Positions 1-64,000 of a stretch of DNA of 64,000 nt are shown in pieces; position 1 is the stretch's first letter; every line of letters starts with the position of its first letter. Position numbers and translations under genes: made by a program. Source of the DNA: Nymphaea colorata (Eukaryota; Streptophyta; Magnoliopsida; Nymphaeales; Nymphaeaceae). Under the pieces are notes generated by a model that searched no databases, was not told where the DNA came from, and saw only the letters and a list, made by a program, of their open reading frames with translations. The stretch lies in the NCBI RefSeq assembly GCF_008831285.2, contig NC_045144.1, positions 11,447,672-11,511,671 of the forward strand. Reading direction: 5' to 3'.

Positions 1-499
1 TAAGAAGGTGAGAACACGTCCCCAAACTACAATCCATCCAACAGCCACAAAAGAGTCGAAATCAGCAAAAATTGAGTTTAAGAGAGGGGTCTGTCATTAG
101 AAGAGGCCCACGGTAGTAGTATGGGAGGCTGAAAACGGGTGAGTGAGGGGGAAACAAGGGATCGGGTGAGGGAGACAGGTTTGGCATAAGAGAGCAAGAG
201 AGAGCATAGGGAGTGTTTGGTTGAGGGAGAGGGCTCGAGCAGGGAGGATTCAGATAGATGGGAGAGAGAGCATGAGAGTGGCGGAAAGGAGGAAACAGTA
301 CGGGAGAGAGAGGGATTGGTGCGGTGAAGGGTGAGCGAGAAAAAGAAGAAAGAAAGGACAGGGAAGGACCGGCGTTTCTCACCGGGGGAAACGCTGAGGA
401 AGGCGAGGGAGAAGGGGGCGTTGAGCTCCTCTACGCACGTGGAGCTCGGGTCTGGGTCTGGACCTTGACCCGACCCGACCTAAAATGACGAGCGTTATA
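1..499 (-). mobile_element. Diverged gypsy (chromovirus-type) LTR fragment
   Basis: Read on the minus strand, this begins near 499 with TATAACGCTCGTC, which aligns with the start TGTAATGCTCGTT of the long LTRs at 6696 and 14593. A run of GGGTCGGGTC and GTCCAGACCC motifs, a CT-rich stretch and the shared block ACTACTACCGTGGG (near 110-123 in complement) follow in the same order as in those LTRs. Similarity is partial, so this is an older or different subfamily copy. It runs off the left edge of the window; whether it is a solo LTR or the end of an element cannot be seen. Reading frames in it are shadows of the CT-rich composition. Confidence 0.65.
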
Positions 500-1226
500 G
501 CAATAGCAGTCGTACATACTGAACCTTGTTATAAACCTATCTTATCTAGGAAATCAAAGAAAGTATAAGCAAAACAATAGTCATAAAATTATGCATCCAC
601 ATATCAATAAAATACAAGGAAAACTGCAAAGTTTAAAGGCACAGATAAAGGAGTACTAGTATTTTAATAGAATTGAAAAGTTAAAACGAACAGAAAATGA
701 ACAATACAAACTGAAAAGCATGATATAAGTTTATTTTGCAGAAAACTACTTTTTTCTACAAGCAGGTTTCACACAAAACAAGAAAAGCATGCATTCACAG
801 TAAAAAAAAAAGAAACATATTGAAGCAGCCATCAATCAAGAAGAGGACGAGCAAATAGTAGTTGCCAGACAATAGGAAAACACCACTGGTGATGCAAGGG
901 TTTGCTGGAAAAAGAAAACATCCAAAGTGACCAAAAGAAAAGGCAAGACATTCTTTCGCTGGAGCAGATGCCGGTTGCCAGAAAATTTCGCCGTCTCTTT
1001 GGCAATCTTATCATTGGCGGCGTAGAGGAACCACACCAATCCATCCTGAACTTGGTGGCTAAACTTTACTGCAGTGACGATACTCTTAGTTTCTATAGAG
1101 AGGTTTAGGTTTTTATCGTACATACATGGAATTTTTTTTAAAAAAAAAACAATCTTAAGATGAAAATGGACTCCAGTAATTTTGATCGGTCTAGAAAAGG
1201 ACGAACATGGTCCTAGGGGCATTGAT
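500..1226. other. Unassigned AT-rich segment with one exon-like frame
   Basis: No recognised gene. On the minus strand, about 1107 down to 966, an open stretch reads as plausible protein (SIETKSIVTAVKF, then DGLVWFLYAANDKIAKE), which could be an exon of an unidentified gene. Flanking sequence is AT-rich with no convincing continuation on either side. I do not assign a function. Confidence 0.3.
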
Positions 1227-1417
1227 TGTTTAGAAACAATAAAAACAAGTAGAATGATGAACAAACACGGATGTAACGTGGAAAACCCTTCAACAAAGAG
1301 AAAAAAACCACGAGTGAGGAGGACTGGTGCCCACTAGCAACCAGACACTCTCTCTCTTAGATTTTCATTCACACTTAGAAATTAGGGTTTACACAGGTTA
1401 AATAGGGCCAACAGTAA
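1227..1417 (-). mobile_element. Copia-2 3' LTR, distal part
   Basis: This is the continuation of an LTR split by the insertion of Copia-1; the other part is 4870-4928. On the minus strand it reads away from the junction through a CTATTTAACC TATA-like stretch and then through GAAGGGTTTTCCACGTTAC and GTGTTTGTT, a motif order common at the 3' end of copia LTRs. It ends near TTTCTAAACA at 1227. Combined with the other part the LTR would be about 250 bp. The outer boundary is inferred from the TG...CA rule only. Confidence 0.55.
1413..1417. repeat. Target-site duplication of Copia-1 (left)
   Basis: AGTAA lies immediately outside the left LTR end of Copia-1 and is repeated at 4865-4869 immediately outside the right end. 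A 5-bp duplication is the usual integrase footprint of Ty1-copia elements. Confidence 0.75.
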
Positions 1418-1633
1418 TGTTGCAAATTGAGAGAGACGAAAGAGATGTCGAGGAAAGGAGAGAACTAGAGAGAGAGAGAGCCAAAAGGATTAATTCATTT
1501 ACGTAACCCTAATCTTTTTTAAAAGAGATTAGGGATGGCTGTAAACACTTTACAAAAACAGTCCAAAAACTATAAGAAAATGTTTAAATACATCCTTTCT
1601 AAGTTTCTAATATTTCAAAAATACTCTTTAACA
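1418..1633 (-). repeat. Copia-1 3' LTR
   Basis: On the plus strand it runs from TGTTGCAAATTG to CTCTTTAACA. It contains the inverted motif CCCTAATC...GATTAGGG, which recurs in the Copia-3 LTR, and a GA-rich stretch. It matches 4647-4864 almost base for base. The polypurine tract GAGGGAGAG (minus strand, 1634-1644) abuts it. Confidence 0.85.
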
Positions 1634-1640
1634 CTCTCCC

Positions 1641-2960
1641 TCAAGCTGGGGCATATATATCAATCATGCTCAGCTTACTATAACATCTCAGGAAATCGCC
1701 TATGGGAAGAGCCTTGGTGAGGATATCAGTTGCCTGATCTTCTGAGGAGACATGAATAGTGCTAGCAATTCCTTCTTGAACTAAGTCTCGAATATAGTGG
1801 CAATCCACTTCATTGTGTTTAGTCCTCTCATCAAAGACATGATTGTTAGCAATATATGTAGCTGCCTTGTTGTCACAATACATCTTCATTGAGAGATTCA
1901 CTGAAATACCCAACTCCAAAAGTAGTGATCTAACCCACAACATTTCAGCTGCAGTTTGAGCCATAGCCCTATATTCTGACTCAACACTAGAATGAGCCAC
2001 CACATTTTGCTTCTTGCTCTTTCAGAAAATAAGATTACCTCCCACAAAGACACAAAAACCTGTAATAGACTTCTTTTCATCTACAGATCCAGCATAATCA
2101 GCATCACTATAAGCTTCGATGTCAACACATTCTCCCTTTTTGAACCATAACCCCTTTTTCGGAGCTGATTTCAAGTATCTGACAATCATTAGAGCAGCAT
2201 CCCAATGAACCTTCTGAGGTTTTTCCATGAGCTGGCTTACTTATTCATAGCGAAGATAATGTCAGGGCGAGTGACAGTCAAATATAATAGTTTCCCTATC
2301 AGGGATCTTTAAGATCTAGAGTCAAACGGCTCTGAGTCATCATCATGTATACGAATGCGGGGATTCATGGGAAGTGTGGCAGGTTTAGCCCTCAAAGTCC
2401 TGTTTTCTGTAGAAGATCAAGGACATATTTCTTTTGAGACACTACAACTCCTTTATTACTACAAGCCACCTCAATACCATGAAAATAGCGGAGTTGTCCA
2501 AGGTCTTTAGTAACAAAGTGTTGCTGTAAAAACTCCTTTGTTTGAGCTATTTTTTGATCATTTTCTCCGGTAAGAACAATATCATCCACATAGACAAACA
2601 ATATCACCATTCCTGATGAGCCTCGCTTGATAAACAATGAGTGATCAAGCTGGAATCGGTGAAATCCACACTTAGATAACACCTTAGTAAGCTTCTGGAA
2701 CCATGCACGAGGACTTTGTTTGAGTCCATAAATAGCCTTTTTTAATTTGCATACCTTGGAACACTCCCCATCGCTCAAAACCAGGTGGTTGCTGCATATA
2801 GATGGTTTCAGAAAGGTCTTCATATAGAAAGACATTTTTCACATCCAGCTGAAAGAGAGGTCACTCTCGTTGGACAACAAGAGATATAATCAATCGAATA
2901 GTGCCCAACCGAGCCACAGGCGAAAATGTCTCAAAGAAGTCAATACTATAAGTTTGAGTA
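1641..2960 (-). pseudogene. Copia-1 reverse transcriptase / RNase H remnant
   Basis: Reading leftward from the 5S junction, the frames encode the start of a copia reverse transcriptase (FFETFSPVARL, about 2943-2890), then KLKKAIYGLKQSPRAWF and the catalytic YVDD (FVYVDDIVLTGE, about 2600), then RNase H (DADYAGS near 2100, YCDNKAATY near 1880) ending at a stop at 1641. The pieces lie in different frames (2392-2835, 2022-2228, 1641-2003), so several frameshifts or stops disable it. In the family this region copies the element RNA into DNA inside virus-like particles. The amino-terminal half of pol is missing. The closest relative in the window is Copia-3. Confidence 0.85.
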
Positions 2961-3110
2961 GCGTTGCGCGGGCCCTCGCCTGGACCTCCTCCGTCGGGGG
3001 GGGGCGGCCCACGTGGTGGCCAAGAAAAGGAGCGCAATGAGCACGCCGCGGCGGTTCGTGCGCGGGAGGCGGGCAAAAGACGGGAAGGGAAAGCGGTGCC
3101 GGGCAAAAAG

Positions 3111-3229
3111 GGGATGCAACACGAGGACTTCCCAGGAGGTCACCCATCCCAATACTACTCTCGCCCAAGCACGCTTAACTTCGGAGTTCTGATGGGATCC
3201 GGTGCGTTAGTGCTGGTATGATCGCACCC
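3111..3229 (-). rRNA. 5S ribosomal RNA, copy 1
   Basis: The 119-base minus-strand sequence runs from GGGTGCGATCATACCAGCAC to TCCTCGTGTTGCATCCC, the standard plant 5S rRNA, with the internal promoter region intact. Upstream are the plant 5S external elements: a TATA-like ATAAGTG about 29 bases before the start, GC at -12/-11 and C at -1. Directly downstream is a T5 run typical of RNA polymerase III termination. It looks potentially functional as a gene, although its position in a retrotransposon is unusual. Confidence 0.95.
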
Positions 3230-3542
3230 GCTAGGAGGTGCGAAGACAATTCACTTATGCGCAACGCGGCCCGTCGAAACACCCTCCCGCTGGCCACGGA
3301 AGAATACAAAAAGAAGCGGGGGAAAAAGAAAAAAAAAACTATCTTCGGATTACCGATTTGCTCCCCGTCGAGCGTGGGCGACGGGAGCATGCTGCGTTGC
3401 GCGGGCCCTCGCCTGGACCTCCTCCATCGCGGGGGGCGGCCCACGTGGTGGCCTAGCAGAGGAGCGCGATGAGCACGCCGCGGCGGTTCGTGCGTGGGAG
3501 GCGGGCAAAAGACGGGAAGGGAAAGCGGTGCCGGGCAAAAGG

Positions 3543-3661
3543 GGGATGCAACACGAGGACTTCCCAAGAGGTCACCCATCCCAATACTACTCTCTCCCAA
3601 GCACGCTTAACTTCGGAGTTCTGATGGGATCCGGTGCGTTAGTGCTGGTATGATCGCACAT
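3543..3661 (-). rRNA. 5S ribosomal RNA, copy 2
   Basis: Same 119-base gene with a few changes: the first two bases are AT instead of GG, and there are substitutions in the GGGCGAGAG and CTCCTGGG segments (GGGAGAGAG, CTCTTGGG). The upstream TATA-like, GC and -1 C signals are preserved. The downstream T run is shortened to four. Confidence 0.93.
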
Positions 3662-3976
3662 GCTAGGAGGTGCGAAGACAATTCACTTATGCGCAACGCG
3701 GCCCGTCGAAACACCCTCCCGCTCGCCGCGGAGGAATACGAAAAGAAGCGGGGGAAAAAGAAAAAAAAAAAACTATCTTCTGATTACCGATTTGCCCCCC
3801 GTCGAGCGTGGGCGACGGGAGCATGATGCGTTGCGCGGGCCCTCGCCTGGACCTCCTCCATCGCGGGGGGCGGCCCACGTGGTGGCCGAGCAGAGGAGCG
3901 CGATGAGCACGCCGCGGCGGTTCGTGCGCAGGAGGTGGGCAAAAGACGAGAAGGGAAAGCGGTGCCGGGCAAAAAG

Positions 3977-4095
3977 GGGATGCAACACGAGGACTTCCTA
4001 TGAGTTCACCCATCCCAATACTACTCTCGCCCAAGCACGCTTAACTTCGGAGTTCTGATGGGATCCTGTGCGTTAGTGCTGGTATGATCGCACCC
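3977..4095 (-). rRNA. 5S ribosomal RNA, copy 3
   Basis: Same gene; the start GGGTGCGATC is canonical. It carries substitutions in CACAGGATCC (normally CACCGGATCC) and in the GGTGAACTCATAGGAAG segment (normally GGTGACCTCCTGGGAAG), so it is the most diverged in its 3' half. External promoter signals and a T5 terminator remain. Confidence 0.93.
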
Positions 4096-4200
4096 GCTAG
4101 GAGGTGCGAAGACAATTCACTTATGCGCAACGCGGCCCGTCGAAACACCCTCCCGCTCGCCGCGGAAGAATACGAAAAGAAGCGGGGGAAAAAGAAAAAA

Positions 4201-4633
4201 GATATTGCTCCTCATGTCAAAACTGCATCTTCAAACAACAATGTGACTTCCCACACAGCAGCAAAAAGGGCAGATCTGATATATTATTTCGTAGATTTTC
4301 TTCACAGCAGTAGAAAATCAGATCTGATAAGCAGATCTGAGCGACATAGATATTCTTCCATGGCAACAGAAACTCAGATCTGAAACATCCTTATCAGATC
4401 CACAATCTTCTTCCATGGGAGCAACTTCATCAACATTTCTCCATGTCTTCCACGGCAACAACACAAGGGCGCTAATCACGTTTCTACATGTTAAACGTGA
4501 TTAGCCCCTTTTACCAAACAGATTACTTGCTTTTCTTGAAGTCAGCAAAAAATATACGCGTGAACCCTAACTTGGAGGAAGAGGCGAGAGATGAAGGAAC
4601 GTGAAACACTAGATAGCACAGTCCTAGATCTAG
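4201..4633 (-). other. Copia-1 untranslated leader / gag upstream remnant
   Basis: Sequence between the primer binding site and the 5S junction. It contains several CAGATCTGA motifs and a small inverted pair, CTAATCACGTTT...AAACGTGATTAG (about 4471-4505). No gag domain is recognisable. It ends abruptly at the A-rich 5S spacer. Confidence 0.6.
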
Positions 4634-4646
4634 GGCTCTGATACCA
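4634..4646 (-). promoter_or_regulatory. Copia-1 primer binding site (initiator Met tRNA)
   Basis: The minus strand reads TGGTATCAGAGCC directly after the 5' LTR end ...GCAACA. This matches the 3' end of plant initiator methionine tRNA, the usual copia primer, and fixes both the orientation and the LTR boundary. Confidence 0.9.
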
Positions 4647-4864
4647 TGTTGCAGATTGAGAGAGACGAGAGAGATGTCGAGGAAAGGAGAGAACCAGAGA
4701 GAGAGAGAGAGCCAAAAGGATTAACTCATTTACGTAACCCTAATCTCTTTTAAAAGAGATTAGGGCTGGCTGTAAACACTTTACAAAAACAGTCCAAAAA
4801 ATATAAGAAAATGTTTAAAGACATCCTCTCTATCTTTCTAATATTTTAGAAATACCCTTTAATA
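4647..4864 (-). repeat. Copia-1 5' LTR
   Basis: Plus-strand sequence from TGTTGCAGATTG to CCCTTTAATA. It aligns with the 3' LTR at 1418-1633 with about 14 visible differences, including a C-to-T change in the terminal AACA. AGTAA (4865-4869) follows as the right target-site duplication. Confidence 0.85.
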
Positions 4865-4869
4865 AGTAA

Positions 4870-4928
4870 CACACTGGATCGGGTCCAGATCCAGACCCAA
4901 ATATATGACCCAAATATAATATATGTCA
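4870..4928 (-). mobile_element. Copia-2 3' LTR, proximal part
   Basis: Minus-strand TGACATATATTATATTTGGG starts the LTR directly after the polypurine tract GAGGGGGAGTCT (4929-4940). The LTR is interrupted after about 60 bases by Copia-1 and continues at 1417. The pol stop codon TGA overlaps the first bases of the LTR. Confidence 0.7.
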
Positions 4929-6695
4929 AGACTCCCCCTCAAGTTGGGCATACATATCAAATATGCCCAACTTGAATACATTTCTCTCAAACTGAGTCAA
5001 ATGTAAGAGTTTAGTCAGAACATCAACAGTTTGGTATTTAAACTTCATATATGGTAGAATCAACTCTTTGGCATCAATTCTCTCCCGGATGAAGTGACGG
5101 TCAATCTCAACATGTTTTGTTCGGTCATGTAACACAGGATTATTGGCCAGATTGATTGCGGACTTGTTATCACAGTACATCTTCATATGTCCTTCAGTCT
5201 CTATCCCAATATTAGTTAGCAATACTTTCAGCCACAATAATTCTGACACTCCAATAGCAATAGCCCTATATTCAGCCTCTGCACTTGAGCGGGAACAAAT
5301 ATCTTGTCTCTTACTCCTCCAAACAACAAGATTTCCCTCCAAGTGGACGCAGTACCCTGAAGTAGATCTTCTAGTATCAACACAGTCTGCCCAGTCTGCA
5401 TATGAATACCTTTCAATCTCAATTGGCCCTTGTTTCACATATAGAGACCCTTTGCCAGGATTCCTCTTCAAGTAGCACAAAATTCTATCAACAACCTTCA
5501 AGTGAATATCTGTAGGAGCATGCATGAACTGACTCATCACATTTACAGCAAAGGTGATATCAGGTCTAGCCAGAGTGAAGTAGATCAATCTTCCAACCAG
5601 ACGTTGATACCTCCCCTTAGCCTCTTCACAAAGAGGTTCTCCATCCTTAATATTGAGTTTGTGTCCGGCATCTAGAGGAGTAGAAGTCGGTCTACACCCT
5701 AGTTTTTCTGTCTCCTTCAGTAAATCCAAGGTATACTTCCTTTGATTTAGCACAAGGGTCGTACCTGATCTAGCAATTTCAATACCCAGAAAACACCTTA
5801 GTTTGCCAAGGTCCTTGAGATGAAATTCGACAGCCAGTAAACCCTTTAATCTTGTTATCTCATCTTCATCATCACATGTAACAATCATATCATCAACATA
5901 CACTAACAAAAGAGTAACCTTACCCTCCTTTCTTTTTACAAATAGAGTATGATCTGTGTTTCCTTGACTGTAGCCATGTTGTCTCATTACAAATCTAAGG
6001 CATTCAAACCATGCTCGGGAAGACTGCTTGAGCTCATACAATGCCTTCTTCAGTTTACAACATTTTTCCGGTTTCTCATATCCTGGGGTCATACACATAT
6101 ACACTTCTTCTTCAAGATCTCCATTGAGAAAAACATTCTTCACGTCAAGTTGGTATATCTTCCACTCCTTCAACACTGCTAGAGAAATAATAACTCTAAT
6201 AGTATTCATCTTCACAACAAGAGCAGAAGTCTCCAAGTAGTCAATCTCATATTTCTGACTAAACCCCTTGGCAAACAGGTGAGCTTTGTACCTCTCAACA
6301 CTCCCATCTGGTTTGTACATATTGGTATAGACCAACTTGGATCCAACCAGATGAGCCACTTCAGAGATCTCCACCACTTCCCACATCCGGTTTTTGCTCA
6401 AGGCTTCCATCTCTTCTTGCATTGCGTGAGTCCATTTGGGATCACTCTGAACCTCTGTAACAGTCCTGAGAATCACAACCAAAGAAAGAGACGATACAAA
6501 GCATTTGTAATCATTGCTCAGTCGAGAATATGATACAAAGTTACCAATAGGGTGTTGAGTACATGACCTGACATGCTTTCTCAGGGCAATGGGAAGCTCC
6601 TTATTTTCAGTTTCTGTCTGAATGTCTTTCTCTTTTGTGTTGAGCACGACTTGGGTCATCCAGGGAAGAAATAGCATTGGTATTAGGAGTAGTAT
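4926..6695 (-). CDS. Copia-2 pol: reverse transcriptase and RNase H (interrupted)
   Basis: An uninterrupted frame on the minus strand encodes a Ty1-copia reverse transcriptase (DPKWTHAMQEEMEAL, MYKPDGSVERYKAHLFAKG, YQLDVKNVFLNGDLEEEVYM, LKKALYELKQSSRAWF, catalytic YVDD near 5895) followed by RNase H (DWADCVDTRRSTSGYC, SAEAEYRAI, YCDNKSAINLANNPV) and a stop at 4926. This is the 3' half of a copia polyprotein. The frame stays open to 6977, but everything above 6695 is antisense of the chromovirus LTR and not copia protein. The upstream integrase part lies at 18721-19023, displaced by the chromovirus. The frame carries no internal stop, so decay since insertion is modest. Confidence 0.88.
   Translation of the reverse strand: MLLLIPMLFLPWMTQVVLNTKEKDIQTETENKELPIALRKHVRSCTQHPIGNFVSYSRLSNDYKCFVSSLSLVVILRTVTEVQSDPKWTHAMQEEMEALSKNRMWEVVEISEVAHLVGSKLVYTNMYKPDGSVERYKAHLFAKGFSQKYEIDYLETSALVVKMNTIRVIISLAVLKEWKIYQLDVKNVFLNGDLEEEVYMCMTPGYEKPEKCCKLKKALYELKQSSRAWFECLRFVMRQHGYSQGNTDHTLFVKRKEGKVTLLLVYVDDMIVTCDDEDEITRLKGLLAVEFHLKDLGKLRCFLGIEIARSGTTLVLNQRKYTLDLLKETEKLGCRPTSTPLDAGHKLNIKDGEPLCEEAKGRYQRLVGRLIYFTLARPDITFAVNVMSQFMHAPTDIHLKVVDRILCYLKRNPGKGSLYVKQGPIEIERYSYADWADCVDTRRSTSGYCVHLEGNLVVWRSKRQDICSRSSAEAEYRAIAIGVSELLWLKVLLTNIGIETEGHMKMYCDNKSAINLANNPVLHDRTKHVEIDRHFIRERIDAKELILPYMKFKYQTVDVLTKLLHLTQFERNVFKLGIFDMYAQLEGES
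6691..6695. repeat. Target-site duplication of the chromovirus (left)
   Basis: AGTAT precedes the LTR start TGTAATGC and recurs at 18716-18720 right after the last LTR end GTGTGACA. This shows that the whole 12-kb block between them occupies one insertion site. Confidence 0.8.
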
Positions 6696-9600
6696 TGTAA
6701 TGCTCGTTGGTTCGGCGGGTCGGGTCGAGCTAGGGTCCAGACCCGGAACCGACCCCCACTCGCGTAAGGGCCCGACGCGAGGCCCTTCTCCCTCGCCTTT
6801 CCCTTCCTTCTTTGTTGTCTCCGGTGGTTTCCTGTGGCAGCGCAGAGGGAGGAGAGTGACGGTTGGGTGGTGGTGGCTGGAACGGCGACGGCGACGGCGA
6901 CGGAGGTGGCAGTGGCGGCGGCGGCGGCTGGGTAAACCCTCTCTCTCTCGTGCGATTTTTCTTGCTCTGCCACTCATGCCCTTTTGTTTGTTTTGCTCTC
7001 TGCCGCACGTCCCCTCTTCTTCTCTCTCGCCATTTTCTTTCCCCTCTTTCCGCTGGTTCTCTACCGCTCGACCCTCTTCTCACTCACCCGCACTCCCCCG
7101 CCTGCTCTTTCTCTCTCTTCTCACCCCACGGCCGTTTTCCCCCTTGACCGAACCCTTCCTCTCTCTGTCTCTCCTCTCTGTCAGCGTCCCTTTTCTTTGT
7201 TTATTTCAGTTTTTTTCCCCCACTACTACCGTGGGTCTTTCCTAGCAACAGAGTTTGTGTTAAACTTTTTGGGCGTTTGGGGTTGGTTTGCAGTTTAGGG
7301 GACGTTTTCCCCTCTTACCTGCTAGTAGGCTGTGTAGTGAGCAGCGACAGCAAGCAATCTCGAGCATTGGCACTTGATCGGACGTGTGAAGTGGTTGCTA
7401 GAAGGGTTGTAGCAGTTTGGACGCTTGTTTTGGGGTGAGCAATACCTAATCAAGCTCAAAATGATGAGTATTTATCTTTTAGAGCATGTATAATTATGGT
7501 TCGAGCATGCTAGAGCTTAGAATTGATGATTTTAGGACGCATGTTAGTAATTTTGTTTTTGGGGGAAACTTAGGATTTGCGTTGGAAAGTGATGATTCAT
7601 GTACTTAATGATCGTTTTAGCATGATGGATTAATTTTCGAAGCTTTAGGGAAGCATGGTAGAGATTGTGTGGTTGTGGGGAAGATTTAGAACCATCTTAG
7701 GGAGTGTAGCGCAGACTTCGGTAAACAGGTGTATCATGAAGTTCTTTAGGGATATATGCGTATTGGGATGTGACTTGAGGTTGATGCCTTACTTAAAGAA
7801 CGTTATTGAGAAAGGAATTAGTGATGGTTTGATTGATGGTTGAAGGCTTTGATAATTCAAGGCAACGTCAAGACGTAAAGGAGGAGGCCTTGTGGAGAGC
7901 CCGTTGGTCGACACTACCTGTCGATACCCTCTTGAGGCGCTGACACGTGCCTCAAGGATTTTATTTTTGTATCTGTTCGTTTCTATTTGATTGGTGTAGG
8001 TATCTAGTAGAAACCTTATTCTTGTTTATGTTTGCAGGTGCACCGGGCTCATCCCGTCGACCTTGAGTTCGAAGCTTGAGGCATTTTGAAGAATTTGGTG
8101 AGCGCGCCACAGGTATGGCAACTTTCCAGGCAAATTCCTGCCTGGGGCAATTGTGTGATTGGGTGCTCCTAGGATCAAGGGATCCTAGGATTGTGATGTT
8201 AATTGATTGACTGTTTTGTGATTGAGTATGTGTATGTTGCTTACATGATATGAATGGGTTAGAAAGATTATTAGTCATTCGATTTAAAAATGTTACGCAT
8301 TGGCATGTGCATGCTAGAATTGATATCTGTTTAGGACAGATGAGGTGGGGTATCGAGTCGAGTGTCTCCTCGACCCCAATTGTGCATTAGAAAGCATCAT
8401 AGAATGATAACTGCATAGGACAGCTACGAGCCAACCGCAGATCGAGACTACTCTCTGTGGATTGGCTAAGTTTTTCGAAGAGGTGATTGACATGATTGAT
8501 GTGAGGATTGATGTGATGATTGATATGAATGTGTATGTTGTTGCATATGCATTGCCATGGGCAATGATGCAAATGGATGTTTTGGAGGGTAGTTGTACCC
8601 GTATGGTATGACGGCTAGCAATGACTGTTACTGTATGTATAGACCTCATGTGGAGGTAATCGGAGGTGTGGGTGCACTCGGGAAGTGTACTGACCTCGTG
8701 TGCTAGCCAGTCATCTTATGAATGTGTAACTATAATGATAAGAATGAATAACTAAGAGATGAGAGACCAGTGGGATGTGGCTATGTGTTTGGGAGACGTC
8801 CCCCTTGATTGCCACTGGTCTCGCCTGTCAGAGCGCAGGCGGTGCAAGGCCCCAGGGTTCTGTTGTGTGTTGTGCTTGGAGCGTTGAGCTCCTGCCTTCC
8901 CAACCTGGGTGTCCTAGGGAAGGCTGAGTATCTCACCTTGGACGTCACACATCCAGGGATGAGTGCTCTACCGCTGCAGCGGGTGAAATGGATCCATACT
9001 GTTATGGGCCACCACGGGGGTTGTCTCTCGGCTGTAGGCCGCCCGCGGTGTGCACGTGCCTGTGTTGCACCCACAGGAACTGTTAATGCACTAAAGTTAA
9101 TGAAAATGCAAAGTGTTTGACAGAATGCATGTGACTGACGTATATGTGATTGATATGAATGCAAGTGTTATGTTTAAGCATGCTTCGCATGTGACTGATG
9201 TTGGGTTAGTGTGGCCATCAAGTGGCTTTTACGTGTCGCACTCAGACGCGACATGACGATAGATGGGTTGATATTTGTCCCTTTATTTGAGCCTTACTTG
9301 AGAGGGTTTGGCATTTTTCTGGCTTGTTGCCATACTGCGAAGGCTGAGCCTTCAGTTGTTTTCTTTTTCAGGTTTTGGCGGACCCGGGGCAACAGGTTGA
9401 GCGGATGGCTTCACTCACGTCCTACTGGGGTGGTTTTGGTATTGTCGTTTGTAGTGCCGGCGCGTCATGTTTTGGTTTTATTGATGTCTTCTTTTTGTTA
9501 GGCATCAATGTTATTGATTTTGGGGCATTTTGGTCATGCACATAGATGTGAATTTGTATGAAACAAAAGGGTTATATTAATGCTTTATGTTTGCCCCATT

Positions 9601-9713
9601 GTTTTGAATTGCTTGGCTCATCGTCAATTTGAATTGTTTGGTAGTCACACCTCGATGCTTTATGTTTTGAAAAAAAAAATATAGTTTGAGGGTAAAAAGG
9701 TCGGGGTGTGACA
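6696..9713 (+). repeat. Chromovirus 5' LTR (3018 bp)
   Basis: From TGTAATGCTCGTTGG to GGGGTGTGACA. The first 600 bases are GC- and CT-rich, with GGCGACGGCGAC triplet runs; the rest is AT-richer. It is followed directly by the primer binding site. Frames inside it, including the sense frame at 6622-7245, lack homology to proteins I know and are shared with LTR 2 simply because the DNA is repeated. No obvious host gene is captured. Confidence 0.92.
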
Positions 9714-9717
9714 GTTT

Positions 9718-9730
9718 TGGTATCAGAGCC
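9718..9730 (+). promoter_or_regulatory. Chromovirus primer binding site (initiator Met tRNA)
   Basis: TGGTATCAGAGCC lies four bases after the LTR end. It is complementary to the 3' end of initiator methionine tRNA, as in chromoviruses. Confidence 0.9.
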
Positions 9731-9952
9731 ATGGCAAACCCCATTATGGATGTGAGTTAAAGTCTATCTGTGAAGCCGTGTTGCCCAGGTACGCATTTGT
9801 TTGATTAGTTGGTTATTGTAGTTTTGATTTTTTTTCAAGTATAGGTATGTAATGTGATCTGTGTTTTGAACTTCGTGCTAATGCACGTTGTGATTTGACT
9901 TGTGAGTTTGGTATTGGTCGTGATTTGAGAATTTAAGATCTTGTTTGTACAG

Positions 9953-12900
9953 ATGGAATATCATCGTAGGGGTAAGAAGCGAGCTGGGCCGTCTTCAGAG
10001 GCACATAGAGAGCCCAGCCCAACCCATTCTGATGCGCATACTCCGCGGGGTGACAGTGCGTCAGAGCCCCAGTATGCCCAGCTAGGTGGGGGTGCCCAAA
10101 CCCCACCGAGACAGACTCCGCCAGTGGATCAGCAGACTATATTGCTGACCACGTTAGTGCAGTCTATGGTCGGTAATCAGAGGAGTAACGCATCTCCTTC
10201 GGGGGACACCAGTGCTCCAATTCGGGAGAAGGCAACGATAGTGTCTTATCAACAGTTTATGGCGATGCAGGCGCCTATCTTTTCAGGAGGGGGCAGTCAT
10301 GACAAGGCAAAGGACTGGATTGAAGATGTTGAACGTATTTTTGGGCTTCTGAAGGTGCCAGAAGAAGATAGAGTGAACTATGGCTCCTATTTGTTGAAGG
10401 GTGATGCCAAGAATTGGTGGCAATCAACTAGTGAGATTCGGTTCGCTGGCCAAGGGTCAATCTCATGGAAGCAGTTCAGAGATTCCTTCTTCAGCACATA
10501 CTTTCCGGTGTATGCCAGAGACAAGAAAATGCAGGAGTTTCTGGATTTGCAGCAGAATCAGTCGAGCTTAGAAGAGTACATTACGAGATATCGGCACTTG
10601 GAGGTGTATTGCCCACACCTTTACAGTACCGATGAGGCCAGAGCGGGCAAGTTTGTGCGCGGGCTGCGAGATGGACTACGAAGCAAAGTGTTGACAAGTA
10701 GACCTCGTGACTTGGATGAGGCGGTTACAATGGCACGATGCATAGAAGAAGATTGGGTGAGGACACAGAAGGATCATCAGAAGAAAGCAGGCCAGCATTC
10801 ACAAGGTGGACGGACACAGGTAAAGCGCCAACACTTTGCGGGCAGGACAAGGCCTTATGAGAGGCGGGATGACCGAACTTTCAGACGGAACCAGTCTACC
10901 CGTAGTGAGGCCACCCAGGGGTCAGTGGCCACTCCGACTTCTCAGAAGTGCCCCACTTGTTCTCGTGTGCACCCCGGGAAGCCGTGCTATTGGGTGACTG
11001 GGGCTTGTTTACACTGCGGAAGTATGGGACACTTCATCAAGGATTGCCCGTTGAAGAAAGAACGAGAATTGAAGAAGCCTGAAGCCGGTTCTTCTAGCGC
11101 ACGACAAACGTCTGGACGTGTCTACGCTACTACTGTGGAGGAGCTCCAGGCACACGACCTCGTTGAAGGTACTTTACTTGTCAGTTCTCATTTTGCTAGA
11201 GTGTTATTTGATGCAGGAGCGACACATTCTTTTATATCTAGTCGATTTGCTACATCACTCGAAGTGTCGGCTAGAAGAATGCCGTATGTTTTAAAAGTTG
11301 TTAGTCCGATGCATGCTCAAGAGTCGTGTCATGAGTATCTTCCTGATGTGAACGTGGAAATCCATCAACTTCACCTACCTGCACAGTTGGTGATCCTCGG
11401 TCTCAATGAGTTTGATGTGATTTTGGGTATGGATTGGTTGTATGCTCATTATGCCATTATAGATTGTAGGAAGAAGCAGATACAGATGTTGACTAATGAG
11501 ATGCAGTCTGTGGAATTTCGTGCTCGTAGGGCCAGTCGAACTGATAAGATATTGGTGTATGCATTGAAGGCTAAGCGATGGATAGAAAGTGGAAGCGTTG
11601 CCTTCTTGGTCAATGTGTTGATCAATGAGGCTGAATGGATGATATTGCAGGATGTTGCCGTGGTGAGTGAGTATCCTGATGTGTTTCCTGAGGAATTGTC
11701 GAGTTTGACTCCAACTCGAGAAGTGGAGTTCAAGATAGAGTTGTTACCAGGGACAACTCCTATTTCTAAGGCACCCTACCGTATGGCACCAGCAGAGTTA
11801 GAAGAGTTGAAGAAGCAACTGTAGGAGCTCTTAGATAAGGGCTTCATCCGACCTAGCGTGTCTCCTTGGGGAGCACCTGTACTGTTTGTGAAAAAGAAAG
11901 ATGGGACTATGCGCTTGTGTATAGATTATCGTATGTTGAATCAAGTCACCATCAAGAATAAGTATCCGCTTCCAAGAATTGAAGACTTGTTTGATCAGCT
12001 TAAGAATGCAAAGGTTTTCTCTAAGATCGATCTGAGGACAGGCTACCATCAACTATTGATACGGGAGGAAGATGTTTCTAAGACTGCCTTTCGAACTAGG
12101 TATGGACATTATGAATTCAGGGTCATGCCTTTTGGGTTGACTAATGCTCCCGCAGCGTTCATGGACCTCATGAATCGGGTTTTCCAAGAGTTCTTGGATC
12201 GTTTTGTTATTGTGTTTGTTGATGATATTTTGGTGTACTCAGAGAGTGAGGCAGAGCACAGAGACCACTTGAGAAGTGTGTTAGGTCTTTTGCGCAAGCA
12301 CAAGCTTTACGCCAAATACTCAAAATGTGAATTTTGGCTAGAGAAGGTAAACTTTCTGGGTCATGTGATCTCGAAGGATGGAGTATCCGTCGATCCGGCT
12401 AAGGTGTCAGCTGTTCAGGACTGGAGAACACCTTGCAGTGTAACTGAGGTTAGAAGCTTTTTGGGATTGGCAGGATACTATCGCAGGTTCATACAAGACT
12501 TTTCGAAAATAGCTACGCCCATGACTAAGCTATTGAGAAAAGGGATGAAGTTTGTGTGGAATGAAGATTGTGAGAAGAGTTTTCAAACTCTAAAGGACAA
12601 GCTTACTTCTGCCCCTATTCTGACGCTTCCATCAGGTCATTCCGGTTTTGTGGTGTACACTGATGCTTCGGGGATCGGTTATGGTTGTGTGTTGATGCAG
12701 CATGGCCGTGTAGTGGCTTATGCATCAAGACAGTTGAAGACCCATGAGCAGCACTATCCCACTCATGATTTGGAATTGGGAGCAGTCGTGTTCGCATTGA
12801 AGATGTGGAGACACTATCTTTATGGTTCAACATTCGAGGTGTTTACAGATCACAAGTCCCTGAAGTATATATCCTCACAAAGGGATCTCAACTTGAGGCA

Positions 12901-14541
12901 AAGAAGATGGATGGAATATTTAAAGGATTATGATTTCACCATATCGTATCATCCAGGCAAGGCGAATGTGGTGGCAGATGCGTTGAGCAGGCATGCCAAG
13001 GCGACAATGTGCAGTATGTTGACTCGTTCTTGGGCATTATTGCAAGATGTGATAGCTTGGCAGCCTTGCATTTGTGATGAGCACAAGGCAACGATGACGG
13101 CCTTGATTCGGCGTCCTTTGATGGAAGAACTTGTAATGAAACAAAAGGAAGATCCAGAGTTTGCTAAGAACATGGAAGCAAGCCAGAAAAACGATTCTCT
13201 TTGGCATCAAAATGAAGATGGTTCATTGCGTTTTCGGCAGAGATTATGGGTTCCTAGAGATGAAGGAGTGAAGCGTCTGTTGCTTGATGATGCTCACAAA
13301 TCTAAGTTTTCTATTCCCCCGGGCAGTACAAAGATGTTTCAAGATTTGAGAAGAAATTTTTGGTGGCCTGGAATGAAGCGTGAAATTGCAGAATATGTGG
13401 CAAAGTGCTTGATTTGCCAACAGGTAAAAGCAGAGCATCAGCGGCCAGGAGGCTTGTTGCAAAGAATCGATATTCCAGTGTGGAAATGGGAAGACATTAC
13501 GATGGATTTTGTGGTTGGGTTGCCTCGTACCAAAAGACAACAGAATGCCATATGGGTGATTGTTGATCGACTTACGAAGTCTGCTCACTTTCTGCCAATC
13601 AGAATCAGTCAATCATTGGAAAGTCTCGCAGAGTTGTATATTGGCGAGATAGTGAGATTGCATGGAGTGCCAAAGTCTATCATTTCGGATCGAGATCCGC
13701 GTTTTACCTCTAGGTTTTGGGGGCAATTACAGAGGGCTTTGGGTACCAAGCTTAAGATGAGCACAGCATTTCATCCCCAAACTGATGGGCAATCAGAGAG
13801 GACTATTCAGACCTTAGAAGACATGTTGCGTGCATGTGTCTTAGAGTGGAAAGGAGAATGGGACAAACATGTGAAACTGGTAGAATTTGCTTACAATAAC
13901 AGTTACCACTCTAGTATTGGGATGGCACCTTTTGAGGCTTTGTATGGAAGACCGTGCAGATCGCCAACTTGTTGGGCCGAATTGGGTGATGGTAAGATCG
14001 AAAGCCCTTTAGTTTTGCTACACTACACCGACCAAGTGGAATTGATAAGAAAGAAGTTGTTGACTGCTCAGAGTAGACAGAAAAGTTATGCTGACATTCG
14101 TCGTAGAGAATTGGCTTTTGAGGTGGGTGATCATGTGTTTTTAAAGATTTCTCCTACTAAGGGTGTTTTTCGCTTTGGTACGAAGGGAAATTGAGCCCGA
14201 GGTTTGTAGGACCTTTTGAGATATTAGAGAAGATTGGAGAGGTGGCATACAGATTGGCGTTACCACCAGATTTGAGTCATGTTCATGACGTTTTCCATGT
14301 TTCCAGGCTTCGAAAATACGTACCCGACCCGACACATGTGATTGATTTTCAAGGTATTCTAGTACAAGATGATTTGACAATGGAAGAACAACCATTAGAA
14401 TTGTGGATCATCGAGAGCAAGTGCTTCGCACTAAGAGGATTCCTTTAGTGAAAGTGGAATGGCAGTACCATGGGTTGAAGGAGAGTACATGGGAGCATGA
14501 GGAGGACATGCGGAAGAGATATCCGCACTTGTTCTTGCATT
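9953..14541 (+). pseudogene. Chromovirus gag-pol polyprotein, nearly intact
   Basis: Starts at ATG 9953 (MEYHRRGKKR). Domains in order: gag capsid (about 10300-10750, KDWIEDVERIFGLL), CCHC zinc knuckle (CLHCGSMGHFIKDC, near 11008), aspartic protease (LFDAGATHSFIS near 11205; DAGA in place of the usual DSGA or DTGA), reverse transcriptase (LCIDYRMLN, catalytic FVDD near 12217), RNase H ([11 protein letters not shown], near 12655), integrase with HHCC zinc finger ([11 protein letters not shown], near 13410), the GLPRT and [11 protein letters not shown] segments, and a carboxy-terminal chromodomain (14395-14541). Three lesions break it: an in-frame TAG at 11822-11824 and -1 shifts near 14190 and 14397, both in short A runs. 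The product would copy and integrate the element. Apart from these lesions it would be full length, so it is young or partly mis-sequenced. Confidence 0.92.
14395..14541 (+). other. Chromodomain at the integrase C-terminus
   Basis: In the frame shifted by one base from the preceding segment, residues read IPLVKVEWQYHGLKESTWE and then EDMRKRYPHLF before TGA at 14539-14541. The W-x-x-H...E-x-T-W-E pattern is the chromodomain fold seen at the end of chromovirus integrases, thought to bind modified histones and direct insertion to heterochromatin. The two -1 shifts upstream would prevent its translation as the sequence stands. Confidence 0.85.
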
Positions 14542-14580
14542 GAGGTATGAGCTAAATTTCGAGGACGAAATTTTCTTTTT

Positions 14581-14592
14581 AGGAGGGTAGGA
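14581..14592 (+). promoter_or_regulatory. Chromovirus polypurine tract
   Basis: AGGAGGGTAGGA sits immediately before the second LTR start TGTAATGC. It primes plus-strand DNA synthesis in this family. Confidence 0.85.
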
Positions 14593-17500
14593 TGTAATGC
14601 TCGTTGGTTCGGCGGGTCGGGTTGAGCTAGGGTCCAGACCCGGAACCGACCCCCACTCGCGTAAGGGCCCGACGCGAGGCCTTTCTCCCTCGCCTTTCCC
14701 TTCCTTCTTCGTTGTCTCCGGTGGTCTCCTGTGGCAGCGCAGAGGGAGGAGAGTGACGGTCGGGTGGTGGTGGCTGGAACGGCGACGGCGACGGCGATGG
14801 AGGTGGCAGCGGCGGCGGCGGTGGCGGCTGGGTAAACCCTCTCTCTCTCGTGCGATTTTTCTTGCTCTGCCACTCATGCCCTTTTGTTTGTTTTGCTCTC
14901 TGCCGCACGTCCCCTCTTCTTCTCTCTCGCCATTTTCTTTCCCCTCTTTCCGCTGGTTCTCTACCGCTCGACCCTCTTCTCACTCACCCGCACTCCCCCG
15001 CCTGCTCTTTCTCTCTCTTCTCACCCCATGGCCGTTTTCCCCCTTGACCGAACCCTTCCTCTCTCTGTCTCTCCTCTCTGTCAGCGTCCCTTTTCTTTGT
15101 TTATTTCAGTTTTTTTCCCCCACTACTACCGTGGGTCTTTCCTAGCAACAGAGTTTGTGTTAAACTTTTTGGGCGTTTGGGGTTGGTTTGCAGTTTAGGG
15201 GACGTTTTCCCCTCTTACCTGCTAGTAGGGTGTGTAGTGAGCAGCGACAGCAAGCAATCTCGAGCATTGGCACTTGATCGGACGTGTGAAGTGGTTGCTA
15301 GAAGGGTTGTAGCAGTTTGGACGCTTGTTTTGGGGTGAGCAATACCTAATCAAGCTCAAAATGATGAGTATTTATCTTTTAGAGCATGTATAATTATGGT
15401 TCGAGCATGCTAGAGCTTAGAATTGATGATTTTGGGACGCATGTTAGTAATTTTGTTTTTGGGGGAAACTTAGGATTTGCGTTGGAAAGTGATGATTCAT
15501 GTACTTAATGATCGTTTTAGCATGATGGATTAATTTTCGAAGCTTTAGGGAAGCATGGTAGAGATTGTGTGGTTGTGGGGAAGATTTAGAACCGTCTTAG
15601 GGAGTGTAGCGCAGACTTCGGTAAACAGGTGTATCATGAAGTTATTTAGGGATATATGCGTATTGGGATGTGACTTGAGGTTGATGCCTTACTTAAAGAA
15701 CGTTATTGAGAAGGAATTAGTGATGGTTTAATTGATGGTTGAAGGCTTTGATAAGTCAAGGCAACGTCAAGACGTAAAGGAGGAGGCCTTGTGGAGAGCC
15801 CGTTGGTCGACACTACCTGTCGATACCCTCTTGAGGCGCTGACACGTGCCTCAAGGATTTTATTTTTGTATCTGTTCGTTTCTATTTGATTGGTGTAGGT
15901 ATCTAGTAGAAACCTTATTCTTGTTTATGTTTGCAGGTGCACCGGGCTCATCCCGTCGACCTTGAGTTCGAAGCTTGAGGCATTTTGAAGAATTTGGTGA
16001 GCGCGCCACATGTATGGCAACTTTCCAGGCAAATTCCTGCCTGGGGCAATTGTGTGATTGGGTGCTCCTAGGATCAAGGGATCCTAGGATTGTGATGTTA
16101 ATTGATTGACTGTTTTGTGATTGAGTATGTGTATGTTGCTTACATGATATGAATGGGTTAGAAGATTATTAGTCATTCGATTTAAAAATGTTACGCATTG
16201 GCATGTGCATGCTAGAATTGATATCTGTTTAGGACAGATGAGGTGGGGTATCGAGTCGAGTGTCTCCTCGACCCCAATTGTGCATTAGAAAGCATCATAG
16301 AATGATAACTGCATAGGACAGCTACGAGCCAACCGCAGATCGAGACTACTCTCTGTGGATTGGCTAAGTTTTTCGAAGAGGTGATTGACATGATTGATGT
16401 GAGGATTGATGTGATGATTGATATGAATGTGTATGTTGTTGCATATGCATTGCCATGGGCAATGATGCAAATGGATGTTTGGAGGGTAGTTGTACCGTAT
16501 GGTATGACGGCTAGCAATGACTGTTACTGTATGTATAGACCTCATGTGGAGGTAATCGGAGGTGTGGGTGCACTCGGGAAGTGTACTGACCTCGTGTGCT
16601 AGCCAGTCATCTTATGAATGTGTAACTATAATGATAAGAATGAATAACTAAGAGATGAGAGACCAGTGGGATGTGGCTATGTGTTTGGGAGACGTCCCCT
16701 TGATTGCCACTGGTCTCGCCTGTCAGAGCGCAGGCGGTGCAAGGCCCCAGGGTTCTGTTGTGTGTTGTGCTTGGAGCGTTGAGCTCCTGCCTTCCAACCT
16801 GGGTGTCCTAGGGAAGGCTGAGTATCTCACCTTGGACGTCACACATCCAGGGATGAGTGCTCTACCGCTGCAGCGGGTGAAATGGATCCATACTGTTATG
16901 GGCCACCACGGGGGTTGTCTCTCGGCTGTAGGCCGCCCGCGGTGTGCACGTGCCTGTGTTGCACCACAGGAACTGTTAATGCACTAAAGTTAATGAAAAT
17001 GCAAAGTGTTTGACAGAATGCATGTGATGACGTATATGTGATTGATATGAATGCAAGTGTTATGTTTAAGCATGCTTCGCATGTGACTGATGTTGGGTTA
17101 GTGTGGCCATCAAGTGGCTTTTACGTGTCGCACTCAGACGCGACATGACGATAGATGGGTTGATATTTGTCCCTTTATTTGAGCCTTACTTGAGAGGGTT
17201 TGGCATTTTTCTGGCTTGTTGCCATACTGCGAAGGCTGAGCCTTCAGTTGTTTTCTTTTTCAGGTTTTGGCGGACCCGGGGCAACAGGTTGAGCGGATGG
17301 CTTCACTCACGTCCTACTGGGGTGGTTTTGGGATTGTCGTTTGTAGTGCCGGCGCATCATGTTTTGGTTTTATTGATGTCTTCTTTTGTTAGGCATCAAT
17401 GTTATTGATTTTGGGGCATTTTGGTAATGCACATAGATGTGAATTTGTATGAAAAAAAGTGTTATATTAATGCTTTATGTTCGCCCCATTGTTTTGAATT

Positions 17501-17600
17501 GCTTGGCTCATCGTCAATTTGAATTGTTTGGTAGTCACACCTCGATGCTTTATGTTTGAAAAAAAAATATAGTTTGAGGGTAAAAGGTCGGGGTGTGACA
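14593..17600 (+). repeat. Chromovirus second (middle) LTR (3008 bp)
   Basis: Near-identical to 6696-9713. The differences are mostly single-base deletions, which become frequent after about 16480. It is followed not by flanking DNA but by another primer binding site (TGGTATCAGAGCC, about 17605) and a second leader and gag start. Confidence 0.92.
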
Positions 17601-18306
17601 GTTTTGGTATCAGAGCCATGGCAACCCCATTATGGATGTGAGTTAAAGTCTATCTGTGAAGCCGTGTTGCCAGGTACGCATTTGTTTGATTAGTTGGTTA
17701 TTGTAGTTTTGATTTTTTTTCAAGTATAGGTATGTAATGTGATCTGTGTTTTGAACTTCGTGCTAATGCACGTTGTGATTTGACTTGTGAGTTTGGTATT
17801 GGTCGTGATTTGAGAATTTAAGATCTTGTTTGTACAGATGGAATATATCGTAGGGGTAAGAAGCGAGCTGGGCCGTCTTCAGAGGCACATAGAGAGCCCA
17901 GCCAACCCATTCTGATGCGCATACTCCGCGGGGTGACAGTGCGTCAGAGCCCCAGTATGCCCAGCTAGGTGGGGGTGCCCAACCCACCGAGACAGACTCC
18001 GCAGTGGATCAACAGACTATATTGCTGACCACGTTGCAGACGCTGACCACGTTAGTGCAGTCTATGGTCGGTATCAGAGGAGTAACGCATCTCCTTCGGG
18101 GGACACCAGTGCTCCAATTCGGGAGAAGGCAACGACAGTGTCTTATCAACAGTTTATGGCGATGCAGCGCCTATCTTTTCAGGAGGGGCAGTCATGACAG
18201 GCAAAGGACTGGATTGAAGAGGTTGAACGTATTTTTGGGCTTCTGAAGGTGCCAGAAGAAGATAGAGTGAACTATGGCTCCTATTTGTTGAAGGGTGATG
18301 CCAAGA
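17601..18306 (+). pseudogene. Second, partial chromovirus internal region (leader and gag start)
   Basis: It repeats 9714-10413: primer site, leader, and gag from the ATG at 17838 to the codons for KGDAK, where sequence jumps directly into the last 410 bases of an LTR. Gag is frame-shifted many times by one-base losses (for example GAATATATCG for GAATATCATCG), and a 12-18 base duplication around GCTGACCACGTT is present near 18030. It is non-coding as it stands. Confidence 0.88.
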
Positions 18307-18715
18307 TAGAGGGTTTGGCATTTTTCTGGCTTGTTGTCATACTGCGAAGGCTGAGCCTTCAGTTGTTTTCTTTTTCAGGTTTTGGCGGACCCGGGGCAAC
18401 AGGTTGAGCGGATGGTTCACTCACGTCCTACTGGGGTGGTTTTGGGATTGTCGTTTGTAGTGCCGGCGCGTCATGTTTTGGTTTTATTGATGTCTTCTTT
18501 TTGTTAGGCATCAATGTTATTGATTTTGGGGCATTTTGGTCATGCACATAGATGTGAATTTGTATGAAACAAAAGGGTTATATTAATGAAAGTTCGCCCC
18601 ATTGTTTTGAATTGCTTGGCTCATCGTCAATTTGAATTGTTTGGTAGTCACACCTCGATGCTTTATGTTTTGAAAAAAAAATATAGTTTGAGGGTAAAAA
18701 GGTCGGGGTGTGACA
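18307..18715 (+). repeat. Chromovirus third LTR, 3' fragment only
   Basis: Starts at AGAGGGTTTGGC, matching about 9301 in the first LTR, and ends GGGGTGTGACA followed by the AGTAT duplication. Single-base variants are a mixture: some shared with LTR 1 (TTCTTTTTGTT, GGTCATGCAC), some with LTR 2 (TTTTGGGATTG, GTTCGCCCC). It is the true right end of the insertion. Confidence 0.88.
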
Positions 18716-18720
18716 AGTAT

Positions 18721-19023
18721 TCTCACCATCAGTTACCTTATCTGTACAAACTCTTCACCTAGAGTACACCTGCCCAAACAAGCGGTTACGTTTGCTCGTC
18801 CGTCCCAGTGGAGCACCCTTCATTCCTCTCATGTTCAAGCACATCTGCAACCGGTGGACTCTCTTCCTGCTTGTACTTCAAAAAATCTATAAATTGAATC
18901 TCCTGACTTGGAGAATACTCTTCCCCAGACACTTATAGCCCCCCTTTTGAGTAGGAGGATGCCCAACAAATATTCCCTTAATCAACCTTGGATCCAGTTT
19001 TCTAACATTAGGGCTGTGATCGT
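18721..19023 (-). pseudogene. Copia-2 integrase C-terminal region
   Basis: On the minus strand the sequence encodes KLDPRLIKGIFVGHPPTQKG and YKC, the conserved end of the copia integrase core, followed by degenerate sequence with stops up to the chromovirus target site. In Copia-2 this directly preceded the reverse transcriptase now at 4926-6695. It is interrupted upstream by Copia-3 at 19024. Confidence 0.75.
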
Positions 19024-19255
19024 TGTTGCAGCCTTGAGACATGGAGAGAAAGTGAGAAAGAGTTGAAGTCGTGAGAGTTTGGGGAGAGAAAACGTACTCT
19101 ATTCACTAACCCTAATCTCTATTATAAAGAGATTAGGGTAGAATGGAAATTTACAGATGACATCAATCTAAAATAAAGAAAATATTAAAGAGATCTTATA
19201 ACTCTTTAATATTACAAAGAACCACCTAGAAACATAAACTCCTTTAATTTCAACA
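19024..19255 (-). repeat. Copia-3 3' LTR
   Basis: Plus strand TGTTGCAGCC...ATTTCAACA, 232 bp, with the internal CCCTAATCTC...GAGATTAGGG inverted motif and GA-rich region also seen in Copia-1. A GAGGAGGAG polypurine tract (minus strand) precedes it at 19256-19264. The 5' LTR is not in view because of the gap at 20579. Confidence 0.8.
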
Positions 19256-19262
19256 CTCCTCC

Positions 19263-20578
19263 TCAAGCTCGAGCATACATATTAAACATGTTCAGCTTGC
19301 CACAACATTTAGAGAAATCACCAATAGGGAGAGCTTTGGTGAAGACATCTGCAGCTTGATCTTCTGAAGGAACATGAATAGTGGCAATGGTTCCTCCTTG
19401 AACGAGATCCCGAATGTAATGGCAGTCACCTTCAATATGTTTAGTTCTCTCATGAAAAACTAGATTGTTTGCAATGTATGTGGTTGCTCGAATGTCACAA
19501 TACATCTATCTTCATGGGAAGTGGAATCGACACACTTAGGCTAGATAACATGGATATAGCCCAAGTCATTTCTGCCTGCAGTTTGAGCCATAGCTCTATA
19601 TTCGGATTCTACACTAGATCTTGACACCACGCCTTGTTTTTTGCTTCTCCATAATATGAGGTTGCCTCCCAAAAATATACATCTTGTGGTAGATTTCCTG
19701 TCTTCGACTGAGCCAGCATAGTCAGCATCACTATAGGCTTCCACTTCCAGGGTCTTGCCTTTTTTGAACAAAAGGCCTTTGCCAGGAGACGATTTCATAT
19801 ATTTAACCACCATCAAGCAGCATCCCAATGAACTTTCCTGGGTTTTTTCATAAATTGACTTAGTTTTCCCACTACAAAGCTAATGTCTGATCTTGTCACA
19901 GTAACATAGAGTAGTTTTCCAATAAGGACCTGTAAGATCGAGAATCCACTAATTTTGTTTGGTCATCATGAAGGTGTATACGTGGATTCATAAGTAAATT
20001 AGCCAGTTTAGTTCCTAGCATCCATGTGTCCTGCAATAAATCAAGAACATACTTCCGTTGAGAGAGAACAACACCATCCCTATTGCGAGCAACCTCTATT
20101 CTCAAGAAATATCGTAGTGGACCAAGATCTTTCATCACAAAGTGTTTTTGAAGAAACAGCTTTGCATCAGAAATTTCTTGATCGGAGTCACCTGTCAGGA
20201 TAATATCATCAACATAAACCACTATGATGGTTTACCCCTGGAAGCCTTCTTGATAGACTGAGAATGATCAAAAGGAGATCTCGCAAAGCTACACTTTGAG
20301 ACTACCTCGAAAAACTTGTGAAACCACGCATGAGGACTCTGCTTGAGTCCATAAATAGTTTTCTTCAGTTTGCACACTTTGCCACACTCCCCCTATCGTT
20401 CAAACCCTGGTGGTTGTTGCATATAGACAGTCTCATTGAGATCACCGTAAAAAAATTTTTTTTGACATCAAGCTGGTACATGTGCCAGTCATGGTGTACA
20501 ACCCCAAAAATGATAAGACGAATGTTCTCAAACCGAGCAACCGGAGAAAATGTCTCAAAGAAATCCACACCGTAGGTC
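19263..20578 (-). pseudogene. Copia-3 reverse transcriptase / RNase H, broken
   Basis: From the gap leftward: VDFFETFSPVAR (about 20570), YQLDVK, a decayed middle, MVYVDDIILTGDSDQE (near 20210), KYVLDLLQDT, then RNase H (DADYAGSVEDRKSTT near 19730, then HERTKHIEGDCHYIRDL near 19440), ending at 19263. Reading frames are split at least three times. The sequence is closely related to Copia-1 pol, and whatever preceded it lies in the N run. It belongs to the Ty1-copia superfamily. Confidence 0.85.
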
Positions 20579-20678
20579 NNNNNNNNNNNNNNNNNNNNNN
20601 NNNNNNNNNNNNNNNNNNNNNNNNNNNNNNNNNNNNNNNNNNNNNNNNNNNNNNNNNNNNNNNNNNNNNNNNNNNNNN
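20579..20678. other. Assembly gap (100 N)
   Basis: Exactly 100 N, the conventional length for a gap of unknown size. It separates Copia-3 from an unrelated gypsy LTR, so sequence is missing here and the two sides may not be truly adjacent. Confidence 0.99.
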
Positions 20679-21195
20679 ACACCCTTACATAGACATCATT
20701 AATGAGCTATTAGGATATCCAACGACTAGAATTATAGGCACTGGAGAGCCAAGCAGCTCTTTCAGCTGGAGAATTCAGCTGCAAAAAGAGCATAAAAAAC
20801 TGAAACAAAGCGAAGTCTACAAAAAAAAGGAAGAGACAAAATAAATAAAAATTACAAAAGAAACCTAAAAACTGAACAAAAAGCCTGTGCCCAAGAGATA
20901 TATATATATTTATATATACATATATATTTATAAAATTTAACACGCTCATGTATTCTCAAAAGAAAACATTCTGATCCCTTCACTGTTTGCATGTGACATC
21001 ATGAAAGAGTGCTACCTTGCAGTCTATTTTGCCACTATATGCATTTGCATACATGTGAATGCTCACACAAATACATACTATTTTCCTATATCCCCCTTGT
21101 GCCCTCCCAATTCTGTTATTTAAAGTCATTTTTCTGGATCAGCCCAGTAAACCCAATCCAGACCCGATTCTAGAACTGAAACCTGGACACTAGCA
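20679..21195 (-). mobile_element. Gypsy-2 3' LTR, truncated by the gap
   Basis: The minus strand starts TGCTAGTGTCCAGG directly after a purine tract (AAAGGGGGAGTAA, 21196-21208) that follows the end of a gypsy pol frame. An AT-rich stretch with TATAAATATATATG (about 20925-20940) could be its promoter. The far end is lost in the gap. The LTR call rests on position after the polypurine tract and pol end. Confidence 0.6.
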
Positions 21196-21479
21196 TTACT
21201 CCCCCTTTCGAAAAAACCTTGTCCTCAAGGTGTGATGAACCAAATCAAATGTTGACAAACAAAAGTCTTTCCATGTCTGCAGCCAACTAGGGCTATAGCT
21301 AATAGTAAAAACATGGCTTGACAATAGCCATGATAGTGTAAGGATACATTTGAAAGTCAGCTTCTCCTGCTCAAAAACTTCCTCCAAGTTGGCATGAGAC
21401 AGTATTCCTAACAATGGCAAACCAGCTATTGGGTAATTGGGATATGCGTTCTGTTGCGTGAGCCCTGTCATGAGAGATC
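21196..21479 (-). pseudogene. Gypsy-2 pol C-terminal remnant
   Basis: On the minus strand, close to the LTR, one frame reads HLEDKVFSKGG, a signature found at the very end of gypsy polyproteins, preceded in another frame by LQTWKDFCLSTFD, corresponding to the TWED segment of the C-terminal region. Only about 280 bp is left before an unrelated GA-rich block. Confidence 0.6.
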
Positions 21480-21685
21480 CAAGGAGAAGGGACAAGGGAG
21501 AGAGAGAGAGAGAGAAAACTGCACTCTGTTTTTATTATTATGCCCTAATCTCATATTAAATGAGAATTAGGGTAACACTAACAAATTACATAGAAAGTCC
21601 AAGAATAAAACAACTATTAATAAGAGTCGTTCCTACAACTATTAAATATTCAAAAACTACCTAACATAAATGTCATTCAACATGT
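21480..21685 (-). mobile_element. Copia LTR-like fragment
   Basis: The GAGAGAGAGAAAACTGCACTC and CCCTAATCTCATATTAAATGAG blocks follow the same plan as the Copia-1 and Copia-3 LTRs (GA tract, AAAAC, CCCTAATC...GATTAGGG inverted motif, AT-rich end). No pol accompanies it, so it may be a solo LTR inserted in Gypsy-2. Ends are uncertain. Confidence 0.45.
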
Positions 21686-21903
21686 TCCTTAGCTTTCTTG
21701 TTCCATATTTGAAAAGTTGCAGTTGAGGTCTGCATTTGGATTTGATGCAAAAGTTGCCAGCTCTAGAAGATGAGGTAACAACTAGTGGGTAGTACTCTGA
21801 AGCAGTCGGCCTTGGAACTTCTCAATTATTTAGTCTAGTGAAATGATTTGAGCAACCCTGGTACCAATTTATGTCGGTTCCATCTAGTAGCTTCTTCCTC
21901 GAA

Positions 21904-22505
21904 GCTATGTCACACGGTACCTGCACGGTACGGGTACGGCCCTGGTGTGGTCAACGCAGCATCAGGTACGGTCAACGTAGCATCGAGTACGGTCAACGTA
22001 CCCAAGATCGTTTTTGTCCATTTTCGGACTCGGTCAACTTTGACCGAGTCCAAAGTTGTCCAGTTTTTGAGTTGAAAATTAAAAATCCCCCTCTTTTCCT
22101 GTTTCCCTTTTCACTCTAAACCTTTCTTGCACATAGTTCCTCACAGCTTTTCATTTAAAGTCTTCCATACAATGTTTTGAAAATCCATCCCTTCTCTATA
22201 ACTTGAATATTCGATAATAGTGTGAGCCATAACCATAGCGTTGTCAATATATCTTAAAAGTGTGACCTGTTGCTCCTTCTAATCTTGATGATGCGATGGA
22301 GAATTAAGAAAGCTTATATATTTGTATGTTAATTACTTTCATACTGTGTTTTAGATCATGATTTATAAATATGTTATTCATTTTGAAATTTTTTGACATA
22401 TATGTCTGTGTGTGTGTACGGCCGTACCCCCGCACTCAAATTTTTTGAAAATGCTCCGTACCCGTACCCGCACCGATACCCGTACCCATACCTATGTGAC
22501 ATACC
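21904..22505. mobile_element. Possible non-autonomous DNA transposon with GTACGG subterminal repeats
   Basis: Left end TATGTCACACGGTACCTGC and right end (complement) TATGTCACATAGGTATGGG share a TATGTCACA start, and both lead into arrays of GGTACGGGTACGG. Length is about 600 bp with no coding capacity. Internal GTACGGTCAACGTA repeats occur at about 21956-22010. I see no clear target-site duplication, so the superfamily is open. Confidence 0.45.
22026..22051. repeat. Perfect 12-bp palindrome
   Basis: GGACTCGGTCAA is followed by CT and then TTGACCGAGTCC. It could form a hairpin, and lies inside the GTACGG element. Confidence 0.8.
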
Positions 22506-22789
22506 CTGGAAGGTATCCTTCTGCTGCAAACTTTTTTCTTTTCTTGAGATATCTCAAATTTCCTCAGACAGTGCATAAAGTTTGTCGTCAAACATATTCA
22601 AAAAATACCTCTTTGGTCTCGATTTCTAAGGCAGCTCTCTTTGAGAGCTGACAGCTGCATCCTTCTAGTCCACCATGCTTAACTGTTGTCGTGCACACTG
22701 TGAACCCTCTCTCATTCCATCTCAGGAGTCCCAGTCTGGTTGAAGGCGATAGAACCTGAGCAAGTATGAGGAAGGGAAAATAGACATAC

Positions 22790-23325
22790 CTCAGATGGCC
22801 AACTTCATCTGCTGCTGGGCTCTTACTTTCACCAATTTTTGGATCATCGGTTGTTATTCTGCTGCCTATAGCTAAGTCTCCTAATTCTTGTTCTTTGTAT
22901 CGAGAATCCTTGTTTGCTCCTTTCATTGGAAGGATGGGCATCGTCAAAGAGTCAACAAGCACTTTCGTTTCTCCCCCATTGCGCATCTCCTTGATTGCTC
23001 CATCTGCTACTGCCAATCTCTCCACGACTATGGATTTGGGTGCAGAAAGTTTCTTCTTGTATAGTAGACAGCGAACCTTATCAAGGAGATTTTCATTTTC
23101 TTCTTGTAACATATCAAGCTGCCATTTAAAAAATGACCTTGTTACAACATGGAAAGATATTTTAACAGCAATTAGATTACTTCATGAAGTGGAAATGCAT
23201 GCACAAAGAGTAAACAAGAGAGAGGAGGGGTGTACCGGATGCGCACGTTGGCTCAGATACCGCTCGTCTTTGATCCTCCCAGTGCTCTTCCGGATCAATG
23301 CTATCGAAACGTTGAAGGAGGCATG
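22790..23325 (-). pseudogene. Fragment of an unidentified coiled-coil gene (two exons)
   Basis: A clear exon on the minus strand runs from an acceptor at 23119-23120 to a donor GTATGT at 22789. It encodes LDMLQEENENLLDKVRCLL, a coiled-coil heptad segment, then VERLAVADGAIKEMRNGGE and a polar stretch. A preceding exon-like piece (about 23325-23230) reads RKSTGRIKDERYLSQRAHP and ends at a GT. LDMLQEENEN occurs in plant coiled-coil proteins of the SCD2 type, but the rest does not match my memory of that family, so I leave it unnamed. No start, stop or other exons are visible nearby; it appears to be a gene fragment. Confidence 0.45.
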
Positions 23326-23403
23326 ACGATGCTAAGCTTTAGTTATATGAGATAAATATGAGAGAGAGCAAGAAGAGAGAGAGACTGATGTTTCCATGCT
23401 TAG

Positions 23404-23803
23404 CTGATGAACTCCGCCAATCTCGTCGCATTTTGTTCTTTCGTTCTTCTTCGATATCAACAAGACCTGACGCAAAACTTCCACTGCGAGTGGAGGAAAA
23501 GCAAAAACAAGAATGCCAAATTTTAGCGATTATGAGATGAAAAAAGATATCGGAGAGTCAGAGAGAGGACGCTCACCAATGGCGACGCTGAGAACGAAAA
23601 GGTCTGGTGAACTCCGTCGATCTCTTTCTTTTTGTTCCTTCGTTCTTCTCCGATATCAGCAAAACCTGATGCAGAACTTCCGAGGCCGAGTGGATGAAAA
23701 GTACAAACAAGAACGCTAAATTTTAGCGATTATGAGATGAAAAAAGATAATAGAGAGTCAGAGAGAGGACGCTCACTAATGATGATGCTGAGAAAGAAAG
23801 ATC
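23404..23803. repeat. Two tandem copies of a 200-bp unit
   Basis: AAATTTTAGCGATTATGAGA is found at 23518 and again exactly 200 bases later, and the flanking blocks (GAACTCCG...CGATATCA...CAAAACTTCC; GAGAGTCAGAGAGAGGACGC) repeat at the same spacing with about 90% similarity. Frames across it are not conserved between copies. Confidence 0.85.
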
Positions 23804-23990
23804 TGGTGCTCCGTCGATCTCTTTCTGATTCGGAACCTTCTATCGGTCAAGAGAGGAGAGAGAGAGAGAGAGGGACGTTAACGAACTTCTGGTGCTCCAT
23901 CGATCTCTTTCTGATTTGGAACCTTCTATCGATAGAGAGAGAGAGAGAGAGAGAGAGCGGGACGTTAATGAACTTCCACTTCCCTCCAAT
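23804..23990. repeat. Tandem pair of about 90 bp with GA microsatellites
   Basis: TGGTGCTCC[G/A]TCGATCTCTTTCTGATT followed by GGAACCTTCTATCG, a GA run and GGGACGTTAA occurs twice in a row. The GA runs (about 23849-23871 and 23933-23957) differ in length. Confidence 0.8.
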
Positions 23991-24294
23991 ACCTCCAACG
24001 ATCTTGGTTTCCACTTAAGTCGGTGACGTTCGGTTAACAAAATTTTACATTTTCGGACCCACTTTTTCAACATAATCTCAAATGTGACATCGTGACTACA
24101 AGGTATACTGTAAAACAATGACAAAGACGAAAATTTTGAAAAAAAAATTATGTTCTCATGCTTAAATGTGCTTTGCATCATTTATTGATGCCTCTTCAAT
24201 CTAATTCATATTGGTAGAGGCATTGATGTTATAAAGTGTAGCATAAAATCATTCAGATTCCAAAATAACTTTCAACTCAAAAAATAAGATAAGT

Positions 24295-24314
24295 ATATAT
24301 ATATATATATATAT
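24295..24314. repeat. TA microsatellite
   Basis: Uninterrupted TA dinucleotides in an AT-rich intergenic stretch. A second tract of TATA and TACA repeats lies at 24618-24665. Confidence 0.9.
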
Positions 24315-24699
24315 TCTTGCAAAATTTGTGCAAATGAAATTGTTTTAAATATGTTATGATGCACACTTATATACGTTTCAAACCATGGTGTACTGTTTTA
24401 TTTTGGTCAAAGAAACTCAATTTGTGAAACCCAAACTAGCTTTTCCATGCAGTCAATTGTAAATGAACAAAGAAAATCAGTTTGCGTTTTGGATTTGGAG
24501 TTCCAATAGGAACCTATGCCACATATAACTAGGGGTGTTTAAATGCATGGTATATAAGGTGGATTTTTTTTTTTGGGTACGATGGAAGTAAAATCCCACT
24601 AACAGACAACCAGATAACTATATATATACATACATACATACATACATACACATATATATATAAACAATCAAATACATGCAAATATATAATTTTGTTAGC

Positions 24700-26640
24700 A
24701 TAAGTAGCTTATCCCCATCAAATGTAGATGGCAATAGCATGTCGGGAAGTAGCATGTCGGGAAGTGGGACTTGAATAGAGGGGTGGTCCCCATTCTCGGG
24801 ATCAGATTCATCTGATCTACTTCTTGGGCACGAACCAGAGAGCTTCTCCGCTTCTCTCCTCTGGCTCAATTCCTCCTTCAATTGCTTCTTCTGGAACAGT
24901 TTCACTCGATAGTCATACTCCTGGAAATAGGCCTTCCTCTGTTCCTTGCTCAGCTTAGCTATCTGAGATTTTCCCAAAGGTTTGAATGGTGGAAGCTGAT
25001 CATATTCTTCTTCGTCAGTATCAGCTTCAGGCAACTCTTCCTCCATCTCAAAGTATGCTTCCTCATGATCTGCAGAGGCAAGACTAGGATGGGATCTTGA
25101 CTGGAACAATGAGGACAGCAGAAATGGAACCGGTACTGAACGATAACGATGACCACGGAACAAGAGTTTTGTGATGGCAGGATCTTGCGGTCTCAGTAGA
25201 GAATTTACTTCTGTTAATATCTTAGAAGAGTAGCATAACAGGAGCAACCGAGGCTGCCAACTCTGCCCATTGGGCAGCACCTGGTGGCCGCGTTGATTCC
25301 GTCTGCATGTGGGTGGTTCTCAACAAGCACCACCTGATTCATGAGACGCATATCTCCAGCTGCCTGCCGGATGGAATTCTGAACGGCTTGCGACCTATGT
25401 GAAACCAATGTTTCATAAGGAAGTGGAGAGCCGCTGGGACCTTCTGGTGGTGCAGAAGATGCATGAGTGAGAGCCACGTTGACATTGAACCATATGGATG
25501 TCCCAAGGTTAGAGGTGATCGACTCTAACAATGGAAGATTATTGGTGTCACGTGAACAGGTGTCCATCCGATCGACATAAAAGATAATATCTGGTGGGAA
25601 TTTCTTCATGAATTTCTTCACCGACGAAAGAAATTTCCTGTTGGTACGCTGTTCCATAACTGAAGGTCTTAATCCTGGAGTATCAATCACTCGAAGTTTC
25701 ACACCATCCACAATGCCAGTGGTCACTCGCACCATACTTGTAGCTGGCCGAAAGGCATCGGTTGGAACTTTGTCTTCACCAAATATAGAATTGATGGTTG
25801 TACTCTTGCCAACTCCAGTCCTTCCAATGACCAAAATAGTGCAGGAGAAGTCGATCTCCTCTTTGCCATCTTCTTCTAGCTTTTTTGCAGTTTGGAAAGC
25901 GGTGTCTAGGCTGAAGAGTCTAGTAGTTTTACTATTCCTCGTTCCTTCAGCAAGAGCTAACCTGTAAAGAACCTGAGCAACAGCCGACTCGTCGAGTGAC
26001 TGTCCTAATCTGTAGACAAGGCGCAAAAAATTCATCCTGATCATGTTTATCTTGTCATGAAGCTTCTTCTCTTCATCATCCATGTTCTCTGTTTCTGATT
26101 CTCTCGTGGCAGAAGAACCAAAATTACCTGCACTACTAATTCTGCGAGGTGCAGACAGACCTAATGCCTGAACTGATGAGTGATGATCCCAAACTGGCAG
26201 GGTTTTGAGAGGTGGATCTGGCATTAACATTGCTCGTGGCCTTCAACAGAGCAGTCAGGGTAGCTGAATCAAACAACACTTTATCATCATCACCATATTC
26301 TTCTTCTTCTTCACTATCTGCTGCCTCAATGATGTGAGATGCGGTAGACCCGTTCTCAGCAAATCTGACGTCAGAGTTTCTGGAGAACTTCACGAAATTC
26401 TCTAACTCCCTGACGAAATTCAAATCGTCACTGTTGTCACCTGTAGCAATTGATCCATCATCAGCATCCAGCTCTTGCTTGTTTCTAATTTCGGAATCAT
26501 TTGGCCCCTGTGAACTAGTTCGGGGTGACTTATTCACGACCAAGTTCTGCAATTACCCTGGTGCCACCAGCCACTTTGGTCTCTATTGATCCCAACTTCC
26601 CGCCATTATCCTCTACCTCCAGAGAGCTCGTGCCAAAAGA
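24700..26640 (-). pseudogene. TOC159-family chloroplast import GTPase, truncated and frame-shifted
   Basis: TOC159-type proteins are GTPase receptors in the outer chloroplast envelope that recognise transit peptides; they have an acidic A domain, a GTPase G domain and a membrane-anchoring M domain. Here an acidic segment (26552-26290, EEEEEYGDDDKVLFDSATL) is followed by the G domain (25214-26230) with P-loop GRTGVGKST at about 25800, switch DTPGLRPS at about 25670, and ALTHASSAPPEG. Then, after a -1 shift near 25290, comes LPNGQSWQPRLLLLCYSSK up to YDQLPPFKPL and EQRKAYFQEYDYR, ending at LPSTFDGDK. The M domain should start there, but AT-rich repeat DNA follows. Another shift separates A and G domains near 26215. 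Pseudogene of the TOC90/120/132/159 group. Confidence 0.88.
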
Positions 26641-29604
26641 ACCAACCCTGCCCACCGTAAAAAACTTCATCCTTAATGTTTCTTAATGAGGCACTGCCGT
26701 TCATCATCTCTGTGATTTTGAACATTGGTTGTCACTGCCAAATTATAAGTGAAAAACTTGACTATTTTAAATTGTCCTGATCCCAACTCAAAAGAACTGC
26801 TTAGAGAATTTTAAAATTTAAAGCTCATAACTTGTCAGTCCAAGTTATTATTTGGACAATCTCATGAATAAGGATGTAATTGAGCCTGGATACGATTCTA
26901 GGATTTTGATTTTTTTTCCTGGTTTTCTGTTAGTACCAATTGATCCAGCTATGATTTTTTAAAGTACTTATTGAAACTAACCCGTTTAAATCCTTGGAAA
27001 TTTATGTTATAAAAAGTAAACTATCTTTCACCAGCGTTTGAATTTTAGAAATTGGGTTTTGAATTTTTTCAACTGTTTAAATGAATTTAACGATGCTGCA
27101 AATTTATGCTTAAAAATTTAAAATTTCTCTATGCCTCACCTCTTTTCCATGACCATTGTTCTTATTTCTCTGCAGATGGTCGAAGCTGACCTTCACTTAG
27201 AAAATACAGATTTCACACGCTCATAGCACGAGAAGTATATAGGAAAGCATGAGAGATGGTCTAATATACATATATATATATATCATGTTTAAACTTTTAA
27301 GGGTGAAGGGTGTTACAGGGCTTTCTGCAACAGATTTCGTGCATTAACATTTCGCACCAAAGGGTTCGAACAATATTCTTCCTACCAACATTTCATCTCC
27401 TAAACAATATGAATGTCCTTTTCATTTCCCCTTTTCTTCTATGACAATGAGGGACTCCTATCACATCAAACCAACTAACGTGCTTGATCTGTGAAGTAAA
27501 CACACGTCAAGCTTCCCCATATACCAACTCTCATACTCACAATTCAAAGCCAAGAGATCTGAGACTCCTTGACAAAGATCAGATGTGCCCTAGGTTCAAG
27601 CTTATGAATCATGTTCAGATGCTCATAACCTAACAACCATTTTAATTTTTCATCTAGTGCCATTACAGTAGTATATTTACAGCACCAAGAATCTGCCTCA
27701 CATGAACAATTTGATCAAATAAGGCAGCAATCAGCTCAGTGCGTCCTGGCTGCCATTTCTTCATGTAGATGAGAGGCAGCCAACCACCAGTAATCGAGCC
27801 TTTCAACCATTCATTGCAACTAGATTCAATATGTATCACTAGCTTTGAGACTACTGCGCAGATTCCATGTCATCTAAAGCAAGGCATCCATCCATGGCGG
27901 GTGACTTATCGACGTAGATGGATGAACTGCAGATGGAAGATCTTTGAAGGTTTACTGTTGTGGCCACCACCTCACAACTGAGAAGTCCTTTGACATATTG
28001 GAAGCCAACCATTTTGACATGCGACACAAATGTACATGCTGCATCAGTTACGACGGAGTAAATAGTGGAATAATTAAGACAAAAGTGAACGTCCACTTTA
28101 CTCTGCCTTGTTTTAAGTTTCAACTAGGGAACCATGTGATCCTGATGTACGAACCAGCGTTGAGCTTAACAGCATAGTTTTTTTTTACTGGCAAGAATAA
28201 GCATACCGCAAATTAGAGGAAAGAGAAACACAATGTAGCCTCTAGCAGGCCACATCTTATTGAGAAATAGATCGGAAAATCAGTTCTTAGATCCCCAAAA
28301 TCATGTTTCTCATATATACTAGTTCAAGGTTGATCTATGCTCATAATTTTTACTGGGCATCTGCTTCATCTGGATAGAGTAACCTTGAGCTTATGTCCAC
28401 TAAAAACTTGTACGGAGCAAAACTGATGAACGCTGAAACCGAAGCTTAATTTGCTTACAACTGATCTCAGTTCTACCCACTACCGACCAATCTCAAACCG
28501 TATTAATATGAATAAGACATCATAAAATTGATAGACTTGATGCACCTTCTACAGATTGATATCCAATACGAACAACGTGTTCTAAACTAGCAGAAAGTAA
28601 GGAGTTAAGAAAGGTAGTGAGGTAAAAAAAAATCCTAAAGTTCAAGTCCCAACGATACTTCGCGCCCCTGAAATCTTCTGCATTCTCATAAGCACAGTGG
28701 TCCAGACTCACCGAGGCTTACTCCCCACAGGCAGGTCCACTAAGTAGTTTGGTCCTTGTAGAGTTCCTTGTTATCCAAACCTTCCACGTGAAAAGCGTGA
28801 AAACAAACAACAAACCAAAGAAGAAAAGAAATTCCAAATTTAGAGGTGACCAGATAATATCTTGCAGCTGCAGGTAAGGGACAATTTCCCTTCCAGTCCA
28901 TAACTAGTATACTTTACCAGCTGCAGTACACAGAAGAACCTCCAGACGGAAATCCCAGTACCTATTCAGGCCCAAATCTTACAAGGTACAAAACAGATAA
29001 TGAGATAACAACCTGATGTACTAACTTCCAGATCATGTTGGCATGAAGGTTAGTGGGATTCCTGTGTCATAAAAACAATTCTGCATGTTTTGTGGCTTCA
29101 AAGAAACTGAATGATGGATCTTATTTTCTCAAAATTGATATCTTACAAATAAATATGATGTAAATCACCTCAAACCTACGGATTTTGAGGACCCTCATTA
29201 AGAATCTCAATTACAACCATGCTACATCGTTTTCTTTCCTGGACATACAAAAAAAGCCATGAACTATCTGAAAGAATTACATTCTGATATTCTAAATCTA
29301 TAAGGGATGAATAAGAGGTAAGAGTATTGAAACCTTGCACAAGTAGATGTTGACATAGCTATGAACAGCTACGATGGAAAAAAGCACTTGACGACATGAT
29401 TGTTCTTTTATATAGGCCCCATATAGATTGACCATGAAATGGATAAACGTATCACCATCTTTCTGCTTTTTTTCAGATTCTTCTTCTCTCCATGATTGTG
29501 CTTTGTCAATAACTAAAATTAAACCACCACAAGGAAACCCAAAGAAATATTAACCTGTTTGATTTCTTCTCCCCGTTGCCTTTTCTACATCTTGGAGAGT
29601 TGGT
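26641..29604. other. Intergenic, AT-rich, no gene recognised
   Basis: Short frames at 27769-28180 and 28520-28711 show no protein pattern I recognise. There is a TA tract near 27267-27283. Nothing else could be supported. Confidence 0.5.
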
Positions 29605-29724
29605 CTAGAGGGAACGCAATTTTCTCTCAACTTCCTCTAGTGGTTGTCCAACATAAAGCTTGAGTTCTCCCTTCCTCACCACTTTGACATTCATGAAGCC
29701 TGACTTGACTTTTCCATGGAGCTC
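29605..29724 (-). other. Exon-like frame, terminal exon of an unknown gene
   Basis: After an AG acceptor (29725-29726) the minus strand reads ELHGKVKSGFMNVKVVRKGE and continues to LEEVERKLRSL and a stop at 29605. The charged, balanced composition and the splice site suggest a real last exon, but I do not recognise the family and see no partner exons. Confidence 0.35.
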
Positions 29725-29729
29725 CTAAA

Positions 29730-30949
29730 AACACAGGTCCCAAGTTAGTTAGTTTAATGTATCTTGGTTCTGGATTAGATAATGCACATATTAGCTCCCA
29801 TAAGACTTGAAAATGAAAGAGGAATGTTTCCAGACAGATGTGTGTGTGTGACTTTGTGCTTTTTTGTCCAAGCTTTTAGCCCAAGATTTTGTGTGGCTGT
29901 AAAACAATTTAAACTTCATCTAGTGTATGTTTGAAGTACGGATGAAATTGAAACCCAATAAATCCAACCATGTAATGGTTGGACAACCACATAAAAGGCA
30001 CTCAAATTAGAATGAAAGTGCATCTCTTAATTCAGGTTTTAGTAAAAACTCAGGAAGGGGAAGGTGTAAAGAAAGAACATAACCAATTAAGACATAAAAA
30101 AACTTTGATAAAAAATCCTAATAACATAGTATTGCACTTGGAAATCATGAAAATTTGAAAGAAGTATTGGTTGACAATGAAAACAGAAACTAAAGCCGTT
30201 GCCATGACGGCATTACCCAGCAAAAACCAGCTTCTGTCTTTCAGTCAAAAACTAGTAGATTATAGCAAAAATGGCCTCTTTGCCACAGACCCTGGACTAC
30301 CAGCAGACTTGCCTGTAATTTCAACCATCTCCTCATAGCTACACGACTAAAGAAATCATAGATATATATCCACCTTACTTAGACTATTACATGTTAGGAG
30401 CCTCTCTAATTTGCTGCTTGAGTTGGATGTAGGTCAATCATACAATCGCAACCTACTTGTGTTTTTACAAAGAAAGATCCTTGTTCTTAGCAAACTTCAG
30501 CACAAACTTGAAGGTCGTTTTTATATTTGAAAACGATTTTTAATTTGGTGAAAATTCTACCAGCAACACAGGACAACAACTACAATTCCTAGTCTACTTC
30601 AAAAACGATCCTACAAATAAAAGTTCAATGTTCTCCAGTAAAAACAAATGATATTACCACGTCAAAAAACAGAAATAAACACTCAATTGAACAATCACAC
30701 CCACACCGGGCACTCGTATCCATACCAATGTAACATAAGTATCCATGCAACATGGTATATACTACTCATTCCATTCGTACAAATAACCGTACTTTTGATT
30801 AACATAGATGTGCATCTTTTTGAAAGCACTCCTCAAAACCTGCAGCAAAAGAAATGCAGACATAAAACCGATATGAAGCACAATTGGCTGATATGGCCTA
30901 CATGCAGCTCAACTAAAGTTAAAAAAAAGCCGTGTGACAAAGTTTGCAC
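29730..30949. other. Non-coding, nothing recognised
   Basis: AT-rich sequence with no convincing exons on either strand. Downstream P4-ATPase exons that would be expected here if the flippase gene were whole (the DGGNDV hinge and membrane segments) were not found. Confidence 0.45.
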
Positions 30950-31845
30950 CATAGGCTCTGAGGTGCTTATTCGCATTGCAAGCAACACCCTTTCCAAACT
31001 CCTTGTAACTTCATCTTTTGTCATCCCATTTATTAACAGAAACTGTCCTTTTGACTCTGCATGATCTAACTGACATAAGTTCTACTACCATTTGATAGCT
31101 TATGCATGACTAAGTAGTTTGTAATAGAAAGTGCAAGAAATAAGCAGGATCAGGTCCAATAGAAACAACATCAGCAAGCTTATCAAAAGGAACCATATTG
31201 TTAGATCTGGATGGTAGCAGTCTTCCTATTAGCTTTCTCACGTATGCCTACACCATCTGTGCATGCCTGAGTCTCCACCAACAGCAGCACAAAATAAAAT
31301 CAAGGGCGTCTTCCCTTCATCCACATACTGAAGATCTTGCATGAAGGAAGAAAAGAGAACTAAGACCACATTCTGATCACATCCACATACAGCACACAGA
31401 AGAAAGTTTATGATCTTATATAGTAAAAGATTATTAATTTTCTTTATGAAAATTGTCAAATGCCAAAAAGAGAAAACATTTCAGCTCACTATTTGTGACA
31501 ATTTGCGCTGATGAGACAAAGTGACTTGGGCTCGTGAGAAAAGAAGAATGAAGCATGACTAACCAGGAGACATTAGGTTGCAAGAGAGCGCTATCTGAAT
31601 GGCTGTATTTTGTTTATCACCAATAAGCATCCAAAAGTTGATTCCAGCCTTCCGAAGCAGATCGATTGTTTCAGGAACACCTTCCTGCAATGACATCCAA
31701 AAGAAAATGAAGACAATCTATTTAAGTCAAACCAGAAGGAAAGCTCTCGCACGAAACAATACACCCCAGATAAGGAAAAAGAGAATCACCTGCAGACGGT
31801 CTTCTATTGCAGCAACTACAAGAACCTCAAGAATGTGTTCCAAAC
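30950..31845 (-). pseudogene. P4-ATPase (ALA2-like aminophospholipid flippase) gene fragment, three exons
   Basis: P4-ATPases flip phospholipids from the outer to the cytosolic leaflet. Three exons with GT/AG borders encode part of the cytosolic P/N region: 31790-31845 (LEHILEVLVVAAIEDRLQ), 31564-31684 ([20 protein letters not shown] then [19 protein letters not shown]) and 30950-31056 (SKGQFLLINGMTKDEVTRSL then ERVLLAMRISTSEP). These match the plant ALA2 lineage in order and sequence. LIGDK replaces the highly conserved LTGDK, a change in the nucleotide-binding/phosphorylation region. The upstream DKTGTLT exons, the downstream hinge and all membrane segments are missing, and an unrelated gene start lies 1 kb away, so this is a fragment rather than a gene. 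Confidence 0.82.
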
Positions 31846-32820
31846 CTAGAATATATATAATTAATAAATAATACAGCACAACAGAAACTTAAATGCAACA
31901 ACACATGCCAACTAGAAAGAATGCATGCATAATACTCTAGGGAGACCAAAAGCATGGCCAATAGACAAGCCATTGCTAAGTAGGGTCATGTTGGTCCATT
32001 CATTGGAACATTCAAGCTTGACAACAACCTCATCTACAGAGCTGTAATTTGGCCCCCAGTGCCTACAAAGAGTTGGATGAACTTCACATACATCCAAAAT
32101 GTATCATGATTTATGATTAGGTAAAACAAGACATTTGACAATCATAACCTACAATAAAAACTTGATTTTGAAGTACAAGATCAAACTCTCGTACAACATG
32201 AATCGGCTTTTCCAAAACCACTGTACATCCACAAGAACACAGATGAGTTGGGCTTTAAACTTCGACATCAGCTGCTTGAATTAGAAAACACTGACAATGT
32301 AAAAAAAAAAAAAACTAATGATAGAAAAGTTAAAAGCTAATGACTCTTTCAAACCCTTTCCTAAGCAAACCTTAAAAGAGAAATCAACAAAAATACTGCC
32401 TATGGGAACATTTTATTATAAAGGAAACCTTTCAACGGTTTTCCACAGAGGAACCGACTAAGTAAACATTTTTAGTCCACAACCGATGAAAAAGAAAAAC
32501 GATGGAAAAGAAAAACCAAGAAACGGGTCGACCATGTCGAAGCACACGCCGAAGATTTTTTTTTTTCACATTTCCACATCCGATTCAATCTCGCTCGTCT
32601 CATCCGTTTTAATTACTTGTAATATTGAATGAGGACTCATCATTGTCATTTTTGAATATCAAGTGGTATTCCTTCTTGTTGCTTACAAATAGCAGCTGAC
32701 CCTTCGTTGTCGACAAGAAAGAGGAAGAGCGACCAACTTTCATCCTTGCAGAGAGGAGGAAAGTGGGGGAGAAGGATAGGAGAAAGGGGAGAGAAGGGAA
32801 CACGATCAGAGAAGTGAGTC
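31846..32820. other. Spacer between the flippase fragment and the AAA-ATPase start
   Basis: No flippase exons found. A frame at 31912-32097 (minus) has no recognised similarity. A GA-rich stretch just before 32821 (GGGGGAGAAGGATAGGAG) may be 5' untranslated sequence of the next gene. Confidence 0.45.
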
Positions 32821-33483
32821 ATGGTTTCCACCAGGCGCAGCTCTTCATCGGCGAAGCTTTCTACGCCATCGCCGGTGCCAAGCAGCAAGCATCTCAAGGT
32901 ATTCGGATGAAGCAAAGCTTTCCCAATTCTTGTTCGTTATTGTTTACCCATACTTGTGTTTGTTGTCTACTGAAACCCAACGTCTGGGTTCTGTGTTTTT
33001 CTTGGGGGGGTTGTTTTCCTTTGGGGTTTGAATTGGGGGAATCAGGCGGAGAACTTGCATCCGGAAGAGGTGCCCGTAGCACCCAGGGACGACGTGCTCA
33101 ACTCGAAAGAATTGGTGTCGTTGTCTTCACGATACCAGCTACCCTCTGATCCGGCGACCGGTACTGTGCAAGATCCGGCACCGGCTGAAACCCCAGCTTC
33201 CAATCTAGATGCCTTCCGTCGACAAACCGGTCGCGATGCCACCTCCTTCACCAGGTTTGTATCCCGAGTTCTGCGTGTGCCACTTGGGGAGAACGATGAT
33301 TGTGAAAACCTGCTTTCCTTAATCTTTTTCCGTTTTGCTTACCTTGGGCTTGTAGGTTCTTCACCGATGGAGGTGGAGAAATTGAAGACAGTGCCATCGA
33401 CATGGAATAATAGGTCGAAGAAAAGGACGCCTAATTTGGAATCGTTGACTGCATGGGGAAGACTTATATCACAGTATCCACAG
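32821..33483 (+). pseudogene. N-terminal exons of an FHA/AAA-type nuclear ATPase, truncated
   Basis: Exon 1 (32821-32898) starts MVSTRRSSSSAKLSTPSPVP, the signature start of a plant family of large AAA ATPases with an FHA domain. Exon 2 (33046-33254) gives a low-complexity acidic linker (AENLHPEEVPVAPRDD...). Exon 3 (33356-33483) gives KTVPSTWNNRSKKRTPNLES then LTAWGRLISQYPQ, the segment just before the FHA domain in the family. Exons 1 and 2 join in phase; exons 2 and 3 do not join in frame with the obvious GT/AG sites. No FHA or AAA domain exon is found in the following 7 kb, so I treat it as a truncated fragment; very long introns are the alternative. Confidence 0.65.
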
Positions 33484-35610
33484 GTATGTTCCCCGATCCA
33501 CTTCCTCATTGCTGATCGAGTACATTGTTTTGTTGATTCTCCTGACTTCGGCTGTAGGTCATGTATAGGGAGGTTTTTACTGCCGCAATTTGGTCAGATT
33601 TCGGTTGTAGGCATCGGCTGTGTCGGTTGCATGTTGTGCTGATTCATTAACTAACATGGACTTGAGGTCCCTTCCAGGGATTTCTGTGTTTATAAAGTAT
33701 GGTGCCTTGATTTGAATTATGCTGTCATGCTTGTCAAGATCGTTAGTCTTGTATGCTGTTGCTCTGGACGGGAAATTTGGAAGTCTATGTCTGTTTCAGG
33801 CGAAGCAGTTTCCTCAGTTATCAGCTTAATAATTTTTTTCTCTGTACTGGATTCAAGAGTTTGGGATTTGCCTTGTCGCTTGGTCCTATTTCACAGTGTA
33901 GAAGGTAAACTCTAGGATTATCATTTGTCGTCAGTGTATGAAAATGAGTTCTCTAAGTGGTGTAGCTTGGTTCAGGCCTTTCACATACCTCTCAAATAGG
34001 ACGCAAGTCAACATATCCTGCAAATGAACGGCAGCATAAGGTCATGGTAAGGAGTAGGTAGATGACAGAAATGAAGTCAATTCCATTATGCCTCCATGTA
34101 CGACGACATTGTGTTTGGATGTGTTTTGCTAATGCTGTATTAGTTTGTGGTCAAGAATATATTTTAAGTTCATTTATGGCATCTTTCTATGGTCAGCCAA
34201 TTATATAAACGGATGAGGGCAAGTGAATGATTAGAAACCAGTGTCAGAGACAGTCCGTTATAGTTAATCTAAGAATGTTATGGCTTAGTAGTGTACATCT
34301 TCCCAAACAATTTTGTTATTTATATGAGGTTAAGGACCTAAGGTACTTGAGTAGAAAAGAGCATCCTCATTAGCCTATTGTGTTGAAACCTAGCATGTCA
34401 GTGGAAGCCTGGCAACTGGATGCGACTTATTGTTGTGGTTGGTTCCAAGTATGTTGGAGAACGCTTTCAATGTGCGAATTCTGACCAGTTAGTTATTTCA
34501 TACATGGAAGCTCTCAAGGTAATTTATTGTTGTAAATTGCACAAGCTGTTGGGAGTTGAGACTTGAGAGTCTTGAGACAGTTCAATCACCTACAAAATTA
34601 GTATTGAGATGCACTAGTGGATAATGCATACAGTGTTTCCACATTAGTGGGAAGGTTTTAGGATTTTTGATGTATAATGGTATAAACTCCATTCCCTTGC
34701 TTTTATTGCATTATTTCATATTTAAGAAATCTTCAAGTGGCCTAGTGGCTGGCACTTCAAGTCTTCTAATTAGTGTTGGGCTTCTTGGTCCGTCTGGTAG
34801 ATATTTTCTCCCATATATCCAAAATGAAATTGCCCTTTTTGCTTCGCTTAAATTACCTTGATGCTTGAGATGTGATGTTATCCAGCATATTGGCACATAA
34901 CATTTTCTATTGCTGTTTGTTTTTTGTTTAAGGAGCCAACATGGTGACTCTGGTAGTTAAACAGAAATCTGAAGAAATGTAGAGAAAAGATAATCTCCAC
35001 TGAGTTAGTACTAAAATACTGATTATACATATTGTGGAAAATTGAAAGAGAAAACAGAAAAGAGAATCCCCTCTGATGGTCTGACATTGATTGAAACTCG
35101 GTCTGAGTCATCAAGTTGACCCGTTAAGTCATGAGTCGTAAATGGACGAGTCGAGTCCCGAGTCACTGAGTTTTAAAACATTGCGCGATATGTGTTTGTA
35201 TATGTATATATGTACAATAACAGCATGTGTTTATACATAATGGTATTTTATCTTTATTACGTTTGGCATTTTAATGTTGTGTTTCCATTCTTTTTGTTTT
35301 CTTTTGTTTTAGTTGACCAACTTTGAGTGATTCAAACCAACTAGTACAACTAGATTTTAGGGACTTGGCTAACTTTTGTGTGATATCATATTATGAAGGT
35401 GAGATTTGGAGACATTTGTCTGCAGGATTAGATTAAAGTTATTGCTCCTTTAAAAGCTAGGAAATCAATTATGCCTCAGTCTGTTTATTCCCTCCTCTTT
35501 ATGATGCTTCTACAGTGCGCATTTATTTTTGGGCTGTAGAAGTTGATTTAGAAATTAGAATTCCAGATTTATTACACACGGTGGAAGTATTAGTCAATTG
35601 TGTGTTTTCA
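33484..35610. other. Non-coding, no gene recognised
   Basis: AT-rich sequence after the last AAA-ATPase-like exon; it begins as intron (GTATGTTCCCC). No further exons or known repeats were identified. Confidence 0.45.
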
Positions 35611-35613
35611 GTC

Positions 35614-35785
35614 GACTTAATTTGCTATTTATTTTAAATGTGCATTTGTCAGTGTGAATTCAAATTTTATTTTAAAATTTTATACGAACCCTATTTTGAT
35701 TGTCAGGACCATGAAATTCATGGAAGTACAGAAAACTGAGATTAGGGCAAGAGCCTTTGGTGGAGTCATACGTGAGCTGGTGTAG
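35614..35785 (+). repeat. Dispersed repeat A, copy 1
   Basis: A block including TTAATTTGCTATTTATTTTA, GACCATGAAATTCATGGAAG and TTTGGTGGAGTCATACGTG recurs in inverted orientation at 44595-44775 with only a few differences over about 165 bp. No coding sense. Confidence 0.85.
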
Positions 35786-35839
35786 GCAGTACCCAAATTT
35801 TTTGACTGAACATCGCTTGAGTCACCGACCTGAGTTTGA

Positions 35840-35980
35840 TAGTGCCCATGTGGGCACTATGATGTGACTGGAACTGAGTCAGCTTTATCACAATATAATT
35901 TTTCACTAACTGGTATGGGTAAATATGGTGCACACCGACGAACCCTTAGCTCCGCTACTGCCCTTATTACAACATAGTCG
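35840..35980 (+). repeat. Dispersed repeat B, copy 1
   Basis: Shares GTGGGCACTATGATGTGAC, TCACAATATA and the ending CTTAGCTCC...CTGCCCTTATTACAACAT with 39065-39200 at roughly 75% similarity. The CTTAGCTCCGC end resembles hAT-like MITE termini. Confidence 0.65.
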
Positions 35981-36401
35981 CCTCACGAAATGTTACAATG
36001 TCAGCTGGTGTCTAGAAATTAGTGACATAGACAGTGGATTAGTTTATTTATTTAATTACCTATTTGACATTTCAATAAAGCGAGGGGCTCCCTCGGCAGT
36101 TTCCCAGCAAAAAATTACCTACTTGATATCACAAGCAGTGGCTGCCAGGTGGGCATGCAGACCAATTACATTATTATACTTGAACATATATGTTAGGTAC
36201 GGGAAAACTATATATGTTACACTTAGAACATGATAGCTCGATTGCAAGATAATCTAAGCAAGGTTATCATTCAAGTTTCAGTTTGAGTGAAAACTGAAAT
36301 CCGGCATCCGATAATGCCCATGCCCACGTGAGTAGAGCCAAATGTCCATCAACTGGCATAGTGCTTCCACCCTAGTTGCACTAGTATAGCACATCCGGAA
36401 T

Positions 36402-36457
36402 TGTGTGTGTGTGTGTGTGTATATATATATTATATATATATATATATGTATATATAA
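36402..36457. repeat. TG/TA compound microsatellite
   Basis: A (TG) run passes directly into TA dinucleotides. No coding role. Confidence 0.95.
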
Positions 36458-36459
36458 TT

Positions 36460-38550
36460 TTCAATGACATTGCTATCTCTTTTATAAGGACCGCGTTCTA
36501 GGTAACGTGAATAGCATTAAAATAGGAATGGGAAAGTTGGTCAATCAAACCAAGGCATCTTTCAGATGTGGTTTCATTAGCATATCAGTCTTCTATATGC
36601 TGATAGAACTGTAATATCAACGATGATAGAACTGTCATATCATGTAAAGTAATGGTTCCTATTCAACAGGGTGGTTCCTCTCTTTTTTGACATGTCTACC
36701 ACCGAAAGTGAAAATGTGGTGGAAGAAAGAAACAAAGAAACAGCACCATGGCATTTGAGTTCTCTTGCATGTATAGAGATAGAGAGAGAGACGGACAGAG
36801 AAAGAGATAGGTATTACATGTTTTATTCTTATTTTAAATAGTAGTCCACACTGGCGAGTGGGAGAGAGAGATGAGCTTATGGGCGCACCCAAGTAATTTT
36901 ATAGGAAATAAGTAATTTTATAGGAAATGAAACACGGATTAAACAATGTGCCAGCCTGTTAAGCCCAAAGAAAAAAGACACAAAAATACAATTGGCCTCA
37001 TAGATGGCTGATTTTTTGAAATTATTGGGTTGTACAAAAGGGTAGATTGATATGGTAGAAACTTTTGGTAAAATGGATTTAGGTTAAGGATTCATGACTT
37101 ACCCATTGAGTGACTTTGGCACTAGATATTTCCACAATGAGTACTACCACGTCCGGATTCAATAGATTTGTTGTTATTCTAGGCTTCCTTATCCTTTTAA
37201 GGGAAGGTTTATGGTAAAGAAAATCCAATGCCTTTTTGGTCCGTTTTTTGAAATTGTAAACAAAAGCAAGACCTAGAAACGAAATGTTTTCTCTTTCTTT
37301 GTCCATCCTTTCCTCACTTTTCTCCTTTCCCTTTCTGTTCTAGCCATCATCCAAGGCATTTGGATGATGAATTTTTGCCAACCAAACATTTTTCAAAAAT
37401 GTGGACTAGTGTGTGGGCCTCTTTAAAGTAGTTTTTTTGTGGGAAGGAGGCCACAAGGGTTCTACCCATCTGATGGAGGCGACTCATAAATATCAGTGCC
37501 ACCTTTAAAGGTGACCTCCCATAACACCTGTTGAGAGCAGCTAGCAGGAGTAGAGGCAGGTATAGGTTAAGTGTCGCTATACTGATGCATAATTTTTTTT
37601 GTACGTCAATATGGTTAATGATTAAAATAACTTTAATTCACATTAAAAAAAAATTGTAAAGACAAAATGGAAAGTAGAAAAAAGTAAAAAGACTAACGAG
37701 AATATTTTTAATAAATTACCAAAATATTCTTCTCTCCTTTGATGGACACAACACTTTCTATCGATAAGTATTGGTAATTACATAAATTTTAAAAACTTTT
37801 TATTTTTATGTTAATGTTTTTGAACAAATTTTCTCATTCTTTAAAAATTGAAAAATTTATACCTAGTGTCCTTTATCTAGAATTTTGTTCTTCTGTCTGG
37901 GCTCCTAACCTCCTATGCTGAAGATAATTGAATAAAGCAGTTAAGTGGGATTGCTGCTGGCTGCCCATAGATCTGATATGTAGACCAGCAAGCGTGAAAT
38001 ATTGCAGATAAAGCTTTCTCTTAGTGGCTTCACTCATTTACATGGAAGTCAAGGTTGGCGCCTGCTTGACTTTGTGCTTCATCACATCCTGCCAAGGTCG
38101 GCTTGTTCTTTCAACATCAACCACGAGTCAAAGCCGACCAACATGGGCCAGCTGCAATCATAAAGGCCGTGAAGGCTCAATTGTTGGTAAATGATTGCCA
38201 TGGGCCAGACCCGACTAGCATTCAGTTGACCATATTTTTTGTGTTAAGACTGAACCAATTAAAAAAATAACAGTCTATAGAGATCTTCCCTAGCATCAGG
38301 TGAGCAAGAGGGGTATTTCATACTACCGCTCAACAAGATGGCCGAAACCTTAGCCTTACCTCCATTTCCCTAGAGCCTATTCTGTATCAGGTGTCCCACG
38401 ATTGCTGGTTCATTCAAATTCAACAAAATCAGTTTCTATGATGGTAAATCCTAAAAAAAATGTACTTGTTTCAGCATCGGAAATAATTGTGCAAAGGTCT
38501 TCCCAGATAGAAAGCATACTAGAAGCATCAAACAAAGCAATGCTAGAGGG
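36460..38550. other. Non-coding, no gene recognised
   Basis: Low-complexity AT-rich sequence with short unrelated frames. Nothing could be supported. Confidence 0.45.
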
Positions 38551-38551
38551 A

Positions 38552-38710
38552 ATATATATATATGTGTGTGTGTGTGTTTGTGTATTGAAATCACAGCTGT
38601 TTCTATGCTCGGATGGTTATTTTGTGTTGTTAAAAACTGCCACAAAAGTTGTATTCCATCCTTGAAAACCATGGTCAAGCAATTGATCATTGCAAATGCA
38701 TCTTTTGCAA
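38552..38710 (+). repeat. Dispersed repeat C with TA/TG microsatellite, copy 1
   Basis: A TATATG/TG tract (38552-38578) is followed by TATTGAAATC and, about 90 bases on, by GGTCAAGCAATTGATCATTG and CAAATGCATCTTTTG. The same order with a deletion between the two parts occurs at 63373-63465. Confidence 0.6.
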
Positions 38711-39029
38711 TGGTTTTTATCAACACCAAGCAAAAAAATAACCATCCAGCCGTAGAGGTTTGTCTTAATTGGACACAAAGGCCAGTTCAAAGAGAAAAAA
38801 ATAGGCCAACTTTTATTTGAATCCCTTGAATATTCAGAAATGATCTCGCCAATCCATTGTTGATCACCCATTTTAATCGTTAAACATGTTTAAAGTATGA
38901 TGACATTCCTCTATTTTCCAGTCAACCTTCTAGAATAGATGGATCATATGAATATCCCATAAAAAAATTGATTTCTCATGACACAAATAAGCTCATGCTA
39001 CCCGCCAACTTGTGATCTCAACCCGTTTT

Positions 39030-39200
39030 TTAGTGGCGGAGCAAAGACTTTTTGGCTGGAGGGCACGTGAGTCACATCAAACGTGGGCACTATGATGTGA
39101 CAGCAAGTGGGTCCAGCATCATCACAATATACTTTTGACTGACTGGTATAGGCAATGGTGCACAGCAACCCACACTTAGCTTCAATACTTTCCCTCTTAC
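39030..39200 (+). mobile_element. Dispersed repeat B, copy 2 (MITE-like)
   Basis: Begins near TTAGTGGCGGAGCAAAGAC and ends near CTTAGCTTCAATACTTTCCC, which are loosely inverted, and matches 35840-35980 internally. Probably a decayed non-autonomous hAT-like element; no target duplication seen. Confidence 0.5.
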
Positions 39201-40052
39201 AGCATGTTCAACGCTTACTGTAGGTAACGTAAGGGATACTGTTCTAGATCAATTTGTGATTGCCCAAATTATAAAGAACAGCACACAAACAATAATATAT
39301 CGAAGCAAAAAAGAGCAGGAGAATGATGTCAAAAGATGACTACATGCTATTATAGATAGCCTGGCCCGAGAGAATGGCACGAACAAACAAACGGTCAACT
39401 GCTCTTTTAGGGGGCGTTTGATGGTTTGGAATTTTGATTTAAGAATGAAATGCAAGTCCAACTTCAACTCAAACATGAAACCTTTTACAGTCTTGAGAGT
39501 GGATAAACATCACTCAATGCAAGACTTTGATAACATAAAATATTGTTAGTAGCCATGTAACGCCAGCCAATTACTGATAATATATATATATATTCTGGCC
39601 ATATTCACATTCACCCACTTAATGGTTGAGAGAAAGATGAAGAAAAAAAAGTATAAACTAATACTAGATGACAAAAATACCCATTACTTTTTTTTTCTTT
39701 AGTTTTCTCTCGTCAATTCATTATAATGAATCAAATAGTCCTTATGAACAAGTAGAGTAACATTGAATAATCAGAGTCCCCATTTGTTTTTTTGCTATAT
39801 ATATAAAAATATAAAAGAGGCATATGATATGGCCAAAATGGACATAGCATACCTGCAAACCCTCACTGCATGAGCCTCTGCCCCATGAACTATCACCAGA
39901 TGAGAGCCCATAATATCATGGGGTGGAAAGACATTTGTATATATATATGTATAGAGAGAGATCGTGTGGGAGAAAGATTTTCCAATCACTTCAAGGTTCA
40001 CGGTTTAAGGAGGTCAATGGACAGGTTTTGGAGCAGGGACTACCATGTGTTA

Positions 40053-40246
40053 CAGGGACAGAGCCAAAAAAATTTCATGAGAAGGGCCGAATTAATGTTT
40101 CTAAATTTTGACTAAGGTCAAAATATGATTTTTCAAAAATTTTATATAGGACAAGTGAAATTTACTAAAATTTACATATAGATTTTTTTAAAAAAAAAAA
40201 TTGAGGTGGGCCAGGGCCATGCGAGCCTCCCTTGGCTCCAACCCTG
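40053..40246. mobile_element. hAT-like MITE
   Basis: Starts CAGGGACAGAGCCAA and ends TTGGCTCCAACCCTG, terminal inverted repeats with the CAGGG start of hAT elements. Length is 194 bp, with an AT-rich centre and no coding potential. Flanking 8-mers ATGTGTTA and ATGCCTAA agree at 5 of 8 positions, consistent with a decayed 8-bp duplication. Confidence 0.65.
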
Positions 40247-40569
40247 ATGCCTAAAAAAAATTTTCAAACACCACTAGGACAATCTCTTCTTCCAACGTAT
40301 TCAACAGTTATTGCGGTCACCTTAAGTAATACGTTAAAGTGTCTGCAGCCTTCCTTTTGTGTTTAAAAGTCTTCAAATATTTGTGATTGTTTTACCTAAG
40401 CTTAACAATTGAAAATGCTACCACTTTTCTCCATTGTGATGGTTACTGGTTACACAAAGGAATATGTAACTCATATCAGCCACATGTCTGTTGTTTTTTT
40501 CTTTTTTTGCATAATTTTCAAATCCAAATCCTTCCGTTCATCAGCGGCCACCATAACTATGACTTCTGT

Positions 40570-40577
40570 TATAAATA
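40570..40577 (+). promoter_or_regulatory. TATA box of aspartic protease 1
   Basis: TATAAATA about 45 bases before the ATG at 40621, in the same position relative to the coding start as TTTATAAATAC before the minus-strand paralogue. Context at the start codon is CACCATGGC, favourable for initiation. Confidence 0.65.
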
Positions 40578-40620
40578 CCAACACATTTATCCTTAGTACA
40601 GCAACCTTTTAGTCCTCACC

Positions 40621-41972
40621 ATGGCAGCGTTCTTCTCCCCCTTAGCATTCAGCCTCCTACTGCAGCTGCTCTTACTTGCAATACTTCCTAACCCTACCAC
40701 AATCTTCACTTCCAAACCTCTCGGCTTCTCTATAGACCTCATTCATCGAGACTCATCCCTGTCACCTCTCTATGACCCTTCATCCACTCTAGCTCAACGA
40801 GCTGAGCAGGCGAATCTGCGCTCCATGTTGTGCTCCCGCAGCATTGCTTCACGGTTTACCAATACCTCCAGCGTGATCTCCAGCCCCGTGATGGCTGGTC
40901 CCGGTGAGTTTCTCGTGAAGCTCTCGCTAGGTACCCTATCCAGCCTGTACTGGGCCATTATAGACACTGCTAGCAACCTCAAATGGGCAACATGCTGCCA
41001 TTGTGATAACTGCCCCGTCAAAACACTAATGTTTGATCCACTTCACTCGTCCACCTACAAGAACCAGAGATGCTCCACCCGCTTTTGCATGGAATTGCGG
41101 AACCATCGTTGCACTAGCGACCCACTTTGCTGGTTCTGATATTCCTTGGAGACAATTCCAAAGTAGAAGGGGTCCTAGCCTCCGAGACACTCTTGTTTGA
41201 CAATGGTGCCAACACCATCAAGCATGAAGGAATTGTCTTTGGTTGTGTTCATCATGAAGATAATCCTGAGTCTGCCCTGCGTAAAGTTCCTGGCCTTGTT
41301 GGCCTTGGCCGTGGTCCTCTCTCTCTTGTTAAACAGATTGGCTCTTCCATTGATGACAAATTTGCTTACTGTCTTCCTCCATATAGCAATGAAAACAATT
41401 CCACGGGACAGCTCAAATTCAGCGAAGACACAGAGTTTTCAGGCACACAAGAGGTTCAAGAGACGCCGATGGCATCAGATGGTGGTGAAGGCAGCTTTTA
41501 TGTGCTCATCCTGACAGACATAAGTGTTGGGAACAGCAGACTCAACATACAATTTGGTGGTGCACAGACGACTGCATTGTTGGGAGATGCTAGATCGATC
41601 ATCATAGACTCGGGTACCAGCCTGACTTTTCTTGCCAAAGATGTGTATGGTCAAGTGGCAAATGCAGTGGCTAATGTCATAAACCATGAACACTTCTATC
41701 CTCCTGAGCAAGATTTGCTGTGTTACCATGTAGAGGACAATGCTGATCCATATGAAGGGTTGCTGGAGATGACCTTTCATTTCACTAATGCAGACTGGAA
41801 GCTGCCACCTTCAAATATCCTTGGAATGTTTAGAAGTGGAATCACCTGCTTAGCCATTAAAGATGGAGAGATGCCCATCTTTGGGAATATTGCGCAGCAA
41901 AACATGCATGTCAAGTATGATCTGGGCAACAGAATGCTTTCTTTTGCACCAACTGAATGTACACAGGGTTAA
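40621..41972 (+). pseudogene. Nepenthesin-type aspartic protease 1 (CDR1-like), frame-shifted
   Basis: Family A1B pepsin-like proteases are secreted plant enzymes with two catalytic Asp residues. The sequence shows a hydrophobic signal peptide (AFSLLLQLLLLAIL), the pro-segment motif GFSIDLIHRDSSLSPLYDPS, a first active site reading IIDTASNLKW where DTGS is expected, the cysteine-rich nepenthesin insert (CCHCDNC), a flap region (GDNSKVEG), the second active site IIIDSGTSLTFL and the end NMHVKYDLGNRMLSFAPTEC. One base is missing near 41145, so the frame beginning at 40621 stops at 41139 and the rest continues in another frame from 41127. The Gly-to-Ala change in the first active site is a second likely defect. 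It is intronless and faces a paralogue at 46436-48325. Confidence 0.88.
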
Positions 41973-44140
41973 GGTCCAGCCATGAAAAAAGTCCAACATG
42001 TAGAAATGTATTGTTTATCGTACGAACAAAAGTTCTAGACTTTTGTCACATATAAGTAAGGGTTTTATTTGGTCATAATTATGTGTTTCTGGTTATTGCA
42101 CGTTCAACTCTCTCCCTCCCCCTCTTGTGGATCTAAAAGTTAGAATCTTAGAAATGACACATTTTGTATATCTTTCATTATCTTTTCCCCTAGTCTGACT
42201 ACATTTGATCATTTTGAAGTTTTTTTCTGTGTGAAACTGAAAAGTCTTATAATAATGCCATGTTAATTCTTTTCAAATACGAGGTTGATGTTTTATTTTA
42301 TTTGGCTTTAAAGGTGGTGTTGCAAGAAACAATAGAGGGCATCTTAGATTATCTTGAAAGGGAAGTGCGGATACCTATAAGCTAGTTTGGTGGTATTTGC
42401 TACACTTTTTTTACACACGAGTCCTGTAAGTGTGTCTTGTAAGTAATAGCTAAGTCAAAGAGAATATCGAGTGTTTTTAGTAGGTGCAGGCAGCTACAAA
42501 GCATTCTACATTTCAAGCATGCATTTTTACCATATCTTCTGCTCGTTTTGTTTTGGATATTCTTTTGTTGATTAAATTCTCTGGGTCTTTGAAAATGGGT
42601 GAAGTAGATTGTGGCTAACCTTTGTAATCTTATAACTCTCTCTAACGATCTATATTCAGCGATTCAATATGGTTTCAAATCTGATATTTGGTCTCTTCTC
42701 TCTCTCATCTTTTCCATGATGGCCAATTTTTTGTATGATAATTGTACTAATTTTTTTAGTATAAGTTTTGGATATGGTTTGCAAATTGCTTATATGAGAT
42801 GGCTGCACATCGTCCAGCATTCAAAGCTTTTGTAAGACCTACTTTCTTTGATCCATTCCACATACTTTGTATGCATGAATATATTTATTTGGAAATCAAT
42901 ACAATCTACTTATTTATTAAGAATTTTATGACTTTGTACTTTTTGATATGCCACCTTATACTGAACAACTTCAAGGCCTTCCTCCTGCAACACATGGGTA
43001 AGATGATTATTCAGTCTCATTACTATGGAGCACTGGTATAGATGTAAGAATTCCTCTTTGCTGATGTCCGTGCCCCAATTGCTGCTCATGGAGCGTCCAA
43101 GATCTTTTGGGCTTATAGCTTACCTTCTTGCTATTTTTAGTAACCTTACTTGGTCTACTTAATCCTTTCTCTCGATCTTATCTTGGTATATCTTCTATTA
43201 ATGCTGATTTTATTTCTAGAATGTGGTTACAGGTGGCCAATGCACTCAAAAAATAGAATGTATTGGTGAAATTATAAATATAATTCTTAAGACTGGTGGC
43301 ACACCTATCTGTTTGAGACATGGTGCATTTGCAAAGAGCTGCCACTCTTTAATGTAACAATATATATTCTCATGATTTGGTTTGTAAACTACTTTGCTTC
43401 TAATACCTTAGGACTGTAACAGTTTGAATTTCCGAATTTCCTCCTTTTCTTTGTAATTTCATCAGTATCAAGTCAATTTTAGTCGGAACTTGCATTTTGT
43501 CCCTTGGTGGCATGAAGCTGGTTTTGACTTAGTGGATCATGAGTTAATTTCTCTTCTAGAGAACATCTGAGTCATCCCATCAGATCTGAACTAGTTATGG
43601 TCCTATCAGGCACTGCAGATGTGGATGTGAGCAAGGAGCGGAGAGTTATTCAAGATCTAGACTCGATGGGCATGATTGATTGACAGAAGCTTGTCCTTTC
43701 TAATGTGCATGCTAGATTAGTTTCTTCCTCTTGTAGAAGCTTGTCCTATCGATTGAGGCTGGATAGTTTCTTTGTGCTGAAAACTGATCTATTCTTTGAT
43801 CTTGGATCTTGTAGGCAGAAGTTGATGTGGAAATCAAGAAGCTCCCGCCCAATATTGTTGAAGGAAACCCATGCTTGGATTACATCAAATACATCATTTT
43901 TCCATGGCTGGGAAGTTTGAAGTAGAATGGGAGGAATGGTGGAAACAAGTAAGTTTTAACGATTCTTTATTTTATAAATTTATTCTTCATTCAGACTTGA
44001 TAGGGATGTCTAATCTGAATCTGTCGTTATCCATGTTGATAATCTGTCTAATCAGACTTGGTGTGAAGGATTTTGATAATCCTTGTTTTGTTTACTGACA
44101 AATGCTTGGTGGGCCATTACAGATCCTTTGATGGCATTTT
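41973..44140. other. Intergenic, with possible exon-like scraps
   Basis: AT-rich. Two stretches read as protein without recognised identity: TLLGLLNPFSRSYLGISSIN (about 43145-43205) and EVDVEIKKLPPNIVEGNPCL (about 43817-43880). They lack convincing joining splice sites and are not assigned. Confidence 0.3.
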
Positions 44141-44143
44141 CAT

Positions 44144-44350
44144 ATGATCCGATCAGGTCGACTGAAAACTGGATTGGCCAGGTCATTCCTCAATATTCAA
44201 GGGATTCAAATAAAAGTCAAGAAGAATGAGGAGAGAAGGGTGGTGGAGGAGGAGAAACTGAACTTTAGCCACCAGCATTGTCATGGGATGTCGATGCTGC
44301 TTGAGTTTTCGACACTGACGGTCAAAGGCGAAGCTACCAATTGGTAACAT
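44144..44350 (+). repeat. Dispersed repeat D, single copy
   Basis: Contains GATCAGGTCGACTGAAAACT, then GAGGAGAAACTGAACTTTAG and CCACCAGCATTGTCATGGGA. The same ordered blocks occur at 56857-57180 (partly inverted around the gap) and inverted at 62390-62470. Unknown element family. Confidence 0.7.
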
Positions 44351-44594
44351 ATTTATTACATGATTAAGAAAAAACTTAGTACAATCAATTATCAGAAACT
44401 TCATTATTTTATCATCTAGCTAGTTCCACCTCCAACCATGGTTAGTGGCAGCTAGAGTTAGGAATGTTGGACTTAGAGGCACTAATTTAAAGAATCTCAT
44501 ACCTATAGGGTCACTGGTGCATATAAAGAAGCAAGTAGTTGAAAGCTTACGTAAAAAGGAAAATAAAGAAATTTGATAGGACCATTTGGGCAAC

Positions 44595-44775
44595 TAACTA
44601 CACCAGGCCACGTATGACTCCACCAAAGGCTCTAGGCCCAATCTCAATTTTCTGTACTTCCATGAATTTCATGGTCCTGACAATCAAAATAGGGTGCGTA
44701 TAAAATTTTAAAATAAAATTTGAATTCACACTGACAAATGCACATTTAAAATAAATAGCAAATTAAGTAGATTAC
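44595..44775 (-). repeat. Dispersed repeat A, copy 2 (inverted)
   Basis: Reverse complement of 35614-35785 with only scattered substitutions, for example CCCAATCTC for CCTAATCTC on aligned strands. The two copies enclose the aspartic protease 1 gene. Confidence 0.85.
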
Positions 44776-45663
44776 TTGTTTGATGATTGAATGCAGTGCG
44801 GAACCTTCAACAATATATATTTATTTGAATAATAGTGAAAATGAATCCATTATATAGACCATTCGTTTCTAATAAATGTTTATAACAACCGGAATCAGAA
44901 CCGAAACCCAAAGTGAAACAACCTGCAGGCTGTCGGTAAGATAAATCGGTATACTATATTTAAAAAAATAAGTGAAAAATAGAAAAGAAAACATCTTAAA
45001 AGTATTTAAAGATAAATAAATAACAACATGGGGCAACAGCCACTGGATAAAACAGGTTTGCCAAACAATTCAAATTGACATAAATTAATTCAGGGCAACT
45101 TTTATAAACACTGTTCTCAAATGCATGACATTTTAGTGGACCTCTTGCTTGTGGAGAAAACTCTTCTTTGTTACGGGTGAGTGGGAGTGAACCTGCCAGC
45201 TGCATGCATGAGGGGCAGAAGCTCTACTCATCCCCGTTACCCACCAGCATTTATGGTTCATTGAGAATAATGCTCATGGTATTGGAACTGACTACCTGAC
45301 TCTCAACAAACTCTTAACTCGACCAGTTATGCTACTCTTCTCGGAGTAACCTGATCTCTTTGTTTGACCCTATGAAAAAGAGTACATATAAGACTATTGA
45401 AGCTTACAACTTTCTGGAGGTAAAGCCTTTTGTTTAACCTGTGCTGACACTTTTAAATCCTCTTAGATGGAACTTGTTAAGAATAATATTCTGTTTTTTT
45501 TTTAAATATATATATAAAAGCACCATATTCTTATTTCAAGAAACGTAACTGCATTTCAATTAACAAAAAAATTAATCTTCTAATGAATTAAGCGCAGAGC
45601 AGGTACTATATGTTCCGAATTTTAGCTACACATGCACTCGTTTAATATTCTTCAGTGATCCCA

Positions 45664-45811
45664 AAATCTGTTCCAAACATGTGTCAGCAACTTGAAAATA
45701 TGTCGTTGTGTACTAAATCCATCCCATACATGTGTCAGGGACTCAAGAATATGTCGCTGTGTACTAAATCCGTTCCAAACATGTGTAAGGGACTCAAAAA
45801 TATGTTGCTAG
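45664..45811 (+). repeat. 51-bp minisatellite, 2.9 copies
   Basis: AAATC[T/C][G/A]TTCCAAACATGTGT units begin at 45664, 45715 and 45766, exactly 51 bases apart, so the reading frame is preserved through the array (MCQ..LENMSLCTKS). The frame is short and unrecognised. Confidence 0.9.
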
Positions 45812-45879
45812 CCAGTACACTGTGCAAGCTACAACAACCATCATTATTGATGGAGGGTTAGCATTGTTAGTTGCAAAGT

Positions 45880-46190
45880 TAAAAGACATTGTGAAGTTAA
45901 GCGACTTATATGACCGTCACAGAACACATTGTGTTATGGGATGGAAAATTCCATCGTCACAGTTACAATAAGGTGTAGGCACATTCCATGGTCATTATGC
46001 TAACTTAAAGCAACTAATGTCGCAACAAACACAACTAAGACATGGAGGCCATTTTCATCGGTAATCGTTTGTGCAACGGGACTTGTGTTGGTAGAGTTTT
46101 GACCGTCGTGATTACTTATTAGCGACAGAATTGCCAGTATTAGCGACAGTCTAGTTAAAGCCATAGTTAGTGTTTATACTCACTCAGACA
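45880..46190. repeat. Possible CACTA-type subterminal repeat region
   Basis: Short motifs such as GACCGTC, TTAGCGACAG (twice, near 46120 and 46139) and CATCGTCACAG recur in both orientations, as in subterminal regions of plant CACTA transposons. No CACTA end or transposase seen, so this is tentative. Confidence 0.3.
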
Positions 46191-46371
46191 TATCTAAGTT
46201 AAGCTTTAAACTTAAACGGAGGGGAAAACATCTTTAAAACAAGATACATATATTTATTCAACATGAAAAAGTAACACCATCAACCACATGACAATCAGGA
46301 CATAAAACATAAGCAGCGTCCAATGCTGCCAATTATAGACTAGTATAGAGAACCACATAGATCATCACGAA

Positions 46372-46373
<2 letters not shown>

Positions 46374-46430
<57 letters not shown>
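46374..46430. repeat. Poly-A / TA microsatellite
   Basis: About 19 A followed by about 19 TA dinucleotides, directly beside the 3' end of the aspartic protease 2 pseudogene. Confidence 0.95.
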
Positions 46431-46432
<2 letters not shown>

Positions 46433-46435
46433 ACT

Positions 46436-48325
46436 TTAGCCCTGAGTACATTCAATTGGTGCAAAAGAAAGCAGCCCCTTCCCCAAATCATATTTCACAT
46501 GCATGTTCTGCTGGAAAACATTCCCGAAAATGGCTAAGCTAGCCGTCGCACTTCTATACATCCAAAAGATATTTGAAGGTGGCAACTTCATGTCTGCATT
46601 GGTGGAATGAAAGGTCATCTCCAGCAATCCTTAATATGGATCACCAGTATTCTCTACATTATAACACAAATAATCTTGGTTAGGATGATAGAATCTTTTA
46701 TGGTTTGTGACTTTAGCCACCGTGTTTGCCACTTGGTCATACACATCTTTGGCAAGATAGTCAGTGTGGTACCCGAGTCTATCATGATTGATCCAGCATA
46801 TCCCAACCATGTTGCTGTCTGTGCACCTCCAAACTATATGTTGAGTCTGTTGTTCCCCACATTTATGTAATCTAGTGTGAGTGTATAGAAAGTGCCTTGA
46901 GCTGCATTTGCTTTCATTGGCGTCTGTTGAACCTCTTGGGTTCCGAAGAACTCTACCTCCTCACAGAATTTGATCTACTCAATGACATTATTTTTCTTGC
47001 TATGGAGAGGAAGACTGTAAGCAAATTTATGGTTAATAAAGAAGCCGATGTGACTAACAAGTGAAAGAGATCCTGGCCTTAGGCCAACAAGACTAGGATC
47101 GACAAGATTTTCGAAATCAACACTATTTTCTTTATGAATGCAACCAAAGGCGATTGTCGGAAGCTTGATGGTGCCATCAGTGCCATCCTCAAACCAAAAT
47201 CTTTTGAGAGCAAGGGACCCTTCTACAACAGATCCATCACCATATGAGGACTTGACGCTACGAAGTTGGTTGTCATCACAAGCGGACCAGAAGCTAGTGG
47301 TGCATCTCAGGTTATGGTATGTGGAAGACTGAATTGGCTTTAATGTGGAGTTCATTTGGCAGGTAAAGTTGTAGTAAGGAACACACAATGTCCATATGAG
47401 GTTGCTGCCAGTATCGATCATGACCCATAGGATTGGACTTCTAGTGAAGTTGCTGCTTCGATAACTTGAAACAACTGCCTACCAGCCTATTCTCTCATAG
47501 ATTTAAGTATATAGGTTGTATGGTGGGATTTGATAAGAAATAGTTGGACATACGGCCAACTTTCTTTTTAAAATTTTTGTCTTGTCATACAGGCGGAAGT
47601 TTTCCAAAACATTTCAACCAGGTTGATTGGAGGATGTCAACGCTTGTCGGCAGTTTCATCTGTTTAGCGGACCCCAACACATTTCACAAGTTGACCAGAT
47701 AGTCCTCCTCAACTCAATTAAACATGAAAACAAAGAGAATAATCGTAGCAATTGAATCTTGATTGGACCCTTAGATAGCTGGACACAAGTTTCAATCAAT
47801 TTTTGTTACTTTTCACAAGATAGAGTTGCCAGATCAACTCGTTTCTAAACTTTTTACGACACAAGTTTCCATTTCTTTCTTTCTTTTCATGCATCAAGTT
47901 CCACTGTGATAACCCAGATGAACGTTTCTAGGATCAATGGGCTTTAAGTTCTAAACTTCTAAGTTATCGGGGTATTTCCTTGAAATCTGGAATTTGCCAG
48001 ATATTTCCAGATTTTAACGGTCAGGCATTGGAATTAGTTCATCCGGTCAGTCTTCATGAGAATACACGTGGATGGTCGTTTTGTTGGTGTTGGCATAACC
48101 TGAAGCCAATCGGGAGCTCAACTTGAAGCGTAGAGCTGCGCTGCTCAGTGCGTTGAACTGGAGTGGATGAAGGATCATAGAGATGAGAGAGAGGCAAGTC
48201 TTGGTGAATGATGTCTATCGAGAAGCCTGGATTTTTGGTTAACATTGACAGTGTTAGTGAAGATGTTGGTAGGAAAGTTTGATAGTGCAACTGGGAGAAG
48301 TTACAGGAGGAGGATCATGAAGGAG
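46436..48325 (-). pseudogene. Nepenthesin-type aspartic protease 2, heavily decayed
   Basis: A minus-strand paralogue of the gene at 40621. From right to left: pro-segment (48240-48100, PGFSIDIIHQDLPLSHLYDP), about 600 bp of unrelated or decayed DNA (47440-48050), first active site in canonical form (MIDTGSNLIWTLC, 47420), flap SSYGDGSVVEG (about 47240), a second active site recoverable only in a shifted frame near 46790 (IDSGTTLT), and C-terminus NMHVKYDLGKGLLSFAPIEC with a stop at 46436. Several frameshifts and stops separate these blocks. Its DTGS is intact where paralogue 1 has DTAS. Convergent orientation, about 4.5 kb between the two 3' ends. Confidence 0.85.
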
Positions 48326-48384
48326 GAGAGGAAGGTGGTATGGCAACTGTTAATCATAGATCTACAAAGAAAAACTCCTTGTAT

Positions 48385-48396
48385 TTATAAAGGAGA
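48385..48396 (-). promoter_or_regulatory. TATA box of aspartic protease 2
   Basis: Minus strand TTTATAAATACA about 65 bases upstream of the decayed coding start. It corresponds to the TATAAATA of paralogue 1, so the duplicated unit included the promoter. Confidence 0.6.
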
Positions 48397-48699
48397 TCAT
48401 GAGGTAGGTTGTGACTAAGGGTTTGGATTTAAATACAAATGGTGGGGAAAAGAAGCACATGGTCAAAGTGAGTAGCATGTGGATTGTTCCACATGTAACA
48501 GTTCTTGGTCAAGGAGAAGATGTGGTTATCACGTGAAGGAGCAGAGAAAGGGAACAACATGACCCCTAGGTTAGAGTTAGGAAAATGTTCATGAACATCA
48601 CTTTATCATGGGTGGTGGAGGCTCTCGCCCATCCTTAGAGATGATGGATCATGAAAAGTCACCTATTGATCAAGGATTCCAGTCAGTTCTATCAGCGTG

Positions 48700-49660
48700 A
48701 TGATTTTGGGTGTCGGTGGTAAAGAGCACTGGTGTTGTGGACCAAAATGAGTGGGAGGAGGCATTTGGATTACCAGATCTTGCAGTGTGTGAAATTGAGG
48801 GGAAGCAAATGATCAGACCTTTGAGATGGACTGCTATTGCAATTCTATTAGGCTGTAGCTCAAGATTTCATCTGAATTGGGTGGAAGTTTTTCACAATTT
48901 GTATCAGGTGAAAACAATTTTCACTCCTTCCTGACTCTTTTTTATCAAGGCTTCCTCAAGGAATATTTAAAGGAAGTTATGCAACAAAAAAAATGGCGTG
49001 TTCGTGATAGGTTTTTGGTCTCTAGCAAGTGGAAGTCAGGAATGCCGCTCCGACTTCAAGCTGCCACGAGAACCCCTCTAGGGATTCCTCTACCGAAGTT
49101 GCCTCCTTATATGCAGAACTGCAAGGTGTTAGCTGGTGTCGTTAAGGTTCTGGGTAGTTTTTTTGTAGATGCTGATGGCTTCACTTATGGGTTCGATTTG
49201 TATACTTGATGGTGATAAAGTTCTTGAATAAATGGTGGAAGATGAAACAAAAATTTGTTTCTGTACCTTATGTGGGGTTTCATTACATTCCACAAGACAT
49301 CGTCTCACTCGTATGAGGGAGGGAAAAGTGAATACTAAACCCTCAAATGGATGTACTCAGGCCATTGTTGCTAATAGAAGGTGGAATCTAGGCTCTAAGC
49401 AATGCAAGCTATCTAATATTAAATGAAAACAATTTGTGCCTCTTGAAAACGATCCTATTGAAGACCTATGATCTATGGGCCACGAGTGTCAAGGGATTAT
49501 CTCATATCAAATGGTGATGGAATCTTCTTCATTGAAGGTTAACCATGGTAAAACTATTGCTGAGTCCTGCCATGAGACCAATAAGAAAGCCACAAAAGTT
49601 GAGGAGGAATTTTTTCCTGGATTTGGCTGTTTGAACTCCACTAAGACTGTACTAAGGGCC
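48700..49660 (+). pseudogene. LINE ORF1 remnant (DUF4283-like and zinc knuckle)
   Basis: WKSGMPLRLQAATRTPLGIP then LPKLPPYMQNCKVLAGVVKV and FVDADG correspond to the nucleic-acid binding part of plant LINE ORF1 (the element PVWVRLP...G...VD). Further on FCTLCGVSLHSTRHRL looks like a decayed CCHC knuckle. Frames shift between blocks. Confidence 0.6.
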
Positions 49661-49926
49661 TGAAAACAAAAAGATAAAAGGTCTTCCTCTCCTATGAATA
49701 TTAATTTGAACAAAAAAGAGCTCTCCATTCCAAAGAAGTTAACAATTTTAAGAAGAAGGGTTGTGGGACAACATTTTTTAAGGCTATATAAAGTTCCGTC
49801 CTGAAAGAAAGGAAGTTGGTGCAACATGATCCATTCATGGATATCCAAGGAGCAGAGGATTTCCATAACAAAGAGAATGTTCTCCTGTAGGAAAAGGATC
49901 GTAGAGGAGTTGCCAATTGCCATCAA

Positions 49927-50560
49927 ATGAAGTTAATAGTTGGAATGTTAGAGGCCTTGGTACTCTAACAACCTAGAAAGATTTTGGCAATTGGGTGATA
50001 TGTCATCAACTTGGGATCATTTTCATGTTTCGATATCATGTTGAATGCGGAGAACTTCAAATCCTTTTGCAATCACTATGAAGAGTTTTTTTTTTTAATC
50101 TAATATTGATACGAATCTTAATGAGGCCATAATTGTGTGTAGTTAGAGACAGGCTGATTTTAGATTGACTAGTTGCAAATTTAATAAATTTTGGATGGAT
50201 TGTTTGTATACTCATAAAGCTTTAAATCTCAACTTTGATACAATAGGGGTGTATCTTCACCCTCACTCTAGAATTCGCAAAGACCAATTGGTTATGTTAA
50301 ATATCATTATTGCCAATAAACAAATGTTAGTATTATAATGAAAGATTTTAATTCAACTTATAAGGAGTCGGAAAAATGGGCCTGCCCCTGCTTGACAAGC
50401 TTGTTTAGCATTCAATGGTTTCATTCAAGATGTTGGACTAAGAGAGATTGTGGACAGAAACAGAGCATTCACTTGAACCAATCTCTGCGCCCTGACAGCA
50501 CTGGTTCAAAGCAAATTAGATAGATTTTTGAGCAAGTTGAAAATTGTGGGCAACTTTTGG
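49927..50560 (+). pseudogene. LINE ORF2 endonuclease remnant
   Basis: Begins with SWNVRGLG (49938-49961), the hallmark start of the APE-type endonuclease of plant LINEs. Later come a decayed MKDFNSTYKESEKW (the GDFN block), then IQDVGLREIVDRNRAFT-stop-TN and SKLDRFL, corresponding to the PLxGxxFTWxN and SxLDRFL blocks. Several stops are present. Confidence 0.75.
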
Positions 50561-50949
50561 TAGAACCGAGAAGTTGTTTAGACCACTCAGCACTTCTCTT
50601 TTACATGTAAATTAAATATCTTTAAAACCGCATGCAAGAGAAGATGAAGATTTAAATAGTTCCTTTATTGAGAGTGTCAACCTAGTTGTAAGGTCATTAT
50701 TACAAGAGCATGGAGAGTGGAGTGTAGAGGATGTGCAGTGCTTAAACTTCTCGCAAAATAGAATAGAGTATGACCATGCCTAAGTAATTGGAGTATGTAT
50801 AGAACCAAGAAAGTTGATACCAGAATTAACGTACTTCAAAAGGATTTTATTGGAATTTATAAGAAGCAAGATATTGACTCTCATAACTGCTCCACTTCTG
50901 AAAATCATATTAGATGTTTTCTTGCGGATGCTCTTAGAGATAAAGCCAT

Positions 50950-53730
50950 GTACTAGAAAAAGAGAGTAAGGGTATCATGGCGAAAAAATGGGGATAATAA
51001 CAGCAAATGTTTTCACGCTATTTTCAAGGAAGGTAAAAAAAAAAAAAGACTCTTGCACATGAAGACAGATGATGGGGAGTTTTATGAGGAGCATCCAATT
51101 CTTTCAGCATGTACTTCTCATTTTTAAAGATTTTTTACCCGTGACAACTCAACAAGAATGATTATGGATCAGCTTGCTGTAGGTCACAGCGTATTTATAA
51201 AAGAAAACTTAATGTTGTTAAGTCCCATTTCAGATGAGGAAGTGAAATAGCTGTTATGGGTGCCAACTCCAATAGCGCACCAGGTCTGAATGGGTTTCTG
51301 AAATTGTTCCTTCAAAAAAGTCAGGACACGTTAAGGACTAATATCACTGTTGCCACTAGAGATTTTTTTTTTTTTTAGAAAGGAAAGCTTATTAAGGAAC
51401 TAGGCAGAAGTCATATAATCATAATTCTTAAATTTGATTCAGCTGTGCACATTTCCAATTTCAGACACATTGTTCTTGAGAATAGTGTACTGAAATTTAT
51501 TTTCAGAATCATGGTTTCAAGAATGAAGAAGGCACTAAAGTGGGCCATTTCCAACATGCAAGGTGGTTTTTTGAAAGATAGAAACATCCATCAATGTCTT
51601 CTTCTTGTGCTTGAGATGGTATTCACAATGTCTAAAGCTAGATCAAGTAGCTTATGTTGAAGATAGACCTATCAAAAGCATATGACAGGGTCAATTGGAC
51701 TTTCTTACAAGCTGCCATCTTGCAATTAGGATTTCATCTTATTTGGACTTAAAAGTAATGACAGTAGTTAAAAATGATTTCTGTGCTCTTGGGATTAATG
51801 ACCATCAAGGTGAACACTTTGGATCTTCTCATGGTCTGCAATAAGGATACCTTTATCTTCATTTTTATTCCTCATTGTCATGAAAATCTTTTCACATACC
51901 TTGCAAGCTACAATTCAAAGAAGAATGATTGAAGTACTGCATATTCGAAGAGGCATAGAAGGAGTTTTTTCTACAATCTATGCTGATGACGTCTTGCTTT
52001 TCTTAGCTTTCAAGAATGGCTTTCTTTATCTACAATTTTTTTTTCTGTTTGAACTCCAAGCTGGAATGATGATTAACCTTCAAAAATCAGCATTCTACTT
52101 TTTCAATATGGGCAAAGCAAGATTGCAAGTATTTGTAATCAGTTCGGCGAGAGCCTAGGACAGTTTCCTACTCGATATTTGGGTCTTACTCCTAAGCCAA
52201 CGAATTTGAGAATGTTGGTATGTTTCTTATTCATTTAAAAATACAGAGTAAACTTAGTTTATGAAAAAGCATGCTACTTTCCCATGCAGTACGATCTACT
52301 TGATCAAATCAGTATTAGAAGCACTTCGTATTTACTGGATGTTGGTGTTCAAGTGCCCTCTTGGTGTCATTAAGAAAATGGAACAGATTATGTGCAGTTT
52401 TTTATAGGAAGAGTCAGATGGAGGGGATAAGCCTCATTTAATTGCCTGGAATGTCTTGGCTTTTCCTAAATAGGAAGGTGGGCTCGGCATTAGAAAACTT
52501 AAAGAGGTCAATGAAGCTATTCGGTTGTTTCTAGGATGTACATTAATTTTTCACCAGGGCATTTGGGACTCATTATGCATGAAAAAATATTTGAATAGGA
52601 AAAAGAACTTGGAATGTGGATATGGTTCCTATTATTTCTTCTCTTGGGCGGGATCTTAATCTGTTACTTGAAACGTGATGAATGGAGAGCTTGCTAAGTT
52701 CTACGGAGGATGTTTTTCTCAAGCAGATTCCATTGGATCTGCTTGAGAAGTAGAACCTTTCCTTCATAATACAACACCACATTGAGCTAAATCTATGGTG
52801 GCATGGGCAATGCATTGGAGATTGCCTTCAACTTAGGCTCATGCAAAGTGCAGATTTTATTTGTTCTAAAGAAAATCTTAAACCTGCAAAGCTCAGGAGC
52901 CAAGTTTGGAATCATTTAAAATTAAAGGAATGGTAGTTACATGGCACTGTAGATTGTGAAACGCAAAAGCATTACCTAGAGCTAACTGGCTTGTGTTTGT
53001 TTGTAGTTATTAACGTCTACCTGCTGATGCCAAACTTCAACATGTAGGGTCTTCCATTGTTTCTGTGTTTAAGTTGTGTGGAGGGCTTGTGAAGATTTAT
53101 CTCACTTTCTTTTCACATATACTAATGCTATGAACATTTAGCAATACATCTATTCATGGTTTGGAGTTGATAAATTCCATACATCAGACTTTTTCTCTGT
53201 CTGGAACTGGTGGTGGAAGAAGAGGTTCTCATGTAATGAATTCGGATGGTGTTGGCTTGCCTGCTTCAATATCACAATCTGGAAGCTATGGTGTTTCAAA
53301 AATCAGGTGGTGCATAAAAAGGTGGTTAAGCTAGCTGAGATTGCTAAAGGAAAGTTTGAACTCATGTTGTGAGGTATTCTATAAACAAGAATGAGGACAA
53401 TATGTAAAACAGGTGATAAATATCTAGCTGCAAACCATAATTTTCTATAATTTTTGGCACTGTCAGAGTAAAGATAAGTGGGGGCTGGAAGTGGTCACTA
53501 CATGTGTTGCAAATGTTTATAAAGTGGCTGGTTTACTATGGTTTAATGCCTCCCCAATCAGGAAAACCAGGTTGGTGGTACAAGGGTTTCTCTTCTCAAA
53601 CATGATCAGAATTATGGACTCTGTTCTTGTAGAGAGCATTCCTAAACACTGTCATGTTACTATAATCACAAACTGTCTTGCCTGTCAAGCTCTTAGTTCT
53701 CGTGTCAAGGAACTAAGAGAGTGACTCTGG
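50950..53730 (+). pseudogene. LINE ORF2 reverse transcriptase and C-terminal region remnant
   Basis: WRKNGDNNSKCFHAIFKEGK (linker) leads to SNFRHIVLENSVLKFIFRIM, ALKWAISNMQGGFLKDRNIH (the QxAFVxGRxI block), a frame-shifted SKAYDRVNW block near 51675, FLIVMKIFSHTLQATIQRRM and the catalytic YADDVLLF (51979). After it YLGLTPKP, TLIKSVLEALRIYW and GGLGIRKLKEVNEA match the downstream conserved blocks of plant LINE RTs. An insertion-like poly-T tract near 51365 and many stops interrupt it. Confidence 0.85.
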
Positions 53731-54171
53731 TTCATTGGTAGGCTCAATAGTGAGAAGGTATTCCGTGGTTAAAGATCACTTCTCTTTGGAGGCTATGTCC
53801 TTTGGAAACTCCTTTGTAGTTGACAAAGTAAAAAAAAAAAGAAAAAACGAAAGAAAAGCCAACATTAATGATATTGATTTAGGTCAGACAAATTCTGAAA
53901 AGTGCTGACCCTGACCATTGACAGTTTGCTGAGTGAGCAAGAGAGTGTTGAAACTTAGTTAGAGGCCAGTTCTTAATTGTGGTTTTTCTGTTGATTTTTT
54001 TTCTTTATATTATTTTTCATCATTAATGGAAGGAGAAACCCAGCCCGATTGCATCAGAATGGTTCTTTGTTCTTGAAAACGGTAATATTCAAAAAGATAT
54101 TGTTCTTAGGAAAATAAGGTTCCTAGTGATAAATATAATTATAAATACAGATAAATATATATTAAATAAAC

Positions 54172-54196
54172 AAATATATATATATATATATATATA
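54172..54196. repeat. TA microsatellite
   Basis: TA dinucleotide run shortly after the LINE 3' end. Confidence 0.9.
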
Positions 54197-54374
54197 TTCA
54201 TTTTAATCTTCTGGATGTTGGACGACTAATAGATTTAAAATATGTCACTGATAAACCCATAAACCATTAAAAAAAGTGCCATAAATAGGCATTATTTGAT
54301 ACTGTTGCTAATACAGCTGCATCCTTTAGTGACCGATCTTTATTTTTAGTAATAAGACAAGATCTAAGAAATGA

Positions 54375-54412
54375 CAAATTTGAATGTGTGTGTGTGTGTG
54401 GATTCAAATTTG
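54375..54412. repeat. Hairpin with TG loop
   Basis: CAAATTTGAAT, a TG run, then ATTCAAATTTG: perfect 11-bp inverted arms around a 16-base loop. Confidence 0.8.
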
Positions 54413-56262
54413 ATGGATGCTAGATATTGTCATATAGCTCAAAATAAAACATTATTTGCTAAAATATAGACACTATAGGGGTATTAGCAACCTTTTATGG
54501 TTTGTGGTAGTGTGTTTTTATAATAGTTTATCGTGATGCATCACCCAAAAATATTAATTAGCTGACAAGTAAGTTCTCAATGATGGCAAACCTCTCAGAC
54601 ACAAGATCAGTGGGAACTTCGTAGCAAAAGTCCTCTATATATGCTGCCAAAACACTATGACTTGACTCTAAGGGTAGTCACTGGGCCAGGCACCAGATGG
54701 ACAATTGAGACCATTTGACCTACTCGCCAAATAAAAAAACTTGCTGGGATAGCTGGCCTGGGTTGGGTATTGGGGGCTTGACTTGGCCCAAATACATACC
54801 TTTATACTTTTTTTTTTCACATTCTTTGGCATGATGTCAGTAGTCGACTCCCATACAAACTCTTGACATATTTCTAGTGGTTTCCAAAAAATTAGAAAAT
54901 GAAAGTGAAGAGTTTCAAATAAGGATAGATATCAGGTTGAGTACAAGATAAACATAAAGTTGATGGTCAGGCCCTGGCCCAATAAGTAAACACAATAGGC
55001 CTGGACTGCCAATAAAGGCTTTGGGTCTGCCCAAGCACAGCTTTGTCAAGCCTTGGTCTAGCCTAATGTTATTCCAGATCCGGTTCACCCACATTCATTT
55101 AGGTGAGAGCCACTTTGCTCGGACCTAATCCAACTCTTTGACATCCCCAGGTTGGGTTAAACTGCAGATGCCCTCTTTGACCAACTCCAATGATGTCATT
55201 GATCGATTCCTCAACAATGCCGAACTGCAGATGCTGGACTGTAGATGGTCAGTGTGGGCCCGCAGTTTGAGAGTGAGATCAAGTTGGGAGCTACTTTGTC
55301 AATATTTTGGAAATTTCTCTGAATGAACTGTAAATTCAAGTAGAAACTGAAAGAAACCTGTAATGACATCTGCATCTTTTAAAATGGGTGATTGGCGATG
55401 AATTGGCTAAATCATGCTTCATTCTGAATCACTTGAATATAGATTGGCTGATTGCCTCAAGGCACATAGGGCAACTGGGCTGGAAGGCAGTTCATATCCA
55501 AGGAATTCAAGGATTGAATCATGTGGCCGCTGTCACATTCTAGTGTGTAATTTCTCTTGTCTGCAAACCATGGCAAGAACAATATTCGAGTTGAATGAAG
55601 TACAGTACGTCCACCTTGGTGGTTTTACGAAGAAGAGAGTTTCTTCTAAGTAAACATAAATAAATAAATAAATATTAGCCGATTCGTATAACACTTTGGA
55701 TCAACCCAAGCCAAGCCCCTACAATTCAAATCGGCTGCTTCCAACCAACTTTTACAAGAGAAAAACAGAATGTGAGAATATGAAGAATTAAAGTACCATT
55801 AAGGCGGATTGATAAGTATCACAATAGGCAACTCCTATTTATCAAGAATGATGCAGGAACATGTGGGCTTGTCTGGGAAATTGCCCACACAGGCACACAA
55901 AAATTACTAGTTTACTTGCTAAAGCTCCGTAGCTATTTTGCTGCTTAGCATATGGCATCCCTCAGCCACTGATTTTTCTGAAGGGCCTGCCTGTCAGCAC
56001 TGAATGTCCTGCTTCACCACCGATGAGTAACTGTGTTTTGGGGCAACCCATTCAAACTACAAATCGCTGAGGTTGGTTCTTTTCCTTTGGAAAAACTGTG
56101 GAGTCAATGGCCGCTAATCGTGTTTGACAAGTCCTGGATTTCTCAAAACGCAATCAGGGCAGGCCAGTCCAAGAAACTGGGCTTGATCCATCGACGTCCA
56201 GCCGTGCACTTCAGATGGCCGGACCCACCATGCAACTTCTTCTTGATTGATGTTTAATATTT
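54413..56262. other. Intergenic, no gene recognised
   Basis: Short frames at 55138-55653 and 56033-56257 show no recognised pattern. Composition is AT-rich with scattered GGCCCA-like motifs. Confidence 0.45.
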
Positions 56263-57180
56263 ATATGCTTCCTACTGAGGCATTCTTCTAGGTCATGCAT
56301 ACAGACCTCACGTCGGCTAACAATGCCGGATGCAATGGTTTAGGCTACTTGTCAAAGAAAGGAAAATGTGACCCATGGATGCAATGGAAATCTGACACAA
56401 GAATATTCCATGCATGTATCTCTCTCTAACAGCCCACATCGTCTGTTAATCTTTCCACCATCCTTAAGAGCTGTTTTAGAATAAAGAAACAAATCAGGCT
56501 AAATCAGGAAGAGAGAGAGAGGGAGAGAGAGAGAGAGAGAGAGAAAGGGTGGTGACAGTTGCTCATGAAGACGCAGTGAGTGGAGAGCGTTCAGCTGAGT
56601 TTGGGTAGAGTGAGTTGAGTGCCCGGTTAAGGGTACCCAACTCAAAACTACCCCAACCCATGTTTTTTCTCTGTATATAAAAAAAGAAACATTTTAAAAG
56701 AGTAGAAAAAAGTTATGAAAAGGTCAAAAAAGTCTAAAATAAACATTTCTTTATTAAAAAAATTGAACATATCAAAACCCCAGCTTTTTTTCACTGCATA
56801 CTTGTGCGTTCGTATGTGCAACACAACTCAATCTCATATCGGGGCTTCGGGTCTGCAGGCGGTGGAGAGAAGAAACTGCACTTTGGCCACCATCATTGTC
56901 ATGGGATATCGCTTCTTGATTCCTCAATCGATGCGATGCTGTGGATGAGATATCACTTTAAAAAATCTGGAATTGGATCTCGAATTGATGGNNNNNNNNN
57001 NNNNNNNNNNNNNNNNNNNNNNNNNNNNNNNNNNNNNNNNNNNNNNNNNNNNNNNNNNNNNNNNNNNNNNNNNNNNNNNNNNNNNNNNNNNACTTTTCTT
57101 GAATCCCAGGAAATGACTTTTCTTAAACGACGATGACATGCTTTCAGTTTCCAGTCGACCTGGTCAGATCGAGAGCAATG
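56263..57180 (+). repeat. Left arm of a large inverted repeat (interrupted by gap)
   Basis: Blocks ATTCTTCTAGGTCATGCATA, TTTAGGCTACTTGTCAAAGA, TGACAGTTGCTCATGA, ACATTTTAAAAGAGTAG and GCCACCATCATTGTCATGGG occur in this order here and, reverse-complemented, in the matching order at 62390-63306. It contains a GA microsatellite (about 56512-56543). The last part, after the N run, carries CAGTCGACCTGGTCAGATCG related to repeat D at 44144. Confidence 0.75.
56992..57091. other. Assembly gap (100 N)
   Basis: Exactly 100 N, gap of unknown true size, lying inside the left arm of the inverted repeat. Such repeats commonly break assemblies. Confidence 0.99.
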
Positions 57181-57554
57181 TGCTATACTAGTGCAAGGAT
57201 GGAACTTGGAAGCACTATGTATGCCAGTTGAAGGACATTTGACTCTACTCACATGGGCATGGGCATTATGGAAAGCCGGATCTAAAATTAGTGTCTTATA
57301 TGGTCTTATGCATGAAAATTATGCATATGGGTGCTTAATAACCAAAAACATGTCTAAGTAAAAAAAAAAGTCTTTTAGAAGGACAAAAAGGGTTTATGAA
57401 AAGTAAATTTCCAAAATATACACTTCTTTTAAAAAAAAATAAAAAATACTCCAACCTTGCACCACCTACACGATCCAATATCATTGGACATGCGTAGGGG
57501 TGTAAAAAGGGAGGCCCAGGCAATCGCCGAAAAGAACTCATGGGACTAGGAATA

Positions 57555-57725
57555 AGATTATTTAATAAAATATAGAACTCTGCATGCCAATTATAATTTG
57601 ATCAAATATCGGGCCGATAACAAACTGGTACAATTCAAATAGGTTGATCCGAATCAATTTTCACAGATAAAATGAAAAAAATTATAAAATAGATGACAAA
57701 AAGCACCAAATTACAAATTAAGAAC
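57555..57725 (+). repeat. Dispersed repeat E, copy 1
   Basis: CTGGTACAATTCAAATAGGT, AATAGATGACAA and ACAAATTAAG followed by GACAGCAAAGAAA-like sequence are repeated in the same orientation at 63765-63910 at about 85-90% similarity. Confidence 0.75.
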
Positions 57726-57949
57726 AGCAAAGAAATGACAAATAGAAGCAAAAAAGAGGAGTGAGAAAGACAAAGGATGTCTAGATGGCTATGAGCTAAC
57801 AACAACCAAAAGGTCACCCCTCTTCTGAGGACAAGAGTTTGACTTCAAACATATAGAGAGAACAAGACCGCCCTGATGTCAAGATTGTTTCCAGCTAAGT
57901 TTTGATTCTCTTAACCTAGCAGAGGGTTCGCCACCAAAAATTTGTCGGT

Positions 57950-58075
57950 TAATAATATTTGTGGGTCTTTCATGTGAAACCAAGTCCTTCTCAACGCAAT
58001 CTGGAACCTTTCACAGTCTTAAGATTGGATAAAATTCACCCAGTGCGTGACTTTTGTTAATATAAGATATTGCTA
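57950..58075 (-). repeat. Dispersed repeat F (LTR-end-like)
   Basis: The segment with TTTCACAGTCTTAAGATTGGATAA, a CCAGTGCG[T/A]GACTTT-like block and GATATTGCTAGTGGCCAT resembles 39480-39560. It lies just beyond the 3' side of a minus-strand copia fragment and could be part of its LTR. Confidence 0.4.
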
Positions 58076-58154
58076 GTGGCCATACAATGCCTGCTAATAA
58101 AAAAGACTTCATCCTTTTTTCTTGAGAAAGAACACCCAACTCATCCATGATTTG

Positions 58155-58690
58155 TCATCTTTTTAACAGGAGAAAGTATCTGAAAATAAAGTTGGAAACA
58201 GCAGGAGCTGGGCCCCATACATCGGCCTGAACCAAGTTGAAGCAATATTGGCTTTTTATTTCAGATTCAGGAAATGATTGTCCAGTCATCTTTGCGTAAT
58301 TGCATGTCTCACATACTGGAAAATTGTAGATGAGCAAAGAAACACAGTTTTGAGAATTAGATCACACAAATGTCCCAACCTATAGTGCCATAGGAGTGAT
58401 TCTTCATTCTTCTAGTCAGCTGGAAGTGCCTTGTTTGTGTTCAAGTTAATGTAGTAGATAGAGCTCATCTCTCTCATAACCATCACCAAGCCTCTTCCGG
58501 GATTTCTGGTCCAGCAGAATGACCTTCTAGTTGGAGAAAATATTCAGAAATTTCTGTAACATAGAGCTGTGCTTGATTTGTTAACAATGGTAAGATCTAT
58601 GGAACAAATACGATCAGGATCAGTTACAAAGGACAGGGTACAGTTTCCAATACTCAAGAGCTATCCAAAACTGACCAATCTTTTCTAAAT
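58155..58690 (-). pseudogene. Copia-5 fragment: GAG-pre-integrase and integrase zinc finger
   Basis: On the minus strand: a frame with SSIYYINLNTNKALPAD, then ESLLWHYRLGHLCDLILKTV (the LWHxRLGH block), then CETCNYAKMTGQSF and FNLVQADVWGPAPAVS (zinc-finger cysteines and start of the integrase core). It ends abruptly. Reading frames contain stops and shifts. It belongs to Ty1-copia but is opposite in orientation to Copia-4 next to it. Confidence 0.78.
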
Positions 58691-58908
58691 GAGAAAGAAA
58701 TCATTTTCCCTATCTTCTCCTATAATTCTGCCCAAATCTGTCATGTAAATCAAGATCCTAAAATCAAGAATCTAATTGTATAAAGTGATTATAAATATCT
58801 ATACTCTCTCTGTGTGGTTATTGATAGAAGAGAGAGTGTTTGTGTGGATGTAGGCCGATTTTAGCCGAACCATGTTACACATGTGTGTTCATCTTTTCTT
58901 TTAACTTG

Positions 58909-58921
58909 GTATCAGAGCCTG
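58909..58921 (+). promoter_or_regulatory. Copia-4 primer binding site
   Basis: TGGTATCAGAGCC, the same initiator-Met primer site as the other copia elements, about 40 bases after the GCCGAACCA LTR motif. Confidence 0.85.
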
Positions 58922-59113
58922 CAACTGCTTTCTCCATGGTCTTCCGTATCCTGCATCTTTCTAGAGCCACGCTTCACCTGTCTGGTACACGACCATTGTT
59001 TGATGCCGGGCACCATCGTTTTCCAGCCACTCTCTGCTGCATCCCCTGTTGCGTCTCCTGTTCCTCTTCCTACATCCATAGTTTTTTGCATAACAAGGGA
59101 AACCACAGAGGAG

Positions 59114-59530
59114 TGTGCGGTTCATGCTCTTTTTTTTTGTGGTGAGCAAGTGAAAGCTACCAAGGCCTTCACTGAGGAGTGTGCTGCTTCCTGTCTTCAT
59201 CGAGGAGCGTGCTGTTTCACTAAGGAGTGTGCTGCTCCTTTTAGTGTTTGAACAAGAGTGTGGCACCGAGTGTGTTGTTTTTTACCTTCATCGAGGCACG
59301 TGCCTTCCTTTTGGAGTGTATTATTCCCTGCCTTCAGCGAGGCACGTGCCTCCTTTTTTGTCTAAGGAAGGCCATGCTCTTTCCAGCCATCACCGAGGAG
59401 CATGCTGTTGACTTCCTTTTCTGTGTCTCAACAAGGGAAGGTCACGCTATTTCCAGCCCTCACCAAGGGGCGTGCTGTTTCCTTTTGTGTTCACATGTTC
59501 ATCGAGGAGCGTGCTAACAAGGGAGTGCCA
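59114..59530 (+). repeat. Degenerate tandem repeats in the Copia-4 leader
   Basis: At least eight copies of a motif near [C/A]GAGG[A/C][G/A][C/T]GTGC[T/C] follow each other at irregular 25-70 base spacing, each trailed by a T/C-rich stretch (CTTCCTTTT). A short frame can be read across them but is not conserved with known proteins. Confidence 0.7.
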
Positions 59531-59659
59531 CCGAGGCCTATCTGCCCCTTCAGTCGCCCGATCCGCCTCCTCAGTCACCTTTTTTGTTTATCAGACTCAA
59601 ATCGTATTGACTGTGCTCGTCGGCTGTTGATTGAACGAGTGAGATTTTTCTAGTATAAT

Positions 59660-59970
59660 ATGGCTGCATTGTCCTCTTCTAATGCTCCTTGCACTCCTAC
59701 TCCACCAGGTACACAATGGAATGCTTTCTCAAGTTTGGTTTCAGTCAAGCTTGATCAATCAAATTATCTTCTCTGATGTTCTTAAATTGAAAGTGTTATG
59801 AAAAGTCAAAATTTGATCGAGTATGTTATTGGAAAATGTTCTGCTCCACCTGAATTTCTTGATGAAGCACACACACAATAAAATACTGCATATGATTTAT
59901 GGTATCGTGAAGACCAACTTGCACTAAGTTGGATCAAAGTCACTGTGACTCAACCAGTCATGTCACAAAA
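59660..59970 (+). pseudogene. Copia-4 gag N-terminal remnant
   Basis: ATGGCTGCATTG starts a frame with AFSSLVSVKLDQSNYLL, then (after stops) IESVMKSQNLIEYVIGKC and AYDLWYREDQLALSWI, which follow the copia gag pattern KLDxxNYxxW...GHxLxxYVDG...W...DQxLLSWI. Two in-frame stops are present. Confidence 0.75.
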
Positions 59971-59984
59971 GAAAAGTGATACGC

Positions 59985-60827
59985 TTCCATGTTTTAAAAC
60001 CTTTTTAAGCATAGTAGGGCATCAACTTGAAATAAAAATGAAAATTTTCCATTCAGATGGAGGAGGAGAATTCATGAGCAAAGAATTTATCACATTTCTT
60101 GAAAATCAAGGTATTCGTTGATGGATAACATGCCCTTACACATCCCAGTAGAACGAGATAGTAGAAAGGAAGCATAGGCATCTAGTGGAAATGGGACTCA
60201 CCATGATTATTCATGCCAATATGCCACAAAAATTTTGGTTTGATGCTTTTAAAACTGCTGTTCATCTTATTAACAGGTTGCCTATTGCAGACTTGCAAAT
60301 GACGCCGTATGAGAAGCTCTTGCATGAAGTTCCCAAATATAGTCATCTAAGGACCTTTGGTTGTACCGTCTATCCAGTGAATGGGCCTAGACATGCTTCA
60401 AAACTAGAACCCAAAGCTCAAACCTGCGTCTTCATTGGGTATGGGAGCTGTCATAAAGGCTGTGTTTGTTACAATCCAATCTCTAATTGTGTCATCATAT
60501 CTAGACATGTTATTTTTTACGAAAGAAATTTTTTATACTCTCATTGTGGTCCCTCTTTTACTGCCTCAAACATTTCAAGTTATCTAAGGTCATCATCCAG
60601 ATCTGAATGTGTTAAGCCTAGACCTGTTGATGAGCTAAAAGAGAGTTTACCACTTATTCAGTTGCCTAGAATCATTCCAAGTTCCTCAAGGTCCTCAGCA
60701 GTTCAAACTGGTTCCAATCACTTTCATGTGCACATACCATCAATTTCAGCATACTTAGACCTTCATGGAACTAGAAACACATGTTACAGACAATTCCAGC
60801 ACAAGGGTGTCACAGTGTGCTTCATAT
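59985..60827 (+). pseudogene. Copia-4 integrase C-terminal half
   Basis: FHSDGGGEFMSKEF (catalytic Asp), a stop, CPYTSQ and IVERKHRHLVEMGLTMI (catalytic Glu block), then FWFDAFKTAVHLINRLPI, YEKLLHEVPKYSHLRTFGC and FIGYGSCHKGCVCYNP. After this the frame continues as a low-conservation linker to a stop at 60827. It joins gag directly, so roughly 1 kb of pol was deleted. Two stops precede the open part. Confidence 0.85.
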
Positions 60828-60830
60828 AGC

Positions 60831-61089
60831 TATATTATGAAAATAGTACCACATTATATATTTATTCTTTCACAAACAGCTCATGTATTACCCTAAAAAT
60901 GCCCATTTATTTTTCCGCAAACAGGTAATTACACCTCATACATGCATATATATATTTATTTTTAGGCAATCAGAGATGTCTAAGACTAAGATTGTTGCGT
61001 ATCATTTCCAGAATATAACACTTCACACATCTATTCATATCTAGGCGCGTAAATACATAGATTTGCTACTATAACAAGCATACATACAT

Positions 61090-61136
<47 letters not shown>

Positions 61137-61321
61137 CAAACGACAAAGGTACAAGGGCTACATTTTGCACTCATAGCTGAGTATTGCCATACCTTATTGC
61201 TCTATGCTGCAATCAATTCAGTCCGCCAAGAGGGCTGCCATTCCAAGGCAGTGCAGCATGATTTCCTTACAAAACATGCATTTACATGTATAATTTCAGC
61301 CCCACCAAGTAGATTTCTCCT

Positions 61322-61391
<70 letters not shown>

Positions 61392-62389
61392 ACCTATATA
61401 GATTATTTATAAAAGAAACTATATAACACTTACGAGGGTCTACCTAACTGTACAGCCCCTGATTTTTTACTTTCAGCACCCTAGCTCCTTGGCGTTCTTG
61501 ATCCTCCAAGCAGCGGTTAACAGTCACGTGGACCAGTGCCTCTTTGCCCTTTATCTTCACCCCAAGGTGCAGGAAAACAAGGGTTAGCTCTCACTTTTTC
61601 CTAACTTCTAACTGCTGGAACCCTTCCCCTATGGCTGCAGCAAATGGGAACCTGAGGTATGGGGTTAAATAAGGCCAATACATGGTGAGCAACACCCCCA
61701 AATGATTTTTCTCAGGAAGGCTTCTCGGCTGCACTCAATCATCTTTTAGTTTCATTTAATATTTTCAGTTACCACTTCTACCTAGGTATATATTTGGTAA
61801 CCCATTCATTTCTTTCCATGACTGCCCCCTTTATGATATAGTTGACAGTTTCAACTATTTTTAGCAGTTATTGAATCTACCAATTATAGCCTATACTCTT
61901 ATTAAAATTTTTGTGATAATAAAGAAAAAGAAAAAGAAAAACGTGGGCATTACAGCAACCATCTGGTTTGAGCCGAAAGTATTGGTTAGAAGGCGATCAG
62001 TTCTTAGAGATGATGTTAGCGACCATCAGTTTGTTTGATCAACTTTCAAAGGTTGCGAGTTATAATGAAAAATTCAGCTTTTGGTATTGTTTTGGCTGCA
62101 AGAATGATATGTATAAAGGGATAAAATTTTGATATAGAAAGCATATTTAGATGGGTGCTTTGTGATGTTAGAGGTGCTTTCCTTCCAGTTTTCACTTTTC
62201 ACCTGTACAAATCAGACCTTAGGCATGCAATATATTGGATCATATAGATATATATCCCTCCACGTACATCATTAAAAGGATCTCAAATGCCCACCTAAGC
62301 AAAAAATTAAGTCTAAGGTCACCTACGTTCTTTAGAGAGAGCTTTGCCGTTGACCATCTGTGTCGGAAATTCAAGCCGCATCAATTGAA
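60831..62389. other. Intergenic, microsatellite-rich
   Basis: No gene recognised. Long TA tracts lie at 61094-61133 and 61325-61388; frames that read YIYIYI are artefacts of them. Confidence 0.6.
61325..61388. repeat. Long TA microsatellite
   Basis: About 32 uninterrupted TA units. A similar tract of about 20 units lies at 61094-61133. Confidence 0.97.
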
Positions 62390-62775
62390 GAAATTGACAA
62401 GGGACATCCCATGACAACGCTGGTGGCTAAAGTTCAGTTTCTCCTCCACCACCAACCCCCTCTCCTCTTTATTCTTCTTCGGCCACTTGAATCTGTGGAA
62501 CTGGTCAATGCCTGATATGAGATATGAGATCGAGTTGCTGCACACTTCTGTGGATCCACAAGTATACAGTATCAAGGAAAAAAGATGAAGATTGGGTTAT
62601 TTCTGAATTTTTTAGTGACGTACTATGTCTATTTTACACTTTTTAATTTTTTCATAACATTTTTTTACCCTTTTAAAATGTTCCTTTTCTACTATAAACA
62701 GGGATATTTTCGTCATTATGTACCCATATACACAATTTTTTTACATATAACCTGTTTTGACAACCCGTTTCTACA

Positions 62776-62871
<96 letters not shown>

Positions 62872-63306
62872 ATATAATCAATCTTCTTAGTCATCTTTTT
62901 CTTACAAGGTATATCTTCTCTATATAGAGTACCTTCTTGGACCGGACACTCTTTTTCGCTACGACTGTGTTATTAATGCAAATCTGTTCGTGTTGGCCCA
63001 TGTCCACCTGAACTCAGCTGAACACTCTCCACTCATTGCTCTCATCATGAGCAACTGTCATCACCCTGTTTCTCTCTCTCTCTCTCGCTCTCTTTGATTT
63101 GGCCTGATTTGTTTTTTTATTCTGAAACAGCTCTTAAGGTGGAAAGATTAACGGAAGATGTGGACAGCGAAAGAGTCATGCATGGAATCGTCTTCTGCCA
63201 GATTTTTCTTTCTTTGACAAGTAGCCTAAACCAGTGTTGTTAGAGGTGCACACCTGCATGAGGTCTCTGTGCATCACCTAGAAGAACGCCTCAAAGCATC
63301 TGAGTG
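62390..63306 (-). repeat. Right arm of the large inverted repeat
   Basis: Reverse complement of the left arm (56263-57180) with extra microsatellite sequence inserted. It includes CCCATGACAACGCTGGTGGC, GTAAAAAAATGTTATG (complement), ATGAGCAACTGTCATCACCC, GACAAGTAGCCTAAACCA and AGGTCTCTGTGCATCACC. Estimated similarity is 75-85% by eye. Confidence 0.75.
62778..62867. repeat. TA/TG compound microsatellite
   Basis: About 24 TA followed by about 20 TG dinucleotides, located within the right arm and absent from the left arm. Confidence 0.97.
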
Positions 63307-63372
63307 ATGCATCATTTACCTAATTAAGGTGTGTGGCATGACGACCTAATTAAGGTGTGTGGAATATATATA

Positions 63373-63465
63373 TGTGTGTGTGTGTGTGTGCTTGTGTGTG
63401 TGTGTGTGTGTGTATCGAAATCGGGTCAAGCAACTGATTGTTGCAAATGCATCTTTTGATGGATT
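63373..63465 (+). repeat. Dispersed repeat C, copy 2
   Basis: TG tract (63373-63413), ATCGAAATC, then GGTCAAGCAACTGATTGTTG and CAAATGCATCTTTTG, matching 38552-38710 with about 90 bases deleted. Confidence 0.65.
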
Positions 63466-63764
63466 CGAGGTGACAATCACCTAGAAGACGCTGCTAGGTA
63501 GTTGCATTTGAGAACTCACAGAAAACCCAAGCTGGGGACATCCAGCTACAGCTTGATATGGAAGAAAAGCGACCTTTTGGGGTTGACAGATTTGGAGTTT
63601 AAGAAAGCTGTGGCATATAGAGAAAAGTCAACATCATTAATTGTTTTAGAGCTACAAAATAAATGGAGACATGCAAAACATGATGTAACTTCACAAGAAA
63701 CGGACTAAGTATTGAGGTCTTTTCATGTATGACTATCAAAGCTAGTGCTATCTGGATGATAAAA

Positions 63765-63910
63765 TCATGAAATATTGGGCCGAGAACGAACTGGTACAAT
63801 TCAAATAGGTTGATTCAAACCAATTTTCGCATGTAAAATGAAAAAAAAATGTAAAATAGATGACAAGAAAACACCTAAGTACAAATTAAGGACAGCAAAG
63901 AAACGATACA
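63765..63910 (+). repeat. Dispersed repeat E, copy 2
   Basis: Direct repeat of 57555-57725, lying outside the right inverted arm. No coding content. Confidence 0.75.
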
Positions 63911-64000
63911 TTCTTTGTCTTTCTCCTGGCCTTGCTTGTCTTCAATTTAGTTGGCCCGAGAGAATTTGATTGTTGTTGGTGGTGGCCTTGTTTGTCTTCG

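Follow-up and report, generated by a model that had tools for sequence, protein, structure and literature searches.

Three tandem 5S rDNA units within a defective Ty1-copia retrotransposon, possibly joined in after the element had inserted

It is debated by what means 5S loci travel around plant chromosomes, and the available excerpt of PMC5688495 lists retrotransposition and extrachromosomal circles among the proposed routes, with such circles named as a route of 5S gene spread. The same excerpt describes 5S arrays of wheat in which 5S rDNA and LTR elements are interleaved. Cassandra is an LTR retrotransposon with 5S sequence, and the accessible part of PMC7215508 gives TGGTATCAGAGC as its conserved primer-binding site (PBS). 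Ajax / TRIMp3, as described in the excerpt of PMC10886601, are LTR elements that lack autonomy, contain sequence derived from 5S and show 5-base duplications. Host sequence is also held by gene-capturing LTR retrotransposons (excerpt of PMC3726574), and the filler DNA of plants consists of genomic segments copied from elsewhere into a break (excerpt of PMC3445842).

The locus presented here lies in a window of 64 kb, the whole stretch of DNA that was analysed, and combines a Ty1-copia-type element with three tandem 5S units and their spacers in its internal region. The structure is real in the given sequence, and it is unusual. Judged from sequence alone, and with a probability that we put at roughly 0.6, a dead piece of 5S rDNA was joined as a patch into a resident Ty1-copia element after its insertion, as opposed to having been brought along by a mobile carrier. 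As the 5S units sit in an element whose insertion can be dated, carriage can be separated from later arrival at one and the same locus.

Architecture of the element and its 5S block

The Ty1-copia-type element occupies positions 1418-4864 on the minus strand and is flanked by two copies of the target-site duplication AGTAA, the left one at 1413-1417 and the right one at 4865-4869. Its 3' LTR (1418-1633, minus strand) and 5' LTR (4647-4864, minus strand) can be aligned over 216 bases and differ by one indel and by 15 substitutions, of which 10 are transitions and 5 transversions, corresponding to a K2P distance of 0.073. The 3' LTR is adjoined by a polypurine tract (1634-1644, minus strand), a feature whose role in LTR retrotransposons is general knowledge, and the 5' LTR by the primer-binding site TGGTATCAGAGC of the initiator-Met type (4635-4646, minus strand). 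The paired TG...CA LTRs and the 5-base duplication are those of a Ty1-copia member, as are the primer-binding site and the polypurine tract beside the LTRs; one outer end, that of the 5' LTR, has decayed and reads TA instead of TG on the element strand. The first-pass annotation, which had called the LTR ends intact, was slightly too strong in this one respect, while the primer site, the polypurine tract and the matching AGTAA duplications that it had listed are all present in the sequence. That we are dealing with one complete insertion is evident from the duplications, which match, and from the primer site and the purine tract. Regarding the direction of the LTR changes, T or A is found in the 3' copy at 8 of the 10 transitions, as if this copy were the more decayed one.

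Between the polypurine tract and the 5S block lies a truncated and frameshifted RT / RNase H remnant (1645-2960, minus strand). Two of its pieces match the copia-type RT domain RVT_2 (Pfam PF07727), with E 1.4e-28 (100.6 bits) and E 4.2e-4 (20.4 bits), the weaker one staying under the curated cut-off of 31.6 bits. Two further pieces, which gave no Pfam matches at E 0.01, we take to be RNase H from motifs typical of Ty1-copia. The retained RT / RNase H sequence is spread over several frames and interrupted by stops. The RVT_2 match begins at position 45 of 244 only, so that the first ~44 of the 244 domain positions are gone together with gag, protease and integrase. Ahead of the RT just the leader (4201-4634, minus strand; with an inverted repeat at 4465-4510) and the 5S block are found, and no gag reading frame was recognised in the leader when its frames were judged by eye. 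With gag, protease and integrase absent, the element is a defective derivative and not an autonomous member of Ty1-copia. It had been proposed before that a 5S array replaces the gag-protease-integrase interval, which is correct as far as it goes, except that the loss extends into the start of the RT.

The 5S rDNA block covers 1240 bases (2961-4200, minus strand) and is made up of three tandem units of 433, 434 and 373 bases (2961-3393, 3394-3827 and 3828-4200, all on the minus strand), the third of which, on the leader side, is short by about 60 bases. The units differ pairwise by 3.75-4.4% (19/432, 16/373 and 14/373). Both ends of the array fall within spacer, not at gene borders; the junction with the RT lies at 2960/2961, and the junction with the leader, at 4200/4201, is situated in an A-rich stretch of the plus strand. 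Each of the three 5S rRNA genes is 119 bases long and matches the Rfam family RF00001 on the minus strand. Gene 1 (3111-3229; 110.8 bits) has boxes A and C and five T behind it. Gene 2 (3543-3661; 98.2 bits) has both boxes as well, with four T behind it and changes in the first bases and in stem positions, while gene 3 (3977-4095; 95.7 bits, five T behind) has kept box A and shows a changed box C. Compared with gene 1, the other two genes are altered in stems or in one promoter box, and by its sequence gene 1 is the copy closest to whole. No other Rfam match in the 64 kb reaches the gathering threshold (38 bits); calculated for the whole window, the E-values of the three genes are 1.6e-23 to 1.6e-19, and chance is excluded as their source. 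Tandem genes with spacers of regular length are what characterises genomic 5S rDNA repeats, and the block was described as such in the first-pass annotation, with three 119-bp genes pointing in the direction of the element between the leader and RT / RNase H; Rfam, the unit lengths and the common minus-strand orientation of genes and element all agree with this description. No 5S match was found by Rfam in the flanks outside the element within the window. The possibility that the element had landed in a 5S array was considered and rejected, given that the flanks outside the duplications carry no such match.

Relative age of the 5S block and the insertion

If the 5S sequence had been captured before insertion, the block and the LTR pair should be of equal age. 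Changes in the 5S block were counted on a three-branch star over the 373 columns common to the three units, in an analysis that is exploratory and is set against an LTR of just 216 bases. The block shows 10 changes in 288 non-CpG columns and 14 in 85 CpG columns; in the LTR pair, 15 changes fall on the 210 non-CpG columns, and the 6 CpG columns are without change. Per branch, the non-CpG change in the block, 10/(3x288), compared with that in the LTRs, 15/(2x210), gives a ratio of 0.32 (95% interval 0.13-0.77, one-sided p 0.0046). For the spacer alone, with 5/(3x184), the ratio is 0.25 (interval 0.07-0.73, p 0.004), and for the gene columns alone 0.45 (p 0.08). Under equal age ~32 non-CpG changes are predicted against the 10 observed (P 0.003), and the non-CpG transitions taken alone give equal age a P of 0.0096. 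All sites together yield a ratio of 0.62 (interval 0.31-1.27, p 0.10), and for transversions alone 9 are observed, by hand count from the list of changes, vs ~14 predicted under equal age (P 0.28). Retention of CpG speaks against equal age if CpG transitions are at least about 5 times faster, the test being set at 10 or fewer and the hand count being 9. It is only via the non-CpG sites and this conditional CpG retention that equal age is rejected.

The observed/expected ratio of CpG reaches 1.13 in the 5S block. In the remainder of the element it is 0.46 and 0.57 for the two LTRs, 0.36 for the RT and 0.54 for the leader, and the window as a whole has 0.54. Because the source 5S was presumably CpG-rich, the high value in the block can be read as absence of decay only on condition that the block is methylated; its CpG columns change at about five times the frequency of the others, as in methylated DNA. 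In a live 5S array conserved genes are expected. Here 8/119 gene columns and 16/254 spacer columns have changed (Fisher p 1.0), and since genes and spacers vary equally, the changes would mostly postdate the move or else be inherited from the already dead fringe of an array. If some of the differences between the units date from before their arrival, the block is even younger than estimated. An old block could have been given a young appearance by gene conversion, be it among its units or with genomic 5S arrays, and LTRs that were unequal at insertion would lead to the element being dated too old. At the rate of 1.3e-8 used in the excerpt of PMC5688495, a borrowed and rough rate, the LTR distance corresponds to about 2.8 million years and the 5S block to about one third of this. 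Taken as a whole, the comparison favours an arrival of the 5S block after the insertion of the element.

A patching of the resident element could have proceeded as follows. The insertion of an ordinary Ty1-copia element generated the AGTAA duplication, and a later break in this element may have led to the loss of gag, protease and integrase together with the start of the RT. This break would then have been closed with genomic 5S rDNA some three units long. Two routes are likely: the repair may have used a 5S array as its template, producing filler DNA, or a 5S circle may have been excised and integrated. Filler DNA is reported to be copied in at plant break repair in the excerpt of PMC3445842, and for plant satellites circles sized in multiples of the repeat unit are described as common in that of PMC2543021. 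Three units minus about 60 bases would fit a three-unit circle that was opened and trimmed, and would fit a random slice of an array equally well. The 5S copies would since then have been decaying without constraint, which is supported by the equal change in genes and spacers. If the patching account is true, a seed of three 5S units was placed by repair or by circle integration.

The 5S array could instead have been acquired before this insertion, for instance through a template switch inside the particle or by way of a chimeric donor, and then transposed via an autonomous relative. LTRs, primer site, purine tract and duplications enclose the block and are complete for mobilisation in trans, and the 5S genes are oriented with the element, as a sense transcript would require. 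Captured genes are also on record for LTR retrotransposons, with 672 of them in rice and 1,343 in sorghum (excerpt of PMC3726574), and a sister element in the window stops about 6 bases from the homologous site. We nevertheless regard such carriage as unlikely: the non-CpG age comparison is contrary to it, the inclusion of the spacers means that an RNA intermediate must read through the T stretches at the gene ends across three units, and no second such 5S-bearing copy is present within the 64-kb window. Between the two possibilities raised by the first-pass annotation, the age comparison favours repair of an inserted element, whereas the mobile 5S carrier is disfavoured, not refuted. If carriage is true, the element is a direct vehicle for 5S.

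There is also a reading in which the 5S units form a working dispersed locus that uses the element merely as a site. Gene 1 would suit such a locus, as its Rfam match is full-length, the two promoter boxes are present and a run of five T follows; the damage to genes 2 and 3, and genes that are no better conserved than the spacers, make it highly improbable.

Assembly gaps, a sister element and the neighbouring repeats

The window contains two 100-N gaps, at 20579-20678 and 56992-57091, from which it follows that the assembly is scaffolded. A sister copia-type element (19024-20578, minus strand) runs into the first of them. It is 69% identical to the 5S-bearing element over 1487 columns, from inside the LTR to the RT; BLAST pairs position 20565 with 2941, and ungapped continuation brings 20578 opposite 2954, some 6 bases from the junction at 2960/2961. 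This stop near the junction, which was noticed post hoc, could be due to chance, to a shared weak point of assembly or to a second bearer of 5S. Within the window, the sister's LTR recurs only as partial matches to the LTRs of the 5S-bearing element, and no match to the leader of the latter was found elsewhere. The sister element was considered as a stand-in for the missing part and set aside, as it ends in the assembly gap.

An artefact, in which the true sequence inside the element is another or a longer one and 5S sequence, as reads or as a contig, entered by overlap or gap closing, would be compatible with the presence of the two gaps, one of which cuts the sister about 6 bases from the homologous breakpoint as if at a weak point, and with the A-rich stretch at 4200/4201, where false overlaps come easily. 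Against this, the same 5-base duplication on both outer flanks makes the two halves very likely one element, so that only the middle could be false, and units that are ~4% apart, with genes 2 and 3 damaged, are unlike the collapsed consensus of a live array. We consider an artefact improbable. A chimera of two loci was judged unlikely as well, given the matching duplications. Very doubtful is a further suggestion, that a defective copia family in which tandem 5S units replace gag, protease and integrase has spread in trans, with the sister at 19024-20578 as another bearer with an array so repetitive that the assembly failed there; if true, such a family would seed dispersed 5S loci.

Several other repeats and frames were noted around the locus. 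Directly to the right of the 5S-bearing element, at 4926-6682, there is a second copia-type RT (RVT_2), and the adjoining purine tract suggests that the 5S-bearing element may be nested in the 3' LTR of this copia element, the other end of which seems to be cut by a repeat beginning at 6683. Direct repeats of ~3.7 kb (6683-10412 and 14579-18306; 98% identical) enclose a frame at 11825-14194 with RVT_1, RNase H and integrase zinc-binding domains, and together these probably represent a young gypsy-type element with long LTRs. A solitary LTR-like stretch starting with TGTTGC lies at 21450-21690 and has just 18-27-base matches elsewhere in the window. A Toc159-like GTPase frame (25214-26242, minus strand) has 42 homologous proteins at E <= 1e-40, and the best eight of these share 48-58% identity with it along 69-89% of its length; the homologues named are from seed plants, none of them close, and the frame is possibly a fragment. 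Judged by such genes, the DNA comes from a land plant, and probably from a flowering one. An aspartic-protease frame of the TAXi type is located at 41118-41972, and a stretch on the opposite strand at about 46433-47478 is 74% identical to it in DNA.

Comparison with known 5S-bearing elements and captured sequences

Identity with Cassandra or TRIMp3 was considered and rejected, the LTRs being free of 5S promoter boxes. With the consensus for boxes A and C of 5S-derived sequences taken from the excerpt of PMC7215508, neither box has an exact match in the LTRs on either strand, and there is no Rfam 5S match in them. Exact matches on both strands of the whole window amount to three for box A and two for box C, all of them in the internal 5S block. 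The RT remnant between the LTRs also sets the element apart from TRIMs, which have no coding domain there. The contrast that the first-pass annotation had drawn with Cassandra holds: the LTRs have neither 5S boxes nor an Rfam match, and the genomic 5S units are internal. As far as the accessible parts of PMC7215508 and PMC10853983 describe Cassandra, its 5S-like domain lies inside the LTRs and gag/pol domains are absent, whereas here three 5S units with spacers are internal and stand beside the remains of an RT. Ajax / TRIMp3, which resemble the present element in being non-autonomous and in their 5-base duplications, differ by having the 5S sequence in the LTR and come from two nemertean genomes (excerpt of PMC10886601).

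Among the open-licence literature matches listed, themselves available in part, none reports an LTR retrotransposon whose internal region holds genomic 5S units in tandem. The gene-capturing LTR retrotransposons likewise hold host sequence within an element; the captured genes are not described as 5S arrays in the excerpt of PMC3726574, while here tandem RNA genes and spacers are found, and the age test is contrary to a capture before insertion. Plant filler DNA (excerpt of PMC3445842) shares with our preferred reading, the later patch, that a genomic segment from elsewhere enters a break, and the difference lies in the segment, a tandem 5S stretch of 1.24 kb in a retrotransposon, for which no such case appears among the literature matches listed. 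The arrangement in wheat is the reverse of the one described here: in the excerpt of PMC5688495 the elements sit in 5S arrays, and in the present locus a piece of 5S rDNA sits in an element with non-5S flanks.
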